NCBI RefSeq assembly: GCF_000430825.1
Contig: NZ_AUMT01000013.1
Coordinates: 62,001-126,000, forward strand
Reading direction: 5' to 3'
DNA: 64,000 nucleotides
Source: Chryseobacterium daeguense DSM 19388
Lineage (GTDB): Bacteria > Bacteroidota > Bacteroidia > Flavobacteriales > Weeksellaceae
Positions 1 to 64,000 of the stretch are shown piece after piece; position 1 is the first letter of the stretch; every line of letters begins with the position of its first letter. Position numbers and translations under genes: made by a program. The notes beneath the pieces were generated by a model that saw nothing but the letters and a program-made list of their open reading frames with translations, did not search any database and was not told the DNA's origin.

Positions 1-23
1 CAGCTCCGGAACCAATCTGATTT

Positions 24-284
24 TTATGATTTTGTTTTTTCCTCTGTGGATTCTTTATCGGATTTTGAGAAACAACGATCAGTAATTCCCTTCACGGTAT
101 TTCTGGAAATATTGAGTTTTTGAGAAATTTGTCCTAAAGAAAGCCCTTTATTTCTTTCGATACATACTTTAAGCTGGGTTTCATTTACTCCAGCATACAT
201 ACAAAACTGTTGAAAATCAGCTATGGCCATTTCCAAAGCTGTATTTTTGTCTTCAGGATTAAGCATTGATTTTTGATTTGTCAT
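24..284 (-). CDS. small helix-turn-helix protein of the prophage late region
   Basis: This encodes an 86-residue protein with a helix-turn-helix-like segment in its second half (GLSLGQISQKLNISRN, then TVKGITDRC), of the kind seen in small DNA-binding regulators. I start it at the ATG at 284 because the longer reading needs a TTG codon at 296. It overlaps the end of the preceding gene by 26 nt, which suggests translational coupling. Its place after the tail genes could mean a late regulator or a packaging-related protein, but the sequence does not decide this. The family is not recognised and the function is inferred only from the HTH-like pattern. Confidence 0.6.
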   Translation of the reverse strand: MTNQKSMLNPEDKNTALEMAIADFQQFCMYAGVNETQLKVCIERNKGLSLGQISQKLNISRNTVKGITDRCFSKSDKESTEEKTKS

Positions 285-897
285 TTTGTTTAGCAAAATA
301 GTTCTCAGAATTTATATTTAAAACTGCATCACCGCTAAGAACAGAATTTATAAAAGATTCAGGTTGCAAATCAGCATTTGTTACTGAATAACCCAAACCG
401 TTTAAAAATATTGTTGATCTTTCGTTCCCTGTAATTGTAATCTGAGACTGATCTCTGGCGGTAATATATCCGTAAGAATACGAATTTGTTGTGAGTAATA
501 CAACTGATCTTTCAAAAGATTCTATCTCTGCCATTGAATTGTCATTAAGTTCAATATTTAGTCTTGCAGCATCACAAATTACTTTGCATCTTTTGTTTCC
601 GGTTTGAGTTAAATTAAGTGTACCGTTTGATAAAATTATTATATCAGTTGATGAATCTCTGATAGTAACTTCTCTGTCGTAAAAGCCCTCATTTTCTAAT
701 TCTTCAACCGGAAAATATTGAAGCATTTCACGAAAGCCATTTTTAAAAATCCATTTAAAATTACCTTCAGACTTTACAATCCTTAGAATATCCCCATAAC
801 TTTCGGCTTTAACATACAGATGGAAAAGCTGATTGATCTCAGCCTTTCTCTGTTTGTCTAATATTAAAAATTTTAATTCTTCGAATGTCAGTGTCAT
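259..897 (-). CDS. phage protein of unknown function next to the tape measure gene
   Basis: This is a 212-residue protein I do not recognise. The N-terminal 70 residues look helical. Residues 80-200 are a run of short beta-strand-like units rich in Thr, Ser, Asn and Ile (for example ITITGNERSTIFLNGLG), reminiscent of a solenoid or beta-helix. The ATG overlaps the stop of the tape measure gene by 4 nt (ATGA), so it belongs to the tail operon. A virion or tail-tip component is plausible from position; nothing catalytic is visible. Confidence 0.6.
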   Translation of the reverse strand: MTLTFEELKFLILDKQRKAEINQLFHLYVKAESYGDILRIVKSEGNFKWIFKNGFREMLQYFPVEELENEGFYDREVTIRDSSTDIIILSNGTLNLTQTGNKRCKVICDAARLNIELNDNSMAEIESFERSVVLLTTNSYSYGYITARDQSQITITGNERSTIFLNGLGYSVTNADLQPESFINSVLSGDAVLNINSENYFAKQNDKSKINA

Positions 898-3800
898 AAT
901 GTTGCTATTTCTGATTGTTTTCTTTTTTCATTTTGGTAATTGGTCACGTCGTTAGGATTCAACACCGTTTTTCGATTAACCTCTTTGTTTAAAGATTCAG
1001 CAGTACTGCTGAGCATTTTCTCAACCCGATCCATTCTCTCATTAACTTCTGTCATATTTACAGATGATGAAACAATCTGATCAGTATAACTGCTAAATAC
1101 TGGAGGTTGAGTTCTATTCCAGTTAAATACACCTCCGGATTCATACTTTTTAATTGTAGCACCTCCATACCAGTCAACACCGCCTCCGAGAGCGTTTATT
1201 TTACTGGCTATCTGTGAAGGATTTCCTGTCACGGTGTAAGTATTTTTATCCTTCATAGAATTAGCATTAATAATACCTTCGTTTCCTTCCATTTCTGCAA
1301 CTTTTTCACCAGTTACCGGATTATATACAGGCATTCCTCCGTTTGAATGAGACGGACCTCTTAAATTTCCGCCTTTTCCTAAAAATTGACCACCTCTTTT
1401 ATATTGTGCGCTGTCAATCCCTTTAATTGTAGATGCATACTGCACACCTGCCAAAATCGTTAGTACCCCTCCCATAATAGCTCCTGCAATCGGTCCTAAC
1501 TGCCAAACAGTTGACCAAATATTTGCGAGTTGCATAAGAAAAGCAATTTTTGCTTCGGCTTTTTTAGATTTTTTAAGTTTTTCTCCAGCTTCTTTATCGG
1601 CTTTTTTCTTTTTCTCAGCTGCTTGTTTTTCGATACTTTCACGTTCGGCGGATGATTGTGCAAATCTTAATAACTGCTGTTTTTCAAGATCAATCCTATC
1701 ATAAGCTAACTGTTTACTTTGCTCAATTCTTGCTCTTTCTGCATCGAAATAACTATTCATTGCTAAAGTAGCAGTATCAAAAGCCTGTGCTATGACAAAA
1801 CCCAGTTGTTCAGAGTAATCCTTACCACCAAATAAACCATCACCATCCTTTCCAAGTACAATTTGTCCGGTACTCTTATTTTTCAATGAATTAGTAATGC
1901 TCGAAGCAAGTCCTGAAGCTCCAGAACCTGGAAGGCCACTATTTGGAAGAGTAGCATTTGTTATCCTCAAATTTTGCTCAGCTTGAGCTTTATCAGCCTC
2001 TAATTGTGATCTTTGCAAAAGTAATTTATTATACTCTCGCATTTCATCATTTGTTAGTTTTCGTGTATTAAGCTCTAATTCATAGGTTGCTATTCTTGCA
2101 TTTGTATTTCCGAGTTCTGTATTGATGTTTTGTAATTCAAGTTGTTCAGAAATTTTTTGAAGTTCAATTTTTTTCTTCTCCAGAGAAATTGATTTGTCAT
2201 TTAAAATATTTTTCCTTTGAATTGCAGCATTAATTGAATTTTGATTGTTTAGATTCTGACTGGTTTGATCAATAACAGTAAAAGTAATTTGTACAGAACG
2301 AATTCTCGTCTGCAGATTATTCTGATTTTCTTCCTGAACCTTCTTATTTAACTGACGATACATTTCATCAAGCTCAGAAAGTGACATTTTAGAATATTCC
2401 TCATTAAGATCAAGCATTTTCTGATTATAAGCAATCTGAGCGTCTGTACTTTCCTGATAATAGGTTTTCTCAGCATCCAGTTTTTCCATTTCAGTGGAGT
2501 ATGGATTTTTCTGTACTTGCTCAAGTTTGTCCTTGGCAGTTTGTTCTGCAACTTTTAGCTCATCATCATTCCTTTTCTTGAAAATATTGAATAATTTATC
2601 ATTAGAGTCTCTTTCGGCTTTTACTTTATCTAACGTAGCCTGTGCAACCTGTTTTCTTTCCTCAGCATTACCACCTTTCAGATAAGCAATTTTTTTGTCG
2701 TAATAGTTTGAATTGATCTTGAGACTACCTTTGATATATTCCTCTTCCGAAATTAGACCTTTAAGGAAACTTTTCTCCAGGATCGCCAGCTGTTGATTTC
2801 TTGTAGCTTCTAAATCTTTGAGATAATCTTTCTGATATCCGTTAAGTTTGGATCCGGTATATTTTTTCTCTTTCTTTTCTTCATCATCATCAGTTGTACC
2901 CCCAAAAACATTTTTAATATTTCCTTTTTTCAGGTTATCTACAACTTTTCCAGTAAGAACATTAATTTCTTTCTGAAGTTCAATTCTTTCTTTCAGACGA
3001 TTGTTAAATTTAGTCTCGTCGTCTCCTTCACCCATACCAAGCAATCCGCCAACCTCTTTCAAATCTTGTTTCCAAGCTTGAGCATTAAATATCTCTCCTT
3101 TGGTACGTTTTCTTTCAAGAGCTTTTCCTGCATCATCGGCAGCTTGCATTTCAAGTTCGAATAATCTTTTAGATTTTTCCTCTAATAATTGTTGAGCAGC
3201 TTTTGCTTTGGCGACCTCAATAATTTTATTTTTATATGCTTCGAGAATCTTAACACCTTCAGCTGTTTTAATATTTTCTAAAGTAAGGGCACTAAGATAT
3301 TTAGGGTTAATATTAATTAATTCCTGAAGGGCTTTTTTACGGGTATCTAAGGAAATACTGTTGTCTTTTACTACCTTGGTAAGTGTATCAACTTTTGCAA
3401 TTGTATCAGACGTTGCTTCGGAAGCTCGTTTCGTGATCTCTGCATTAAGTTTCATTTCAGTGGCTGTTTGTTTTACAGCAGCACCTTGTTTCTTAATACT
3501 GTTTGCAGCAGTTTCGCTTCTCTCTGACAATAAAACAAGACCTGCTCCAATTGCAACTATTCCTGCCAAAATAAATCCTACTGGTGTTAAGGCTAAAGTA
3601 ATATTAAGCGAGATCCAAGCAGCTCTAATTCCGGGAATAATACTTCCGAAAAATAACATTGTAGCATTAAGAATTGTCCATGCAGCATTGGCAATTCCTA
3701 ATGCAATAGCCTGTGCTCTCAAAATAATGTTTCCAACTGCGATTAAAGCGTTACCAATAGCCTGTCTCGCAATAAAAATCGTTTGCTGATAAATATTTAC

Positions 3801-5759
3801 CGCCAGAGCTTTGATATTTTCCCAGTATGCCAAAGTTAAAAATGTAAGCATTGCAATCCACCAGCCGAAAGGAATTTTCGCCACTGCCTGACCTATAAAT
3901 AATATGGCTGTTGCAAACGCGCTAAACGCTTTTAATAATCTCTGATTATTGGCAAGATCTGCGAAACGCTTTTTAATCATATCCATAGAAGCTGCAAAAT
4001 TTTGATTTTTTTTCTCAAATGCTTCTGTGATATCGCTTGTATCTTCGTATGCTTCTCCCGCACTTTTTATGGTAGCTCTGAAAGTTTCTGCATTTTTACC
4101 TAAAACTCCAAGAGCGCTAACAATACCAGCTCCGCCTTTTTTAGCCAATTCCGAATCACCTAAAGATTGGATAAGCTCTTCAATGCTTCCTTTATTTTTT
4201 GCAATTCCTTCTGCAACTTTGATAAGTGCTTCAGCAGGATTATTGTTGATAAGTGCTGAAAATTCTTTTCTGCTCATTCCTGCAATCTTTGCAAATTTTT
4301 CAGTATCGCTCGCTAATTTAGGAATGATACGAACCAATGCCGTAGATGAGGTTTCCGCGCTTTGTCCGAATTGCTCAAATCCGGAAGCTAAACCTAAAAC
4401 GGCAGGAAGAGAAATTTCGGAAATACCCTTCAAACCGGCCATTCTTTTTGAGAAATCATTCAAGAATGGAACGGAAGCTACCGATTCATTTGCCAGAACC
4501 CTGATAGCATTACCCATTTTCAATAATTTCTCTTCGGTGACATTACCTTCTCCCTCGAATACGTTAATTAATTTTACAAGGCTTTCTGTGCCCTCTTCAA
4601 CGTCTCCGAAATCTTTTCCGAATGCTGTTTTAATCTGATCAACGGCTTTAACAACTCCTACAAGGTCTGATTCTTCGACACCAGCTTTCACAGCGATATT
4701 CGCCATGTTTACAAGCTCTACGAGAGGTGTTCTTGTATTGATCTGGGCCAACTGATCCACCAATTTCTGTGCACCTCCGGCAGCTTTACCGAGTTCTATC
4801 TCTAAATTCGTAACCTGATCTGATAATTCGGCAGTATTGGTTACAAGTTCTTGTGTCTTTGCAAATGCAGCCTGAAAAGATAGATAGGTTACAGCAACCG
4901 AAGAAATCTGATTTTTAAGACTATTAAAATGATTGTTTAGGTTAGTGATAGATTTACCTCCGGTATTTCCTAAACCTCGTAATTCATTTTGAACACGTTG
5001 TATTTCCTGTCTAAATTTCTCAGCTGCTTGACGGTTTTCAATTATTTGTCTTTCAACAGTATCTAAATCAGTTACTCCTGCTTCTCTCAACTGATCTAAT
5101 CTACTTTTTAGAACAATAAGTTCTGCATCCAACTGTTTTGCTGAATTTTTAGCCTGATTAATCTGTCCGGCAATCACTTGCCCAAATCCCGAATTTTTTA
5201 GATTTTGTATAGCTGCTGAATCAAGGTTTGAGAGATTGGTCGTTTTAGGATAATTACCCACATTTCGACTGAATACACCAACCCCGGCATCAATTGCTTT
5301 TAGTCTGTTATAATAAGTCAAGGCTTCTGCCGATGCTCTTTTAAATTGCTCACTTTCTATACCTTTAGCAGCTCCAATGTCCATTGCTCTTTGTTTAGCA
5401 ACCTTATATTCATTGTTTAGCTCTTTATATGCACCCACAGATGAATGAAGTTCGCTACTAAGTTTTGCAGTTTCATTTCTCTCATTGATTCGAGCGGTCT
5501 GTAAGGCGACGGATGCTGCCTGAGCTTCTTTTTTCGCGATAGTTTCTTTTATTAGAGCTTTCTCGACCTCTAATAATGCCTGTTTTTCCTTTTGTAATTC
5601 CGCATCATTGACAATTTTAGTATTTCCGGCAATACTTTTTAATGATTGAAATTTTGCTTTTGCAGTATCAAATGCTGCATTAACAACCTGCATTTTTTTC
5701 AGGAGATCTTTTTCACCCTGAAGCTGGATATCATATATTTTATTAATTTTCTGTGCCAT
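894..5759 (-). CDS. phage tail tape measure protein (TP901-type)
   Basis: This 1621-residue protein sets tail length and is probably threaded through the tail tube before DNA ejection. Long coiled-coil stretches fill roughly residues 1-280 and 1000-1400. Residues about 300-610 match the TP901 tape-measure core (segments such as TRTPLVELVNMANIAVKAGV and NNPAEALIKVAEGI). Several hydrophobic helices follow at roughly 615-770 and again near 1440-1470. The C-terminus is Gly-rich (GGQFLGKGGNLRGPSHSNGG), as is usual for this family. It is the largest gene of the prophage and is preceded within a few bases by a copy of the palindromic motif described at 17,912. The siphovirus- or myovirus-like tail type cannot be told from this protein alone. 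Confidence 0.95.
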   Translation of the reverse strand: MAQKINKIYDIQLQGEKDLLKKMQVVNAAFDTAKAKFQSLKSIAGNTKIVNDAELQKEKQALLEVEKALIKETIAKKEAQAASVALQTARINERNETAKLSSELHSSVGAYKELNNEYKVAKQRAMDIGAAKGIESEQFKRASAEALTYYNRLKAIDAGVGVFSRNVGNYPKTTNLSNLDSAAIQNLKNSGFGQVIAGQINQAKNSAKQLDAELIVLKSRLDQLREAGVTDLDTVERQIIENRQAAEKFRQEIQRVQNELRGLGNTGGKSITNLNNHFNSLKNQISSVAVTYLSFQAAFAKTQELVTNTAELSDQVTNLEIELGKAAGGAQKLVDQLAQINTRTPLVELVNMANIAVKAGVEESDLVGVVKAVDQIKTAFGKDFGDVEEGTESLVKLINVFEGEGNVTEEKLLKMGNAIRVLANESVASVPFLNDFSKRMAGLKGISEISLPAVLGLASGFEQFGQSAETSSTALVRIIPKLASDTEKFAKIAGMSRKEFSALINNNPAEALIKVAEGIAKNKGSIEELIQSLGDSELAKKGGAGIVSALGVLGKNAETFRATIKSAGEAYEDTSDITEAFEKKNQNFAASMDMIKKRFADLANNQRLLKAFSAFATAILFIGQAVAKIPFGWWIAMLTFLTLAYWENIKALAVNIYQQTIFIARQAIGNALIAVGNIILRAQAIALGIANAAWTILNATMLFFGSIIPGIRAAWISLNITLALTPVGFILAGIVAIGAGLVLLSERSETAANSIKKQGAAVKQTATEMKLNAEITKRASEATSDTIAKVDTLTKVVKDNSISLDTRKKALQELININPKYLSALTLENIKTAEGVKILEAYKNKIIEVAKAKAAQQLLEEKSKRLFELEMQAADDAGKALERKRTKGEIFNAQAWKQDLKEVGGLLGMGEGDDETKFNNRLKERIELQKEINVLTGKVVDNLKKGNIKNVFGGTTDDDEEKKEKKYTGSKLNGYQKDYLKDLEATRNQQLAILEKSFLKGLISEEEYIKGSLKINSNYYDKKIAYLKGGNAEERKQVAQATLDKVKAERDSNDKLFNIFKKRNDDELKVAEQTAKDKLEQVQKNPYSTEMEKLDAEKTYYQESTDAQIAYNQKMLDLNEEYSKMSLSELDEMYRQLNKKVQEENQNNLQTRIRSVQITFTVIDQTSQNLNNQNSINAAIQRKNILNDKSISLEKKKIELQKISEQLELQNINTELGNTNARIATYELELNTRKLTNDEMREYNKLLLQRSQLEADKAQAEQNLRITNATLPNSGLPGSGASGLASSITNSLKNKSTGQIVLGKDGDGLFGGKDYSEQLGFVIAQAFDTATLAMNSYFDAERARIEQSKQLAYDRIDLEKQQLLRFAQSSAERESIEKQAAEKKKKADKEAGEKLKKSKKAEAKIAFLMQLANIWSTVWQLGPIAGAIMGGVLTILAGVQYASTIKGIDSAQYKRGGQFLGKGGNLRGPSHSNGGMPVYNPVTGEKVAEMEGNEGIINANSMKDKNTYTVTGNPSQIASKINALGGGVDWYGGATIKKYESGGVFNWNRTQPPVFSSYTDQIVSSSVNMTEVNERMDRVEKMLSSTAESLNKEVNRKTVLNPNDVTNYQNEKRKQSEIATL

Positions 5760-5761
5760 TG

Positions 5762-5781
5762 GTATTCTATTAGAAAACTTT
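5762..5781 (-). promoter_or_regulatory. third copy of the prophage palindromic motif
   Basis: The bases GTATTCTATTAGAAAACTTT match the 23-bp palindrome at 17,912-17,934 with a degenerate right arm. It lies only 2 nt upstream of the tape measure start codon, so it could act on translation or as an operator. There is no room for a downstream -7 box before the ATG. Confidence 0.4.
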
Positions 5782-5793
5782 ATATTTAAAAAC

Positions 5794-8148
5794 TTAACGC
5801 GGTATATCAGTATAAAGACACATTAAGCGATTATACTGTGTATCAAAAACTTTATCGATTACTGTATTATCTGCATTACTGATAGGCTCAGTTAATACAA
5901 TTACAGCATTGGTAAGAATGCTTTGCTCACTTGGATATGTGTTTAAACTCTCTCTTTCGGTAATAGGAACCCATTTTCTCAAAATACAGGGCGTTGATTC
6001 GCCTTTTAAGGATTTATACCCATCGATTTTAATTAACTCGAATTTTTCACCATTTATGACGATTCTTTCCTGGTGAAACCAATTTGAAATATCCTTATTA
6101 TTGAGCATAAAATTTGTATTCAGCCAACGTCCGTCATTCATGATTGCTAATCTTTGCCAGAAAAATCTTTTTATTAGACCTCTACCCACTACATAGTTTC
6201 CTGAGTTTCCGATTTTTTCATCACTATAAGAAAGAATTGGATCATTCTGGCCCCCTTCTTTGTAATTGACTGCAAACAAATAGGGAAAATCATTGTATGA
6301 TGTTATTTGCCCGTTTTGATCTTTCATTCTCCAACCACCTACACCTGAAACTCTACCTTTGTAATATGCAGACTTTGGAGAGAAAGTGTTTTGAGATTCT
6401 GAGCTGGAGGTGTTTGAGATATTCTCCGGAACTAAACAGATCATTTGCGGAGCTTCTCCGGTGACATCTGCAAATTCGTCTACGTTATAATGCATCGTAG
6501 GAGAGTAGAACCGATTTTCAAACTCTTTTTTTTCTGCCTTGAATCTTTCTGAGAAGATATATTTTCCACTGGCCAAGGTGATTTTATATCTATCCTGAAC
6601 GATTTTTAACGCTCCATCATTTGAATCATCCTTAAATTTAAAAACAAATTCTCTGGCATTTCCATCATACATTTCAATATAACTTTCTTTGGAAATATCT
6701 TCTTTCAACGTCCAGTCTAAAACATTTCCGTTAAAATATCCTTTGTTTTTCAATGATAAATTGTGACCGGTAGCATATTCGTGAGTTGGCTCAATCAAAA
6801 CTACTTTATTAACTGGATCGGTCTGAAAAGAAAGATTGAATAAATCAACTTCGCCTCTCAGAAAATCCAAAAATTTGAATTTCTGAAGTGGCAAATAGGA
6901 ATCGAAAGATACTTGACCTCCGATTGGTATTTTAAAATAATCAATTTGATGTTGTTCTACTCTCAAATAACATCTTGCTACAGTTGCTGTTTTACTTTCA
7001 TAAACTCTTAACTTAACTTTACAGCTTATTTCATCATTTGGATTAACCAAAGTAGAAAAGAAAATGGTTACCATATCACTTCCTTCGGTTGAGCCAAATG
7101 TCGGAGCTTGGTGGTCGAATATTTGGTTTTGTTGCATCTGAATACCGTTTTTATACCAAAATACATTCAGCTCTACAATCGAGGAAAGATCAATTTTATA
7201 ATCATAATAGAGCATGTGAGAAAATGTTACTTCCAACGGTCCATAATGTGGAGTGTTGTATTTCCACTTCATTTCTTTATTTTGATAGGTATAGTCACCG
7301 TTTGGAACAGTGTTATTATTATCAAAACAAGGAGGTGTCGGAGTATCAAGAACATTCAGGTCTACAAAATCATCAATATCCTCAAATCTTCTATCAACAT
7401 CACTTTTTGCCAGAAATCGGTGAATATCGTATTTTGTTCCTTCGGATGATAGAAAGTTTCCAAAAGTCCATGGCATAACTTGTCTTCTATAAAATTGAGA
7501 ATCCAGAAAACTACTTTGTACTTTATACCCGAACATCTGAAATGCCCAGTAAAGTGTAAAGAATTTAGATATCGCAGGTCTGAAATTCTTAATATGATAA
7601 TTTTTATCATCACCAGCATCCAGATCAAGAGGATCAGCATATTTTACTGGAGCAAATACAAAAGGCATATTCTCGTTGGTTCCGTCAAAGCCCCAAGAAT
7701 TAATGATCGTATTTTTATCAAAGGTTAACTCAATTCTTTTTAAAACCTCAAACAGTGTAAGCTCTTTCATTTCAATGATCCAGTCGCCATTATTACCGAA
7801 CGCATTCAACTCAAAAGATGTAGGCACTCCAGATTTACGATATGCTTTTTTAGGAATTGCTTTTCCTATGAAAATTTCTTCTCCGTTAGTCTGAGCTACA
7901 AATTTTCTGATCCCTCTGAAAAATTGACTTTGTGTAGTGTCTTCAACTGAGGTATTATTTAAAGTATTTAGTTGCTTTTGATTGTGTAAAGTAGCAGGAA
8001 TTTTGATCCCGATTGCTTCGCTTCCTTTTTTACTCTGAAAATTCTCCACGTCTTCCAGAGAATAATCAAAGGAAATAGGGAAATCGGAATTAGCATCGAT
8101 ATCCAATTCTACATTATCCAGCAATATTTTTAAATTGTTCTGAGACAT
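5794..8148 (-). CDS. large phage tail/baseplate-type structural protein
   Basis: This 784-residue protein starts with a segment (residues 1-130) rich in predicted beta strands that mentions FDYSLEDVENFQSKKG and later FELNAFGNNGDWI, typical of the distal-tail or hub proteins that precede or follow tape measure genes in Bacteroidota phages. No enzymatic motif is seen. Its ATG overlaps the stop of the upstream gene by one base (TAATG). The role as a tail hub or baseplate protein is inferred from size and position next to the tape measure gene, not from a recognised family signature. Confidence 0.7.
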   Translation of the reverse strand: MSQNNLKILLDNVELDIDANSDFPISFDYSLEDVENFQSKKGSEAIGIKIPATLHNQKQLNTLNNTSVEDTTQSQFFRGIRKFVAQTNGEEIFIGKAIPKKAYRKSGVPTSFELNAFGNNGDWIIEMKELTLFEVLKRIELTFDKNTIINSWGFDGTNENMPFVFAPVKYADPLDLDAGDDKNYHIKNFRPAISKFFTLYWAFQMFGYKVQSSFLDSQFYRRQVMPWTFGNFLSSEGTKYDIHRFLAKSDVDRRFEDIDDFVDLNVLDTPTPPCFDNNNTVPNGDYTYQNKEMKWKYNTPHYGPLEVTFSHMLYYDYKIDLSSIVELNVFWYKNGIQMQQNQIFDHQAPTFGSTEGSDMVTIFFSTLVNPNDEISCKVKLRVYESKTATVARCYLRVEQHQIDYFKIPIGGQVSFDSYLPLQKFKFLDFLRGEVDLFNLSFQTDPVNKVVLIEPTHEYATGHNLSLKNKGYFNGNVLDWTLKEDISKESYIEMYDGNAREFVFKFKDDSNDGALKIVQDRYKITLASGKYIFSERFKAEKKEFENRFYSPTMHYNVDEFADVTGEAPQMICLVPENISNTSSSESQNTFSPKSAYYKGRVSGVGGWRMKDQNGQITSYNDFPYLFAVNYKEGGQNDPILSYSDEKIGNSGNYVVGRGLIKRFFWQRLAIMNDGRWLNTNFMLNNKDISNWFHQERIVINGEKFELIKIDGYKSLKGESTPCILRKWVPITERESLNTYPSEQSILTNAVIVLTEPISNADNTVIDKVFDTQYNRLMCLYTDIPR

Positions 8149-8735
8149 TATCTTAAATTTGTGTTACTGTTTGCCATTGAGAATTTTATTTTCACTAAAT
8201 ATTCAAAAGCATCGACATCCTTTGTTGGCAATTTTGTATCTAAAATTGTGATCGGGATAAATTCTTTTTGCACCGGATCTTGGAATCCATTTGGCAAATA
8301 CGTTTCAATCCAGGCTAAAGGAGTATCGGTTAATTCTTTGATCCAGTACTGATCCTTTTCACCATAACACTTGGTCTCAACTTCGTATGTCTCATTGGAT
8401 TCAATATTTTTCCTGTAAATACCGCCTTTAGTTCTGTCAAGCGGGAACTTCTGAGACTTTTCCCATGTATCAGATTTTGTTTCGCTTTCTTCAGTATTGA
8501 GAAGAAAATTTATTGAATCAATATTTCCACAGCTGTTAAGAAAATGAATTCTGATCTTATCATCACCGCAGCAACATCCAACTTTATTGTTTCTGGTGGT
8601 AGCAATGATGTTATCGTTAGCATCCTTTACATAAACACTCCATTCCACAACTTCGGAGAAATCTACCAGAGGAAAATAATCTTTAATGTTCGGAATTCCT
8701 TCAGGGATATATAATATTTTGTTTGTATTAGCCAT
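8148..8735 (-). CDS. phage structural protein, unknown family
   Basis: This encodes a 195-residue protein when started at the ATG at 8735, which is 11 nt past the stop of the upstream gene; an in-frame start at 8759 would overlap that gene. It has a beta-rich look and a cysteine cluster (GCCCGDD) around residue 55. It sits between two large tail-type genes and is probably part of the tail tip or baseplate. No family is recognised. Confidence 0.6.
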   Translation of the reverse strand: MANTNKILYIPEGIPNIKDYFPLVDFSEVVEWSVYVKDANDNIIATTRNNKVGCCCGDDKIRIHFLNSCGNIDSINFLLNTEESETKSDTWEKSQKFPLDRTKGGIYRKNIESNETYEVETKCYGEKDQYWIKELTDTPLAWIETYLPNGFQDPVQKEFIPITILDTKLPTKDVDAFEYLVKIKFSMANSNTNLR

Positions 8736-8746
8736 CTTTCTAAATT

Positions 8747-10159
8747 TTATTGAAACCAATTCGTTACTAAAGCGTAGTTTAATCCTTGAGCGACGGTGAA
8801 ATTGAATGTTCTCATTGTTCCATTGTTAGGTCCGATCTGCTGACTGTTAAGCATCACAATATTTTGAGCAGTTGGCGGCGTAGCATTTATAATTCCTGTA
8901 TCTCCAGTAGTACTATATGTCTGCATAACACCAATTGTTAGGTTTGTTCCGTTTTGGATAACCGTAGTGAATTCAACATTGTCTCCGGCATTGATTGGAA
9001 TTTTATCCCAGTTTTCTATTGGATCTATATAAGTAAATCCTGAAGGATCATTAGCTGTTGTATCAATAATTGTAACGCCGTTAATTACTATTTTAAATTT
9101 TACCTGAGTTGTATATAGGTGATTGTCTCCGATAGTTGCATTCTTCCAGAAAATATGCTTATCTCCGCCTTGATTGCTCACAATACCAATATCACTAATA
9201 CCTGGAAGGTTCAAAATATCACCCATATCACAGCTGCCGACAAATCCAAATCTAAAATTGTACTTTCCTAATGGAACGGTTACAGATCTTGTAGGTGTGT
9301 AGCTTCCGGAATCTGTCTGCCAGATTGATTGCCCAACTTCCTGATAATATATATCAAGTGATGATATCATCGACATATCGGCAGGATTTAGCCAGTTAAA
9401 TGTAAAGGTTTGAGTTCCGTTACTGTTATCTACAACTGAGTAAGAAATGTTAGTAATTAAAGGACATATATGATTTAAAACAGAACATAGTTCGATTTCC
9501 TCACCAAAGAAAGTTTTTAATTTTATACAGAGTTTGTTCGCTGTCTTATCTGTTAGAATAGGGAAGTGCGAGCTATCTTTTTTACACATTTTAAAATCTT
9601 CCGGTCTTTTGGTAAGTGGGAAAGTATTCTCATCCCATGAACCGGTTTTGTAGCTATTGAGAAGTGTTTTAAAATCTTGATTTTCCTCATGCTGTATAAC
9701 TGCATAAAGAACAAAAAGCGAGTTTGATTGAGTACCAGCTCCTGGAACTGGAGCACTCGATGAGGTTCCCTGAACCGGAGCGGTTTGTTCAGAGACATTA
9801 AAACCATTTGCATCTAAGTAGGCATTACGGAATTTCACAAAGACAGTTTTCAGGTTGTCTGTATGATCTTCAATCTGGTTTCCATCCATTGTTGGTAAAG
9901 AATAGCTCATAACCTCCTGAACAGCATCCTGAATGTCGAACTCATATTCCGGAGCAATTCCATCATCGCTTATAAATGCAGTTCTGTTAAGAGTTTTATA
10001 ATAAGTTCCATTCAAATAAATATCACAATAAACTACCGTCGGAGCGTAGTTATCTGGAGTAGGATTCGGAATTTTAGCCTTACATCTAAACACAATCGGT
10101 CTAAATGCAGCATTTAAAGAATTAAATTGTGGCTGATATGTAATTTCTGTAATTGGCAT
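8747..10159 (-). CDS. phage tail/adhesin-type structural protein
   Basis: This is a 470-residue beta-rich protein. Residues about 1-130 resemble a receptor-binding or baseplate fold with FDIQDAVQEVMS. A low-complexity linker near residue 130 (QGTSSSAPVPGAGTQSNS) joins it to a second part. Residues about 235-320 read like a fibronectin type III-like unit (TFTFNWLNPADMSMISSLDIY). FnIII-like modules are common on phage tails and often bind cell surface sugars. The gene overlaps its neighbours by a base (TAATG) or sits 11 nt from them. The adhesion role is inferred. Confidence 0.65.
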   Translation of the reverse strand: MPITEITYQPQFNSLNAAFRPIVFRCKAKIPNPTPDNYAPTVVYCDIYLNGTYYKTLNRTAFISDDGIAPEYEFDIQDAVQEVMSYSLPTMDGNQIEDHTDNLKTVFVKFRNAYLDANGFNVSEQTAPVQGTSSSAPVPGAGTQSNSLFVLYAVIQHEENQDFKTLLNSYKTGSWDENTFPLTKRPEDFKMCKKDSSHFPILTDKTANKLCIKLKTFFGEEIELCSVLNHICPLITNISYSVVDNSNGTQTFTFNWLNPADMSMISSLDIYYQEVGQSIWQTDSGSYTPTRSVTVPLGKYNFRFGFVGSCDMGDILNLPGISDIGIVSNQGGDKHIFWKNATIGDNHLYTTQVKFKIVINGVTIIDTTANDPSGFTYIDPIENWDKIPINAGDNVEFTTVIQNGTNLTIGVMQTYSTTGDTGIINATPPTAQNIVMLNSQQIGPNNGTMRTFNFTVAQGLNYALVTNWFQ

Positions 10160-10659
10160 TATATTCTTTCTGATTTTTGTTTCTCAAATTCGGTATTGAA
10201 GATTTCATCCATCCCTGAAAACAAGATACTATCCACTTCTTTTTCTACTTTGCCTGAAGCTATTTCGACAAACTTTTGTCTTTCTCCTGTTTTTGAATAT
10301 TGTTTTGATCCTCCGGTGCTCATTCCTTCTTTCTTTTGAACATTGGCAGTTGCAAATGCAGCTCTCTCGGCTTCCTGTTCTGATAATCCCCTCAATCTGA
10401 AGAAAGTTTTAAGCCCTTCGATATATTTACTGGTTCCACCGCCACTACCTCTTTTGTATGGGATTCTACTTGCTTTAGTTCCAGCATTCAAAATAAATCC
10501 ATGATCGGCCATTTCTCCCTCGACACGATCTCCCAAGACTTTTCCTTGGATTGACTTTTCTGTCGCTCCAGTTAATGAGTGGCCTTGACTTTTAAATTCA
10601 TCAATAACAGCATCGTCTATGGCTTTACTCGCACGTCTAAGGATTGTCGGGGTTCTCAT
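10159..10659 (-). CDS. putative tail-completion / neck-type phage protein
   Basis: This is a 166-residue basic protein. It has a central stretch (HGFILNAGTKASRIPYKRGS, then GGGTSKYIEGLKTFFRLRGL) that resembles the HK97 gp10-like minor proteins that complete the head-tail joint. The N-terminal HTH-like helices and C-terminal helix are consistent with this. It overlaps the preceding gene by 23 nt. The assignment is an inference from pattern and position among tail genes. Confidence 0.55.
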   Translation of the reverse strand: MRTPTILRRASKAIDDAVIDEFKSQGHSLTGATEKSIQGKVLGDRVEGEMADHGFILNAGTKASRIPYKRGSGGGTSKYIEGLKTFFRLRGLSEQEAERAAFATANVQKKEGMSTGGSKQYSKTGERQKFVEIASGKVEKEVDSILFSGMDEIFNTEFEKQKSERI

Positions 10660-10924
10660 TTAAAGATTTCAATGTTTGATAGTCTCTTTCTAATTCAATA
10701 AGTTTAGGCTTTAAGGCTCTGAAACTTTGTAAAATATTGTTGAGACAGATCGGACAGTTTGTATATTCTTTGTCTGGCTCAACGTAAGCGTACCAAATTT
10801 TAGATAAAACCTGCATGTGTTTATCAAACTGATTCGCCTGTGCATTCGCAATCGGATCGGCTTCGATTAAAAGCCTTTCACTTCTAATTTTATCAGGTAT
10901 TTTTGATGCTGAACTAAAACTCAT
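10637..10924 (-). CDS. small phage protein with a CxxC pair
   Basis: This encodes 95 residues, mainly helical, with one CPIC motif around residue 58 and a helical C-terminus. The family is not recognised. It is spaced 4 nt from the upstream gene and overlaps the next by 23 nt, so it is translated as part of the same operon. Confidence 0.55.
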   Translation of the reverse strand: MSFSSASKIPDKIRSERLLIEADPIANAQANQFDKHMQVLSKIWYAYVEPDKEYTNCPICLNNILQSFRALKPKLIELERDYQTLKSLNENPDNP

Positions 10925-10928
10925 GTTT

Positions 10929-11507
10929 TTAATGTTTGTGTTGAGGGTGAATATTATTCAGGCTTAGCAGATCCTTTAAATCTGAAATGCTGTACTCTGA
11001 ATTTTCGCATTTTGTGTTGTTTAGAATCGTAAAATCAAAAGAGAGAACTACTCCAGATAATTTGGCAGTCCCCATCTCGCTAAAACGCTCAATATAATTT
11101 CCATCTTTAGTAAGGTTAAATGGTTTTGGATTTGTTTTCCCCAGATCAGAAACAACTTGAAAGAAGTTCACGGCACATTCTCTCATATCTTTCCAATCAT
11201 AAATGATAGGGTGACCGCTTGTATTATTACTTTTGATGTCTTTTATTCCTAAGCTGCCATTGCCTGTCTGTACACAGAAAATGAACTTTAATTTATACTG
11301 AATGATGTTATCTCGCAGAACTTCTACCGGAGGAAATAAAGCAACTAAAGGGTATTTTTTAGGCTTTACAACGTTTATGATTGTTTCTCCTGCCTGTTCA
11401 AAATTAAGATCAGCACCATAGCCTGGAACAATGGAAAAATTGCCATCAATAATTGATGATTTACTCAAAATATTTTGAAAGGTCATGTAAATATTTAATT
11501 CATTCAT
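10929..11507 (-). CDS. putative tail terminator-type phage protein
   Basis: This 192-residue protein has a compact alpha/beta pattern with KKYPLVALFPPVEVLRDN around residues 50-67 and a final beta-strand hairpin (KLSGVVLSFDFTILN). That layout, its size and its position upstream of the gp10-like gene fit a minor tail or tail-terminator protein. This is inference; the family is not clearly recognised. It overlaps the upstream zinc-ribbon gene by 8 nt. Confidence 0.5.
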   Translation of the reverse strand: MNELNIYMTFQNILSKSSIIDGNFSIVPGYGADLNFEQAGETIINVVKPKKYPLVALFPPVEVLRDNIIQYKLKFIFCVQTGNGSLGIKDIKSNNTSGHPIIYDWKDMRECAVNFFQVVSDLGKTNPKPFNLTKDGNYIERFSEMGTAKLSGVVLSFDFTILNNTKCENSEYSISDLKDLLSLNNIHPQHKH

Positions 11508-11703
11508 AGTCTTCTGATCTTAATTCGTTTTTCATACTTGTTAAATGCCAATGACCACACTTTTTACAGTAATATGATCGCTTTGGAATATTATTTCTAT
11601 GGCTAAGCCTTTTAATCTGATTTTTAGCTGTATTTGCAAGTTTTTGAGACTTGTAGCCGGTCTTTCCATTACATTTTACTTCTCCCATAAGTTTTCCGGA
11701 CAT
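11500..11703 (-). CDS. zinc-ribbon mini-protein
   Basis: This 67-residue basic protein ends in a zinc-ribbon-like sequence (YYCKKCGHWHLTS), with Cys-x-x-Cys followed by His-x-His. Small proteins ending in CxxCGxWHLT are common in phage genomes and presumably bind nucleic acid; their exact role is not known to me. It overlaps the upstream gene by 28 nt and the downstream gene by 8 nt. Confidence 0.65.
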   Translation of the reverse strand: MSGKLMGEVKCNGKTGYKSQKLANTAKNQIKRLSHRNNIPKRSYYCKKCGHWHLTSMKNELRSEDYE

Positions 11704-11933
11704 TTTTCAGATTCAACGAGAGTTTTTTCCTGTATCGGACAGCCACACAAATCACATGCTTTTGTCTTTTCCTGATGTTCTCCATCTTCTCTAATCTTTA
11801 AAAAGGATTTTTCAACGGCATACGGACAAACAATGCACACTTTCAATCTTTCTTCAGATAATTTTTTAATCCTCTCCGGAGCATATACCTGAGAGCGGAA
11901 CCAACCAGTTGCTATGTGTAAAGGATTTACCAT
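11676..11933 (-). CDS. cysteine-rich phage protein with two metal-binding pairs
   Basis: This 85-residue protein has the pattern VCIVCP, then KACDLCGCPI, then SEKCPENLW. The spaced CxxC, CxxCxC and KCP elements resemble the CGCxLxxK...KCPxxKW proteins found in many tail modules. They are likely zinc binding. It overlaps the next gene by 28 nt and the previous one by 7 nt. The function is unknown. Confidence 0.6.
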   Translation of the reverse strand: MVNPLHIATGWFRSQVYAPERIKKLSEERLKVCIVCPYAVEKSFLKIREDGEHQEKTKACDLCGCPIQEKTLVESEKCPENLWEK

Positions 11934-12232
11934 TTTCTTTTTGCTTTATATCTTCTATCATAAGGATTTACAGAGTTTTTTGAAGGAATAATTCTGAAAT
12001 TCTTATATGATGGAATTTGTTCTAATCCACGTAAGTGCTCTCCAAGTTTTTTAATGTCTTCAGCACTATTCTTCATCTCTTTAGCAATACTTTCAATCAT
12101 GGATTTGGCATATTCGAAGCTTATATTACATTCTAATTGAAGGATGTAAATTGCTTCATTAATCTTTTCTTTTTCTTCGTTGGTGAATGAACATTCAACC
12201 TCAGATAAACCGTATATTTCTTTGCAACTCAT
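11927..12232 (-). CDS. hypothetical helical phage protein
   Basis: This is a 101-residue, mostly helical protein with a strongly basic tail (SVNPYDRRYKAKRKW). No family is recognised. Its ATG lies inside the end of the upstream membrane-protein gene (4-nt ATGA overlap), so the two are probably co-translated. Confidence 0.55.
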   Translation of the reverse strand: MSCKEIYGLSEVECSFTNEEKEKINEAIYILQLECNISFEYAKSMIESIAKEMKNSAEDIKKLGEHLRGLEQIPSYKNFRIIPSKNSVNPYDRRYKAKRKW

Positions 12233-12414
12233 AACAAAAATTTATCTATTAAAATTCCTACTCCTATACAGACAATCCCAAAAAGGATGATTGCTATACA
12301 CCCGATGCCGATTTGTGTTTCATTCACCTGTCGTGGTTGTGATTCACCTTGCTTAACTTTTTTTGGTTTCTGTGGCTTTGGAGGTGGTGGTGGGTAATTT
12401 CCATACTGGCTCAT
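12229..12414 (-). CDS. small proline-rich membrane protein
   Basis: This 61-residue protein has a proline-rich, soluble N-terminus (YPPPPPKPQKPKKVKQ) and one transmembrane helix near the C-terminus (GIGCIAIILFGIVCIGVGIL) ending in KFLL. Its topology, with most of the chain on one side, would fit a small lysis-associated or membrane-anchored phage protein, but no homologue is recognised. It follows a terminator and starts a new short transcription unit. Confidence 0.55.
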   Translation of the reverse strand: MSQYGNYPPPPPKPQKPKKVKQGESQPRQVNETQIGIGCIAIILFGIVCIGVGILIDKFLL

Positions 12415-12440
12415 ATATTTATTTTTAAATTATTTTTTTG

Positions 12441-12471
12441 AAAAAACCCGACCGACAAAACGCCAGTCGGG
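12441..12471 (-). terminator. Rho-independent terminator, minus strand
   Basis: On the minus strand a GC-rich hairpin (CCCGAC..., positions 12,471 to 12,447, with about 11 mostly paired positions and a small TTT loop) is followed by a run of six T. It ends transcription coming from the terminase side before the 61-residue membrane protein gene. Confidence 0.75.
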
Positions 12472-12491
12472 AAATTAACACTATATAAAAA

Positions 12492-12569
12492 CTAAGTTGC
12501 TTTGTTATGCTTGATGAAATTATGAGTGAGGATCACAGACACAATTCCAAATAAAAATTCTAAGATCAT
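12492..12569 (-). CDS. possible 25-residue hydrophobic peptide
   Basis: A short reading frame gives MILEFLFGIVSVILTHNFIK and five more residues. It is a single hydrophobic stretch with a basic end and lies just before the terminator at 12,447-12,471. It is too short to rank on its own; treat it as a candidate only. Confidence 0.25.
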   Translation of the reverse strand: MILEFLFGIVSVILTHNFIKHNKAT

Positions 12570-12582
12570 TGTTTCAGTATTT

Positions 12583-12753
12583 TTATGTTAATGATTCGTA
12601 GTACTGCATTAGAGTTTCATCAAAATCTTTTTTCTCACTCGCCCAGACCAGAATATTATAAGCGCTTGTTTCTTTGATATTATCCAGGTTGCTTTTTCCG
12701 TTTTGGATATGGAAAGGAGTTCCATTCTCAGCAACATAGATTAAGAAACTCAT
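12583..12753 (-). CDS. small phage protein, 56 residues
   Basis: This reading frame begins with an ATG at 12,753 that overlaps the stop of the upstream gene by 4 nt (ATGA) and ends at TAA 12,583. It gives a 56-residue protein that starts MSFLIYVAENGTPFHIQNG and ends MQYYESLT. The ATGA overlap and the otherwise empty interval support that it is translated. The family is not recognised. Confidence 0.55.
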   Translation of the reverse strand: MSFLIYVAENGTPFHIQNGKSNLDNIKETSAYNILVWASEKKDFDETLMQYYESLT

Positions 12754-13475
12754 CCATCCCCATTTTTCAAAGTGTCCTGCGAGATTCGGTCCCTTACTCT
12801 TTCGAGACTTTCCAAATACGGAGAAAGTTTTAGAAAGGAATTCATCGAACTGGTCAAAAAAAAAGCGACGTGCAAAGCGCAGTCCATTGGAAGTTTACTC
12901 ATAAGCTCTAATCTTTCAGAGCCTTCACTCATCCATTTCTCGTCGAACTTCTCAACATTACCATCCGCATCGATCTTTCTAAAATAAATTACAGCTAACC
13001 TTTGTAGTGCATCCCAATAACCAGAAGCAAAGTTTTTGATCTCAGTAACGATCTGTTTGCCGAGAATAACCTCGTTAAATGTAATACTGCTGTCGTATGT
13101 TAAATCAGGCGCTTGAATTACCCAAAGATCATCCTCGAAATAATATTTTTCCTGGAGTTCTATTTCGTCCTCTTTTAAAAAAATAGGAGCTAAACATGCT
13201 TCATAGATTGAAAGAACCTTATCAAGCCTTGTATTTCTTATTTGATCCAAAGGAATTCCGGAGAAGAAACTCACGGATTTACAAGCTAAATCAATCCTGT
13301 ATTCCAATATTCTCATTTCGTCGTTCTCAGCATCTGGATCGGGATTCAAAACATCTTTAAATGATTCATTCAATTCTTTTCCGAAAGTCAATTCAAAATC
13401 CTGTCTCTGCTTTAATGTGATTTGAGACAGAGATTCAGGAATCCAACATTTTTTACCGTCGTGAAAGAAATCCAT
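12750..13475 (-). CDS. phage protein, possibly a tail-assembly-chaperone-type protein
   Basis: This 241-residue protein has an acidic, mostly helical sequence with ESLSQITLKQRQDFELTFGK near residues 14-33. That opening resembles small proteins encoded beside tail genes in Bacteroidota phages, some of them tail-assembly chaperones, but there is no clear family match. It is translationally coupled to the downstream 56-residue gene. Its position right after a 203-residue hypothetical and near the terminase makes it a structural or assembly protein by inference. Confidence 0.5.
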   Translation of the reverse strand: MDFFHDGKKCWIPESLSQITLKQRQDFELTFGKELNESFKDVLNPDPDAENDEMRILEYRIDLACKSVSFFSGIPLDQIRNTRLDKVLSIYEACLAPIFLKEDEIELQEKYYFEDDLWVIQAPDLTYDSSITFNEVILGKQIVTEIKNFASGYWDALQRLAVIYFRKIDADGNVEKFDEKWMSEGSERLELMSKLPMDCALHVAFFLTSSMNSFLKLSPYLESLERVRDRISQDTLKNGDG

Positions 13476-14086
13476 TATTGTTGATCTTCAGTATTAACAT
13501 CTTCATTTATTTCTTTTTGAAGATCTATGCTTTTATCAGTCTCAGGATTTAATGCATTTTGCAATTTGTTGAGGTTAGTCAATTCTTTTTGTCTGTTTGC
13601 TTCAACCTCGTTTTTATCCTTGATAGCTTTTTTAATGGATTTTACAAACGTTTGGGTGATATTCTGTGATGCAGGATTCTCAACAGTAATTCCAGCTAAT
13701 TTTGCCACGCCTAAAACGTCTAATTTTGGAACTGATTCTACAATCTCCTTATCCTCTCTATCTAAAAATCCATCATATAAAATCTGAATTCTTTCCATGA
13801 ATAAATCTTTTTCAGATTTGGAAACCTCAACCACAGCTGGGAGATCTTGCTTTTCAATATCCTGAACATCTAAGCCGAAGAAATTAGAAAGTTGTTTTGA
13901 TTCCTTCTTTTCTTCCGATGCAGCAACATTAAAACCGTTGGCGTGGTTTATTCCTCTGATAAGTAATCCCATTGTGTTCTCTACTCTGATAGAAAGCATT
14001 GGCGTGTCTTTCAATAATTCCGCAGTTTCTTCCTTAGCTTGGGTAAGGATATGAATTGCAGCTAAAATTTTATCCTCTTGTGACAT
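13475..14086 (-). CDS. hypothetical phage protein, acidic and helical
   Basis: This 203-residue protein is acidic and helical, with coiled-coil-like regions towards the C-terminus (about residues 140-195). No family is recognised. It is the first gene after the terminase and has its own promoter-like region with a palindrome (14,140-14,162). Its stop overlaps the ATG of the next gene by one base (TAATG), so it heads the unit that continues into the next genes. Confidence 0.55.
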   Translation of the reverse strand: MSQEDKILAAIHILTQAKEETAELLKDTPMLSIRVENTMGLLIRGINHANGFNVAASEEKKESKQLSNFFGLDVQDIEKQDLPAVVEVSKSEKDLFMERIQILYDGFLDREDKEIVESVPKLDVLGVAKLAGITVENPASQNITQTFVKSIKKAIKDKNEVEANRQKELTNLNKLQNALNPETDKSIDLQKEINEDVNTEDQQ

Positions 14087-14139
14087 AATAAATTGATTTA
14101 GTTTGTTTTAAATATTTCTAAAGCGTAAAGTTAGTGAAA

Positions 14140-14162
14140 AAAGTATTCTATTAGAAAACATT
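14140..14162 (-). promoter_or_regulatory. second copy of the prophage palindromic motif, with a -7-like box
   Basis: A degenerate copy of the palindrome seen at 17,912-17,934 (arms AAAGTATTCTA and TAGAAAACATT) sits between the terminase stop and the 203-residue gene. On the minus strand it is followed after 9 nt by TAACTTTA, similar to the -7 box TAnnTTTG of Bacteroidota promoters. This makes it a likely promoter with an operator at the -33 position. Confidence 0.4.
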
Positions 14163-14166
14163 TTGA

Positions 14167-15753
14167 TTAGAAATTTAGATACGATGAATAATAATCATTA
14201 TCATCAGAGTAATCATCGTAATTTCCACCGTTTGAAACTGAAAGACCGCCTGTGGAGGTTTTGTTCACTTCATATTCAAAAAACTCCCTCATCATAAATG
14301 CATCCAAAACATCGGGAGATTGACCACTCAGATAGTTTTTCATTTCCTCTTTCTTAATCACGCATAGCTTTCCATCCTTATCGACCTTATCTCTTTTGAT
14401 AGCTTTTCTTTCGTAGAGCATTCGTTCCTTTAAAGTCATTTTCTCATCATACTTTTTATTTGCTACGTGCGGAGGGATGTAATATTCGCCTCGATTAACA
14501 GCTTCTCCAGATTTATAGAAACACTGAGATTTTAAGTGATTGTAGTTTTCAATGATTCCAGTTTCATTATTTGGGAGAGGTCTTGCTCCATTATTAAATT
14601 CTTTAGCTCCTTCAATAAATCCATCAACGAACTGACCGACACCGTCATTATCGAAAACCATATTTGAATTTGGGACAGAGTAGGCGAATAGATTCGACTT
14701 TAATAAATCAATGACCTGATTTCCTTTTGATTTTTCCATTACATGAAAGTCAATCATAATTTTACCCGACCAAACATAAATAATGAATTTATCAGAGCCT
14801 TTCATGGCTATATCGGTTGTTAAATATTTTTCACCTTCCGGAACAAAAGAGTTTGTAAATATATCGTTGAATTTATGGAAGTCATAAATATCATTTCCTT
14901 TAAGAGAAATTTTCCAGTTACCACCAAGTAAACGGAGTTTTTCTTCCTGACTTTGTGCGTTGAGGTTTCCTAAATATCCAGGATTGATTTTTAAAAGTTC
15001 TTTGTTCTCATAAATGGAACCGCCGATAAATGTAAAAGACTTGATGAAGTCAGCTGGAGAAACCAAGCCTCCGGACTTCTCAATCTCGCTATCAAGAAAT
15101 TCCTTGCACTTATGGTAAACCTCATCAAAGGAATCACCCCAAACAATGTTATCATTTTCATTTGTGAAGTATCTTACAACTCCTTGACGTTCTGGAATAG
15201 GATAACCGTAATTTGGTGAGTTTGGATCTTGGTCGATATACCATTCAATGAAATCTGCAACCCAACTGTCCGGATCCGGATTGCAGGTAGCTCTTATGTA
15301 TGGTTTGATCCCACACGTAGAACGGTTACGAGAAAGCATATACAGGAACATCGATTTACTAAAGTGAGTAAGCTCATCAAACATAATCAAAGGAATCTCC
15401 GCACCCTGCCAGTCGAATTTATTTTCTTCGTACTGCATGTGTGAGAATTTCAGTTTTGTTCCGGCTTCAAACTTCCATTCTAAAATAGAGTTTCGAGATT
15501 CCGCACCGCTTACCTTTCTGTAAAGTTTTTCCGAAGCATCCCACAAACCTCCCTCCGCACGGATCATTGGAGAGGTTCTACGGAAACAAACCGCCCCGAA
15601 TCCCTTAACATGAATGTGTCTTAACGGTTCGAGTAGGAGAGAGAATGTCTTACCAGCACCCGCAGCACCTCCACCGATAACGATGTCCGCAGATGAAGAA
15701 AGGGCTTTCATTTGATAGCCCTCCTGTGGTTTTATGACATTTATAGTTGACAA
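14167..15753 (-). CDS. terL: phage terminase large subunit
   Basis: This 528-residue protein packages DNA into the phage head. The N-terminal ATPase shows a Walker A-like GGGAAGAGKT at residues 27-36 and a Walker B LIMFDE at 122-127. The C-terminal nuclease half shows acidic residues in TTDIAMKG, VFDNDGVG and SPDVLDAF. The start is a TTG codon two bases after the stop of the small subunit gene. I keep it because the preceding VIKPQEGYQ segment is the usual adenine-binding region that the next ATG (residue 15) would lose. It is probably a terminase-6-type enzyme. Confidence 0.92.
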   Translation of the reverse strand: MSTINVIKPQEGYQMKALSSSADIVIGGGAAGAGKTFSLLLEPLRHIHVKGFGAVCFRRTSPMIRAEGGLWDASEKLYRKVSGAESRNSILEWKFEAGTKLKFSHMQYEENKFDWQGAEIPLIMFDELTHFSKSMFLYMLSRNRSTCGIKPYIRATCNPDPDSWVADFIEWYIDQDPNSPNYGYPIPERQGVVRYFTNENDNIVWGDSFDEVYHKCKEFLDSEIEKSGGLVSPADFIKSFTFIGGSIYENKELLKINPGYLGNLNAQSQEEKLRLLGGNWKISLKGNDIYDFHKFNDIFTNSFVPEGEKYLTTDIAMKGSDKFIIYVWSGKIMIDFHVMEKSKGNQVIDLLKSNLFAYSVPNSNMVFDNDGVGQFVDGFIEGAKEFNNGARPLPNNETGIIENYNHLKSQCFYKSGEAVNRGEYYIPPHVANKKYDEKMTLKERMLYERKAIKRDKVDKDGKLCVIKKEEMKNYLSGQSPDVLDAFMMREFFEYEVNKTSTGGLSVSNGGNYDDYSDDNDYYSSYLNF

Positions 15754-15755
15754 AT

Positions 15756-16169
15756 TTAATCTCTGTTGTTATTCGGTAACTCAAAAACTGTAACCTGATT
15801 CTTTATTTCAATTGGGTTATCTTCCTGACCACCGTGATTATGTTTCTGAGGTACTTTTCCCTCTGTTCTGTCGAGGAACGTGGTTATTGCCTTGTTATCC
15901 CCCTGAATTGCATTTTTAGTGATCGTAATGGCTATAAGCTGATTTATTGACGCTTTACTTTTGATTGAGCCTTTCTGTACTTTCTTCTTTCCATCTTTAA
16001 CGAGTGTGATCTCAAATTCAACCTCATTGCTATCTCCGTACTCCTTTAGGAAGTCTGAAACATTCTTAGGCTTTCTGCCATTATTTTCGGGTTGGTTTTC
16101 TTTAGAGAATCTATTCCCTTCAGTATTCCCTTTGACAAATTGTCCGTTGTTATTCCGTTGTTTTTCCAT
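15756..16169 (-). CDS. terS: phage terminase small subunit
   Basis: This 137-residue protein carries an N-terminal region with NGQFVKGNTEGN and NNGRKPKN, which resembles the DUF5681-type start of terminase small subunits. It ends in a segment (FLDRTEGKVPQKHNHGGQED) also typical of them. It should recognise the packaging site on phage DNA and feed the large subunit. The large subunit gene follows after 2 nt. Confidence 0.75.
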   Translation of the reverse strand: MEKQRNNNGQFVKGNTEGNRFSKENQPENNGRKPKNVSDFLKEYGDSNEVEFEITLVKDGKKKVQKGSIKSKASINQLIAITITKNAIQGDNKAITTFLDRTEGKVPQKHNHGGQEDNPIEIKNQVTVFELPNNNRD

Positions 16170-16178
16170 CGGTATAAA

Positions 16179-16388
16179 TTATTCATCGGTCATTCCTTCG
16201 ATTAAATCAATAATGTCTTCCCACGCTTCGATCTGGGCTTTCACCTCAACATATTCCTGTTTGTGTCTTGAAGTTGCTGTTCCACCATCGATAAGAACTT
16301 CCAGATCTTTCTTTTTTTCTTTGGCTCTTTTCACCTTGCTTTTTAAAACTTTTTGTAAGTCCATGAGTTTTTTATTTTCGGGTTTCAT
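16179..16388 (-). CDS. small coiled-coil phage protein
   Basis: This encodes 69 residues, mostly helical and very charged (KSKVKRAKEKKKDLEVLI, QIEAWEDIIDLI). It resembles a coiled coil. It is placed directly between the glycosyltransferase gene and the terminase small subunit. The function is unknown. Confidence 0.5.
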   Translation of the reverse strand: MKPENKKLMDLQKVLKSKVKRAKEKKKDLEVLIDGGTATSRHKQEYVEVKAQIEAWEDIIDLIEGMTDE

Positions 16389-16390
16389 AC

Positions 16391-17281
16391 CTAAGATTTT
16401 TTATCTAAGGTAGTAATATTTTTAATCTCCATTCCATAGTTATTGATACCTGTGGGAATCTCTATGGGCTTTTTAATGAATTTATTTCGCTTAAAAGGTG
16501 TATAATCAACATGATGATGTACACGCTTGAATTTATAGACTATTTTAGCGTATTGAGGGTAGACATCAACGAGCATTTTAGATTTCGGATATGTTCCCTC
16601 TTTCGCATAGAATTCACCTGTGTTTCCACCTTTCAAAACTTGTGTTCTCAGCTTCTCTTGTAAGAAAGCATAAAATTGCACAGTACAAAGTCCGGCAGTG
16701 AGAATATCAAGTGATAAAATTGTGTCTTCATTATAACGCCCTCTCCACCTGAAGGGGATATCGTTTCTGATCAGGTTACAACTATAAATTCTTGTATTGG
16801 CTATGAAGGGAGGTGTCTTTTGCTTGGAACATGCAAACATGAAATAATTCGGACCAGCCATCACAACGTTTTCGTATCTCATGCAAAAATCTTCCATTGC
16901 TGCGAAGATCGCTCCGGTTTCAACTCTGATCTGTTTGTTTCGGTTCCAACGGTAGAAGCTCTGAATATTATCATCCATTACCCAATGCCAGGCAAAACCG
17001 TTTTTGATTGAGTGATCCCAAACAAAGTTTCTTGCTGGTCCCGGACCTTTACTTTTTGTACTTCCAAGATCGTCGAGGGTTTGGTAATTGTCCTGAAAGG
17101 TTTTATCTAAGATAAGAATTGTAACGTACGGATTTCCTTTTGTATGTTTTCTATACAGCTCGTATTCCTGTTCCTCTACAACGATATAATGATCTACCTT
17201 CATTCGGGAAAGTGATTCACTTGTTAATCGTATCTCGTAACGACCTTTTGAAACAATGTAAATAGGAAATTTATTCTTCAT
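16391..17281 (-). CDS. TET-associated-type glycosyltransferase
   Basis: This 296-residue protein has the features of the phage TET-associated glycosyltransferase family, proposed in the literature to attach sugars to modified DNA bases. The visible signs are an N-terminal Rossmann-like start (FPIYIVSKGRYEIRLTS), a GPGPARNFVWDHS segment at residues 79-91, the acidic pair in HWVMDDN (103-105), which fits a metal-bound nucleotide-sugar site, and NEDTILSLD at 184-192. It overlaps the ParB-like gene upstream by 11 nt. No hydroxylase of the TET/JBP type is visible here, so its substrate is unknown. Confidence 0.8.
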   Translation of the reverse strand: MKNKFPIYIVSKGRYEIRLTSESLSRMKVDHYIVVEEQEYELYRKHTKGNPYVTILILDKTFQDNYQTLDDLGSTKSKGPGPARNFVWDHSIKNGFAWHWVMDDNIQSFYRWNRNKQIRVETGAIFAAMEDFCMRYENVVMAGPNYFMFACSKQKTPPFIANTRIYSCNLIRNDIPFRWRGRYNEDTILSLDILTAGLCTVQFYAFLQEKLRTQVLKGGNTGEFYAKEGTYPKSKMLVDVYPQYAKIVYKFKRVHHHVDYTPFKRNKFIKKPIEIPTGINNYGMEIKNITTLDKKS

Positions 17282-17879
17282 CTTTGTATCTCAAATCTTT
17301 TACGATTTCCGGTTTCTTTTCTGGGAACCAAATCGATTTTGTATCTCTCGTCATTTTAATGCCTATCAGCTTTGCAAATGCGAATCTGTCTTCGTCATTC
17401 TCAAAAGAAACAATCACTCTGTTTTTTGCCAATAAATCCTCCTGTTCAAACTCCGGCATATCAGTCCACTCAGCTGTAGGATCATTTTCTCCAATTCCTT
17501 TTGGTATAAGATCAACCTTATCAAATCCGATATCCTCAAGGAAGTCAATCTCAAAATCATCTGAAAGAAGTTCAAAGTCAAATTCGGACTTATCCGTAGC
17601 AAGATTATCTACAATGGCTAATTGTTTTCTTGCATCGTCCTCAGTGGCTAAATCCGTCCTTTTAACAGCTATCAAAGTCTTTCCGTCTGTCTCAATAACT
17701 TTTATCGGAATTCCGAGCTTTTCTGCCTGAGTAAATGTCTCATTTCCGGCAATAATCTCATCTTCATTATCGAGAAGGATAGAACGACCTGCACCCAATT
17801 CCATGAGAGATTTTTTTATCAGCTCCTGATTTTCTTCTGAGTGCTTACGGTAATTTCGTTTGTCTTTCTTAATTCCCAT
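17271..17879 (-). CDS. ParB/Srx-fold domain protein
   Basis: This 202-residue protein has a ParB-like N-terminal domain (DKRNYRKHSEENQELIKKSL, and IIAGNETFTQAEKLGIPI), which in phages is often a nuclease or DNA-modification-linked domain. A second part near the C-terminus (VSFENDEDRFAFAKLIG) is common in phage ParB-like proteins. The ATG at 17,879 is preferred over one at 17,909, which would run into the promoter. It is the first gene of the late operon, next to the glycosyltransferase. Whether it cuts, binds or helps modify DNA is not decided by sequence. Confidence 0.75.
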   Translation of the reverse strand: MGIKKDKRNYRKHSEENQELIKKSLMELGAGRSILLDNEDEIIAGNETFTQAEKLGIPIKVIETDGKTLIAVKRTDLATEDDARKQLAIVDNLATDKSEFDFELLSDDFEIDFLEDIGFDKVDLIPKGIGENDPTAEWTDMPEFEQEDLLAKNRVIVSFENDEDRFAFAKLIGIKMTRDTKSIWFPEKKPEIVKDLRYKDEE

Positions 17880-17900
17880 TTTATCAACAATTATTACACA

Positions 17901-17935
17901 AATATACAAAAAAAGTATTCTATTAGAATACTTTA
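17901..17935 (-). promoter_or_regulatory. late-operon promoter with 23-bp perfect palindrome
   Basis: A perfect inverted repeat (arms AAAGTATTCTA and TAGAATACTTT with a single central T, 17,912-17,934) lies upstream of the ParB-like gene. On the minus strand it is followed after 8 nt by TATATTTG (17,897-17,904), a match to the -7 box TAnnTTTG, so the palindrome sits about where the -33 element would be. Copies occur at 14,140-14,162 and 5,762-5,781. A regulator bound here could control late gene transcription. Confidence 0.6.
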
Positions 17936-17964
17936 GGATTTTGAAATTTTGCTTTTATTATTGT

Positions 17965-18357
17965 TTAGAACAGTGGAAGTTTAGGTTTTTCTACAGTTTT
18001 ATAATGTGTATACTTTTTAGGAATTGGTTTAAAAGCTTCATGCAGGAACGCTATCTTTTTACCTTTGAAATCGCAAACCCAAACATCATTTTCAGGCATC
18101 CTATTTTTTTCGGTAATTAAATACCACCCATTATTATTTTTTAAGTCCTCAAGAGCTTTTCCTAAACCTAATGGTCTAACAGGAACTAAATCATTTCTCG
18201 TAGTTCTAAATGAGAATATTTCATAACCATGCAGGAAAGTTTCATTTCCGTGATCATAGAAATTAGAAAATCCATCACTATCTATACCATAATCGCTACG
18301 GTTGATTCTTTCAAAATCTTCTCCGTAAAATTGTTTTATCAAGTCTGATTCTGTCAT
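17965..18357 (-). CDS. hypothetical phage protein
   Basis: This is a 130-residue protein with a C-terminal segment (WYLITEKNRMPENDVWVCDF) that loosely resembles the DUF551-type W-x-x-V-xx-RLP pattern. The rest is not recognised. It is the last gene of the early or middle operon, before the late promoter. Confidence 0.5.
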   Translation of the reverse strand: MTESDLIKQFYGEDFERINRSDYGIDSDGFSNFYDHGNETFLHGYEIFSFRTTRNDLVPVRPLGLGKALEDLKNNNGWYLITEKNRMPENDVWVCDFKGKKIAFLHEAFKPIPKKYTHYKTVEKPKLPLF

Positions 18358-18375
18358 GTTGTTTGTTTTAGTTTG

Positions 18376-18678
18376 TTAATCCAAAATATTTGGAGCATTA
18401 TTTTTAATTTCATAAATTATACTTTCGCAATTCATAATTAAATTACCTCTGGTCTCTTGTAATTTCTCATCATATGGTAGATTTTGAATCAAATCTATCG
18501 CATCGGTTAATAGCTCTGTCATTTCATCCTCACGATCGGGAACTTCTTCGACCCATTCGGGTTCTGGAAAATCTGTTCGTGCTACATGCTTATTTTTAAG
18601 CATTATAGGATGCATTTGAATATATTCTTTACCAGGTATTAAATCTTTGTATTTTACTTTGATAAATTTTGTTTTCAT
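18376..18678 (-). CDS. hypothetical phage protein
   Basis: This encodes 100 residues. The start (KVKYKDLIPGKEYIQ) is beta-strand-like and the second half is helical. No family is recognised. It is close to its neighbours in the same operon. Confidence 0.5.
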   Translation of the reverse strand: MKTKFIKVKYKDLIPGKEYIQMHPIMLKNKHVARTDFPEPEWVEEVPDREDEMTELLTDAIDLIQNLPYDEKLQETRGNLIMNCESIIYEIKNNAPNILD

Positions 18679-18684
18679 ATATTT

Positions 18685-19101
18685 TTATTTTTCAAATTCC
18701 CAAAAAGATAATTTTCCTTTTACATTAAAAATTGGCTTATCGTAAAACACTGCGTTTGCCAAAACCCAGTTATAAATTGGTTTCGGTTTTACATTTAAAA
18801 TTACAGATAATTGAAAATCAGATTCGCTTATTTTCTCCGCCCAAATACTCTCATGATTGATTACGCAATCGATAACATCAACCTCGCCGATGATTGCGGA
18901 GTATAAATCCCATTGACGACAATCACTGATTCCAACTAATTTTCTTTGCTGCGAATTAAGATCATTCCAGCTTGCAGGTTTAGATGATGCATGAATATAT
19001 ATCCGGCCACGGAAATTTGTTTTCCAAGTTCTGTTTTCGATATCCTTAATTCCATTAGCTATGAGTGATGCCCAAGGCTGTTTAATTGATAAGGCTTTCA
19101 T
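18685..19101 (-). CDS. ASCH domain protein
   Basis: This 138-residue protein opens with ALSIKQPWASLIANGIKDIE and NRTWKTNFRGRIYIHAS, the hallmark start of the ASCH fold, which is related to PUA domains and binds RNA or nucleotides. The family is found in phages and in RNA-modification contexts. The exact ligand is not known here. Confidence 0.8.
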   Translation of the reverse strand: MKALSIKQPWASLIANGIKDIENRTWKTNFRGRIYIHASSKPASWNDLNSQQRKLVGISDCRQWDLYSAIIGEVDVIDCVINHESIWAEKISESDFQLSVILNVKPKPIYNWVLANAVFYDKPIFNVKGKLSFWEFEK

Positions 19102-19104
19102 ATT

Positions 19105-19317
19105 TTAAGGTTTTAGTATTAACAGTAAAAATTCATCGTCGTTTTTCATGAGTTCAATTTTTTCCTTATCCGGAACTTTTGAAGCAGCTATATCTATGAT
19201 TTTGTAAACTTTTTTAGCTTGACAATCGGTAATTTTCATTAACAATGTGAAAACATAATCGTTTTTGATTGCCAGTACGTCTCCATATTGAGACAATTCG
19301 ATGGTTAATTCTTCCAT
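19105..19317 (-). CDS. hypothetical small phage protein
   Basis: This is a 70-residue acidic protein with several beta strands and no recognised family. It is 4 nt from the ASCH gene and 22 nt downstream of the PAPS-reductase-like gene. Confidence 0.5.
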   Translation of the reverse strand: MEELTIELSQYGDVLAIKNDYVFTLLMKITDCQAKKVYKIIDIAASKVPDKEKIELMKNDDEFLLLILKP

Positions 19318-19339
19318 ATTATTTTAATTTAAAATTGTT

Positions 19340-20263
19340 TTAATTATCGATCCCACACTGGGAAAATACTTCACAGCTTTCCTCATCATCAAAGAATGAT
19401 AATTGTAAATCCTCTGAGGAACTGTCATCTTTGATTTTCTTTTTTAATTGTTCTGCCCTTTTTCTGATATCTTCAACTGTGGAATTTTCTCTGAAAATTT
19501 TGATTGGTAATTCCGGTAGTGGCTTTCCTTCTTTTTTCAGTTTTCTTTTTTTACTTTCCGGAATGTAGTAGCCATATTTATTCTGAAGGTATTCGGCAAA
19601 TTCAAACTTCCAAGGATCATCGATCATTATTTGAGCTTGTTTATCTAAGTTTCGTTTGTAGCAATCACAGCAATTGCCTTCCCATCCTTTTAGATTTAAT
19701 CTGAACGGTTGCTGAGCAAACCAAAAATTAACATGCTTTTTTGTAAATGGTTTCCAAGATACAAGCGGATATTTTAAATTATACTCGCTTTTTCCTGAAC
19801 TCATACGATCAAACTCATCAACTCGGATCCCGATGAAAGTGTCGTAATCTTTCTTTTTAAATCCGATACTTTTCATGTAAGAATGAATCGGTCTCTCTTT
19901 CAATTCTCTGGTTGAAAACTTTGAAGAAATGTTCGGTAAACCATATTTTTTCACCATCATTTCGTAAGGAGTATTGTCTCTTAGTTTCCAGTCCTGATTG
20001 CGTGTAGCAGTTTCAAAAGTAACGATCCTGTGAGTTGTTCCTTTTCTTTGATTTAAATGAATTTCGGCTTCAACCCAAATAATTTCACAACCGAAGTGCT
20101 CTCCAATTTTTCTGACAAATTCAAGGGTTTCATCATTCTCTCTACCAGTATTGGCGAAAATAACAGTGAAATCATATTCGTCACTTTTATTCTGCAGCAA
20201 CCACCAAAGCATGAAAGCTGAGGATTCACCACCAGAAAATGATATAAGTCCTTTTTTCTTCAT
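19340..20263 (-). CDS. PAPS-reductase-family PP-loop protein
   Basis: This 307-residue protein has the PP-loop SFSGGESSA at residues 8-16, so it should bind ATP or an adenylated substrate and cleave it with release of pyrophosphate. A cysteine cluster (GNCCDCYKRN around residue 210) could hold a metal or an iron-sulfur cluster. Members of this family reduce sulfate adenylates, or, as in DndC, take part in DNA phosphorothioation; many phages encode uncharacterised members. It shares a base with the end of the PcfJ-like gene (TAATG), so the two are translationally coupled. Confidence 0.8.
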   Translation of the reverse strand: MKKKGLISFSGGESSAFMLWWLLQNKSDEYDFTVIFANTGRENDETLEFVRKIGEHFGCEIIWVEAEIHLNQRKGTTHRIVTFETATRNQDWKLRDNTPYEMMVKKYGLPNISSKFSTRELKERPIHSYMKSIGFKKKDYDTFIGIRVDEFDRMSSGKSEYNLKYPLVSWKPFTKKHVNFWFAQQPFRLNLKGWEGNCCDCYKRNLDKQAQIMIDDPWKFEFAEYLQNKYGYYIPESKKRKLKKEGKPLPELPIKIFRENSTVEDIRKRAEQLKKKIKDDSSSEDLQLSFFDDEESCEVFSQCGIDN

Positions 20264-21594
20264 TATGCGCTGATTAATTGTTTTCTTTTAGGATTTCTTT
20301 TATTTATTATCTGCTTAATTTTTGGAACATTTTTAAGTATTAAGTCTTCGATCTTTTTACTGTGTTTGCTTTTTTTATGCTTTAAGCCATGACTTTGACG
20401 AATTATAAATGTTCTTAAATCAAATTCAATAGTTTCTATTTTTACACCCTCATATCTTGCTGAAAATATGAGACTGTTTTTTTTATTATAATAGCTATTG
20501 GCATAAACGCAATGGTGAAACAATTTTCCCTCTTCGTAAAACTCCTGTACATTCTGTAATGGTCGAACGCTTAATTTTCCTGAAGTAAATTCAAGTCCTA
20601 AAAATTTTCCTTTTTCTCTTTGGTATTGCGGTTGTGCAGTATCAATTCTTTTTTTATCACTAATTCCGGTAACTTCCAGTTCTTTCTTAATTTTCAGATT
20701 GATATAATAATCATGAGCTTTTACAAAATCTTCCGGACAAACGTAATATTTGTTATGAAGATCTTTATCTAAAAAAGCTAAGGCTTCAATGTAATCCCTA
20801 TATGATTCCGTATGCTCTTTTTTTATTTTGTACTTATTTCTAAAACATATTCTGAGCGCTGGCCAGTACTCTTCAATGTCTTCATTCGTCCATTGCTCAA
20901 TGATATTGATATAGCCTAATTTCAACAATGTTTCTGTTTTAGGGCATTTCTCCAGCTTATTTATTAAAGTTGAAAATTGGATATCTTCTAATCGTTTTGC
21001 AGTAATTCCTCTCTTTAGAAGATCAGAACGGAATTTTGATTCTGGCAGAAAAAACCAAGGAAAAGGATCATAATTTTTATTCGTATAGTAAGTAATACTA
21101 AATCCAACTTTACGAATTTCTAATGAGCCACAATATCCCCCAGTATATCCGCTTTCTATCATAGAATTGATAACAACCTTCTTACTATTTCCATCATACC
21201 AACGTTGATTAATTTCCCAGCAAACAATATCTTTTGGCTCTCCTTTTCTGTATCTCACTCTGGTGTAAAAACATCTGGTCACTTGAAAATCGTAAATTCC
21301 TTCTTTTATTACAGAAGCCAATGCAAATATTCTTAACTCTGTATGATCTTTTATTTGCCTTGTATTTTTTACTTTTAGTTTTGATTGACAGGTAGGGCAG
21401 GTTACTTTTTCATTGGAAATAAGTTTCATATCTACATTTGAACCACATTCCAGACAAAATGCTTTATGTTTTGTTGCATAGCATAATTTAGGATATAGTC
21501 GATCAACGGCATAAGAAATCTGTTCTGCTGTTAATCTTGGTAGTTTATTTTCTAACTCCTTTACGGCTATTTCTATTTTGGTTTTTGGTTTCAT
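20263..21594 (-). CDS. PcfJ-like protein
   Basis: This 443-residue protein has a zinc-ribbon-like N-terminus (Cys47/50 and Cys66/69) and a C-terminal region with EFYEEGKLFHHCVYANSYY and a final HGLKHKKSKH stretch. That region is the conserved PcfJ core, named after a gene of the conjugative plasmid pCF10 and common in Bacteroidota mobile elements. Its biochemical role is unknown. It comes directly after a PcfK-like gene (2-nt gap) and before the PP-loop gene. Confidence 0.75.
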   Translation of the reverse strand: MKPKTKIEIAVKELENKLPRLTAEQISYAVDRLYPKLCYATKHKAFCLECGSNVDMKLISNEKVTCPTCQSKLKVKNTRQIKDHTELRIFALASVIKEGIYDFQVTRCFYTRVRYRKGEPKDIVCWEINQRWYDGNSKKVVINSMIESGYTGGYCGSLEIRKVGFSITYYTNKNYDPFPWFFLPESKFRSDLLKRGITAKRLEDIQFSTLINKLEKCPKTETLLKLGYINIIEQWTNEDIEEYWPALRICFRNKYKIKKEHTESYRDYIEALAFLDKDLHNKYYVCPEDFVKAHDYYINLKIKKELEVTGISDKKRIDTAQPQYQREKGKFLGLEFTSGKLSVRPLQNVQEFYEEGKLFHHCVYANSYYNKKNSLIFSARYEGVKIETIEFDLRTFIIRQSHGLKHKKSKHSKKIEDLILKNVPKIKQIINKRNPKRKQLISA

Positions 21595-21596
21595 AA

Positions 21597-22025
21597 CTAA
21601 GACATTAATTCAAAAAGTGATAACTGAGTTCCATCGGCAGGTTTTTCTTCCTTTTTAGGTTTTTTAGGTTTAGCTTCCTGTTTGGGATTTGCTGCAACAT
21701 TTGCACGCTCTGGAGTTTTTCGTGGCGGATTATTTTTGTTAATCTCAGCAACTTGCTCTGCGGTTCCACCAACAACGACATGTCCAGATACCTTGGCAAT
21801 TTTTTTCAAATCTTTGGTCAAATAATATGTTTTAGCCAATGTAAATACCTCATCATTTGTCATGGCATGAACTCCTAATTTTTTTACCTCTCCCATGATG
21901 TATGCGCAGCAGTCTGTAAGATTTTTATCTTTATTCTGAACTGCTGTGGCCAATTCTGGATCGTTATTGATTTCAGCATCTAAATACGTTTTAATAGCTG
22001 TTTCAAATGGATTACTTGCTTTCAT
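21597..22025 (-). CDS. PcfK-like protein
   Basis: This 142-residue protein has the PcfK-type layout: an N-terminal helical domain (PFETAIKTYLDAEINNDPEL, later TDCCAYIMGEVKKLGVHAMT), followed by a low-complexity Lys/Pro region and an ending QLSLFELMS. It is paired with PcfJ two bases downstream, as in many Bacteroidota elements. The function is unknown; the pair is probably co-expressed. Confidence 0.7.
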   Translation of the reverse strand: MKASNPFETAIKTYLDAEINNDPELATAVQNKDKNLTDCCAYIMGEVKKLGVHAMTNDEVFTLAKTYYLTKDLKKIAKVSGHVVVGGTAEQVAEINKNNPPRKTPERANVAANPKQEAKPKKPKKEEKPADGTQLSLFELMS

Positions 22026-22039
22026 ATAGTGGTTTTATG

Positions 22040-24556
22040 TTAAAATTCTAAGTGTTCTATTGAATCAAAAAATTCAGTGATATCGTTTATATAGCTGAGA
22101 TCAATTCTTCGGAAATCTTTATAGTTTCCACGATGATAACCGTCCTGAATTCTTATGATCTTACACCAGACTTTTGTGCCGGCTCTCTCAAATGTGCATC
22201 CAGGTAAAATGATCTCTCCAGTCAATTTGTATTTACTATTTCTGTTGTAAAAGAAATCGTCAAGTCTTTTCTGCATTGCTGGACCATTCGGTACAATTGC
22301 TAAAATTTCACCGCCCCAATATTCTAAATGCTTACAGGCTTTTATGATGTGTTCCATTGCTGTTTTTCCGGAAGCTCCAAAAGGAGGATTCATTGCGATC
22401 TTATTGAACTTATTACTGATGTGATAATTTTCAAATGCAATATTGTGAACCTTCCCTGTAGCATTTATTGATAACTCAGAAGCCAGATAATGGCTCGGCT
22501 CAATAAAATGATTATTTGTATTTCCCGGGAAAAATCTTCCGATCGCTCCATGTCCGGCAGACGGCTCCAGTAAATTTTCATTTGCTTCTGGATTCAACCA
22601 CTCAACCATCTTCATTCCCAGCGGTTCCGGAGTAGCAAAATAATCGACACCTTCTCTGGCTTTATTGGATGAGGTTTTCTTACCACGTGCGAAATAGAAT
22701 GTTTTAGCCTTATCAAATTCCGATATCGTGAATAAAAATCTGTCAGCTTCTTTTCCTCCTGTTCCCTGATTTGTATTTGGCTCGTCGGTGTGGGCGTTTT
22801 TATATCCTTCTTTGAATGCCGTTTCCAGATCACGGGCGAGATTTCCCATCGCAAGATTTTCAGCCGTTTTTGATCTCTGCGCAATCTTAGTCGCAAATGC
22901 ATATCTTTCCGTAGTGGTTTGGATCGTAGCATACTCGTAAATCGCATTACTTCTTAAACCTTCTCTGTATATCCTGCCTTCGGTTTGGATCGCCTGAGTA
23001 GGAGCTGTAGGAAGTCCTAAGTTGATTAATACTCTTTGGTGTTTTCCTGACCTATCGTGAAGTGAAATCCCTTCCTGTCCTGCCTTGATTTGAACAATAA
23101 TTAAATTGGTGTCCGAATCGTCCTCGTTAAACTCATCTATGTATCTGCTGCGGAGTTTTTTATTAATAGTTCCGTTGAACTCTTTCGCCTCCGGAAAATA
23201 TCTTTTTAAAGTTTCCCTAACATTGATCAGATCATTAAGGTTTAAATTCCAAAAGTGAGAGTATTCGTCTCTGAAGTTTGAAATTTCAATATCAAGTTCA
23301 GGGTTGTAATCTTCATCTTTATCCAGGAACTCGTCACTGTGAAACTGAAAAGGGTGAGAGGGTAGAGAATTATTGTAATTGTGAAAAACAACTACCTTTC
23401 TTCCCATTTTCAAATGCTGATAAATTCTTTTCGGGATCTCTCTGGCTTTTATACATTCCAACAGCTGGGTAATGTACAGGTGATTATGTTTTTTATGAAT
23501 TCTGTCACTAAGGATCGGATATTTATCACAGAACGTCTGATCCCAGAACAGCTCAAATCCCGATTCAATTTCTTTTCCGATCTCAGAATCCAGCGTAATA
23601 AATTCACGCGAATAATCATAATCTAAATTAATCTGTCGGGTAGACATTACACCGAGCTCTCTCTGTCTCTCGAAAAAATTTCTCTCCATCAGGTTTTGAT
23701 CGACACCACTTTCCGGAATGGTGCATTTGTTGTACCTCATCCGATATCCGAAATTCTCAACCATGAATTTGCTCCAGCCTGTCGGCACATTATATCCATC
23801 TTCATAGCTTGGATCTTCTATCGTTTCATTGATCTCAAACAAACAACCGTCTGCATATTTTATTGATTTATGGTAGGCGAAAGGAGTTGCTGAAAGAAAA
23901 ACAACTTTTGTTCTATCAACTATTTCAGTAACAATTTTCTTGAAAAGCTCTTTGTTGAAAACTTCTCTACCATATTCATCTGTAGAGTAGAGAGCAGATG
24001 ATTTTCTGATTTTGGTTTTTACAACAGATGGAACTTTTACAATTTCCTGATGCTGCATATAGTACGAAGTGGAAATCCCCTGTGCGTTTTGGTTCAAATA
24101 ATGGCTTTCATCATAAATAACCAAATCAAATTCTCTAGTTAACAGCGCCTGATTCTGGTAGAAATTTGCATAGGTTGTCACACTTATTTCAAATCCGGGA
24201 TCGTGAACTCCGGAAAGATGATGAACGTTTAAATCAAAGACCTCAGCTTCTTTTTTCCAGTCAGTACATTTTTTTTCGGTAGGAACAATTATTAAAATAT
24301 TTCTTTTGTCCTGAGCAAAGAATCGTTTCGCAATACCAAGGCCAACAAAAGTTTTTCCTGTTCCGGTTCCGTTGGTGAATAAATATCCTTTACCAATTTT
24401 AAACCTGTTTTCTGCGAAACTTATATCTTCTGCCTGTGTATCGAAAAGAAAAGGCATCATGTTTTTAATATTTCCAGGATCACCCAGAATTATTGAAGAA
24501 ACATTTTGTGTCGCCTCAAAATCAAATGATAATTGTGTGTACTTACCTTCAAACAT
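22040..24556 (-). CDS. SF2 helicase fused to a DNA methyltransferase
   Basis: This 838-residue protein is a fusion. The N-terminal part has helicase motif I TNGTGTGKT (61-69) and a DESH box (149-152), and about residue 220 has LSATPFAY. The C-terminal part has a methyltransferase SAM-binding motif LLEPSAGHGAIG (about 662-673) and the catalytic NPPF at 723-726, which marks adenine-N6 or related amino-methyltransferases. Helicase-methyltransferase fusions on phages can protect phage DNA from restriction. It may methylate phage DNA as it is unwound. The next gene (PcfK-like) starts 15 nt downstream. Confidence 0.85.
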   Translation of the reverse strand: MFEGKYTQLSFDFEATQNVSSIILGDPGNIKNMMPFLFDTQAEDISFAENRFKIGKGYLFTNGTGTGKTFVGLGIAKRFFAQDKRNILIIVPTEKKCTDWKKEAEVFDLNVHHLSGVHDPGFEISVTTYANFYQNQALLTREFDLVIYDESHYLNQNAQGISTSYYMQHQEIVKVPSVVKTKIRKSSALYSTDEYGREVFNKELFKKIVTEIVDRTKVVFLSATPFAYHKSIKYADGCLFEINETIEDPSYEDGYNVPTGWSKFMVENFGYRMRYNKCTIPESGVDQNLMERNFFERQRELGVMSTRQINLDYDYSREFITLDSEIGKEIESGFELFWDQTFCDKYPILSDRIHKKHNHLYITQLLECIKAREIPKRIYQHLKMGRKVVVFHNYNNSLPSHPFQFHSDEFLDKDEDYNPELDIEISNFRDEYSHFWNLNLNDLINVRETLKRYFPEAKEFNGTINKKLRSRYIDEFNEDDSDTNLIIVQIKAGQEGISLHDRSGKHQRVLINLGLPTAPTQAIQTEGRIYREGLRSNAIYEYATIQTTTERYAFATKIAQRSKTAENLAMGNLARDLETAFKEGYKNAHTDEPNTNQGTGGKEADRFLFTISEFDKAKTFYFARGKKTSSNKAREGVDYFATPEPLGMKMVEWLNPEANENLLEPSAGHGAIGRFFPGNTNNHFIEPSHYLASELSINATGKVHNIAFENYHISNKFNKIAMNPPFGASGKTAMEHIIKACKHLEYWGGEILAIVPNGPAMQKRLDDFFYNRNSKYKLTGEIILPGCTFERAGTKVWCKIIRIQDGYHRGNYKDFRRIDLSYINDITEFFDSIEHLEF

Positions 24557-24565
24557 CGTTTTTTT

Positions 24566-25015
24566 TTAATTGAGAGTTTCAAACTCTATCTCTATTCTTG
24601 GGACTAATCCGTAGATTTTTTCAACATTGGAAATTTTACATATCTGAGAATCATTCAGAAAAACAATTCCCTGCAGCGCATCAAATAATGGCTTATTTAG
24701 GTTGTCTGTCAGATCAGGCTTTACATCTTTGTAGAAAACTTTGCCTTGCTCCAGTTCCTTCAGCTTATATTTCGGCCAGTTTTTTTGTGGAGCAAAAACA
24801 TAAAGAAGTTTTTTCACATGGATTGCTCCGGAATAAGGTGCAAAACCTGCTGGAAGTTGTGATTTTACATCGTAAGCAATATTTTTTTCATTTCGCTTAA
24901 CCTCAGCAGTTTGGTAATGCTGAACGTAGACCTTATTGTTTTTTGTTCTCGCTACTCTTGATCTTACCGACTGTTTTGGCTGTGGAGTTCCTAAGATTTT
25001 TAATTTCAGATTCAT
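24566..25015 (-). CDS. RusA-family Holliday junction resolvase
   Basis: This 149-residue protein carries the RusA signature (KPDLTDNLNKPLFDALQG, then NDSQI), with the acidic residues that bind the metal and cut the junction. The usual DL-DN arrangement is here DLTDN, one residue longer than in E. coli RusA. It resolves branched DNA in phage recombination or replication. Confidence 0.85.
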   Translation of the reverse strand: MNLKLKILGTPQPKQSVRSRVARTKNNKVYVQHYQTAEVKRNEKNIAYDVKSQLPAGFAPYSGAIHVKKLLYVFAPQKNWPKYKLKELEQGKVFYKDVKPDLTDNLNKPLFDALQGIVFLNDSQICKISNVEKIYGLVPRIEIEFETLN

Positions 25016-25115
25016 TTACTTCAATTTTGTAGTTATTGTAATTACTTTTTTCTCGTCTGTTTTGGACGTAAAGCTCTTGGAAAGGCTTTAGCCAGTGTGG
25101 TTTATTGTTTTTCAT
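24933..25115 (-). CDS. possible small overlapping reading frame
   Basis: This would encode 60 basic, low-complexity residues and overlaps the start of the RusA gene by 83 nt. It would fill the short gap before the RusA gene. No family is recognised, and it may be a chance reading frame. Confidence 0.3.
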   Translation of the reverse strand: MKNNKPHWLKPFQELYVQNRREKSNYNNYKIEVNESEIKNLRNSTAKTVGKIKSSENKKQ

Positions 25116-25533
25116 TTCTTAATCTTTCTATTTCTGCTCTGAGTTTGTGATTTTCTGCTCTTAACTGGAAGGATTCATAGCTCCGTCTGTTTTTTAACTC
25201 ATACACATTCTCCATAATACACATGATGTAGTTAATGTCATGACTTATCTCTTTAAAGTCTTTGTACCAGTCTTTTTTCTGATTTTCAAACATGGCCAAT
25301 ACTTCTTTTTCGTTGGCTTCATTAGATCCAGGAATTAAATTTCCTCTGGCTTTCAACATTGCTTTTTCGTCACTTTTACCGAGAAAATATTCGATCCTGC
25401 CTATTGCTTTCATCAGCTTATTTCTGACCATTAATTGAGTTTCTCTATCATCCTGAGTGTGAACTCTATCGTCCCATCCCTGACAAAACTGTCGAAAAGC
25501 TTCAACTGCTTCAGAATGGGAAATCGTCTTCAT
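25102..25533 (-). CDS. hypothetical helical phage protein
   Basis: Started at the ATG at 25,533 this is a 143-residue protein with a strongly helical C-terminus (QLRAENHKLRAEIERLRN), a coiled-coil pattern. The longer reading from a TTG at 25,575 would overlap the helicase gene further. It overlaps that gene by 23 nt. The function is unknown. Confidence 0.5.
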   Translation of the reverse strand: MKTISHSEAVEAFRQFCQGWDDRVHTQDDRETQLMVRNKLMKAIGRIEYFLGKSDEKAMLKARGNLIPGSNEANEKEVLAMFENQKKDWYKDFKEISHDINYIMCIMENVYELKNRRSYESFQLRAENHKLRAEIERLRNEKQ

Positions 25534-26605
25534 CGTCGTCTTCTGTTTGTGTTGGTTGTACTGGTCCATTTCCAAATGCCTGTTCTGGTGTAAATCTTAA
25601 ATTGTGTATATTCAAATTACTTACTGGACTACGGTCATAAAACTTTGTACAGTTGGCGAATGCGAACTTTGTCGTTTCATTTTCTACATAATACTCGTAA
25701 TATCTCCGGCTTTTCCAGTCGAAGTAAATGTCATAAATGCCCCATTTTGCAATTCCTTCTGGCTTAACTTTGAGAATGTGAACATTCGTCTGATTCTCTT
25801 TGATGATTGGTCCTTTTTCAGGATCATTATTCGGTTCCGGACGATGAACTAAAACCTGCAGCATAGCCTTCCTGTTATTGTTCTTTCCCCCATAGAATTC
25901 ATCCGCCAGTGCTAATAATTTTTTTCTCTTACCTGTTTTATGATCTAAAGTTTTCTGAGTTTCCGCCACATGATTGACTATAATGTCATATCGATTGTTT
26001 TCTTCAGCTTCCAGATTAATGCGGTTAAGACATCTTAAAACCTCATTAGCTTTTGGTTCAAAGTCTTCAATATCGTAGATCGGATCAATCACCAGACTAT
26101 CGAATTTAATTCCGTAATGCTGCTCAGCTTTAGCCAATTCCTTGTAAATATTTTCAAGGGATTGATAAGCGGAATTTTTTCGATCCTGTTTGAAAACATA
26201 AAGCTTATCCAGAAGAAAGTGCTCCGCCTCATCGGCTTCTGCATCTGTCATTGCATAAGGATTCTTTGATCCATCAGGTTTAATTTTAGAATATGGCTTA
26301 CCTTGGTATAGTCCACAGAAATGAGAAAAAACTTTCTCGACATCTCCGCTCTCTGTGGTAAAAATTGCAACCTTGAAATTGTATTTCTCGATAAGCTGCA
26401 TAACCAATTCATTTGTAAATTGAGATTTACCATGATTGGGTTCACCTCCGATCAGAATTGTAGTTTTTCTGGATCCCATCAAATACTTACCCTCATCGAA
26501 TTTATTCCAGGTTGTAAATCCAAAGTGTATCGGATCAAGCTCTCCGTTTTCACGGATGAATCTCATTCTTTGCTGAGTTCTGCCTAATAAATCTACGAAG
26601 CCCAT
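25511..26605 (-). CDS. DnaB/RecA-fold replicative helicase with acidic tail
   Basis: This 364-residue protein has a Walker A-like GGEPNHGKS (53-61), a middle part with FDSLVIDPIYDIEDF that fits Walker B, and IVNHVAETQK. This resembles phage DnaB-like ATPases that load at the replication fork. Its last residues (DDDEDDFPF) imitate the acidic tip of single-stranded DNA binding protein, which recruits replication partners. It lies directly downstream of the initiator-like gene, with a 13-nt overlap. Confidence 0.75.
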   Translation of the reverse strand: MGFVDLLGRTQQRMRFIRENGELDPIHFGFTTWNKFDEGKYLMGSRKTTILIGGEPNHGKSQFTNELVMQLIEKYNFKVAIFTTESGDVEKVFSHFCGLYQGKPYSKIKPDGSKNPYAMTDAEADEAEHFLLDKLYVFKQDRKNSAYQSLENIYKELAKAEQHYGIKFDSLVIDPIYDIEDFEPKANEVLRCLNRINLEAEENNRYDIIVNHVAETQKTLDHKTGKRKKLLALADEFYGGKNNNRKAMLQVLVHRPEPNNDPEKGPIIKENQTNVHILKVKPEGIAKWGIYDIYFDWKSRRYYEYYVENETTKFAFANCTKFYDRSPVSNLNIHNLRFTPEQAFGNGPVQPTQTEDDDEDDFPF

Positions 26606-27327
26606 GGTCCAAGAATTTCTGGTTGTAAATTATCGGCTTTTGTCACTGTTTGAGTTTTTACTCCGAATTTTCCTTCATTTCTTTTCCAAGTACCCAACCT
26701 GCCTTTTGTACTCCAAGTTTTTTCCAGTTGAAATTTCATTACTCCGGAAGCGCTTGGCTCAATCCAGTAATCGTAAAAATCTCTTACGGTTTGTTTACCG
26801 AATTCTTTTACAAAAGGTTTTAAGGAATTATAAAATTCTATTTGTGTTAATTGCTTAAATGATTTTTCAGATTCGGAATTACCAACTTCCTGTTTTTCTT
26901 TTGGAGGAACTTTAGTGGGTGGATTTTCTTTTTTACTTTCTTTATTATTTTTAGTTTTGTTTAGTTTATCTTTAGTAGACACTAAGCTCGACACATCCTC
27001 GACATGAACCTCAGCACTAACCTCTGCATAATCCTCTACATTTTTTGCATAGGTTTTTAAAGAATATTGAGCGGAAGCACTTCCGGATTTCGTTTTAAAG
27101 TCTATTAAGCCTGCTTGCTTCAATCTATTTCTCGCTGAATTAAGAGTACGAACATCTGTCAAGCCGATACTTGATAAAACCTTCTGATTGTTATGATCGA
27201 AGGATTCTCTCCAAGAACACAGATTGTTTACTTTCAATAGGTAGAAGTAAAGAGCAATCTCGGTTGATCGGAATGAATACACTTCATTCATAGTCCAGAA
27301 ATTGTTTATTAGCTTTAAGTAGTTCAT
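26593..27327 (-). CDS. phage replication initiator-like protein
   Basis: This 244-residue protein has a winged-helix-like N-terminus (residues 1-100) that fits a replication initiator, a linker rich in Lys/Ser, and a C-terminal region (EFYNSLKPFVKEFGKQTVRD, and FYDYWIEP) typical of Bacteroidota phage replication proteins. It likely recognises the phage origin and brings in the helicase encoded next. Confidence 0.65.
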   Translation of the reverse strand: MNYLKLINNFWTMNEVYSFRSTEIALYFYLLKVNNLCSWRESFDHNNQKVLSSIGLTDVRTLNSARNRLKQAGLIDFKTKSGSASAQYSLKTYAKNVEDYAEVSAEVHVEDVSSLVSTKDKLNKTKNNKESKKENPPTKVPPKEKQEVGNSESEKSFKQLTQIEFYNSLKPFVKEFGKQTVRDFYDYWIEPSASGVMKFQLEKTWSTKGRLGTWKRNEGKFGVKTQTVTKADNLQPEILGPWAS

Positions 27328-27340
27328 TTTTTAATTTCAG

Positions 27341-28552
27341 TTATTTTTGAAATGGTACATTCGTGAGCTGTCTTCCGTTATTGGATATAAAAAATAATCC
27401 TGTTGGGGTTTGCTCTATTTTCATGGTTTCAATCTTTCCGAAGAATTTTACATTTCCTCCCAGATCCACAACCCATGCGCTTTTTTTTGTTGGAGCTATT
27501 CTCATTACTCGCCCTACAATCTGATAATAAAGAGCTAATGACATGGTACTTCGGGCAATCAGTACACACTCCAGTTCCGGATAATCGAAACCTGTGGTAA
27601 GAACTCCCACATTTACAACACATCTTATTTTTCCTGATTTGAATTGAGTAAGAATTTTTTCCCGCTCATCTTTTTTTGTTGATCCGGTAAGAAGTACGGC
27701 TCCGGGAATTCTTCTGGTTACATTCTCAGCCTCTTCAATAAGAGAGCAGAATATTAACAGATTTGGTCTTTTTGCTAACAGTCTATGTGCGTATTGCACA
27801 ATCTTAGAAGGCATATCAATAACCTTGTAATATCTTCTCAAAGATTGTTCTGTAAAGTCTGTTCCTGTACTGTTTAGCTGAAGCATTTTTCTGTCGACAA
27901 CATCAAAGGAGAAATATTCAAGTTTGGCCAGGTAACCATTATCGAAAAGCTCACTATTTTGGATATAATAAAGAACCTCATCAAATACTTTTGGCTTTGT
28001 TCTGGTCAGGAACTTCAATTGAGCACCTTCCATTGTGTTATGCAACCTGTAAGGAGTTGCTGTAAGTCCTAATACTTTTGCCTTCGGAAAAGCTGAAATA
28101 AATTCCTCATACATTCCTCCCTTTGGATTTACTAAGTGGCATTCATCAATGATAATGTGTTCCAGTCCCTCAAAAAGATGCTTTTTATTAATGATGCTGC
28201 CGATTGTACAGAAAGTAATATTATCTACTTTTTTTTGTCCTGCAGAAGCAGAATAAATGGAAGCCTTAAAACCTTGACTGATATACTTTGCGAAATTCTG
28301 TTCCAGGATTTCCTTAGAAGGCTGTAGGATCACCGTCTTTCCGGTCAAAGGAGCAAGCATATTTGCTATGACCACAGATTTACCTGCTCCGGTTGTAAGG
28401 ATAAGAAGAACATTCTTTTTTGAGTTTCCCTGAAAATATTTTATGCCAGCTTCAACCGCTTCTTTTTGATATGGCCTCAATGTGAACTTTGGCTTTTCAG
28501 CGATTGTAAATAAATTTGGCGCGTTTTCTTTAACGATTTCAGCTATTGACAT
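27341..28552 (-). CDS. SF2 DEAD/DEAH-type helicase
   Basis: This 403-residue protein contains motif I TTGAGKS (53-59), a DECH box (136-139), GLTATP near 163 and motif VI-like QIVGRVMR near 348, so it is a complete SF2 ATPase with both RecA-like lobes. It resembles small phage helicases involved in replication or recombination. The gene is followed by the initiator-like gene after 13 nt. Confidence 0.85.
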   Translation of the reverse strand: MSIAEIVKENAPNLFTIAEKPKFTLRPYQKEAVEAGIKYFQGNSKKNVLLILTTGAGKSVVIANMLAPLTGKTVILQPSKEILEQNFAKYISQGFKASIYSASAGQKKVDNITFCTIGSIINKKHLFEGLEHIIIDECHLVNPKGGMYEEFISAFPKAKVLGLTATPYRLHNTMEGAQLKFLTRTKPKVFDEVLYYIQNSELFDNGYLAKLEYFSFDVVDRKMLQLNSTGTDFTEQSLRRYYKVIDMPSKIVQYAHRLLAKRPNLLIFCSLIEEAENVTRRIPGAVLLTGSTKKDEREKILTQFKSGKIRCVVNVGVLTTGFDYPELECVLIARSTMSLALYYQIVGRVMRIAPTKKSAWVVDLGGNVKFFGKIETMKIEQTPTGLFFISNNGRQLTNVPFQK

Positions 28553-28553
28553 T

Positions 28554-28853
28554 TTAAACTATTTGTTTTATTGAGTTGTAAGATTTTTTGATTTCTTGAA
28601 TGTTTTCTTCGAAATATTTATCAAAGGAATCTTTGCCCCCGAAAATCTCATCTAATCTTTCTGAAATTTGACCTGATGGATTTAACCAACTATCTTCTTT
28701 ACATTCAATAGGTGAATAAATTGCAATCAAATGTGCAGAAGATTGAAAATGGACACACATTGCAGCATAAGCTGTAAGTTTGTTTTTTGCCTGTAATGAA
28801 TATTTTGAAGACATTGCTCCATATTCGTATTGTATTAAAGTTTCTTTAGACAT
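28554..28853 (-). CDS. hypothetical phage protein
   Basis: This encodes 99 residues with an alpha/beta pattern and no recognised family. It sits 1 nt from its neighbours on both sides, so it belongs to the early operon. Confidence 0.5.
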   Translation of the reverse strand: MSKETLIQYEYGAMSSKYSLQAKNKLTAYAAMCVHFQSSAHLIAIYSPIECKEDSWLNPSGQISERLDEIFGGKDSFDKYFEENIQEIKKSYNSIKQIV

Positions 28854-28854
28854 A

Positions 28855-29454
28855 CTAATCTATTTTTGCATTTTCAAAATCTTCATCACCATCATCTTCT
28901 GAAGGAAATTCCATTGACAGCTGCTCGTATTGCGGAGCCGTTTTTCCGTTCATGTAAGCTTCGACTTGCTCTATCACAATTTTCAAGTAATTATTAAGTT
29001 CTTCTATGTAGAGATAATTACTATTGTCAAGCTTTATTTTTGGAGTAGTAAATCCAATTACTCCGTAGGTAACAGTTTTGGATCCGGTAAGAATTACAGA
29101 TCTGTTTTCATCACTTCCAGTAATTTTAAAAGCTGTAACACCATAATTTTCTAAACTCTCATGAGCTTCAAGTTCTGAAAGAGGAGTTTGATTATTGGAC
29201 CAGTGGAAGAGTCCATCAATATGAGCCAGAAAAACATCTAACTTTTTAAAAGCTTCTAACATATCATCGTGTACGATATGAACTCCTTTTCGGGACAATT
29301 CATCACCTTTCATAAGGCCGACTAATAACTCATAAGAGTACGTTAGGAAGTGATCTTTTAGCGATGCAGATTTGATTTCAATCTGCTTTTCTTCTTGGTT
29401 TGCGAAATCAACTAATTTTTCAAGCTGATCAGAGTTAACTTCAATTACTTTCAT
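28855..29454 (-). CDS. hypothetical phage protein
   Basis: This is a 199-residue protein with an acidic tail (SEDDGDEDFENAKID) and no recognised family. The central part (SVILTGSKTVTYGVIGFTTP) is beta-rich. It is part of the early operon. Confidence 0.5.
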   Translation of the reverse strand: MKVIEVNSDQLEKLVDFANQEEKQIEIKSASLKDHFLTYSYELLVGLMKGDELSRKGVHIVHDDMLEAFKKLDVFLAHIDGLFHWSNNQTPLSELEAHESLENYGVTAFKITGSDENRSVILTGSKTVTYGVIGFTTPKIKLDNSNYLYIEELNNYLKIVIEQVEAYMNGKTAPQYEQLSMEFPSEDDGDEDFENAKID

Positions 29455-29460
29455 AAATAT

Positions 29461-29754
29461 TTATTTTGCTTCAAAATCATTTAATTCAACACGCTTTTCT
29501 AAGCGGTTAACTTTTTTAGCGATCATTTCCTCAACTTTTAATCCCAAAAGGGGATTAATCATTTCCATTTGTTCAATCATGATCTTCACATCAGCTACTT
29601 CTTCCACAAGGTTTTTGAAACTTTCCTCATTATTATTTCTGATATGTTTGCGAACTGCTAAAGCCAATTCTGTGGCTTCTTCCTGTGCCATCTCATATTG
29701 AGCTCTTACGCCCCACTTTTCGATAGCTTTTAAATAAATTTCATGTCTTGCCAT
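29461..29754 (-). CDS. MazG-like nucleotide pyrophosphohydrolase
   Basis: This 97-residue helical protein shows EEATELALAV and EEVADVKIMIEQM, which match the metal-binding E-x-x-E and E-x-x-D pattern of the all-alpha MazG-type NTP pyrophosphatases. These clean up nucleotide pools or lower ppGpp. It overlaps the HNH gene by 14 nt. Confidence 0.65.
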   Translation of the reverse strand: MARHEIYLKAIEKWGVRAQYEMAQEEATELALAVRKHIRNNNEESFKNLVEEVADVKIMIEQMEMINPLLGLKVEEMIAKKVNRLEKRVELNDFEAK

Positions 29755-30196
29755 ACTGTTCTTTAATTTTTATTATTTTATCTATTAATGGTAGGTTTGA
29801 AAGTTCATTATTGCATTTTTCATGCATGAGAACCATATTCGGAAGAGCATTTCTTCCACCTCTGGAAAGAGCTAATAAATGTTCCAGCGTAATGTCGTCG
29901 CCAAGTTTTTTATTACAGAAGAAACACAGATCACCGTCACGTTCTAAAATCTGGGCTTTTTCCTTTTTGTAGCTCGACTTTCTTCCGACATTTGGAGGAT
30001 AGCCATCCCATTTTTTATTTTCTTTAAAAAACCGGATTGCTCTCGCTGTATATTTATTTGATGTTTTACCACTTTTGTAAACTATTCCTATGATTCTGCC
30101 TTTAAATTTTAGGGCTTCATATTCGTTGGTAGTTGGTAGAATGTCGCAACCACCTTGCTCTAACCATTTTCTGAATTTTTGTATATCTAAATCCAT
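29741..30196 (-). CDS. HNH endonuclease
   Basis: This 151-residue protein has a C-terminal HNH fold: CFFC (91-94), TLEHLLALSRGGRNALPN (EH at 105-106) and HEKCN (125-129). Metal-dependent DNA cutting is expected. HNH proteins in early phage regions may act in recombination or in DNA processing. Confidence 0.85.
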   Translation of the reverse strand: MDLDIQKFRKWLEQGGCDILPTTNEYEALKFKGRIIGIVYKSGKTSNKYTARAIRFFKENKKWDGYPPNVGRKSSYKKEKAQILERDGDLCFFCNKKLGDDITLEHLLALSRGGRNALPNMVLMHEKCNNELSNLPLIDKIIKIKEQYGKT

Positions 30197-30364
30197 CTAA
30201 TCAAGGTCTTTAATATTGCATGGAAATCGGTAACCATTTTCTCTCTCACAGATCACCGCATTTCCGCTAATCCCGATGATCTTTATTTTTTCACCTTTTT
30301 TGGCCCAGAAGCTCTTGGCGAATTTTGCATCTTTGTTGAGAGTTTTTATGTCACCTTCTTTCAC
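30197..30364 (-). CDS. small phage protein with a GTG start
   Basis: A 55-residue frame begins with a GTG that overlaps the ATGTGA end of the NinB-like gene, and ends with a TAG immediately before the HNH start codon. The protein begins VKEGDIKTLNKDAKFAK and has IKIIGISGNAVICEREN, a short beta-barrel-like look. The exact fit between two genes supports translation. Confidence 0.55.
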   Translation of the reverse strand: MKEGDIKTLNKDAKFAKSFWAKKGEKIKIIGISGNAVICERENGYRFPCNIKDLD

Positions 30365-30798
30365 ATTTCAATTTTTAATTGTTCGTTTGGTTCAGGAAGG
30401 ACGATGTTGAAAAAGTCCTTTGCGAATTGTCTAATTTTTTGTTTGAATTCGAACTCCCATTCGTAAGTATTGAGCTTTGTAGATGATTGAGGAACTCTCA
30501 CAAAAAGTCCAGTATCTTCATTTATCTTTTCTTCGTAGTTGCAGTTCATCTTAATAAGATCATGGACATCTTCAGCTGACATTATCTCTCCCCATGTATC
30601 AAGTACACCTCTCTGCAGAATAGGAATCCATACTTTCCAGTAAAAACTATTTTGTCCGTTGGAACGTTTTTTATATTTCCTTTTAAATATGAGAGTGATT
30701 TCTTTGCCTTCGAATTGTTGTACCGCCTTCTTTATGAAATCATTATTCTGCCGGAACTTTCCATCACGAATGAGAGTTTCGATTTCAATAGATTTCAT
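30361..30798 (-). CDS. NinB-like recombination protein
   Basis: This 145-residue protein resembles lambda NinB, a single-strand-binding protein that interacts with recombination functions. The signs are RSNGQNSFYWKVWIPIL, then the later helices around VHDLIKMNCNYEEKI. It ends two bases after its ATG-like TGA in the next gene's GTG. It is placed between the exonuclease and HNH genes. Confidence 0.65.
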   Translation of the reverse strand: MKSIEIETLIRDGKFRQNNDFIKKAVQQFEGKEITLIFKRKYKKRSNGQNSFYWKVWIPILQRGVLDTWGEIMSAEDVHDLIKMNCNYEEKINEDTGLFVRVPQSSTKLNTYEWEFEFKQKIRQFAKDFFNIVLPEPNEQLKIEM

Positions 30799-30800
30799 AA

Positions 30801-31811
30801 TTATTCGTCTTGAAAAATTGTCATATCAAATCCTGCAGCCCATTGTGGTTTATAAAGGATGTTTTTGCTCTTGAAATAATCGTACGATCTGTCAAAGGCT
30901 CTTTCATTTACCATTTTATTCAGACGCATCATATAGTACTCGAATTTTCGTTTACAGTAATCTATATAACCTACCTCAACCTCCGGAACCGAATAGTTGA
31001 ATTTATCATCGTACAGTACATACTTAAATTTTGGATTTGTGGAAAGTCCCAGAATTTCCAAACCTGTTGCGTAAACTCCGATCTGCATTTCATAGTCGTA
31101 TTTTTCAATCTCCCATTTGAATTTATCAGGGTTTAGTTGCGATACGAATTTGAAATCATGAAAAAGAGTAGGCGACCAAGTGTCAAGAATCGCAACGAAT
31201 TTCCAACCCATATATTCAAACCTGATCTTCTTTTGAAATTCTTCGCAAACACATAACTCATCTGCAACGTCTGGAGCATTTTTTAGATGATCAGAAATTT
31301 TTACAGCTTTATCATATTCCTCCTGAGTAACGCAATCCTTTCCACTTAGAAGCGCTCTGCAATATGCCTTCAGATGTAAAACATTTTCAATCTTTCCGGA
31401 TTTATAATTGTCTTTAAATGCCTGCTCAAAAACTTTATCAAAATCAGTTGCAAGATCTAATGGGTGAGCGTTCATAATATCATTTACCATTTCTTCCTGA
31501 TTTCCTTTTGATGGTCCCTTTGAAAGGATTGCAAATTTTTCATGGAATTTGTGATCTTCCAAAACAAGGCAGTCAACCAAGCTTCCGAAATTCATTCCTG
31601 CATTTTTACTTTTCGGTTTAAGTAAAGCACTCATAAAATTTATAGGACTATCAAGATTTTTTAATTTGGAGTAAGACATTGAAATGTCTCTCGTAATTAA
31701 TCTTTCTATTAAAATCTCTCGCTCAGATCTATTATCCGGTTGCTCAATAGGAGCGATATTTACTGCTTCCTGTTCTTGAGCTTCTATTGCTGAATTTTTC
31801 ATTGCTCCCAT
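30801..31811 (-). CDS. PD-(D/E)XK exonuclease
   Basis: This 336-residue protein is a phage recombination exonuclease. The C-terminal half shows VAILD (Asp210) followed by HDFKFV (Asp219, Lys221), the catalytic acidic residues and lysine. This resembles the RecE/DUF3799 group that resects double-strand ends for an annealing protein. The partner ERF-type gene lies 3 nt upstream. Confidence 0.8.
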   Translation of the reverse strand: MGAMKNSAIEAQEQEAVNIAPIEQPDNRSEREILIERLITRDISMSYSKLKNLDSPINFMSALLKPKSKNAGMNFGSLVDCLVLEDHKFHEKFAILSKGPSKGNQEEMVNDIMNAHPLDLATDFDKVFEQAFKDNYKSGKIENVLHLKAYCRALLSGKDCVTQEEYDKAVKISDHLKNAPDVADELCVCEEFQKKIRFEYMGWKFVAILDTWSPTLFHDFKFVSQLNPDKFKWEIEKYDYEMQIGVYATGLEILGLSTNPKFKYVLYDDKFNYSVPEVEVGYIDYCKRKFEYYMMRLNKMVNERAFDRSYDYFKSKNILYKPQWAAGFDMTIFQDE

Positions 31812-31813
31812 AA

Positions 31814-32536
31814 CTATTGAATTTGAAATTTGGTTTTAAGAAGTTCTACGGTTTTGTTTGCTAACCTGTATTTTTTCTGAATTGCTGCCAATGATGGTTT
31901 TTTCTCTCCGGCTTTTATGGCTGCTTCCATATTTTTCCAGTTCTCATCATTCTCATTTAGATATGGCAGAGTTTTATTTTGTTGAGCAGGAGTATTGGCA
32001 GGTTTATTTTCTGGAGTTTGAGCTGGAGAAGTATTTTGAGGTTTTTCATCATCAACTTTTTTTCTCAACTCATTATCAATATCATCTTCGTCTGTTGGAA
32101 TATGGAAGAACTTTAAGAAGAAATATCTTTCAGCGTAGGTAAGAGCGGAACCAAGACCTTTCTCCCATTCATTCTGGCCATTTGCGCCGAATAAATTTTC
32201 GTCTTTCTCGCCAGTTTCTACATCAACCCACGTGAAGCGCATCATTACTTTAGAAAGAATTTCAGCTTTAGGTTTTTGATATTCTACTTTAGTATTTTGA
32301 CCATTTATATTTTCCCATTTAGTGGCCTTTGTAGTGTAATCCTGTCGATCATTTTCGATGGATAATATTTCTTGTTTAAGAATTAAGCCCAATTCGTTCA
32401 TTAAGGGACGGATAAATTCTAAAACTTTGGCACCAGATACATATTCATAACCAAAAGAGTCGGAGCCTGATCTTTTATCTTTACCAAATCCATTGATTTT
32501 ACATTGAATTTGATGGAGTTTTTTATAGATTGACAT
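31814..32536 (-). CDS. ERF-type single-strand annealing protein
   Basis: This 240-residue protein has the ERF signature: YKKLHQIQCKINGFGKDKR, GYEYVSGAKVLEFIRPLMNE, and GLGSALTYAERYFFLKFF. ERF annealing proteins pair with an exonuclease for recombination and are found in many temperate phages. The ATG at 32,536 is chosen as it leaves only a 14-nt overlap. The C-terminal part (residues about 170-215) is low-complexity. Confidence 0.85.
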   Translation of the reverse strand: MSIYKKLHQIQCKINGFGKDKRSGSDSFGYEYVSGAKVLEFIRPLMNELGLILKQEILSIENDRQDYTTKATKWENINGQNTKVEYQKPKAEILSKVMMRFTWVDVETGEKDENLFGANGQNEWEKGLGSALTYAERYFFLKFFHIPTDEDDIDNELRKKVDDEKPQNTSPAQTPENKPANTPAQQNKTLPYLNENDENWKNMEAAIKAGEKKPSLAAIQKKYRLANKTVELLKTKFQIQ

Positions 32537-32762
32537 TTTCAAGGTGTGTTTTGAAGTTTTGTAATTCTGTGATAGCATTTCCAAGCTTTTCAATCATTTC
32601 CTTTTTGCCTTCAGGATTATTTATCTGATTATGCCATCTAATTGATCCGTGACAATCTGAAAGTCTCGCGATGGCTTTTCCATCTTCGTAAATTTTACAA
32701 TGAATAGCACTCATGGAATCGATGCTGTCTGGTGCTATGAAAGATTTTTTATTGTAGCTCAT
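32523..32762 (-). CDS. hypothetical small phage protein
   Basis: Started at the ATG at 32,762 this gives a 79-residue protein (MSYNKKSFIAPDSIDSMSAI...). An in-frame ATG at 32,819 would extend it to 98 residues, overlapping the 34-residue frame at 32,764-32,868. The internal start is preferred because it follows that frame after one base. The family is unknown. Confidence 0.55.
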   Translation of the reverse strand: MSYNKKSFIAPDSIDSMSAIHCKIYEDGKAIARLSDCHGSIRWHNQINNPEGKKEMIEKLGNAITELQNFKTHLENVNL

Positions 32763-32763
32763 T

Positions 32764-32868
32764 TTAATAGAATTTTCCTTTATACCAGTATTGTTTGAAA
32801 TATCTTCGAGAGTTGACATTGAGAAATGTTACTTTTTCCCCGAATATCATTGCGATCATTCTTTTCAT
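32764..32868 (-). CDS. possible 34-residue phage peptide
   Basis: A short frame from ATG 32,868 to TAA 32,764 starts 5 nt after the upstream stop and ends one base before the next ATG. The peptide begins MKRMIAMIFGEKVTFLNV. The tight spacing supports it, but it conflicts with the longer start of the next gene. Confidence 0.4.
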   Translation of the reverse strand: MKRMIAMIFGEKVTFLNVNSRRYFKQYWYKGKFY

Positions 32869-32873
32869 AATTA

Positions 32874-33185
32874 TTAAGCTGTTTTGGAAAATTGAGATCT
32901 TAATTTTAGAATGTCATTCATCTGTTTAGCGTAGTATTTAGCTTTATCTTTATCATCAGTCCAGACTGAATGTGTATTTGAGGAAAATACCTTTTCAGGA
33001 ATAAACTGATCTTTATTTATTAGATATAAAGTGCCTTCTGTTTTAGTTCCCCATACTGCATCAATACCACTTACAAAGAGTGCTTTTTCGCCGACACATA
33101 AAACTTTTTGTTCAGTAACCTGTGCTTCCTGAGTAGAGAAATTAATTCCTACATCATAAACTGTTTGTTCTACTTTGTAACTCAT
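32874..33185 (-). CDS. hypothetical phage protein
   Basis: Started at the ATG at 33,185 it is a 103-residue protein. The in-frame start at 33,305 would overlap the preceding gene by 116 nt, so the internal ATG, placed 4 nt after its stop, is preferred. The sequence is beta-rich (VEQTVYDVGINFSTQEAQV). The function is unknown. Confidence 0.5.
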   Translation of the reverse strand: MSYKVEQTVYDVGINFSTQEAQVTEQKVLCVGEKALFVSGIDAVWGTKTEGTLYLINKDQFIPEKVFSSNTHSVWTDDKDKAKYYAKQMNDILKLRSQFSKTA

Positions 33186-33189
33186 AATT

Positions 33190-33567
33190 TTAAATTCTAC
33201 CATATCCGTAATTAGCCCATAATTCACTCTGTTCTGCCAAGTATTCTCTATGAGATTGAATACTTCTCTCTTCAGCGCCGAGCTGATCTTCTCTGAAAGC
33301 GTCAAGTTCTCTCTCTAAATCCTTTCCAACTGAACAAATCTTTTCATCCTCACGATAAAGGCAGTATGTACCAACATTTGTCATTTTAATCGTCCAAAAT
33401 GCATTGCTATCATCCAAGAATAATCCGAACCAATTATTTATTTTAACATTTTCGTCTACTTCAAAATCGATGAATTCTAAGTTGTTTGCTAATTGAACTG
33501 CTTTTCTGAAATCTTTTTCAGTTGGAGAGTTTGTAAATTGTTTTTTGTTTTGTACTTTTGTGTCCAT
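33190..33567 (-). CDS. hypothetical phage protein
   Basis: This encodes 125 residues with an N-terminal alpha/beta domain (NLEFIDFEVDENVKINNW) and a helical C-terminal part (GAEERSIQSHREYLAEQSEL). No family is recognised. Confidence 0.5.
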   Translation of the reverse strand: MDTKVQNKKQFTNSPTEKDFRKAVQLANNLEFIDFEVDENVKINNWFGLFLDDSNAFWTIKMTNVGTYCLYREDEKICSVGKDLERELDAFREDQLGAEERSIQSHREYLAEQSELWANYGYGRI

Positions 33568-33597
33568 TACTGTTTGACTTTTTTAGGTTAAACTTTC

Positions 33598-33629
33598 GCC
33601 GTCTGTTACCGCAGATGGCTTTTTTATTT
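33598..33629 (+). terminator. terminator-like hairpin, plus orientation
   Basis: GCCGTCTG and CAGATGGC form an 8-bp stem with a TTACCG loop, followed by a run of T on the plus strand. No plus-strand gene precedes it, so it would end an antisense transcript or act only as a structured RNA element. Confidence 0.35.
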
Positions 33630-33821
33630 TCTTTTGTGGAAAGCTTTTCTGGCTTCCTCTTTTATTTGTTCTGCTTTAGTTTTTTTCAACTTCCCTGGGG
33701 TAGTTCCTACGCTACCCCGAGAAGTATTCATTTCAGCTTTAACAAAGGCAGATAATGTTTCTATTTTATCAAGTGCGGAGAGAATGACTACCGCTCTTTC
33801 TGGGCTAATTTCTCCTATCAT
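33624..33821 (-). CDS. hypothetical small phage protein
   Basis: This 65-residue protein has a basic tail (KKTKAEQIKEEARKAFHKRK). A perfect 7-bp hairpin (GGGGTAG ... CTACCCC, 33,697-33,718) lies inside the coding region. No family is recognised. Confidence 0.45.
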   Translation of the reverse strand: MIGEISPERAVVILSALDKIETLSAFVKAEMNTSRGSVGTTPGKLKKTKAEQIKEEARKAFHKRK

Positions 33822-33822
33822 A

Positions 33823-34065
33823 TCATGTAATTATTTCTGATTCAAATATTTGTTCATCTTTCCATTCAGTGTGTTTTTTAAATGACTCAATGAAAAAATA
33901 ATTTTCAAGCGTCTTTGAATTTCTGTATGCAGCCAGATATAGCGCTGATTCTCTCATCCCTATTTCTGATGCAATAGTTACTCTTAAATCATAATCATCT
34001 TGAATTTTACGGGAAACCGTAGTTTTGATTTTTCTGTTATTCACTATATTTGTTTGCTCTTTCAT
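33823..34065 (-). CDS. Cro-side early regulator
   Basis: This 80-residue protein is divergent from the repressor gene. It has RKIQDDYDLRVTIASEIGM and LAAYRNSKTLENYFFIE, which fits a small helix-turn-helix DNA-binding protein such as Cro. The ATG at 34,065 is chosen; the start at 34,113 would run through the operator region. The assignment as a Cro-like switch protein is inferred from position. Confidence 0.55.
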   Translation of the reverse strand: MKEQTNIVNNRKIKTTVSRKIQDDYDLRVTIASEIGMRESALYLAAYRNSKTLENYFFIESFKKHTEWKDEQIFESEIIT

Positions 34066-34084
34066 TTTGAAATTTCTTTTTGTA

Positions 34085-34143
34085 ATATCAATTTGATATA
34101 GCAAAAGTAACAAAAAGTTACATATAAAAAAATAAAATGTAAC
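34085..34143. promoter_or_regulatory. immunity-region operators between divergent promoters
   Basis: The gap between the divergent regulator genes contains a perfect 15-bp palindrome ATATCAATTTGATAT (34,085-34,099) and three GTAAC half-sites: GTAAC at 34,107-34,111, inverted GTTAC at 34,117-34,121, and GTAAC at 34,139-34,143. A minus-strand TACTTTTG (34,102-34,109) fits the -7 box for the early operon. These are the likely repressor and Cro binding sites. Confidence 0.6.
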
Positions 34144-34176
34144 AAATTTTCTCTTTAATTGTATAACTTATTGATA

Positions 34177-34836
34177 ATGAGCGAATTTAATTTATCTGAA
34201 CAAAGAAAGAAATTAGGATTAACTCAGCAAGAATTAGCTGATGAATTAAAACTTTCTCGAAAAACCATAAATAATTATGAGAAATCGGGTAATATTCCTG
34301 ATAGCGTAAGGTTACTTATCAGAAATTTTTTTGAGTTAAGAAATGAGAATGGTCTTGATAATGTAACTAAAAGGGAAAATTTGTTACTTCCTAAAGACGG
34401 AGTTAAACTAGGCATTCCATTTTATAACGTTGATTTTGCCGGAGGATGGAGTAGTGAAGTTCTTTTTTCAGAAGTAAGGCCGGATTTTTATATTAATAAT
34501 CCAGAATTCGATAAAGCCGAGTTTGCTTGTAATTTGATTGGTCATTCCATTTCACGTAGAATCCCTCATCGTTCAATCATAGGATTAAGATTAATTGAAG
34601 ATTGGCAAACATATTTTCCAACAAATGAATTATATGGAATAGTTATGAAAAATGAACTTCGAACAGTGAAAATTGTGAAAAGAAGTAAGGAAAAGGAAGG
34701 GTATTTAACTTTAATTCCGGATCCGCTTCCTGAATTTAATCAAACCCAATATGAGCCTGAAGAGGTTCCGATAGAATTTGTATCAAGATTTTATCAACTA
34801 ATAGCTTGGGCTCAATTTGAAAGAATATCAATGTAA
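34177..34836 (+). CDS. CI-like prophage repressor, S24 peptidase type
   Basis: This 219-residue protein has an N-terminal XRE-type helix-turn-helix (LGLTQQELADELKLSRKTIN) and a C-terminal region resembling the S24/LexA autocleavage fold. Here the usual GDSM reads GHSI, and the Lys region appears as VKIVKRS. It keeps the prophage silent and may be self-cleaved on DNA damage. The ATG at 34,177 gives the best N-terminus. It is the first gene of a plus-strand operon with two more genes. Confidence 0.75.
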   Translation: MSEFNLSEQRKKLGLTQQELADELKLSRKTINNYEKSGNIPDSVRLLIRNFFELRNENGLDNVTKRENLLLPKDGVKLGIPFYNVDFAGGWSSEVLFSEVRPDFYINNPEFDKAEFACNLIGHSISRRIPHRSIIGLRLIEDWQTYFPTNELYGIVMKNELRTVKIVKRSKEKEGYLTLIPDPLPEFNQTQYEPEEVPIEFVSRFYQLIAWAQFERISM

Positions 34837-34849
34837 AAAATAAAAGATC

Positions 34850-35296
34850 ATGAGAAAAATATTGTTCATCTTTTTACTTATCTCAACTTTAGGTTTTGCG
34901 CAAACAACTGAGGTAATTCCAAATTCTAATTTTATCGAGAAAAAAGAATTGATTTTTAAAGATGGTAAACTACATATAGAAAAAAAGATTTTTTTGGAAA
35001 ATGGAAAGAATGAAAGCATCCCTGTGAAACTTGATTTTTTTGGTGATGAAACAGTTTTAAATTTTGATTTAAAAAAAGTAGATAAAATTATTTTATCAGC
35101 TGCTGAAAACGCAAAATATAAACTTAAAAGTCCCTCAACTTTTAGACCGTATTCAATAGTGATAAGACCTATCAATAAAGATTATTGGTATACAAATGTT
35201 TTCTTTTCTGGGGAGAATGATTATGGAGCTAAAAAGGATTCAAGTTCGATGGCTGAAATTGATAATGAGGGTAATGTTTTAAAAGACTATAATTAA
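34850..35296 (+). CDS. secreted protein in the immunity operon
   Basis: This 148-residue protein begins with a clear signal peptide (MRKILFIFLLISTLGFAQ) and has no other recognised domain. It follows the repressor by 13 nt and precedes a regulator by 1 nt, so it is made in the lysogenic state. It could be a lysogenic-conversion (moron) gene acting at the cell envelope. No function is seen in the sequence. Confidence 0.6.
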   Translation: MRKILFIFLLISTLGFAQTTEVIPNSNFIEKKELIFKDGKLHIEKKIFLENGKNESIPVKLDFFGDETVLNFDLKKVDKIILSAAENAKYKLKSPSTFRPYSIVIRPINKDYWYTNVFFSGENDYGAKKDSSSMAEIDNEGNVLKDYN

Positions 35297-35297
35297 A

Positions 35298-35609
35298 ATG
35301 ACTACTTCAGATCAAAAAATATTAGAATTTGTACAAATCCTTAAAAATCTAAATGAGATAAGATTTGATCGGGATTTCTATACTCCGATTGGTATGACCA
35401 AATTTGTATTTTCTAATATTAAGAATCAAGATAAATATCCTGATAGACAATCCTGGCATTTCACAGCTGAGCATATAAGGTTGATATGTGAGGTTTTTAA
35501 TGCAGATTCAAATTTTTTCTTTGGTTTAGCCGATCAACCCTTTAGAAAATTAAAAAAGAAGGGTAACATCAACGGTAACATTAAGCTAAATAAGATAATA
35601 GATAATTAA
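35298..35609 (+). CDS. helix-turn-helix-like protein of the immunity operon
   Basis: This 103-residue protein has a helical pattern with TAEHIRLICEVFNADSNFF in the second half, similar to the last helices of Bacteroidota XRE-like regulators. It is the third gene of the repressor operon. A DNA-binding role is inferred. Confidence 0.45.
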   Translation: MTTSDQKILEFVQILKNLNEIRFDRDFYTPIGMTKFVFSNIKNQDKYPDRQSWHFTAEHIRLICEVFNADSNFFFGLADQPFRKLKKKGNINGNIKLNKIIDN

Positions 35610-35668
35610 AATTAATAAAACGTAAATGATTGATTTTCAACGTTAATCTATTTTTGTTAAAAAGTTTG

Positions 35669-35715
35669 CTTCCTTGGTAAGGAAGAGGTCACGGGTTCAA
35701 GTCCCGTAGTTGGCT
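35669..35715 (+). repeat. attR: 3' fragment of tRNA-Thr(GGT)
   Basis: The sequence gives the anticodon arm (loop TTGGTAA, anticodon GGT at 35,676-35,678), the variable loop, the T-arm (ACGGG TTCAAGT CCCGT) and the 3' acceptor strand of tRNA-Thr, but the 5' half and D-arm are missing. This is the usual result of a phage integrating into the 3' end of a tRNA. The whole tRNA would lie at the other prophage end, left of this window. Confidence 0.8.
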
Positions 35716-35723
35716 CTCATTTT

Positions 35724-35751
35724 AATCCCGATTTTCTCGGGATTTTTTTTG
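35724..35751 (+). terminator. tRNA terminator left on the host side
   Basis: ATCCCGA and TCGGGAT form a stem with a short T-rich loop, and a run of T follows. It lies just after the tRNA fragment, so it is probably the host tRNA gene's original terminator. Confidence 0.7.
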
Positions 35752-36043
35752 CTCATAATTTAAAATTGATACTTGACGTTTGGGCATTAAGGCTTATTAA
35801 GCTCTCAAGAGTATTAAGCATGGATGGGGATTACTTAATTTGGAAAAGAAGATTAAGAAAGTTACTCTGGGACTTACAATGTTGAAAAGCTTGATGAAGC
35901 TTACTTCCTTCCCCCAACTCCCAGCTTCATTGCTTATAAAAAATCAAAACCCTCCTTAAAATTTTATTAAAGTCTACCTTTCACGGTCTTACTTCTTTCA
36001 GCATCCTGAAAATTTTCGCTACATTCGTATAAATAAATTTTCG
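35752..36043. other. gene-free junction interval
   Basis: About 290 bp between the tRNA fragment and the response regulator. It holds imperfect repeats around AAGCTTGATGAAGCTT (about 35,890-35,925), whose ATGAAGCT is echoed inverted as AGCTTCAT near 35,926. No gene is seen. Confidence 0.4.
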
Positions 36044-36724
36044 ATGAATATTCTTTTATTGGAAGACGACCTTATTTTGTCCGCAGAGCTTTGTAAGTTT
36101 TTAGAATCAAATAATTTTACGTGCGACAAAATTTATGACGGAGAAACTTTCCTCCGCCAGATAAAAAACAGCACCTACGATATGTATCTGCTGGATATCA
36201 ACGTTCCTAAAATTAATGGACTGGATGTCTGCCAGACCATTCGTTCTTTCGATAAAAACACGCCTATTATTATCATTTCGGCCTATGGAGATCTTTCGGA
36301 TAAAAAAGATGCCTTTACAAGGCTGGCGGATGATTATCTGGTGAAACCTTTCCAGTTTGAAGAATTGCTTTTACGGATGAATTCTTTACTCAGAAGAAAG
36401 GCTCCAGCAGAAAATACAGATCAGGATATCCTCAGAATAGATGATTTAATTATCAATAAAACCGAGCAGAAAGTTTATCGTGGAGGAAATGAAATTGCTC
36501 TCACTTTAAAGGAATTCCAGCTCTTGGTTTATCTGGCGGAAGCGCAGGGGAGAACTGTTTCCAAGCAGCAGATTACGGAACATGTCTGGGAACATAATTT
36601 TAATACGAATACCAATACGGTAGAAGTTTACATTAATTTCCTGAGAAAGAAAATAGATAAAGATTTTAAAGTTAAGCTTATTCATACACGTTCAGGATTC
36701 GGGTATTATTTAAGTCCATTATAA
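36044..36724 (+). CDS. OmpR-type response regulator
   Basis: This 226-residue protein has a receiver domain with the phospho-accepting Asp51 in YLLDINVPKINGL and a C-terminal winged-helix DNA-binding domain (LTLKEFQLLVYLAEAQGRTV, and RSGFGYYLSPL). It works with the histidine kinase encoded 9 nt later. Its likely targets are the metal efflux genes further downstream, by analogy to Cus and Czc systems. Confidence 0.92.
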   Translation: MNILLLEDDLILSAELCKFLESNNFTCDKIYDGETFLRQIKNSTYDMYLLDINVPKINGLDVCQTIRSFDKNTPIIIISAYGDLSDKKDAFTRLADDYLVKPFQFEELLLRMNSLLRRKAPAENTDQDILRIDDLIINKTEQKVYRGGNEIALTLKEFQLLVYLAEAQGRTVSKQQITEHVWEHNFNTNTNTVEVYINFLRKKIDKDFKVKLIHTRSGFGYYLSPL

Positions 36725-36733
36725 AATATAAGG

Positions 36734-38098
36734 ATGTCTTTAAAAAGGAAGATCGCGCTCAATCTCAGTATTGCCTTTTCATTGCTTTTCGGTATTGTGA
36801 TGGCGGTGATTTATATGTCCTTTAACGATTTCAGAAGAGAAGAGTTTAAAGAAAGATTCAGGCAGAGACTGGAATTTACTTCCCATTTCATCGCAAAATC
36901 TAAAGATTTCGAAGAAGAAGCACCCGTTTTTTTTAATGAGAATTCGGATAATATTCTACTCAATGAAACCATTCTGATTTTTAACAGTCAGAAGGAATTA
37001 ATCTACAGCACCATAAAAGACAAGAATGTCACCTGGGACGATGGTTTATTAAAAGAGCTTGATGAAAAGAAAGTTATTTATTCCGAAAAAACGGTTCCTG
37101 AAATTTACGCCGCATTAAGAAAAATTAATGGTGAAAATTATTACATCCTCACAAGTGCCCTGGATACCAACGGGAAATCAAAATTAGCATATCTAAAATA
37201 CCTTTTAATAACGGCCTATGTAATGAGCACGCTGCTCATCGGTTTTTTCAGTTATTATTTCATGGGGCAGTTTTTAAAACCGCTGGAAGATCTTAATCAG
37301 GAGATTTCAGAAGTTACGGCCCACAAGCTCACTACCCAGATTCCGGTTCGGGAATCCAATGACGAAATCAATGTTCTTGCCCAGTCATTCAATACAATGA
37401 TAAAAAGGCTGGATGATGTTTTCCAGTCTCAGAAGGATTTTACAGCCAGTGCTTCCCACGAAATCCGTACGCCGATTACCAGGATGGCTTTTCAGCTGGA
37501 AAACCTGATAAAGCTCGGGCAGCATTCACCTGAGACTTTGTCTTCATTAAAACAGATCCAGAAGGATATTTATCAATTGTCTGATCTAACGAATTCTCTT
37601 TTGCTTTTAACAAAATTTGACAAAGAAAATATTCAAAGCATTTATGAAGAAGTAAGAATTGATGAGGTGATTTTTGAATCATTCGAAGCGGTGGAAAAAA
37701 GCTATCCAAAACTTAAAATGGATTTCCTGATTTCTGAGAATACTTCTGAAAACGCATTATTGACTATAAACGGCATTCAGTCTTTGCTGGATATTGTTTT
37801 TATTAATTTATTTAAAAATGCAGCTGTTTATTCAGACAATGCGGAAGTTGATGTTCTGATTACCGAAAATGATGAAATTCTCATCGTAGATGTCATTTCC
37901 CGCGGAAATACGATTCCTGAGGAAGAGCAGCCAAAATTATTTGATGCTTTCATGAGGGGAAATAATTCACAAAATATTACCGGATCCGGCCTAGGTCTCC
38001 GCATTGTAAAAAGAATCCTTGAATATCACGGCGCAAAAATTATCTACACCTCTCCTGCAGAATTATTGAATAAGTTTACTGTGATTTTTAATAAGTAG
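36734..38098 (+). CDS. sensor histidine kinase
   Basis: This 454-residue membrane protein has two transmembrane segments (about residues 7-29 and 155-175) enclosing a periplasmic sensor, a HAMP-like linker, the phosphorylated His242 in SHEIRTPITRM, an N-box around NLFKNAA and a final SGLGLRIVKRI. It phosphorylates the regulator encoded just before. It probably senses a metal or envelope stress. Confidence 0.92.
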   Translation: MSLKRKIALNLSIAFSLLFGIVMAVIYMSFNDFRREEFKERFRQRLEFTSHFIAKSKDFEEEAPVFFNENSDNILLNETILIFNSQKELIYSTIKDKNVTWDDGLLKELDEKKVIYSEKTVPEIYAALRKINGENYYILTSALDTNGKSKLAYLKYLLITAYVMSTLLIGFFSYYFMGQFLKPLEDLNQEISEVTAHKLTTQIPVRESNDEINVLAQSFNTMIKRLDDVFQSQKDFTASASHEIRTPITRMAFQLENLIKLGQHSPETLSSLKQIQKDIYQLSDLTNSLLLLTKFDKENIQSIYEEVRIDEVIFESFEAVEKSYPKLKMDFLISENTSENALLTINGIQSLLDIVFINLFKNAAVYSDNAEVDVLITENDEILIVDVISRGNTIPEEEQPKLFDAFMRGNNSQNITGSGLGLRIVKRILEYHGAKIIYTSPAELLNKFTVIFNK

Positions 38099-38415
38099 TT
38101 TTTTTTTTGAACACAAAGTTCACAAAGTTTTTTTAATGAACTAATTGTTTAGTTTCACAAAGCCGTTTCACTTAACAAAGCCAAAGGTAAGCAGCATTTC
38201 TCTTTTAAGTGAAACGGCTTCGTGAAACTATATTACGTAAAAATTTAAAAGAAATCTCTGTGGACTTTGTGTTCAAAAAAATAAAAACCCAAAATATTCA
38301 AATTTCAACACCCTTTAAAATTAATCCTTCCAGGTAAATTTAATTTTATTTTAAGCACCCTTTAAGGTCGTTTTAATAGCAGAAAAGCATTTTTGTATCA
38401 TAAAATCAATTAAAA
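38099..38415. repeat. 180-bp nested inverted repeat (38,102-38,281)
   Basis: The outer arms (38,102-38,127 and 38,256-38,281) and inner arms (38,150-38,173 and 38,207-38,230) are inverted repeats with 2 and 1 mismatches. The outer arm reads GAACACAAAGTTCACAAAG and the inner arm TTTCACAAAGCCGTTTCACTT. The whole could fold into a long hairpin. It is not a coding region and looks like a dispersed intergenic element. The rest of this interval shows no gene. Confidence 0.75.
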
Positions 38416-39657
38416 ATGAACAAAATTGCAGGGCTGTTTTTTGCCATATCTTCATTACTGGCAGGGCAACAGCAGATGACGCTTTTGGATTGTGAAGAGG
38501 CTTTTCAGAAGAATAATTTACAACTGCTTGCCGAACAGTACAACATCAACATGGCTGATGCAGATATCCTGCAGGCCAGAATCTGGGAGCTTCCGCAATT
38601 GAGCGGACAAATAAATGCATACAACCCCGAAGACAGGAAAGTTTTCGATATCGGACATGCAAAAGGAGCGGAAATCAGCCAGCTGATCTATATGGGGGGT
38701 AAAAAGAAAAACGAAATCGCCTTCGCCAAATCAAACAAAGAACTGGCTCAGCTGCAGTTCTCCCAATTGCTTATCGATTTGAAGGCTCAGCTCCGTACCG
38801 CTTATTTCAATCTTTATTATGAAAAATTAAAGCTGGAAAATACCAATAAACAGCTTACTTATATGAATGATCTTTTGGCAGCCTATAAAGTGCAGTCGGC
38901 CAAAGGAAATGTCTCGCTGAAAGATGAAGTGAGGTTGCAAAGTATTGTGATTCAATTAAATAATGATAAAGTAGGAATTAATAAAAATATTATTGATTTT
39001 GAACAAACCCTAAAAGTTCTTACGGGAATTACAGAAGAAATAGAACCTAAAATGTCCGAAACAGAAGCAAAAGAAATTCTTACTTCTCAACCTTTTGGAG
39101 ACGGCAACGAGTTACAGAAAAAAGCCCTGGAAAATAATGCAGATTATCAATATAACTTAAAATTGATAGACAACAGTAAGCTGTATGCCCAATGGCAAAA
39201 ATCTCTCAACGTTCCGGATATTAATCTGGGTGCCGGTTGGGACCAGAGCGGAGGAACTTTTAAAAATGAAGTAAATCTCACCGTTGGAATTCCGCTGCCT
39301 TTATGGAAATCAAACAAAGGAAATGTAGAAAAAGCGAATTATGCCATTCAGCAGAATCAGAAAAATGCAGATTTCCAGAAATTAAACCTTGAAACCAAAG
39401 TTCAATCGGCTTATAAAACCTGGAAAACGCAGTATGATCAATTGGCACAAATCAAAACGGATGATCTTAATAATATGGAACTGGTGTATGAAGGAATGCT
39501 GAAAAACTTTAGGAAAGGAAACATCAGCCTTATTGAATTTACAGATTTTATGGACAGCTACCGGGAAACAGCGCTTCAGATTTATGATATGAAAAACCAG
39601 ATCATGCAGTCGGCGGAGCAATTGAACCAATTAGTACAAACGAAAATCTTCTATTAA
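38416..39657 (+). CDS. TolC-family outer membrane efflux protein
   Basis: This 413-residue protein has a signal peptide (MNKIAGLFFAISSLLAGQQ) and two repeated helical TolC-like halves. It is the outer-membrane channel of a tripartite RND efflux pump, with the adaptor encoded 1 nt later. Its length is typical of the CusC/CzcC-type Bacteroidota outer channels. Confidence 0.88.
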   Translation: MNKIAGLFFAISSLLAGQQQMTLLDCEEAFQKNNLQLLAEQYNINMADADILQARIWELPQLSGQINAYNPEDRKVFDIGHAKGAEISQLIYMGGKKKNEIAFAKSNKELAQLQFSQLLIDLKAQLRTAYFNLYYEKLKLENTNKQLTYMNDLLAAYKVQSAKGNVSLKDEVRLQSIVIQLNNDKVGINKNIIDFEQTLKVLTGITEEIEPKMSETEAKEILTSQPFGDGNELQKKALENNADYQYNLKLIDNSKLYAQWQKSLNVPDINLGAGWDQSGGTFKNEVNLTVGIPLPLWKSNKGNVEKANYAIQQNQKNADFQKLNLETKVQSAYKTWKTQYDQLAQIKTDDLNNMELVYEGMLKNFRKGNISLIEFTDFMDSYRETALQIYDMKNQIMQSAEQLNQLVQTKIFY

Positions 39658-39658
39658 C

Positions 39659-40744
39659 ATGAAAAAATATATAATTCCTGTAATCCTGGCTTTGTCCATC
39701 TTATCCTGTTCAAAAAAGGAGGAAGAAGTAAAACCGCAGGCCAAAAAAGGTTTTGAGCTCAGTAATACAATGCTTCAGTCAATTTCTCTGGCGAAGGTGG
39801 AGAAAAAATATATAGAAGATGATTACAATTTTTACGGAAAAATTTCAGCAGACAAGAACAGTTATATCGACGTTTATCCGCTGGTAGGGGGAAATGTTTT
39901 GAGTGTAAATGTAGAATTGGGAGATCACGTCACCAAAGGGCAGGTTCTGGCCACTATCAGGAGTACCGAGCTTGCAGAGGTTCAGAAAGATGTAAGTGAT
40001 GCAAAAACGGATTTGGTTGTTGCCCAAAATAATCTTCGTGTGGCAAAAGAAATGTACGAAGGCAAGCTGAATACCGAAAGAGATGTACTGGAAGCCAAAA
40101 GTGAACTGCAGAAAGCACAGGATCAACTGCAGAGAGCAAGTGCGGTAAGTACAGTCTATAATGTGAAAAAAGGAAATATTTACAGTGTAGTTGCCCCCAT
40201 CAGCGGGTACATTGTTCAGAAAAATATCAATAAAGACATGCAGCTGAGAAGCGACAGAAGTGAAAATATTTTTGATGTGGCAAACACCACAAACGTCTGG
40301 GCAATCATGAACGTAAATGAATCTGATATTGATAAAATAAGCTTGGGAATGAAAGCACAGGTTTCAACCTTGTCTTATCCGGATAAAGTTTTTGACGGCA
40401 AAATTGATAAGATCTTCAAAATCATTGATCCCCAAACCAACGCCATGCAGGCAAGGGTGGTTTTAAACAATCAAAATGGATTATTGATTCCGGAAAGCAA
40501 AGCAACCATAAAAGTAACAAGTTCAGAAAATACAATGGCTCTTACGGTTCCTTCAAAGGCGGTCATTTTTGACGATAACAGGAGCTTTGTGGTGATTTAT
40601 AAATCCAGAACAGACGTGAAAGTGAAGGAAATAAAAGTTTTAAAACAAGCCGGCGAAACAACTTATGTCTCCGAAGGTCTATCCGAAGGCGAACAGGTAA
40701 TCACAAACAATCAATTACTGATTTACCGCTCTTTGAATAGTTAA
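39659..40744 (+). CDS. RND periplasmic adaptor (membrane fusion protein)
   Basis: This 361-residue lipoprotein (lipobox LSC, Cys17) has the hairpin and lipoyl-like arrangement of the CusB/CzcB adaptors (AQNNLRVAKEMYEGKLNTER, then later VAPISGYIVQKNINKDMQL). It links the inner-membrane pump to the outer channel. It follows the TolC gene by one base. Confidence 0.88.
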   Translation: MKKYIIPVILALSILSCSKKEEEVKPQAKKGFELSNTMLQSISLAKVEKKYIEDDYNFYGKISADKNSYIDVYPLVGGNVLSVNVELGDHVTKGQVLATIRSTELAEVQKDVSDAKTDLVVAQNNLRVAKEMYEGKLNTERDVLEAKSELQKAQDQLQRASAVSTVYNVKKGNIYSVVAPISGYIVQKNINKDMQLRSDRSENIFDVANTTNVWAIMNVNESDIDKISLGMKAQVSTLSYPDKVFDGKIDKIFKIIDPQTNAMQARVVLNNQNGLLIPESKATIKVTSSENTMALTVPSKAVIFDDNRSFVVIYKSRTDVKVKEIKVLKQAGETTYVSEGLSEGEQVITNNQLLIYRSLNS

Positions 40745-40780
40745 AATTAAATTCTTCTAAAAGTTTTTAGCGTGCTTGGC

Positions 40781-40852
40781 TGAGTGAAACGCCTTTGCGA
40801 ATGAAAATACGCAGAACAATAGTCACAAAAAACTTTGTGCTCTTTGCGTTAA
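40781..40852. repeat. half copy of the intergenic repeat
   Basis: Between the adaptor and RND genes, GAGTGAAACGCCTTTGCG and ACTTTGTGCTCTTTGCG match the right half of the 38,102-38,281 repeat in order, with mismatches and no matching left half. Confidence 0.45.
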
Positions 40853-40891
40853 AGAATTCAACGACTTTTTTAGGTCAACAAAAAATCCATC

Positions 40892-43800
40892 ATGAACAAA
40901 TTCATTAAAAATATAATTGCTTTTTCGTTAAAAAATAAAGCATTTACCTTTATCTGGGTAGCGATTCTGGCGGTTTCCGGTTTTATAAGCTTCAAAAATA
41001 TGCCCATTGAAGCCTTTCCGGATGTCACCAATACCCAGATTGTCATTATCACCCAATGGAATGGGCGGAGCGCGGAAGAAGTAGAACGTTTTGTCACTAC
41101 GCCCATCGAATTGGCGATGAGTCCGGTTCAGAAGAAAACAAGTGTGAGAAGTACCACGATGTTTGGGCTTTCCATAGTTAAAATTCTTTTTGACGACGGG
41201 GTGGATGATACTTTTGCCAGAAATCAGGTCAATAACCAATTAAGAACCGTGAGTCTTCCTGATGAGGTAGACCCTGAAGTACAGCCACCCTACGGACCCA
41301 CCGGAGAGATCTTCCGCTATACTTTGCAGAGTAAAACAAAAGATTCCAGAGAATTGTTAACCTTACAAAATTGGGTCATTGACAGGGCTTTAAGAGGTGT
41401 TCCCGGAGTTGCAGACATCAATGTTTTCGGAGGGCAGGATAAAGTTTTTGAATTAAGCATTGATCCTAGAGCATTAGATAAATATAATTTGACACCATTG
41501 CAGGTTTATGATGCTGTTACGAAAAGCAATTTAAATGTCGGCGGAGATGTTATCGAAAAAAACGGGCAGGCGTATGTGGTTCGGGGGATTGGTTTAGTGA
41601 AATCCATTAATGATATTGGAAATATTACCATCGAAAATGACAATGGAAACCCTGTTTTAGTGAAAAACGTTGCCGATGTTCATGAAGGTTCTTTGCCAAG
41701 AGTAGGGCAGGCCGGTCTCAATAACCAGGAAGATACCGTAGAAGGAATTGTGGTGATGAGAAAAGGGGAAAATCCGCGTGAAGTTTTAGTAGGAGTAAAA
41801 GCTAAGATTAAAGAGCTTAATGAGAAAGTTCTGCCAAAAGACGTAAAAATGATCACTTTTTACGACCGTGATAACCTCATGGACTTCACAACAGAAACCG
41901 TTATGCATAATTTGCTGGAAGGGATTATCCTGGTAACGGTAATCGTCTTGATTTTTATGGCAGACTGGCGAACCACTCTTATTGTCTCCATTATTATTCC
42001 GCTGTCTTTATTGTTTGCTTTTTTATGTTTAAAGCTCTCAGGTATGAGTGCGAATTTACTGTCTTTAGGAGCCGTTGATTTCGGTATTATCATAGACGGA
42101 GCTGTCGTCATGGTAGAAGGTCTCTTTGTAATGCTTGACCATAAAGCCCATAAATATGGCGAAGAAAAATTCAATAAAATGGCTAAAGGAGGCTGGATCA
42201 AGCAGACCGGAACAGGCCTGGGAAAAGCAATTTTCTTTTCGAAATTAATTATCATCACTTCATTAATTCCTATTTTTTCATTCCAGAAAGTGGAAGGGAA
42301 AATGTTCTCTCCGCTGGCCTTTACATTAGGTTTTGCTTTAATGGGAGCTTTGATTTTTACCCTGACACTGGTTCCCGTTCTTTCTCACATTCTTTTAAAT
42401 AAAAATGTGAAGGAAAAGAATAATCCTTTCGTGAATTTCTGGGACAGAATTGTATTAAAGGGTTTCAATTTTACTTTTAAACATAAAAAAATGAGTTTAA
42501 TCGTTGCGCTTTCATTTTTAGCCGTAACCTTATTCTCAGGAAAATTTTTAGGAACGGAATTTTTACCTCAATTAAATGAAGGCTCACTCTGGATCACTGC
42601 AGAAATGCCAATGAGTTCATCATTAAAAGAATCATTAAAAACGGCCGACCTTTTAAAGAAAGACATTATGAGCTTCCCGGAAGTTACAGATGTTCTCGCA
42701 CAGACGGGCAGAAGTAATGACGGAACAGACCCGAACGGATTTGGATTTGTGCAGTTTGCCGTAAATCTTCAGCCCAAAAAAGACTGGAAAAGAAAAATCA
42801 CCTATGAAGAATTGATCGACGAGATTGATAAAAAGTTAAGAACCTATCAGGGTATCACATTTAATTATTCTCAGCCCATTTCAGACAATGTAGCGGAAGC
42901 TGTAGCCGGATTTAAAGCTGAAAACGGAATTAAAATTTACGGGGACAATCTCCAGACCCTCGATGCATTAGCCGAAAAGGTTTTAAAACAAATTAAAAAT
43001 ATAGACGGTGTAAAAGATGCTGGGATTATCAAAAATATTGGCCAGCCGGAAGTAAGTGTTATGCTGGACAGGGATAAAATGGCAGCTTACGGCGTTTCGC
43101 CCGATGATGCGCAATCTGTCCTTGAGATGGCTTTCGGAGGAAAAACAGCTTCGGAAATGTTTGATGGTGAAAGAAAATTCCCTATCCGCCTCAGATATTC
43201 ACAGCAGTACAGGAAAGATGAAAATGATATTGCAGCATTAATGGTTCCTACTCAGGATGGCGCAAAAATTCCTTTGAAAGAAATCAGCACAATTGAAAAA
43301 GACAACGGAGCCGCATTTATTTACCGTGATGACATTAAAAGATATATCGGAATAAAATTCTCCATACGTGACCGGGATCTTGGGAGTACAATAGCGGATG
43401 CACAGCAGGCAGTTTCTAAAATTGACCTTCCGGACGGATATTCCGTGGGGTGGACCGGGCAGTTTGAAAACCAGCAACGGGCTTCGAAAAGGCTTGCGCA
43501 GGTAGTTCCGATTAGTATTTTGGGCATTTTCTTTCTTTTATTTATCCTTTTCGGGAATATGAAAGATTCACTTCTGGTGTTGGCTAATGTGCCTTTTGCT
43601 TTAATCGGAGGAATCATTGCCTTACATATAACAGGCATCAATTTTGGAATTTCTGCCGGAGTAGGAATGATTGCTCTTCTCGGAATATGTATTCAAAATG
43701 GGGTAATTCTTATTACAGAATTTCATCAGAATGTAAAAGACGGATTAAGCCTGGATAATGCCATACTAAATGGCGTAAAATCCAGAACTAGACCAGTTAT

Positions 43801-43990
43801 TATGACGGCTTTGATGGCGTCCATCGGGCTGATGCCTGCCGCGTTGTCTACGGGAATTGGCTCGGAATCTCAAAAGCCTCTGGCCATTGTAATCATTGGG
43901 GGATTGATAACTGCTACAATTCTTACACTGCTTATTTTTCCTATTATCTTCTGGATTTTCAACAGAACCAGGAAGTCACAGAGAATTTAA
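40892..43990 (+). CDS. CzcA-type heavy-metal RND efflux pump
   Basis: This 1032-residue inner-membrane pump starts with the usual TM1 (FIWVAILAVSGFISF) and has about 12 helices with two large periplasmic loops. The TM4 signature DFGIIIDGAVVMVEG carries Asp396, Asp402 and Glu409. These align with the acidic residues (402, 408, 415) required in CzcA of Cupriavidus, so divalent cations such as Co, Zn or Cd are the likely substrates, not Cu. The CusA-type VDAA motif is absent here. The 148-bp gap from the adaptor holds the half-repeat. Confidence 0.9.
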   Translation: MNKFIKNIIAFSLKNKAFTFIWVAILAVSGFISFKNMPIEAFPDVTNTQIVIITQWNGRSAEEVERFVTTPIELAMSPVQKKTSVRSTTMFGLSIVKILFDDGVDDTFARNQVNNQLRTVSLPDEVDPEVQPPYGPTGEIFRYTLQSKTKDSRELLTLQNWVIDRALRGVPGVADINVFGGQDKVFELSIDPRALDKYNLTPLQVYDAVTKSNLNVGGDVIEKNGQAYVVRGIGLVKSINDIGNITIENDNGNPVLVKNVADVHEGSLPRVGQAGLNNQEDTVEGIVVMRKGENPREVLVGVKAKIKELNEKVLPKDVKMITFYDRDNLMDFTTETVMHNLLEGIILVTVIVLIFMADWRTTLIVSIIIPLSLLFAFLCLKLSGMSANLLSLGAVDFGIIIDGAVVMVEGLFVMLDHKAHKYGEEKFNKMAKGGWIKQTGTGLGKAIFFSKLIIITSLIPIFSFQKVEGKMFSPLAFTLGFALMGALIFTLTLVPVLSHILLNKNVKEKNNPFVNFWDRIVLKGFNFTFKHKKMSLIVALSFLAVTLFSGKFLGTEFLPQLNEGSLWITAEMPMSSSLKESLKTADLLKKDIMSFPEVTDVLAQTGRSNDGTDPNGFGFVQFAVNLQPKKDWKRKITYEELIDEIDKKLRTYQGITFNYSQPISDNVAEAVAGFKAENGIKIYGDNLQTLDALAEKVLKQIKNIDGVKDAGIIKNIGQPEVSVMLDRDKMAAYGVSPDDAQSVLEMAFGGKTASEMFDGERKFPIRLRYSQQYRKDENDIAALMVPTQDGAKIPLKEISTIEKDNGAAFIYRDDIKRYIGIKFSIRDRDLGSTIADAQQAVSKIDLPDGYSVGWTGQFENQQRASKRLAQVVPISILGIFFLLFILFGNMKDSLLVLANVPFALIGGIIALHITGINFGISAGVGMIALLGICIQNGVILITEFHQNVKDGLSLDNAILNGVKSRTRPVIMTALMASIGLMPAALSTGIGSESQKPLAIVIIGGLITATILTLLIFPIIFWIFNRTRKSQRI

Positions 43991-44016
43991 TTAATCTTTC
44001 ATTCATATTATATTAA

Positions 44017-44049
44017 AGAATCGCGGAAAACTTTGTTTTCCGCGATTCT
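44017..44049. terminator. bidirectional hairpin between convergent genes
   Basis: AGAATCGCGGAAAA pairs fully with TTTTCCGCGATTCT around a CTTTG loop. It separates the plus-strand pump gene and the minus-strand lipoprotein gene, and probably ends both transcripts. Confidence 0.65.
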
Positions 44050-44073
44050 GCTATTGAAATAATTATTATGAGT

Positions 44074-45573
44074 TTAAAATCCTAATCCCACTGCAAAACC
44101 TCTTATTGCATTTGGAAAATCCGAAATGGACGTTACAGCACCGGAAGATGTATTTACACTGTAAATTTTTGTAGAACTTCCTACTGTAGCTACCAGATAA
44201 GCTTTTTGACTCATGCTTCCGATATCAAATCCGTTAGCATTTGAGATATTGATGCCCAGAGAACCGGTTTCTACCAAAGTTCCGTTATTGGGTGGGTTTT
44301 GCTGGTATAGCTTATCTGTATTATGATCTATTACAAATAGGGTGGTAGAAGTGGCTCCTGCAAAATTATTAGTATAAGCTGCGGCACTTACCATCGGGGT
44401 TCCCGGATTAAGCATTCCGTCTGATGCAGTAATTCCGCCTGTTACAGGATCCAAACGAAGATTTTGTCCTGTATTGCTCACCACGCGTATTTTATCTACA
44501 GTAGGGTTGAAATCAAATCCAAAATCTGTCCCCGCAAGCAATGTAGAAAATGGTGATCCTCCTACGGCTGTTGCGGCACCCGTTCCCAGATTAATGGTAT
44601 AAATCCTGCTGGAGCTTCCCAAAGCGTACAGCTGCCCGTTTGCAGGTCTGAAATCAATTCCTAAAATATTTTCACCGGTCTGTAATCCTGCAATGGGTTT
44701 TGATACAGGCATCGGACTGTTGGGATTAAAAATCTGCAGGTTGTTTGAGTTATCAACGGCATATGCTACCGGTTCTGTAGGAATAGCTAGGTCAATAATC
44801 TGCTGCTGAAGCATTCCGATATCTGTGGCTTTACCGGAAGTGAGATTTAATAAGTGAAGATTATTATTTAATGCTAATAATGCAGTACTGTTATCATATT
44901 TAATATCAAAAGCTGCCTGTCCTGTAAAGGTAGTTCCCAGACTGCCTACTTCTACAAGAGTACCGTTATTGGGCGGGTCCTGTTTAAAAAGTTTACCGGA
45001 AGTAACATCAATATCGTACAAAACAGTAGAGGATGCTCCGGATTTGCTGTTGGTATATGCAACTCCGGTTACTGATGCGGATGAACCGCTATTGATATTT
45101 GTATCTGTAGCAGCTACCGCTCCGGTTTCAGGATGAAGTCTTAAATTTTGTCCTGTATTGCTTACCAGGCGAATTCTGTCCACCGTAGGATTAAAATCTA
45201 TGGACGCTATTATCCCCGATACGGCAGGAGTGAAAGCAGTGTTGCTTACGGCTCTTGCAGAAGCATTCGAGGTATTGATAATGTAGAGTTTACTGGCATT
45301 TGACAGTGCATACAACTCTCCGGTTGCCGGCCTGAAATCAATGCTCATTAGTTTTTCCCCGGAAACAACTCCCGAAACAGATGTTTTTGAAATAAACATT
45401 TTTGGGTTATTGGAATTGAATGATACAAGCTCATTATTTGCCGTAATTCCGTATACGATAAGGTCTGGCCCTTTTATCCCGTTTTCCGGTGACATCATAT
45501 CGTCTGAGTCGTTGCATGAAAATAAAATACTGATGCTGAAAAGCACCGAACAGAAGTGTAATAATTTTCTCAT
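44074..45573 (-). CDS. lipoprotein with two DUF4394 repeats
   Basis: This 499-residue lipoprotein (lipobox FSC, Cys20) contains two similar halves, roughly residues 38-270 and 270-499. Each holds a FDFNPTVDKIRVVSNTGQNL-type core and an NNGTLVE-type segment. Such repeats are found in Bacteroidota surface proteins and resemble beta-propeller blades. It is probably outer-membrane-anchored. It faces away from the tuf promoter. Confidence 0.8.
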   Translation of the reverse strand: MRKLLHFCSVLFSISILFSCNDSDDMMSPENGIKGPDLIVYGITANNELVSFNSNNPKMFISKTSVSGVVSGEKLMSIDFRPATGELYALSNASKLYIINTSNASARAVSNTAFTPAVSGIIASIDFNPTVDRIRLVSNTGQNLRLHPETGAVAATDTNINSGSSASVTGVAYTNSKSGASSTVLYDIDVTSGKLFKQDPPNNGTLVEVGSLGTTFTGQAAFDIKYDNSTALLALNNNLHLLNLTSGKATDIGMLQQQIIDLAIPTEPVAYAVDNSNNLQIFNPNSPMPVSKPIAGLQTGENILGIDFRPANGQLYALGSSSRIYTINLGTGAATAVGGSPFSTLLAGTDFGFDFNPTVDKIRVVSNTGQNLRLDPVTGGITASDGMLNPGTPMVSAAAYTNNFAGATSTTLFVIDHNTDKLYQQNPPNNGTLVETGSLGINISNANGFDIGSMSQKAYLVATVGSSTKIYSVNTSSGAVTSISDFPNAIRGFAVGLGF

Positions 45574-45906
45574 AATATTTATTCTTTATGGTTCGTTTTA
45601 TATGTACGACAAAAAGAACGGGTACGGATTTTTATGAGTATGAAAAATGTGTAAAAAAATGCTTTTAAGATTCTATAGTATTCATAATTAAACAGATACT
45701 TTATATTTTAAGCAAAACGTCTCTCAAGGATTTTTTCAATCGGGAAAAATGTGTAAATTTGCAGTCTCAATACATTGAAATATAAGGTTTGTACTTCATT
45801 GGATTTGAATATTGAAACTTTTTTAATAAAAAGGTTTTGGTATTTGAAAAATTCATTATATTTGCACACCGAAAATTTGAAAAACAATAAATAAATAATT
45901 TAAATC
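45574..45906 (+). promoter_or_regulatory. tuf promoter region
   Basis: Two Bacteroidota-type -7 boxes appear: TATATTTG at 45,857-45,864 with TTTG at 45,836-45,839 (17-nt spacing), and an upstream TAAATTTG at 45,754-45,761 with a weaker -33. The interval otherwise lacks a gene. Confidence 0.6.
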
Positions 45907-47094
45907 ATGGCAAAGGAAACGTTTAATCGTAACAAACCACACTTGAACATTGGTACTATTGGTCACGTTGACCATGGTAAAACTACACTTACTGCAGCTA
46001 TCAGTAGTGTATTAGCTAACAAAGGTCTTGCTGAGAAAAAAGACTTCTCTGCTATTGACTCTGCTCCAGAAGAAAAAGAAAGAGGTATCACAATTAATAC
46101 AGCTCACATCGAATACGAAACTGAAAACAGACACTACGCTCACGTTGACTGTCCAGGTCACGCGGACTATGTAAAGAACATGGTTACTGGTGCTGCTCAG
46201 ATGGATGGAGCTATCTTAGTATGTGCTGCAACTGATGGACCAATGCCTCAAACTAGAGAGCACATCCTACTTTGCCGTCAGGTAAACGTGCCTAGAATCG
46301 TTGTTTTCATGAACAAAGTGGATATGGTGGATGATGCTGAGCTTTTAGAGCTTGTAGAATTAGAACTTAGAGATTTATTATCTACTTACGAATATGACGG
46401 AGATAACTCTCCAGTAATCCAGGGATCTGCTCTTGGTGCTCTTAACGGAGATGAGAAGTGGGTTAAAACTGTAGAAGAATTAATGGATGCTGTTGATACT
46501 TGGATCGAGCAGCCGGTAAGAGATCAGGATAAGCCATTCTTGATGCCAATCGAAGATGTATTCTCTATTACAGGTAGAGGTACTGTAGCAACTGGTAGAA
46601 TCGAGGCTGGTGTTATCAACACTGGTGATCCAGTTGATATCGTTGGTATGGGTGATGAAAAATTAACTTCTACAATTACAGGGGTTGAGATGTTCAGAAA
46701 AATCCTAGACAGAGGTGAAGCTGGTGATAACGTAGGTCTATTGTTGAGAGGTATTGAAAAAACTGACATCAAGAGAGGTATGGTTATCGCTAAGAAAGAT
46801 TCTGTGAAGCCACACAAAAAATTCAAAGCTGAGGTTTATATCCTTTCTAAAGAAGAAGGTGGACGTCACACTCCATTCCACAACAAGTACCGTCCTCAGT
46901 TCTACGTAAGAACTACTGACGTTACAGGTGAGATCTTCTTACCAGAAGGTGTAGAAATGGTAATGCCTGGTGATAACTTAACTATTACAGTAGAATTGTT
47001 ACAGCCAATCGCTCTTAATGACGGACTTAGATTCGCGATCAGAGAAGGAGGTAGAACAGTAGGTGCTGGTCAGGTTACTGAAATCTTAGATTAA
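45907..47094 (+). CDS. tuf: elongation factor Tu
   Basis: This 395-residue GTPase delivers aminoacyl-tRNA to the ribosome. The G-domain motifs are complete: GHVDHGKT at 19-26, DCPGH, and NKVD near 136. Domains 2 and 3 follow normally. The codon use is that of a highly expressed gene. It precedes tRNA-Trp and secE. Confidence 0.98.
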
Positions 47095-47108
47095 TTATCT
47101 TAAAAATA

Positions 47109-47145
47109 AAAAGCTTCCGTAAGGAACTTCTTTACGGAAGCTTTT
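47109..47145 (+). terminator. terminator after tuf
   Basis: AAAAGCTTCCGTAA pairs with TTACGGAAGCTTTT around a GGAACTTCT loop, with a short U-rich end. It separates tuf from tRNA-Trp. Confidence 0.65.
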
Positions 47146-47150
47146 AATCT

Positions 47151-47221
47151 ACGGGCATCGTCCAATGGTAGGATACCGGTCTCCAAAACCGTTGATCAGG
47201 GTTCGAATCCTTGTGCCCGTG
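47151..47221 (+). tRNA. trnW: tRNA-Trp(CCA)
   Basis: The sequence folds into a full cloverleaf: acceptor ACGGGCA / TGCCCGT, a D-arm with TCCAATGGTAGGAT, anticodon loop CTCCAAA (anticodon CCA), T-loop TTCGAAT and discriminator G. The anticodon stem has a mismatch at its base. No CCA is encoded. Confidence 0.92.
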
Positions 47222-47233
47222 CAAATAACAATT

Positions 47234-47440
47234 ATGAGTTCATTTATCGATTTTTTAAAAGGTTCTTATAACGAATTCAGACATAAAGTTGAATGGCCAA
47301 AATGGGCTGATCTTCAATCTTCAACTATTGTTGTAACGATTGCGACAGTGATTTTGTCATTATTCACCTTTGGAGTTGATGAATTGTTTTCTAAAGCAAT
47401 CAGCAACATAATAGGAATGCTAATCAACTTGTTCAATTAA
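47234..47440 (+). CDS. secE: SecE protein translocase subunit
   Basis: This 68-residue protein has one transmembrane helix (residues about 40-62) after a basic N-terminus (FLKGSYNEFRHKVEWPKWADL), as in SecE of Bacteroidota, and should join SecY and SecG. The ATG at 47,234 is chosen; an upstream start would run through the tRNA. Confidence 0.9.
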   Translation: MSSFIDFLKGSYNEFRHKVEWPKWADLQSSTIVVTIATVILSLFTFGVDELFSKAISNIIGMLINLFN

Positions 47441-47461
47441 TAATAAAAGTATTTTCCCATA

Positions 47462-48004
47462 ATGAGCGAATTGAAATGGTATGTGCTGAAAGCAATCAGC
47501 GGTCAGGAAAATAAAGTGAAAAACTATATTGAGACAGAAATCAAACGTCTAGGGTTTGAGCAGTACGTTACTCAGGTGGTTATTCCTATGGAAAAGGTAA
47601 TTCAGGTAAGAAACGGTAAAAAAGTTCCTAAAGAAAGACCTTATTATCCTGGATACTTGATGATTGAAGCTGATCTTATGGGCGAAATTCCTCACGTTAT
47701 TAAGAACATTCCCGGAGTTATATCTTTCTTAAGCTTAACAAAAGGAGGTGATCCTGTTCCGATGAGAAAGTCTGAAGTTAACAGAATGCTTGGAAGAATG
47801 GATGAGCTGTCTGAATTTGCAAGCGATGTTGAAATTCCTTATGTAGTGGGCGAAAACGTTAAAGTAATTGACGGGCCATTCAATGGATTCAACGGAACTG
47901 TTGAGAAGATTCTTGAAGATAAAAAGAAAATTGAAGTTTCTGTTCTTATCTTCGGTAGAAAAACTCCGATGGAACTTAGCTATATGCAGGTTGAAAAAGT
48001 TTAA
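47462..48004 (+). CDS. nusG: NusG transcription elongation factor
   Basis: This 180-residue protein has the NGN domain (WYVLKAISGQENKVKNYIE) and a C-terminal KOW domain (VKVIDGPFNGFNGTVEKI). NusG links RNA polymerase to ribosomes and to Rho. It follows secE by 21 nt, as usual. Confidence 0.95.
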   Translation: MSELKWYVLKAISGQENKVKNYIETEIKRLGFEQYVTQVVIPMEKVIQVRNGKKVPKERPYYPGYLMIEADLMGEIPHVIKNIPGVISFLSLTKGGDPVPMRKSEVNRMLGRMDELSEFASDVEIPYVVGENVKVIDGPFNGFNGTVEKILEDKKKIEVSVLIFGRKTPMELSYMQVEKV

Positions 48005-48025
48005 TATAAACCGTTTATATAATAT

Positions 48026-48060
48026 AAAGACTACTGTAAAGTGGTCTTTTTTATTTTTAT
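48026..48060 (+). terminator. terminator after nusG
   Basis: AAAGACTAC pairs with GTGGTCTTT around a TGTAAA loop, followed by U-rich sequence. It ends the secE-nusG unit. Confidence 0.6.
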
Positions 48061-48374
48061 TACTAACCTTTTTCTTTATTTTGACGTTTAATCTTTGTGA
48101 AATTTTAATTGAAAAACCCATACAATAGTATTTTTTTCATCATTTTAGAATTCGCCTTCATTTGAAAATTTTTTCTTAAATAAGGTAGGAGTTTATTCAT
48201 TTTTTAGTGAAGAATATAAATAACTTTATTACCATCTTATTTGTTTAATTTTTATATAATTATTTTAATTAATAGAAAAACTATCCAGATAATTTTAAAT
48301 GTACTTTTCTCAATATTCATTTGATTTAATAATTCAAGGTTTTAATTTTGAGGAGAAATTTAATTCAAAAAAGA

Positions 48375-49238
48375 ATGAATAAAAAATTACTATTTATTAC
48401 TTCATTATTATTCTCAATAATCCATTTTGCACAAGTGGGGATTAATGCACCAAATCCTCAGGGTATGTTTCATATTGATGGTGCAAGAGATAACCCTAAA
48501 ACGAGTGTACCGAGCCCTGTTCAGCAGTCAAATAATTTTGTTGTTGCCGTAAATTCCGGAGTAGGGCAGGGATCTATATCTGTTGGGGTGGGTACCGTAG
48601 CACCTACTGAGCGTATTGATGTAGCTAATGGAAACATCAGGGTAAGAGATATTAATAATACCATAGGAGTCGGCTCAGATAAACTTTTGGTAGCAGATGC
48701 TAATGGTGTTATTAAAGTTGCGGGAGGGGATGCTTTTTCCGTGGTGGATTCCGGTAACAGGATTCTGAATGCCAGTACCGGCGGTGTTTTAACTGCAGAT
48801 AATGACTGGAATGATAACGAATTTACAACTTTAAGACTAAACGAACAATATGATCCAATGAATGCCTATAATCCTTCTACAGGGGAATTTGTGGTTCCTA
48901 AGGACGGACTGTATTATATGTACGGTGTTTGTGGTTTCATTACACCTTCTGTGGGTTCAGGCGATTTTGACGGCACTTCAGGTGATGCATTTACTGCATT
49001 GGTGGTAGACGGCAGCAGAGTGGCCACTGCTCATAACGTTATTTACAGGGGAACAAGAAACCCCGGAATGGCGGCTAATTTATTTTTCCTTGTAACAAAC
49101 TCTACGCTATGGCTAAAAGCCGGGCAAAAAATAACTTTGCAGTTTTTGACGTATGGTACAGGAAATATGGTAGGCTCTCTCAGTGATCTTAAAATAGATA
49201 AAACTTCATCCAAACTAATCATTAACAAGATTCTATAA
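48375..49238 (+). CDS. secreted C1q-like domain protein
   Basis: This 287-residue protein has a signal peptide (MNKKLLFITSLLFSIIHFAQ), an N-terminal part resembling Bacteroidota cell-surface proteins (VGINAPNPQGMFHIDGARDN), and a C-terminal jelly-roll (YNPSTGEFVVPKDGLYYMYG) like C1q/TNF-type domains. It lies alone between nusG and rplK, bounded by hairpins. The ATG at 48,375 is preferred; the reading from 48,348 lacks a signal sequence. Confidence 0.7.
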   Translation: MNKKLLFITSLLFSIIHFAQVGINAPNPQGMFHIDGARDNPKTSVPSPVQQSNNFVVAVNSGVGQGSISVGVGTVAPTERIDVANGNIRVRDINNTIGVGSDKLLVADANGVIKVAGGDAFSVVDSGNRILNASTGGVLTADNDWNDNEFTTLRLNEQYDPMNAYNPSTGEFVVPKDGLYYMYGVCGFITPSVGSGDFDGTSGDAFTALVVDGSRVATAHNVIYRGTRNPGMAANLFFLVTNSTLWLKAGQKITLQFLTYGTGNMVGSLSDLKIDKTSSKLIINKIL

Positions 49239-49268
49239 AAAATTACAATTTTTTTTCACTATGTGTGT

Positions 49269-49304
49269 CCTTCCTTATCTGAGTTTTGATAGGGGAGGTT
49301 TTTT
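49269..49304 (+). terminator. terminator after the C1q-like gene
   Basis: CCTTCCTTATC pairs with GATAGGGGAGG (with some G-T pairs) around TGAGTTTT, followed by six T. Confidence 0.65.
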
Positions 49305-49351
49305 ATTTTAAGAAAAAATTCATTAAACTTTCTAAAAATCAAGCCAATCCA

Positions 49352-49382
49352 TTTGCTATTTCAAAAATATTTTATACTTTTG
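49352..49382 (+). promoter_or_regulatory. rplK promoter
   Basis: TTTG at 49,352-49,355 and TACTTTTG at 49,375-49,382 are spaced by 19 nt. The fit to TTTG and TAnnTTTG is good. It drives rplK and the genes after it. Confidence 0.6.
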
Positions 49383-49479
49383 CAGTCCGAAAAGTAGGTT
49401 TACTTAATGTGAGAATGGGTAACCTGCTGAATAATAATGCTTCCAAACTCATTAATTATTCAAATTTAAAAAACAAAAA

Positions 49480-49923
49480 ATGGCTAAAAAAGTCTTTAAA
49501 ATGGTAAAACTTCAGGTGAAAGGTGGCGCAGCTAACCCTTCTCCACCAGTAGGTCCAGCTTTGGGTTCTGCAGGTGTGAACATCATGGAGTTTTGTAAGC
49601 AATTTAACGGGAGAACCCAAGATAAGCCAGGGCAAGTTTTACCTGTAGTAATTACAGTATACGAAGACAAATCTTTTGAATTCGTTATTAAAACTCCACC
49701 TGCAGCAATCCAGCTTATGGACGCGGCTAAAATCAAAGGAGGTTCCGGAGAACCAAACAGAAACAAAGTAGGTTCTGTATCTTGGGATCAGGTAAAGAAA
49801 ATCGCTGAAGACAAAATGACAGATCTTAACTGTTTTACATTGGATTCTGCTCTTTCTATGGTTGCAGGTACTGCTAGATCTATGGGATTGAGAGTAACAG
49901 GAACTAAACCAACTAACGCTTAA
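49480..49923 (+). CDS. rplK: ribosomal protein L11
   Basis: This 147-residue protein has the L11 signature ([20 protein letters not shown]). It binds 23S rRNA at the GTPase centre. It is the first gene of the L11-L1-L10-L7/L12 cluster. Confidence 0.97.
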
Positions 49924-49934
49924 AACTTAGAGAA

Positions 49935-50627
49935 ATGGCAAAATTAACGAAAAAGCAAAAAGAAGCTTTAAGCAAAGTAGAAAAAGGAAGAATCTATAAC
50001 CTTGAAGAAGGTTCTGCTCTTGTAAAAGAAGTGAACACTGCAAAGTTTGATGCTTCTGTAGATATCGCTGTAAGACTGGGTGTAGATCCAAGAAAAGCAA
50101 ACCAAATGGTAAGAGGTGTTGTATCTCTTCCTCACGGAACTGGGAAAGATGTTAAAGTTTTGGCTTTAGTAACTCCAGATAAAGAAGCAGAAGCTAAAGA
50201 AGCTGGTGCTGATTATGTAGGTCTTGATGAATATTTACAAAAAATCAAAGACGGTTGGACAGACGTAGACGTTATCGTTACTATGCCGGCTGTTATGGGT
50301 AAATTAGGACCATTAGGTAGAGTATTAGGACCAAGAGGTTTAATGCCGAACCCTAAATCAGGTACTGTAACAATGGAAATTGGTAAAGCGGTAACTGAAG
50401 TAAAAGCTGGTAAAATAGATTTCAAAGTAGATAAATACGGTATTATCCACGCTGGTATTGGTAAAGTATCTTTCGATGCTGCTAAAATCAAGGAAAATGC
50501 TCAGGAATTGATCTCTACTTTGATTAAAATGAAACCGACTGCTGCTAAAGGAACGTATGTAAAAAGCATTTACTTGTCTTCTACAATGAGCCCGGGTATT
50601 GCAATCGATACTAAATCTGTTAACTAA
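49935..50627 (+). CDS. rplA: ribosomal protein L1
   Basis: This 230-residue protein shows the L1 pattern ([19 protein letters not shown]). It binds 23S rRNA at the L1 stalk and in many bacteria represses its own operon. It follows rplK by 11 nt. Confidence 0.97.
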
Positions 50628-50644
50628 TATAAATCCTTAAGACA

Positions 50645-51214
50645 ATGACAAAAGACCAAAAAGTTGTAGCAATACAAGAGATCAAAGACTTGCTTCAGGA
50701 TGCAAAAGTAGTATATGTAGCAGATCTAGACGGATTGAACGCTGCTAAGTCTTCAGAATTCAGAAGACAGGCTTTCAAACAAAATATCAAAGTAAAAGTG
50801 GTGAAAAATACACTTTTGCAAAAAGCAATGGAACAGATCGAAGGAGTAGATTACTCTGAAATGTTCCAAACTTTTAAAGGAAACTCTGCATTAATGATTG
50901 CTGAGACTGCAAATGCTCCAGCAAAATTAATCCAAGGGTTCAGAAAGAAAGAAGAGAAGCCGGCATTAAAGTCTGCTTTTGTTCAGGAAACTTTCTACGT
51001 TGGTGACAATAACCTGGATGCTTTAGCAAACATCAAGTCTAGAGAAGAAATGATCGGTGAAATCATCGGATTACTTCAGTCTCCAATCCAAAGAGTTGTT
51101 TCTGCTCTTCAAAACAAATCTGAAACAGTAGAAGCTAAAGCTGAAGAAGCTGCACCTGCTGTAGAAGAAACTCCTGCTGCAGAAAGCACTGACGAAACGC
51201 CAGCTGCTGAATAA
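50645..51214 (+). CDS. rplJ: ribosomal protein L10
   Basis: This 189-residue protein is L10, the base of the stalk that holds L7/L12 dimers. Its Ala/Glu-rich C-terminus (residues about 165-189) is an extension of low complexity. It follows rplA by 17 nt. Confidence 0.95.
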   Translation: MTKDQKVVAIQEIKDLLQDAKVVYVADLDGLNAAKSSEFRRQAFKQNIKVKVVKNTLLQKAMEQIEGVDYSEMFQTFKGNSALMIAETANAPAKLIQGFRKKEEKPALKSAFVQETFYVGDNNLDALANIKSREEMIGEIIGLLQSPIQRVVSALQNKSETVEAKAEEAAPAVEETPAAESTDETPAAE

Positions 51215-51260
51215 TTACACTCAAAAAATTAAATAAATAATCAACAAAAACATTACAACA

Positions 51261-51629
51261 ATGTCAGATTTAAAAAATTTAGCTGAAACGCTAGTAAACT
51301 TAACAGTAAAAGACGTAAACGAATTAGCTGCTATCCTTAAGGATGAGTACGGAATTGAGCCTGCTGCTGCTGCAGTAGTAATGGCTGGTCCTGGTGCAGG
51401 TGAAGCTGCTGAAGAAAAGACTGAATTCGATGTAATTCTTAAGTCTGCAGGTGCTTCTAAATTAGCTATCGTTAAATTAGTAAAAGATTTAACTGGTGCT
51501 GGTCTTAAAGAAGCTAAAGATATCGTAGATGGTGCTCCTGCTCCAATCAAAACTGGTATCTCTAAAGACGAAGCTGAAGCTCTTAAGAAGCAATTAGAAG
51601 AAGCTGGTGCTGAAGTAGAATTGAAATAA
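51261..51629 (+). CDS. rplL: ribosomal protein L7/L12
   Basis: This 122-residue protein has the L7/L12 layout: an N-terminal helical dimer part, an Ala-rich hinge and the C-terminal domain ([20 protein letters not shown]). It recruits translation factors. Confidence 0.97.
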
Positions 51630-51652
51630 TTCAATTTTACCCTGAAAATATG

Positions 51653-51683
51653 AAGCCTGAGCAATATTTGCTCGGGCTTTTTT
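51653..51683 (+). terminator. terminator after rplL
   Basis: AAGCCTGAGCAA and TTGCTCGGGCTT form a stem around TAT, followed by T. It separates the ribosomal and rpoBC units. Confidence 0.65.
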
Positions 51684-51732
51684 GATTTTATAAAGAGATG
51701 CTTTTAAACCCAAATTTCGTAATAGTGTTTAT

Positions 51733-52116
51733 TTGCTTAGGTGTATCTCTTTAATCCAAAAGGATATAAACGGCACTGCAGGAGTAAATCATCAATGGAT
51801 TCTTGAGCCGGTAACCCCAAGTACTGCCGCAAAAACGATAGCTGCGGAGAGTAATATAGCTACAACCCAAAAAGAAATAATCTCTACAAAGGTTTATCCA
51901 AACCCTGCTAAACAAGGCGAGGATATTCATCTGGATTTCCCAGACCAAGAAGCTGCCTATACTTTAATTATTGTCAATACCGGTGGCTCTACGATACTTA
52001 AAACAAAAATATCTCCTAAATTTACCTTATCCACTGCCAATTTAGTGAAAGGAGTATATTACTATACAGCCGAAAGCAACGGAAAACAATTGTCCGGTAA
52101 GTTTTTGGTTCAATAA
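51733..52116 (+). pseudogene. remnant of a type IX secreted protein (C-terminal fragment)
   Basis: The reading frame has no ATG and begins in what looks like the middle of a domain (NGTAGVNHQWILEPV, resembling ricin-type lectin ends). It ends in a complete type IX sorting domain (STKVYPNPAKQGEDIHLDF ... KGVYYYT...GKFLVQ). I read it as the 3' remnant of a larger secreted protein left after deletion. It has no visible promoter. Confidence 0.6.
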
Positions 52117-52137
52117 ATAAAGGTATTTTTTGATTAT

Positions 52138-52164
52138 AAAGCCATCCGAAAGGATGGTTTTTTT
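52138..52164 (+). terminator. terminator after the type IX remnant
   Basis: GCCATCC GAAA GGATGG is a short stable hairpin followed by seven T. It ends any transcription from the remnant. Confidence 0.7.
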
Positions 52165-52562
52165 ATGTTACTAGAAGATTTGCTTTATTCAGCTAAAATC
52201 TATAATACAATTTTGTATTTTGGATATAATTTTGTACCTTTGCTCCTCTTTTGGCGCGAATAATTGTTTGTAAATCTATAAAATATTGAATATCAACTCT
52301 TTCATGAAGATGAAGGGGCTTTCGTGTATGTAGATATTGCGGCGATCCTGCCTCAAAAGTAATAAAAATATTTTGCATTACGCTGTGAAAAGATATACCA
52401 GTGTTGCAGTTAGGATCAGATTTTAAGAATAAAGAACAAAGAATAAAGACTATTCTAATAGCGCCAAACATTTGAAGTCTTTTATCTTTCTCTATTTTCT
52501 TTCTTCTCTCCTGATATTTTTTAATGAATCAAAATATTTTTTAACCCTTTCTTAAAAGTTTT
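52165..52562 (+). promoter_or_regulatory. rpoBC promoter and long leader
   Basis: TTTG at 52,212-52,215 and TACCTTTG at 52,235-52,242 are spaced by 19 nt, a good Bacteroidota promoter. About 320 nt lie between it and rpoB. A frame on the plus strand near 52,304-52,363 gives ...HEDEGAFVYVDIAAILPQK without a start and may be a coding remnant. No clear riboswitch or gene is seen. Confidence 0.55.
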
Positions 52563-55500
52563 ATGAGTAAAACAACAGCAACAACTAAGGGAACACAGAG
52601 AATTAATTTCTCATCAGCAAAAGGAAAAATCATCACTCCTGACTTCCTGGATATCCAGATAGAGTCTTTTAAAGAGTTTTTCCAGCTTGATACGCTTCCT
52701 GAAGACAGAAGAGATGAAGGTCTATACAAGACTTTTCAGGAAAACTTCCCGATTACGGATTCTAGAAACCAGTTTGTGCTTGAGTTTCTGGATTATCTGG
52801 TAGATTCTCCACGATATTCAATCGATGAATGTGTGGAAAGAGGTTTGACTTATTCAGTTCCTCTGAAAGCAAGACTTAAATTGTATTGTACAGACCCTGA
52901 GCACGAGGATTTCCAAACGGTAGTTCAGGATGTATATTTAGGGCCGGTTCCTTACATGACGCCTAGTGGTTCTTTCATCATCAATGGTGCTGAGAGAGTT
53001 ATCGTTACGCAGCTACACCGTTCACCTGGTGTATTCTTCGGACAGACTTACCACGCCAACGGAACCAAATTATATTATTCAAGAATTATCCCTTTCAAAG
53101 GATCTTGGATGGAATTTACAACAGATATCAACAGCGTAATGTACGCGTATATCGACCGTAAGAAAAAGTTACCATTAACAACTCTTTTAAGAGCTATCGG
53201 TTATGAATCTGACAAGGATATCCTTCAGATCTTTGACCTTGCTGAAGAAGTAAAAGTTTCTAAAGCTGCCCTTAAAAAAGTAGAAGGAAGAACATTAGCT
53301 GCGAGAGTATTGAACACTTGGTTCGAGGATTTCGTAGACGAAGATACAGGGGAGGTAGTTTCTATCGAAAGAAACGAAATCATCCTGGATAGAGAAACGA
53401 TTCTTGAAAAAGAACATTTAGACCTTATTCTTGATGCTGGTGTGAAATCTATCCTGATTCACAAAGAAAACAGCAACGAATTCTCTATCATCCAGAATAC
53501 ATTACAGAAAGACCCTACAAACTCTGAAAAAGAAGCAGTAGAGTATATCTATCGTCAGTTAAGAAACGCAGATCCGCCAGATGAGGAAACAGCAAGAGGA
53601 ATCATCGAAAAATTATTCTTCTCTGAGCAAAGATATTCATTAGGTGAAGTGGGACGTTACAGACTAAACAAAAAGTTAGGTCTTAATATCCCGACTACAA
53701 CTGAAGTTCTTACAAAAGAAGATATCATCGCGATCGTAAGACATTTGATCGAGCTTGTAAACTCTAAAGCTGAGGTTGATGATATCGACCACTTATCAAA
53801 CAGAAGAATTAAAACTGTTGGTGAGCAATTGGCAGGACAGTTCGGTGTAGGTCTTTCAAGAATTGCAAGAACAATCAAGGAAAGAATGAACGTTAGAGAT
53901 AACGAGATCTTTACTCCGCTTGATCTTGTAAATGCTAAAACTTTAACATCTGTAATTAACTCGTTCTTTGGTACCAACCAGCTATCTCAGTTCATGGATC
54001 AGACCAACCCGCTTTCAGAAATCACGCACAAGCGTAGACTTTCTGCACTAGGGCCTGGTGGTTTATCAAGAGAAAGAGCAGGTTTCGAGGTTCGAGACGT
54101 TCACCATACGCACTACGGAAGAATTTGTCCGATTGAAACTCCGGAAGGACCAAACATCGGTTTGATTTCATCTTTAGGTATTTATGCTAAGATCAACAGA
54201 TTAGGTTTCATCGAAACTCCATACAGAAAAGTAGAAAACAGTAAGATTGAGCTTAATGCTGATCCTATATACTTAAATGCTGAAGACGAAGAATCTAAAG
54301 TAATTGCTCAGGCAAACGTAGAATTGAACGATAACGGAGAATTCTTAACAGACAGAATTATCGCAAGATTGGATGGTGATTATCCGGTGGTGGAGCCTCA
54401 GCAGGTTGACCTTATCGACGTTGCACCAAACCAGATTTCCGGTATCTCCGCTTCATTAATTCCATTCCTGGAGCATGATGATGCGAACCGTGCATTGATG
54501 GGATCAAACATGATGCGTCAGGCAGTTCCTCTATTGAAGCCGCAAGCTCCAATCGTAGGTACAGGTCTGGAACAGCAGGTTGCGAAAGATTCAAGAATTT
54601 TGATCAATGCTGAAGGTACAGGTACTGTAGAATATGTAGATGCTGACAAAATCGTTATTAAATACGAAAGAAGCGAAGACGAAGATTTAGTACAATTTGA
54701 ATCTGCTACGAAAACGTATAACTTAACTAAGTTCAGAAAAACCAACCAGAGTACAACCATTACCCTAAGACCAAACGTAAGAGTAGGTGATGTAGTGGAA
54801 AAAGGACAGGTGCTTTGTGACGGTTATGCTACTGAAAACGGAGAATTGGCTCTTGGTAGAAACTTAGTGGTTGCGTTCATGCCTTGGAAAGGTTACAACT
54901 TCGAGGATGCGATCGTAATCAACGAAAAAGTAGTTCGTGAAGACTGGTTTACTTCAATCCACGTGGATGAATATTCTCTTGAAGTTCGTGATACTAAATT
55001 AGGTATGGAAGAGCTTACAGCAGATATTCCAAATGTTTCTGAAGAAGCGACTAAAGATCTTGACGAGAACGGTATGATCAGAATCGGTGCTGAAGTGAAG
55101 CCTGGAGATATCATGATTGGTAAAATTACTCCAAAAGGTGAATCTGACCCGACTCCTGAAGAAAAACTTCTTAGAGCAATTTTCGGTGACAAAGCCGGTG
55201 ATGTGAAAGATGCTTCATTGAAAGCAGATTCTTCATTAAGAGGTGTTGTGATCGACAAAAAATTGTTCTCAAGAAACATTAAAGATAAAAAGAAGAGAAC
55301 TGAAGAAAAACTTAAGCTTGAAGAGATTGAAAACACTTATAAAGCTAAGTTTGATGATTTGAGAAACACTTTAATTGAAAAATTAAATACACTGGTAAGC
55401 GGTAAAACTTCTCAAGGGGTAAAAAATGACCTTGATGAGGAAATCATCGGTAAAGGTGTGAAGTTCACTCACAAATTATTGACTTCAGTAGAAGATTATG

Positions 55501-56384
55501 TAAACGTAAGCGGTTCAGACTGGACTGTTGACAATGATAAAAATGAGTTAATCAAACAATTAATTCACAACTACAAAATCAAGTATAATGATATTCAAGG
55601 GGTTAAAAACCGTGAGAAATTCGCAATTTCTATCGGAGACGAACTACCTGCAGGTATCATGAAGCTGGCTAAAGTTTACATCGCTAAGAAACGTAAACTG
55701 AACGTAGGAGATAAAATGGCAGGACGTCACGGTAACAAAGGTATCGTTTCCAGAATCGTTCGTGAAGAAGATATGCCATTCCTTGAAGACGGAACACCGG
55801 TAGATATCGTATTGAATCCACTAGGGGTACCTTCGCGTATGAACATCGGACAAATCTATGAAACAGTTCTTGGATGGGCTGGTCAGAAACTGGGTATGAA
55901 GTTCGCTACGCCTATCTTCGACGGAGCAAGCTTAGATCAGATTACTGAGTACACAGAAAAGGCAGGTCTTCCGAAATTCGGTCACACATATCTTTATGAT
56001 GGCGGTACCGGGGAAAGATTTACACAGGCTGCTACAGTAGGTATCATCTACATGCTGAAACTAGGTCACATGGTGGATGATAAAATGCACGCACGTTCTA
56101 TCGGACCTTACTCATTGATTACTCAGCAGCCGTTAGGAGGTAAAGCTCAGTTCGGAGGTCAGAGATTCGGGGAGATGGAGGTTTGGGCTCTTGAAGCATT
56201 CGGAGCATCAAATATCCTGAGAGAAATTCTTACTGTGAAGTCGGATGACGTGATTGGTAGAGCGAAAACTTACGAAGCTATTGCAAAAGGTGAATCCATG
56301 CCTGAACCAGGTATTCCGGAATCATTCAATGTATTGCTTCATGAGTTACAAGGACTTGGACTTGATGTAAGACTAGAGGAATAA
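52563..56384 (+). CDS. rpoB: RNA polymerase beta subunit
   Basis: This 1273-residue protein is RpoB. The rifampicin pocket reads [20 protein letters not shown] from about residue 469 and continues [12 protein letters not shown], all of the usual susceptible type. The later [12 protein letters not shown] lies near the catalytic channel. It forms the core enzyme with RpoC, encoded 81 nt later. Confidence 0.98.
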
Positions 56385-56465
56385 TTTTAAATTTTGAATG
56401 TTGAATTTTGAATTAATTCAGAATTTAAATCCAAAATTTATAATCCAAAATCTAAAATCTAAAAA
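56385..56465. repeat. short inverted repeat between rpoB and rpoC
   Basis: Arms 56,385-56,411 and 56,431-56,457 are imperfect inverses (about 20 of 27 match) with the recurring unit ATTTTGAAT. The gap between the two genes is filled by this element; it may be transcribed through. Confidence 0.6.
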
Positions 56466-59400
56466 ATGTCAAATAAAAATAAATCAAGTAGATTTAATAA
56501 AATAACCATCGGTTTAGCTTCACCGGAATCGATTCTTCAGGAGTCGAGAGGGGAGGTTCTTAAGCCGGAAACTATTAACTACAGAACGCATAAACCTGAA
56601 AGAGACGGTTTGTTCTGTGAAAAAATCTTCGGTCCTGTAAAGGATTACGAATGTGCTTGTGGTAAATACAAGAGAATTCGTTACAAAGGGATCGTTTGTG
56701 ACCGTTGTGGAGTAGAAGTTACTGAGAAAAAAGTAAGAAGAGAGAGAATCGGGCACATTAACCTTGTAGTTCCAATTGCGCACATCTGGTATTTCCGTTC
56801 TTTACCGAACAAAATCGGTTACCTTTTAGGAATTCCTTCTAAGAAATTAGATATGATCATCTACTACGAAAGATATGTAGTGATTCAGCAGGGTATTGCT
56901 AAAAAATTAGACGGTTCAGATTTTGAGCAGATGGAATTCTTAACAGAAGAAGAGTATCTTGATATTATGGAAACTCTTCCTATTGAGAACCAGTATCTTG
57001 ATGATTCTGATCCAAACAAATTCATCGCCAAAATGGGTGCTGAAGCTGTTGAGGAACTGTTAAAAAGAATCGATCTTGATGCTTTGTCTTTCGATTTAAG
57101 ACACAAAGCTCACAATGAAGGTTCAAAACAAAGAAGAACTGAGGCTTTAAAAAGATTGAACGTTGTAGAAGCATTAAGAGGTGCTAATACAAGAATGATC
57201 AACAAGCCTGAGTGGATGATCATGCGTGTGCTTCCAGTAATCCCGCCGGAATTAAGACCATTGGTTCCGTTGGATGGTGGACGTTTCGCTACTTCCGATT
57301 TAAATGACCTTTACAGAAGAGTTATCATCAGAAATAACCGTTTGAAGAGGTTATTGGAGATCAAAGCTCCGGAAGTAATCTTGAGAAACGAGAAGCGTAT
57401 GCTTCAGGAATCAGTAGATTCATTATTCGATAATACAAGAAAATCTTCAGCTGTAAAATCTGAATCAAACAGACCATTGAAATCTCTTTCTGATTCATTG
57501 AAAGGTAAGCAGGGTCGTTTCCGTCAGAACTTACTAGGGAAAAGGGTAGACTACTCTGCGCGTTCGGTAATTGTTGTAGGTCCAAACTTACAGCTTCACG
57601 AATGCGGTATTCCTAAAGATATGGCTGCAGAGCTTTACAAGCCGTTTATCATTAGAAAACTAATTGAAAGAGGAATTGTAAAAACAGTAAAATCTGCAAA
57701 GAGAATCATCGACAGAAAAGAGCCGGTAGTTTATGATATCCTTGAAAACGTGATGAAAGGTCACCCGGTACTATTGAACAGGGCACCTACTCTTCACAGA
57801 CTGGGTATCCAGGCTTTCCAGCCTAAGATGATCGAAGGTAAGGCAATTCAGCTTCACCCGTTGGTAACCACAGCATTCAACGCCGATTTTGACGGTGACC
57901 AGATGGCGGTACACTTACCGTTAGGCCCTGAAGCGATCCTTGAAGCTCAGTTACTGATGTTAGGTTCTCAGAACATCCTGAACCCTGCAAACGGTTCTCC
58001 AATTACGGTACCTTCTCAGGATATGGTTCTTGGTCTTTATTTCATGACTAAAGAATTAAGCTCTACAGAAGATATGAAAGTAAAAGGTGAAGGTCTTGCA
58101 TTCTATTCTCCTGAGGAAGCGGAAATCGCTTATGCTGAAGGAAAAGTTTCTCTGAATGCTAAGGTAAGATGTAAATTACCAGTGAAAGAAAACGGAGAAA
58201 TCGTTACAAGACTGATCGAGACTACAGTTGGTAGAATTTTATTCAACCAGATTGTACCTAAGCAGGTAGGATACATCAATGAGCTTTTAACTAAAAAATC
58301 GTTGAGAAACGTTATCGGTAAGATCCTTGCTGATACGGATTTCCCTACCACTGTGAAGTTCCTTGATGCAATGAAAGATTTAGGATATTCAAATGCATTC
58401 AAAGGAGGTCTTTCTTTCTCACTTGGGGATATTGTAGTTCCTGTTGAGAAAAAGCAGATGGTTGCATCAGCAATTGAAACTGTAGACGAAATTAGAGCCA
58501 ACTATAACATGGGTCTTATTACAGATACAGAACGTTATAACCAAGTAATCGACGTTTGGACAAACACCAATGCAGGATTAACTGAAATGATCATGAGCAG
58601 AATGAAAACCGACCAAGGTGGATTCAATTCTGTATACATGATGCTTGACTCTGGAGCGAGGGGTTCTAAAGAACAGATCCGTCAGTTATCAGGGATGAGA
58701 GGTTTGATGGCAAAACCGCAGAAAGCCGGATCTACAGGAGCGGAAATCATCGAAAACCCGATTCTTGCTAACTTTAAGGAAGGTCTTTCGATTCTAGAGT
58801 ACTTTATCTCTACCCACGGTGCCCGTAAAGGTCTTGCGGATACCGCTCTTAAGACTGCCGATGCAGGTTACTTAACGAGAAGACTGGTAGACGTTGCACA
58901 GGACGTTATCGTTACAGAAGCAGACTGTGGAACTTTAAGAGGTACAGAAGTTACTGCGCTTAAGAAAAATGACGAGATTGTTGAAAGAATCTCTGAAAGA
59001 ATCTTAGGTAGAGTATCTCTTCACAATATTTACGATCCGGAAACAGATGAATTAATCGCTGAAGCAGATCAGGTGATCATTGAAGAATTAGCGAAGAAAA
59101 TCGAAGAAGCTGGATTGGAAGCGGTTGAAGTTCGTTCACCATTGACTTGTGAGGCTAAGAAAGGTATCTGTGCAAAATGCTACGGTAGAAACTTGGCTAC
59201 AGGTAAAGTAATCCACATGGGAGAAGCGGTAGGTGTAATTGCAGCACAGTCCATCGGGGAACCGGGAACTCAGCTTACGTTGAGAACCTTCCACCAAGGG
59301 GGTACTGCAGGAAACGTATCAGAAAACCCTTCCATCGTTGCAAGAAGAGATGGTATCGTAGAAATGGATGAGGTAAGAACGATTACTTCTGAAGATGAAA

Positions 59401-60731
59401 ACGGTAACACAGCTGAGGTTGTAGTGTCTCGTTCAACGGAATTCAGATTAGTTGCTGATAATGAGTCCAGAACTCCATTAATGGTGGCTAACGTACCTTA
59501 CGGATCTATATTAGCGGTAAAACCGGGTGATAAGGTGAAGAAAGGAGATGTTATCTGTAGATGGGATCCGTATAACGCGGTTATCATTGCGGAAACTGCC
59601 GGTAAGGTAGAATACGAAGATATCATCCAGGGTATTTCATTCCAGTTGGAAATTGACGAACAGACAGGATTCGAAGAGAAAGTAATCTCTGAATCTAGAA
59701 ATAAGAAAGCCGTACCTACTCTTAAAGTGGTAGATTCTAAAGGTGTTGAGCAAAAAGCTTATAACTTACCTGTAGGAGCCCACTTAATGGTAAATGATGG
59801 TGAAAAAATTAAGGCTGGTAAAGTCTTAATCAAAATCCCAAGAAAATCTGCAAAAGCAGGGGATATCACCGGAGGTCTTCCGAGAGTTACCGAATTATTC
59901 GAAGCTAGAAACCCTTCAAACCCGGCGGTTGTTACAGAAATCGATGGGGTAGTTTCTTACGGAAAAATTAAGAGAGGTAACCGTGAACTTATTGTTGAGG
60001 CTAAAACTGGGGAAAGAAAAATTTATTTAGTTAAATTATCAAACCAGATCCTTGTTCAGGAGAATGACTTCGTAAGAGCTGGTTCTCCGTTATCAGACGG
60101 TTCTATTACACCGGAAGATATCTTAAGAATTAAAGGTCCAACTGCCGTTCAGGAATATTTAGTAAATGAAATTCAGGAAGTTTACCGTCTGCAAGGGGTA
60201 AAAATCGACGACAAGCACTTCGAAATCATCGTAAGACAGATGATGACAAAAGTATCTATCGTTGACGGAGGTGATACTCAGTTCCTTGAAGGAGCTCTTG
60301 AGCATAAGTATGACTTCTTGGAAGAAAACAACAGAGTATTCGGTCTTAAAGTAGTTACTGAAGCTGGTGATTCTAAAATCTTCAAGCCAGGACAGATGAT
60401 TACTGCAAGAGAATTAAGAGATGAAAACTCTAAGCTTAAGCGTGAAGACCAGGCTTTAGTAGAAGTAAGAGATGCTTTACCGGCTACAGCAACACCTGTA
60501 CTGCAAGGTATTACAAGAGCGGCTCTTCAGACTAAGTCTTTCATGTCTGCAGCATCATTCCAGGAAACAACGAAGGTTCTTAACGAAGCTGCTGTTGCCG
60601 GGAAGGTAGATTATCTGGGAGGTCTTAAGGAAAATGTAATTGTAGGACACAGAATTCCTGCAGGAACAGGTCTTAAAGAATACCAGAATGTGATCGTAGG
60701 TTCTAAGAAAGAATTCGAAGATCTTAACTAA
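56466..60731 (+). CDS. rpoC: RNA polymerase beta' subunit
   Basis: This 1421-residue protein has the active-site NADFDGD (residues 472-478). Zinc site 1 uses Cys63, 65, 78 and 81. Zinc site 2 uses Cys821, 895, 902 and 905. Both are complete. Its length is normal for the phylum. Confidence 0.98.
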
Positions 60732-60740
60732 AATTAATGA

Positions 60741-60797
60741 TTCGGAAATTTGAGGTTTGAAATTATTTTTATATTTTCACAACCTCAAAATTTCGAA
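60741..60797. repeat. inverted repeat before the DUF3467 gene
   Basis: TTCGGAAATTTGAGGTT (60,741-60,757) pairs with AACCTCAAAATTTCGAA (60,781-60,797) with two mismatches. It could be a terminator-like hairpin without a U-run, or a dispersed repeat. Confidence 0.5.
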
Positions 60798-60818
60798 TAA
60801 AAAAAATATTTTATAACA

Positions 60819-61124
60819 ATGGACAACAATCAAAATCCACAAGACGGAAACATCAACATCGAATTAAACGAAATGGTAGCTGCAGGAGTTTATGCAAACC
60901 TTGCTTTAGTAAACCATTCTCCATCAGAATTCGTAGTAGATTTCATCCAATTAATGCCGGGTGTACAACAAGCTAAAGTAAGATCAAGAATCATCCTTGC
61001 TCCACTTCACGCTAAGAGAGTACTTTCTGCTCTTCAACAAAACATTGCTAACTACGAGCAGCAATTCGGAGAAATCAAAGAAGTTGAACCTTTCGTATTA
61101 GGAGGAAACAACGTAAACGCTTAA
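60819..61124 (+). CDS. DUF3467 protein
   Basis: This 101-residue protein has the DUF3467 pattern (VYANLALVNHSPSEFVVDFI, QLMPGVQQAKVRSRIILAP). It is often found after rpoC in Bacteroidota. The function is unknown. Confidence 0.88.
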   Translation: MDNNQNPQDGNINIELNEMVAAGVYANLALVNHSPSEFVVDFIQLMPGVQQAKVRSRIILAPLHAKRVLSALQQNIANYEQQFGEIKEVEPFVLGGNNVNA

Positions 61125-61145
61125 GATTTTCTTAAACATAAAATA

Positions 61146-61176
61146 AAATGCTCCAATTTATTGGGGCATTTTTTTG
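61146..61176 (+). terminator. terminator after DUF3467
   Basis: AAATGCTCCAA pairs with TTGGGGCATTT around TTTA, followed by T. It closes the rpoBC unit. Confidence 0.75.
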
Positions 61177-61318
61177 TTTATATTAGAAGTAATTAACTGC
61201 TTTGAAAATAAAAATCATTAGAATTAAAATAATATCATTAAATATTTTTAATACATAAAAAAATACCCTGCGAATTATTCAATTTTATATATTTGTTTTT
61301 GGATATGATATAACAGAT

Positions 61319-61969
61319 ATGATAAATAATCAATTTATTCTTAATAAATTCGGTTTTTTGGGTAATGACTTTTCAAAAGAACTCAATAAACACGCCATCA
61401 TCACTGATATTAAGGCAAAGTCTGAAATTATCAGGGAAGGACAAAAAAACAAATTTGTTCCCTTTTTATTAAAGGGTTCCATCAGGGTATTTACTTTAAA
61501 TGACGGAAGAGAGCTTATTTACTATTACATAAGGCCAAATGACAGCTGTCTTATGACTTTCTCCTCCATTTTTACAGATCACGTAAGCCGTGTGTATGCC
61601 GTTGCCGAAGAAGACTCTGAAGTACTGCTGATTCCTATTTCAGTGGTGCATGAATGGCTGATTAAATTCCCTGAAATCAACAGAGTTTTTTATCACGAAT
61701 ATGATAAAAGATTCTCTGACGTCATGAATATGGTGAATGATGCCGTTTTTCACAGGCTTGATAAAAGGGTTTTAAATTACATAAGGCAGCAAATTACAAT
61801 TACAGGTAACAATCCTGTGAAGCTTACACATAGGGAAATTGCCAATAATTTGGGCACTTCAAGAGAAGTAGTGAGCCGTGTTTTGAAAAAAATTGAAAAT
61901 GAAGGTGAAATTTCTCAAACAAAGGAAGGGATAAAACTGCCTATAAATGAAAATGTTAGACAAGTCTAA
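61319..61969 (+). CDS. Crp/Fnr-family transcription factor
   Basis: This 216-residue protein has a cyclic-nucleotide-binding-like N-terminal barrel and a C-terminal winged helix (LTHREIANNLGTSREVVSRVL). It lacks the four-cysteine set of true FNR, so an iron-sulfur sensor is unlikely; its ligand is not known. A TATATTTG at 61,286-61,293 fits its promoter. Confidence 0.85.
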   Translation: MINNQFILNKFGFLGNDFSKELNKHAIITDIKAKSEIIREGQKNKFVPFLLKGSIRVFTLNDGRELIYYYIRPNDSCLMTFSSIFTDHVSRVYAVAEEDSEVLLIPISVVHEWLIKFPEINRVFYHEYDKRFSDVMNMVNDAVFHRLDKRVLNYIRQQITITGNNPVKLTHREIANNLGTSREVVSRVLKKIENEGEISQTKEGIKLPINENVRQV

Positions 61970-62021
61970 TAAATTAAATATACTTCTTTTAACATTACAA
62001 TTGATAAAAACAATGCAGTCG

Positions 62022-62035
62022 GTGACTTTTATCAC
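62022..62035. promoter_or_regulatory. Crp-like binding site before the DUF5777 operon
   Basis: GTGA-CTTTTA-TCAC is a palindrome of the Crp/Fnr type (half-sites spaced by 6). It lies 60 nt before the operon start and 52 nt after the end of the Crp/Fnr-family gene, which is the natural candidate to bind it. Confidence 0.5.
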
Positions 62036-62094
62036 ACGATTTTGAAATGAGAAGTCGATAAGTTTGTTGTACTAATTTATAAATTGAAAAGTGT

Positions 62095-62937
62095 ATGACA
62101 AAAACTCTCTTATTTTTGTCAATGTTTGCCTCAGGTTTTGCTTTTGCACAGGAAGACCTGCTGAAAGATATTGACACCCTTCAAACCAATACCGAAAGTT
62201 CACAGCCTGCCTTTAAAGCACTCCAGATCGTCACGGGCCAATCAACAAAGCTCTCTGCAAAAAATGAGTGGTATATTGTGGTGGCACACCGTTTCGGAGA
62301 TGTAAGCCGGGGCTTTAAAGATTTTTTCGGACTGGATGATGCTTCTACAAAATTAGGTGTCATTTATGGCGTTACAGACGGGCTTTCATTGAGCCTATCC
62401 CGTGAAACCAATTTAAAGACCTTTGAAGGTGGCGCAAAGTATAAGCTTGTGAAGCAAAGCGAAAATTTCCCTGTTGATATCGTGGGATATAATGTCCTTG
62501 CGGTAAATACGGACCTTAGTAAAGACAATTATCCTCATCTTCAGTTCGGAGACAGGCTTTCTTACCTTACTCAGGCTTTAATTTCCAGAAGATTCAGTGA
62601 TGATTTTTCTTTACAGTTAACGCCATCTTATGTTCACAAAAACCTTTACGACCCGAATATTGAAGATAAAAATCAATTTCTGGCAGGATTGGGCGGCCGC
62701 TATAAAATCTCCAAAAGAATTTCCATCAATGCGGAGTATTTTGTGAATTTTGATAATCACAGTTTTTATAAAAATCCTCTTTCATTAGGGATGGATATAG
62801 AAACGGGAGGACACGTTTTCCAGCTTTTATTTACAAATTCACAGCTGAATTCGGATATCGGCTATCTTACGAATGCTGCCGGAAAATGGGAAAAAGGACA
62901 GGTTTTCTTTGGGTTTAATCTTTATAGAGTTTTTTAA
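62095..62937 (+). CDS. DUF5777 outer membrane beta-barrel protein
   Basis: This 280-residue protein has a signal peptide ending at FAQ and alternating beta strands, and ends in FFGFNLYRVF, a typical beta-signal for the BAM machine. It resembles the DUF5777 family, which is usually found with c-type cytochrome and YceI genes. Confidence 0.8.
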   Translation: MTKTLLFLSMFASGFAFAQEDLLKDIDTLQTNTESSQPAFKALQIVTGQSTKLSAKNEWYIVVAHRFGDVSRGFKDFFGLDDASTKLGVIYGVTDGLSLSLSRETNLKTFEGGAKYKLVKQSENFPVDIVGYNVLAVNTDLSKDNYPHLQFGDRLSYLTQALISRRFSDDFSLQLTPSYVHKNLYDPNIEDKNQFLAGLGGRYKISKRISINAEYFVNFDNHSFYKNPLSLGMDIETGGHVFQLLFTNSQLNSDIGYLTNAAGKWEKGQVFFGFNLYRVF

Positions 62938-62939
62938 TT

Positions 62940-63278
62940 ATGAAAAAGATACTGTACATATTTTCATCAGCTGTTGTTATGACTGCCTGTGAAAGCAGAA
63001 CCTATGAAGAAATCTCTGATAATACCCCTATCACCGAGACGGTAACCTATACCAAAGATGTGAAGCCTATTATTGAAGCCAATTGCATCGGATGCCATTC
63101 ACCAGGAGCGCAGGCTCTTACGAACTACAGCCAGGTGAAGGCCAATATTGATAATATCATAGACAGGATAGGAAGACCGAATGGTGATCCTCTGAAAATG
63201 CCTCAGGGAGGAAGTTTATCAGCATCACAAATCAATATTTTCACCAAATGGAAAGCCGACGGGCTTACCGAAAATTAA
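62940..63278 (+). CDS. cytochrome c-like lipoprotein
   Basis: This 112-residue lipoprotein (lipobox TAC, Cys17) carries one haem-binding motif CIGCH (Cys49, Cys52, His53). Met residues later (PLKMPQGG) could be the second haem ligand. It follows the DUF5777 gene by 2 nt, so they are one operon. Confidence 0.8.
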   Translation: MKKILYIFSSAVVMTACESRTYEEISDNTPITETVTYTKDVKPIIEANCIGCHSPGAQALTNYSQVKANIDNIIDRIGRPNGDPLKMPQGGSLSASQINIFTKWKADGLTEN

Positions 63279-63289
63279 ACAGAATTAAT

Positions 63290-63835
63290 ATGAAAAAGCT
63301 AATTTTATTTATTGTCACGCTATTTTTCAGCAATCTTGTTCTGGCTCAAAAATATATTACTAAAACAGGAAAAGTTTCGTTTGAAGCGTCTGTACCTTTA
63401 TTCGAAGATGTTTTTGCGCAGGATGACAACAATGTGGCTGTTATCAACACTGATACGGGAGATTTTGCTTCGGTTTCTGTGGTTAAGAATTTCCATTTTA
63501 AAACAAAATTAATGGAAGAGCATTTCAACGAAAGCTATGCCGAAACTGCAAAGTACCCGAAAACGACTTTTACCGGTAAGATCGTAAATTTTGACAAGAA
63601 TAAACTTTCTGCATCGCCTCAGAAATATACCGTTCAGGGAACATTAAATTTTCATGGAGTAAATAAAGCATATACTTCAAATGCTACCATATACTCCAAA
63701 GACGGAAAGATTTATATGGCCGGCGGTTTTATTGCGAAACCGGCAGATCATAACGTAACCATCCCGAAAATGGTCACCAAAAAGATCGCCGAAAGTGTGA
63801 ATGTTCAGTATAATTATGTCCTTTCAAAACAATGA
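63290..63835 (+). CDS. YceI-like periplasmic protein
   Basis: This 181-residue protein has a signal peptide (MKKLILFIVTLFFSNLVLAQ) and the YceI-like lipocalin pattern (FHFKTKLMEEHFNESYAETA, YPKTTFTGKI). YceI proteins bind isoprenoids or lipids. The ATG at 63,290 is chosen over one at 63,248, which overlaps the cytochrome gene. Confidence 0.8.
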   Translation: MKKLILFIVTLFFSNLVLAQKYITKTGKVSFEASVPLFEDVFAQDDNNVAVINTDTGDFASVSVVKNFHFKTKLMEEHFNESYAETAKYPKTTFTGKIVNFDKNKLSASPQKYTVQGTLNFHGVNKAYTSNATIYSKDGKIYMAGGFIAKPADHNVTIPKMVTKKIAESVNVQYNYVLSKQ

Positions 63836-64000
63836 AAAAGCTAATTTTATTATTGAGCATGTTTTTGGGTTTTGCAATGATTTCTGCTCAAGAAAAGGCA
63901 AAATCCATCTTTGATATTGCAAGAACAGGAACTGTTGCTGAGGTAAAAGAACTGATGAAACAGAATCCTGATATCATCAATCAAACTAATGACAATGGCT
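63832..64000 (+). CDS. ankyrin-repeat protein, 5' part
   Basis: The frame starts with an ATG that overlaps the YceI stop (ATGA). The visible part has a signal peptide (MKKLILLLSMFLGFAMISAQ) and the beginning of an ankyrin repeat (TGTVAEVKELMKQNPDIINQ). The gene continues past the window. Confidence 0.75.
   Translation, partial: MKKLILLLSMFLGFAMISAQEKAKSIFDIARTGTVAEVKELMKQNPDIINQTNDNG

Follow-up and report, generated by a model that had tools for sequence, protein, structure and literature searches.

A ParB-like protein with a TAGT-linked tail and a TAGT glycosyltransferase form a candidate DNA-modification cassette before the terminase genes of a Chryseobacterium daeguense prophage

We analysed a stretch of 64,000 nucleotides from Chryseobacterium daeguense DSM 19388, hereafter the window, in which a prophage carries overlapping genes for a ParB-like protein and a TAGT glycosyltransferase. 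We read this pair as an accessory, swappable cassette, in which the ParB head and the C-terminal tail of the same protein, named ACC in this analysis, would bring the TAGT to add sugar to phage DNA, and we give this reading a probability of about 0.62; that DNA is the substrate is suggested by the genomic context. The prophage is complete, has tRNA-Thr att repeats, and extends over about 48.5 kb from tRNA-Thr (C12:49140) to window position 35716. The genome of Chryseobacterium gambrini DSM 18014 shows no difference from it across the 20.9 kb that were aligned. The order of its genes here is ParB/ACC, TAGT, a small ORF and the terminase subunits, as follows:

17905 to 17950, minus strand: terminator-like region with a hairpin and then a T-run, between the preceding gene and ParB (MFE -8.9 kcal/mol, z -4.64)
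17899 to 17906, minus strand: TATATTTG, candidate Bacteroidota -7-like promoter box
17271 to 17879, minus strand: ParB-like head with ACC tail, 202 aa from ATG 17879; the TTG-start ORF extends to 17909 (assigned by ParB PHROGs, model and alignment)
17274 to 17510, minus strand: ACC domain, the TAGT-linked C-terminal tail of the ParB-like protein
17271 to 17281, minus strand: 11-nt overlap, in which the same bases code the ParB/ACC stop and the TAGT start
16391 to 17281, minus strand: TAGT glycosyltransferase, 296 aa, PF20691 match, conserved motifs HWVMDDN and RWRGRYNEDT intact
16179 to 16388, minus strand: small ORF, 69 aa, between the TAGT and terminase genes, no family over the cut-off
15756 to 16169, minus strand: likely small terminase subunit, 137 aa (position and a weak DUF5681 match below the cut-off)
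14167 to 15753, minus strand: large terminase subunit, 528 aa (Terminase_6N, 1.2e-23)
35667 to 35716, plus strand: attR core, 50 bp, right prophage end, without mismatch to the 3' portion of tRNA-Thr(GGT), L002:7140-7189

The ORF list agrees with an earlier note on this DNA about the positions of both ORFs, and the overlap that it described is exactly 11 nt. The ParB ORF does reach 17909, as that note had it; the TTG start there is probably wrong and ATG 17879 is likelier, since the hairpin with its T-run and TATATTTG, which we take to be a Bacteroidota -7 box, lie upstream of the ATG. Both elements also fit the claim that ParB and TAGT are the first genes of a late operon, which is plausible on sequence grounds; against it, a simple scan of 13500-22500 gave no excess of promoter- or terminator-like sites over shuffles (the scan requires at least three G-C pairs, and the hairpin at 17905-17950 is therefore unlisted there).

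The glycosyltransferase matches PF20691 over profile positions 1-204 of 205 (E 1.6e-42; 146.2 bits, curated cut-off 27.5) and phrog_842 (7.9e-51). NCBIfam gave no match. The alignment of 39 TAGT homologues contains invariant columns that include MDDN. The fold was examined in a model of L112, a natural relative with fused ACC and TAGT, rather than of the window protein, and this model is GT-A-like, with a GalNAc-T2-type match of Z 14.5 and r.m.s.d. 4.6 over 233 aligned positions. The solved chains that it matches, such as GalNAc-T2, are presumably GT-A glycosyltransferases.

The ParB-like protein of the window has no Pfam match above the cut-off and none to ParB_N. It matches ParB-like PHROGs (best 6.2e-15), among the 44 relatives aligned with it 31 have a ParB_N hit with E of at most 0.01, and the best PDB matches of its model are ParB N-domains (E 0.04, probability 0.98, none reaching 0.001). 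The nucleotide-binding motif of ParB/Srx N-domains, G-x-x-R, is kept in 40 of the 44 relatives and reads GNET in the window protein, with the arginine lost. A search with the window's own head returned the same prophage only; a gut-phage ParB head as query did return relatives.

The ACC domain occupies the C-terminal ~75 residues of the ParB-like protein, so that ParB is not the mere neighbour of the glycosyltransferase that the earlier note had taken it for. At 147 TAGT places (duplicates kept, the window and L011 being the same prophage; L001-L003, L010, L110 and L111 left out), ACC occurs 81 times as a ParB tail, 34 times as a separate ORF and 20 times as the N-terminus of the TAGT itself; among the 12 places left over, 8 have less than 600 bp before the contig edge. 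In the phage collection every ACC match lies directly before, or within, a TAGT ORF (8 and 12 records), and 296 Bacteroidota genomes yielded the window's own ACC and one weak match (8.7e-4). The ACC part of the ParB-ACC model is helical and free of strands, with high pLDDT over part of its length, and the best hit among solved structures by sequence is an unconvincing E 0.055; on these two grounds we claim no fold for ACC.

The overlap recurs as well. Among 105 split ParB-ACC and TAGT pairs, 95 have a stop that runs into the start, the shared stretch measuring 11 nt in 48 of them and 8 nt in 24 (duplicates kept; the TAGT start is the codon nearest the profile start). The frame offset is identical in 93 of the 105 pairs, for which reason a programmed frameshift from ParB-ACC into TAGT was considered. 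Ordinary coupled starts are tentatively preferred, because a start codon lies near the TAGT profile start, ATG in 103 pairs and GTG in 2, in a count restricted to pairs in which such a codon is present.

We picked 28 loci by ParB-head similarity alone, two of which end at the contig edge, leaving 26 to be scored. What follows the head, as a gene of its own or as a fused domain, is a TAGT in six (one being this prophage, and another, L185, lying under the Pfam cut-off but scoring 48.3 bits against the type B profile), an N6/N4-methyltransferase in five, a C5-methyltransferase in two, Mom in three, an Asn-synthase/QueC-like gene with a C5-methyltransferase in one, a deazaguanine cluster in four, a GT-B glycosyltransferase in one (L186), a radical SAM protein in one (L191) and no family in three (L192, L195, L197). 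The sample contains close kin (L173/L176/L179 and L187/L188), and the classes of L180 and L196 are not one-gene matches, the deazaguanine cluster of L180 following one extra small ORF; QueC alone is no marker of such a cluster, since weak matches (22.6 bits) lie outside the slot in the L176 and L179 records. Methyltransferases, Mom and deazaguanine genes are families acting on DNA. A phage DNA-modification module is better supported than by the family name alone, because related heads adjoin other DNA-modifying enzymes in the corresponding slot before the terminase; of the hypermodification proposed earlier, this part gains support, and no partner enzyme was recognised in the prophage.

The tail changes together with the enzyme. 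In a 12-kb comparison, L176 and L179 share 95.4% and 95.6% identity on the two flanks of a single unaligned block, which holds the ParB tail and the enzyme (Mom versus C5-methyltransferase); the break falls within the ParB ORF. Different tails sit on ParB heads up to 83% identical. Tail and enzyme pair as ACC with TAGT in 11 cases, tail B with TAGT B in 57 (L177 and L183 trained both profiles) and tail M with Mom in 3 (the training sequences of the tail M profile itself), with no cross-match, 17 pairs remaining after dereplication; the TAGT of L190 has another tail. The window locus fits this layout of ParB head, enzyme-matched tail, enzyme and then terminase. Additionally, the pair is absent upstream in four family-level relatives whose large terminase is 70-75% identical.

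In the cassette reading, the ParB-fold head would be a shared DNA-loading or adaptor part that binds DNA, and the ACC tail would dock the glycosyltransferase, the overlapping stop and start keeping ParB-ACC and TAGT made together. In the late phase of infection, shortly before packaging, the TAGT would move sugar from a nucleotide-sugar to a base in the phage DNA, and the sugar would probably protect the phage DNA by evading host restriction. Several observations count against the cassette reading, namely that no enzyme producing a hydroxylated base was recognised in the prophage, that few TAGT records have thymidylate-synthase-family or C5-methyltransferase genes, that the window ParB has lost its arginine, and that human GREB1 is reported to glycosylate a protein.

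In T-even phages and in base J the sugar sits on a hydroxylated base. A version of the cassette reading that follows this classical route, with the base hydroxylated first by an unrecognised phage or host enzyme and the TAGT sugaring the hydroxyl, is a real but tentative possibility. Consistent with it, the T6 dCMP hydroxymethylase adjoins the T6 TAGT, with the alpha-GT and dCTPase 6-12 kb off, and thymidylate-synthase-family genes occur in 6 of 35 TAGT records (C5-methyltransferase genes in 5 of 35). The earlier note had seen no hydroxylase or hydroxymethylase in the window and had pointed to an unseen left part as a place for a TET/JBP or hydroxymethylase gene. That part proved readable and was scanned; recognised in it are a Clp protease, a chitinase-type lysin and, with matches that fall short of the Pfam cut-off, an integrase and a portal. 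The scan of 60 prophage proteins, for which the best 25 of 47 families are listed, also gave a holin family and others, the remaining proteins having no family, and among the families listed no hydroxylase or hydroxymethylase is recognised in the complete prophage, with the record of L171 covered as well; nor do they include a dCMP hydroxymethylase (thymidylate-synthase family) or a ParA ATPase beside ParB. The earlier note would have given up its reading if the phage DNA held only standard bases and no partner enzyme existed, and the second half of this agrees with the scan.

Further searches bear on the same route. The 'TET-associated' label used earlier is not borne out by the TAGT records, with Tet_JBP in 0 of 35 and 2OG-FeII_Oxy_3 in 0 of 36 (this prophage's G638 included; control positive in 2 of 14); the Tet_JBP control was silent everywhere, and we therefore claim no absence from that count. 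Against the classical route, pairwise clustering (E 1e-4) of seven small TAGT phages, presumed near-complete (two titled partial genomes, four IMG/VR contigs without completeness values), gave ACC/TAGT as the one family common to them all at this sensitivity; since it grouped the terminases of just three of these phages together, a divergent enzyme may have escaped it. T6 gp42 and alpha-GT likewise match nothing at E 0.01 in the 477 ORFs of seven phages (this prophage and six others). A further set (A7) covers 140 chosen ORFs of three phages, with the best 25 of 74 families listed.

T6 ggt (beta-glucosyl-HMC-alpha-glucosyltransferase) resembles the window enzyme in being a phage gene with the Pfam TAGT domain, yet it scores 35.8 bits to PF20691 against 146-149 here, and the ACC-TAGT clade profile gives it 3.6 bits, which makes the clade remote from T6 ggt and also argues against the classical route. 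It differs further in that no ACC was found in it, its 261 aa being too short for ACC beside TAGT, in its adjacent dCMP hydroxymethylase with the alpha-GT about 12 kb off, and in adding its sugar to a base that bears glucose already. Through their naming, RefSeq and PHROG transfer the T6 ggt activity to the ACC-TAGT clade; we know of no test of that activity there.

Alternatively, TAGT and ACC might sugar an unmodified DNA base directly, needing no phage-made hydroxylated base and acting as one plug-in of a ParB-head platform with enzyme-specific tails, which would be a chemistry new to DNA; Mom, found in the same slot, acts directly on adenine. We regard this as rather unlikely and rate it lower because the clustering behind the lack of a common partner also failed on terminases.

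We also doubt, slightly more, that the sugar goes from the TAGT to a protein, be it capsid, terminase or host regulator, with ParB as regulator or chaperone. Human GREB1 presumably carries a TAGT domain, the E. coli relative is named 'GREB1-related' by NCBI, and the nearest solved folds include protein glycosyltransferases such as GalNAc-T2, a resemblance in fold that does not establish function. According to text citing Shin 2021, GREB1 is reported to O-GlcNAcylate ER-alpha. Related heads in the slot, however, carry methyltransferases, Mom and deazaguanine genes, and the absence of the pair beside similar terminases indicates that this machinery does not need it.

That ParB marks or loads the packaging site and the TAGT modifies that site only, for packaging instead of anti-restriction, seems improbable. 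Terminase families match 29 to 59 of 62 chosen large downstream ORFs, counts that may overlap between families (set A1, restricted to loci with a large ORF and at least 3 kb downstream, 30 loci falling short of that length; L008, with a second TAGT, left out; second large ORF used in 8 loci, where the first resembles a small terminase). The four relatives with similar terminases and no pair speak against this role, as do phiAS5, Kuja and PTm1, in which ACC-TAGT is fused, ParB is missing and no terminase is annotated within 9-11 kb. Plasmid-like phage partition with the TAGT as an unrelated neighbour, which follows how phage ParB genes are often annotated and read (in the accessible parts of PMC11780129 and PMC4490671), is very hard to reconcile with a prophage with an integrase-like gene and att repeats, a ParB tail that elsewhere is the N-terminal domain of TAGT, and a TAGT start that overlaps the ParB-ACC stop in 95 of the 105 pairs.

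As described in the accessible text of PMC13216743, a 2026 paper, the T6 TAGT is a DNA-acting enzyme of known activity, and solitary TAGTs lacking alpha-GT or beta-GT occur in 288 of 753 phage genomes, may be novel transferases and have a role that is left open; 'ParB' is absent from its main text. ParB-fold proteins do accompany DNA-modifying enzymes elsewhere: in the parts accessible, PMC12783734 describes ParBc in many CmoX contigs, often fused to methyltransferases and of a function called unknown, and PMC12839542 presents DpdB as an ATPase resembling ParB that serves dPreQ0 insertion and that some clusters can do without, neither text reporting TAGT or tails there. The present case differs in having a glycosyltransferase as the enzyme and in its modular build, with head, enzyme-matched tail and enzyme each separable.

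The E. coli ynaK gene and its 'GREB1-related protein', in what we take to be Rac-like prophages, share the order ParB, TAGT, small ORF, small and then large terminase, but have a type B TAGT and a different ParB tail, ynaK being marked incomplete in the strain compared. Matches to the E. coli pair occur in 1572 of 5426 genomes, and in 885 of these they span 80% of the query or more. The ACC domain, recurring overlap and swappable slot appear to be new here: in the open-licence literature, as far as accessible, we found no earlier description of the ParB-TAGT cassette, of which a prior mention is possible.

For many solitary TAGTs, these results supply a partner domain to which they are linked and a genomic setting suggestive of DNA, and the E. 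coli pair offers a relative that is easy to work with. Phage 'ParB partition proteins' beside terminases may act as adaptor heads for DNA-modifying enzymes. If the tails are portable, ParB neighbours would offer a route to new DNA modifications, for which the first candidates are the three family-less slot loci (L192, L195 and L197), the radical SAM locus and the GT-B locus.

The gene pair consists of two overlapping ORFs, which an ORF check confirmed at these positions:

17271–17909, minus strand: ParB-like protein, 202 aa from the likely start (ATG 17879), upstream member
16391–17281, minus strand: TET-associated-type glycosyltransferase (TAGT), 296 aa, downstream member

The earlier note had described a ParB/TAGT pair overlapping by 11 nt, standing first in the late operon and possibly hypermodifying phage DNA. 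The overlap is indeed 11 nt, and both family assignments hold (PF20691, 146.2 bits, E 1.6e-42, and phrog_842 for TAGT; phrog_620, 6.2e-15, for the ParB-like ORF). Downstream of TAGT come a 69-aa ORF, then what is likely the small terminase subunit, and the large subunit (Terminase_6N). Since a hairpin with a T-run and TATATTTG, which we take to be the Bacteroidota promoter consensus, precede ATG 17879, a transcription unit may well start at this predicted promoter. With the TAGT start codon set to the one nearest the profile start, 95 of 105 split ParB/TAGT pairs overlap, the shared stretch being 11 nt long in 48 and 8 nt in 24. The arginine of the ParB G-x-x-R motif is lost in the window protein (GNET) and kept in 40 of 44 relatives. 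Upstream of the pair lie genes for a PAPS-reductase-like protein (19340–20263) and an ASCH-domain protein (18685–19101). An 838-aa protein (22040–24556) that has helicase domains, and whose C-terminal portion matches DNA methyltransferase PHROGs, is a possible second DNA modifier in the same prophage.

The prophage is complete and about 48.5 kb long: the 3' part of tRNA-Thr(GGT), at C12:49140–49189 (L002:7140–7189) of this 4.21-Mb genome, recurs as an exact 50-bp repeat at window 35667–35716 (the window being C12:62001–126000), and an integrase-like gene adjoins the left, tRNA-side att copy. A C. gambrini DSM 18014 prophage (L011) is 100% identical to it across 20,888 bp (window 6394–27281). 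Against L312 of genome G372, the prophage end (window 32707–35752) is 99.8% identical while the host flank (35995–42726) is only 81–85% identical, which argues that the prophage moved very recently between species. Among 320 genomes of the same family (Weeksellaceae), a related large terminase occurs in 15, the window genome included, and TAGT exceeds the cut-off in three. Four genomes with 70–75% identical large terminases have no ParB or TAGT within ~7 kb upstream (in a fifth, at 58%, only ~1 kb is readable); thus, this type of terminase does not depend on the pair to package DNA. The E. coli prophage version, ynaK plus 'GREB1-related protein' (e.g. L314:3501–5217), matches 1572 of 5426 genomes; in 885 of these, query coverage reaches 80% or more.

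To TAGT the ParB-like protein is linked by its C-terminal tail of ~75 residues, here named ACC. In tblastn against Aeromonas phage phiWae14, only residues 130–198 matched, within the TAGT-encoding ORF; the window ParB tail is therefore a TAGT N-terminal domain elsewhere. Profile searches covered 147 TAGT places, counted without dereplication: ParB-ACC followed by TAGT (81), a separate ACC ORF before TAGT (34) and fused ACC-TAGT (20), with ACC not found in 12, eight of which lie <600 bp from a contig edge. Every ACC match in a phage collection either immediately precedes a TAGT ORF or lies within one (8 and 12 records). The predicted ParB-ACC structure (mean pLDDT 84.3) resembles ParB N-domains (E 0.04), and a naturally fused ACC-TAGT protein gives a model (pTM 0.82) similar to GT-A glycosyltransferases such as GalNAc-T2 (Z 14.5, rmsd 4.6, 233 aligned). 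Judged by alignment, TAGT is under strong constraint: 51 columns are invariant in 39 sequences (the others share 50–73% identity with the window protein), and these columns take in all of HWVMDDN except V and all of RWRGRYNEDT except the first R and the G. At L066:7694–10855, a gap of ~1.6 kb replaces the usual overlap between ParB-ACC and TAGT, which suggests an insertion. Tandem TAGT genes, which could build two-sugar modifications, occur in Vibrio phage Kuja (L008:4587–7275) and two metagenomic loci (L012:10001–11856, L026:2–1537).

The slot between ParB head and terminase genes holds other enzymes in related phages. In gut phage L010, with a ParB head matching the window protein at 53.9%, it contains a gene without Pfam match that we take to be DpdA-like, QueC, PTPS/QueD, a presumably QueE-like gene and GTP cyclohydrolase I; by its genes this is a 7-deazaguanine pathway, with the QueC, PTPS and cyclohydrolase families confirmed by family searches. 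The L010 head as sole query found 26 more loci, giving 28 with L010 and the window prophage; two end at a contig edge, and 26 were counted. What follows the head, as the next gene or as a fused domain, is TAGT in six (L185 below the Pfam cut-off), an N6/N4-methyltransferase fused to ParB in five (two by phmmer only), a C5-methyltransferase in two, an Asn-synthase/QueC-like gene plus C5-methyltransferase in one, Mom in three, deazaguanine genes in four, a GT-B glycosyltransferase in one, radical SAM in one and no recognisable family in three. Cyclohydrolase and PTPS occur in all four deazaguanine loci and QueC in three; L180 has one small ORF first. Mom was found only in its three slot records among 21 tested, in a search whose control was silent. 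An Erwinia ParB head query yielded 80 further loci, mostly with the second TAGT type; it also brought up fusions to a methyltransferase (four), loci of C5-methyltransferase/Asn-synthase-like type (two) and a single PP-loop gene (L300). The latter looks PAPS-reductase/IbrA-like, calls IbrA/IbrB to mind by its place immediately behind the ParB head, and resembles the window's PAPS-reductase-like protein. Annotated phages fit this picture: one has ParB-methyltransferase then terminase, another ParB then C5-methyltransferase, and a Porphyromonas phage has ParB, TAGT and terminase in that order; in Vibrio X29 ParB adjoins terminase with no enzyme gene in between.

Tails match enzymes. In loci with TAGT or Mom as the next gene, the pairs are ACC–TAGT A (11, the window type), tail B–TAGT B (57) and tail M–Mom (3, the tail M profile being trained on these three members and alone proving nothing); one TAGT (L190) has another tail, and no cross-match occurs among the 17 left after dereplication. 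The profiles for tail B and TAGT B come from two Bacteroidota seeds and recovered the enterobacterial pairs. ParB heads up to 83% identical bear different tails and enzymes, and in the four deazaguanine loci the ParB protein has a short tail that carries a single CPxC motif. The clearest case of tail and enzyme travelling together is L176 versus L179. Their flanks, 6.3 kb on one side and 4.8 kb on the other, share 95.4% and 95.6% identity; between these, L176 6348–7150 (ParB tail and Mom) is replaced by L179 6348–7582 (another ParB tail and a C5-methyltransferase), and the break falls within the ParB ORF, past the part that encodes the head. Both records also have a weak QueC-like match (22.6 bits) that lies upstream of ParB and not in the slot (G642:29605–29793 and G645:13377–13559, respectively).

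Most likely, ParB head and ACC tail would bring TAGT to phage DNA, where it would add a sugar to a base shortly before packaging; this timing, and protection of the phage, we infer. The TAGT family, the slot and the swapping argue for DNA as substrate, and the ACC-TAGT fusions for docking of ACC to TAGT. Glycosylation of a protein is possible, since GREB1 is reported to modify one and the E. coli relative bears the NCBI name 'GREB1-related'. If the substrate is DNA, the acceptor would be either a hydroxylated base, made by an unrecognised enzyme, or an unmodified one. The partner enzyme that the earlier note sought did not emerge: a Pfam scan of 60 proteins of the whole prophage (30 given individually) had no thymidylate-synthase, TET/JBP or 2OG-oxygenase family among the matches listed (25 of 47 families), which include structural, lysis, recombination, helicase, PAPS-reductase-like and ASCH families. 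Thymidylate-synthase-family genes occur in 6 of 35 TAGT records, all six >68 kb, and C5-methyltransferases in five; Tet_JBP was found in 0 of 35, with the control silent in the same search, and 2OG-FeII_Oxy_3 in 0 of 36. ACC/TAGT is the sole family in all seven of a set of TAGT phages of 44.7–50.6 kb, the window prophage included; the next most shared, a helicase, is in four. Because this clustering was pairwise and brought together terminases from just three of the seven phages, a divergent common enzyme may have escaped it. T6 gp42 and alpha-GT queries had no match in the 477 ORFs of these phages. T6 ggt is a TAGT of known activity (PMC13216743). It is remote from the ACC-TAGT clade, scoring 3.6 bits against the clade profile and 35.8 bits against PF20691, and adjoins dCMP hydroxymethylase; in our view, the name 'beta-glucosyl-HMC-alpha-glucosyltransferase' has therefore been over-transferred to this clade.

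ParB domains near DNA-modifying enzymes are already known (PMC12783734, PMC12839542), and solitary TAGTs have been noted as an open question (PMC13216743). In the paper listings and passages that our literature search covered, neither the ACC domain nor the ParB-TAGT pair nor tails matched to enzymes are described. The following slot genes after ParB heads are candidate new DNA-modifying enzymes:

L192:6548–7105, no Pfam family
L195:5922–6566, no Pfam family
L197:3396–4085, no Pfam family
L191:6585–7595, radical SAM
L186:6510–7865, GT-B glycosyltransferase
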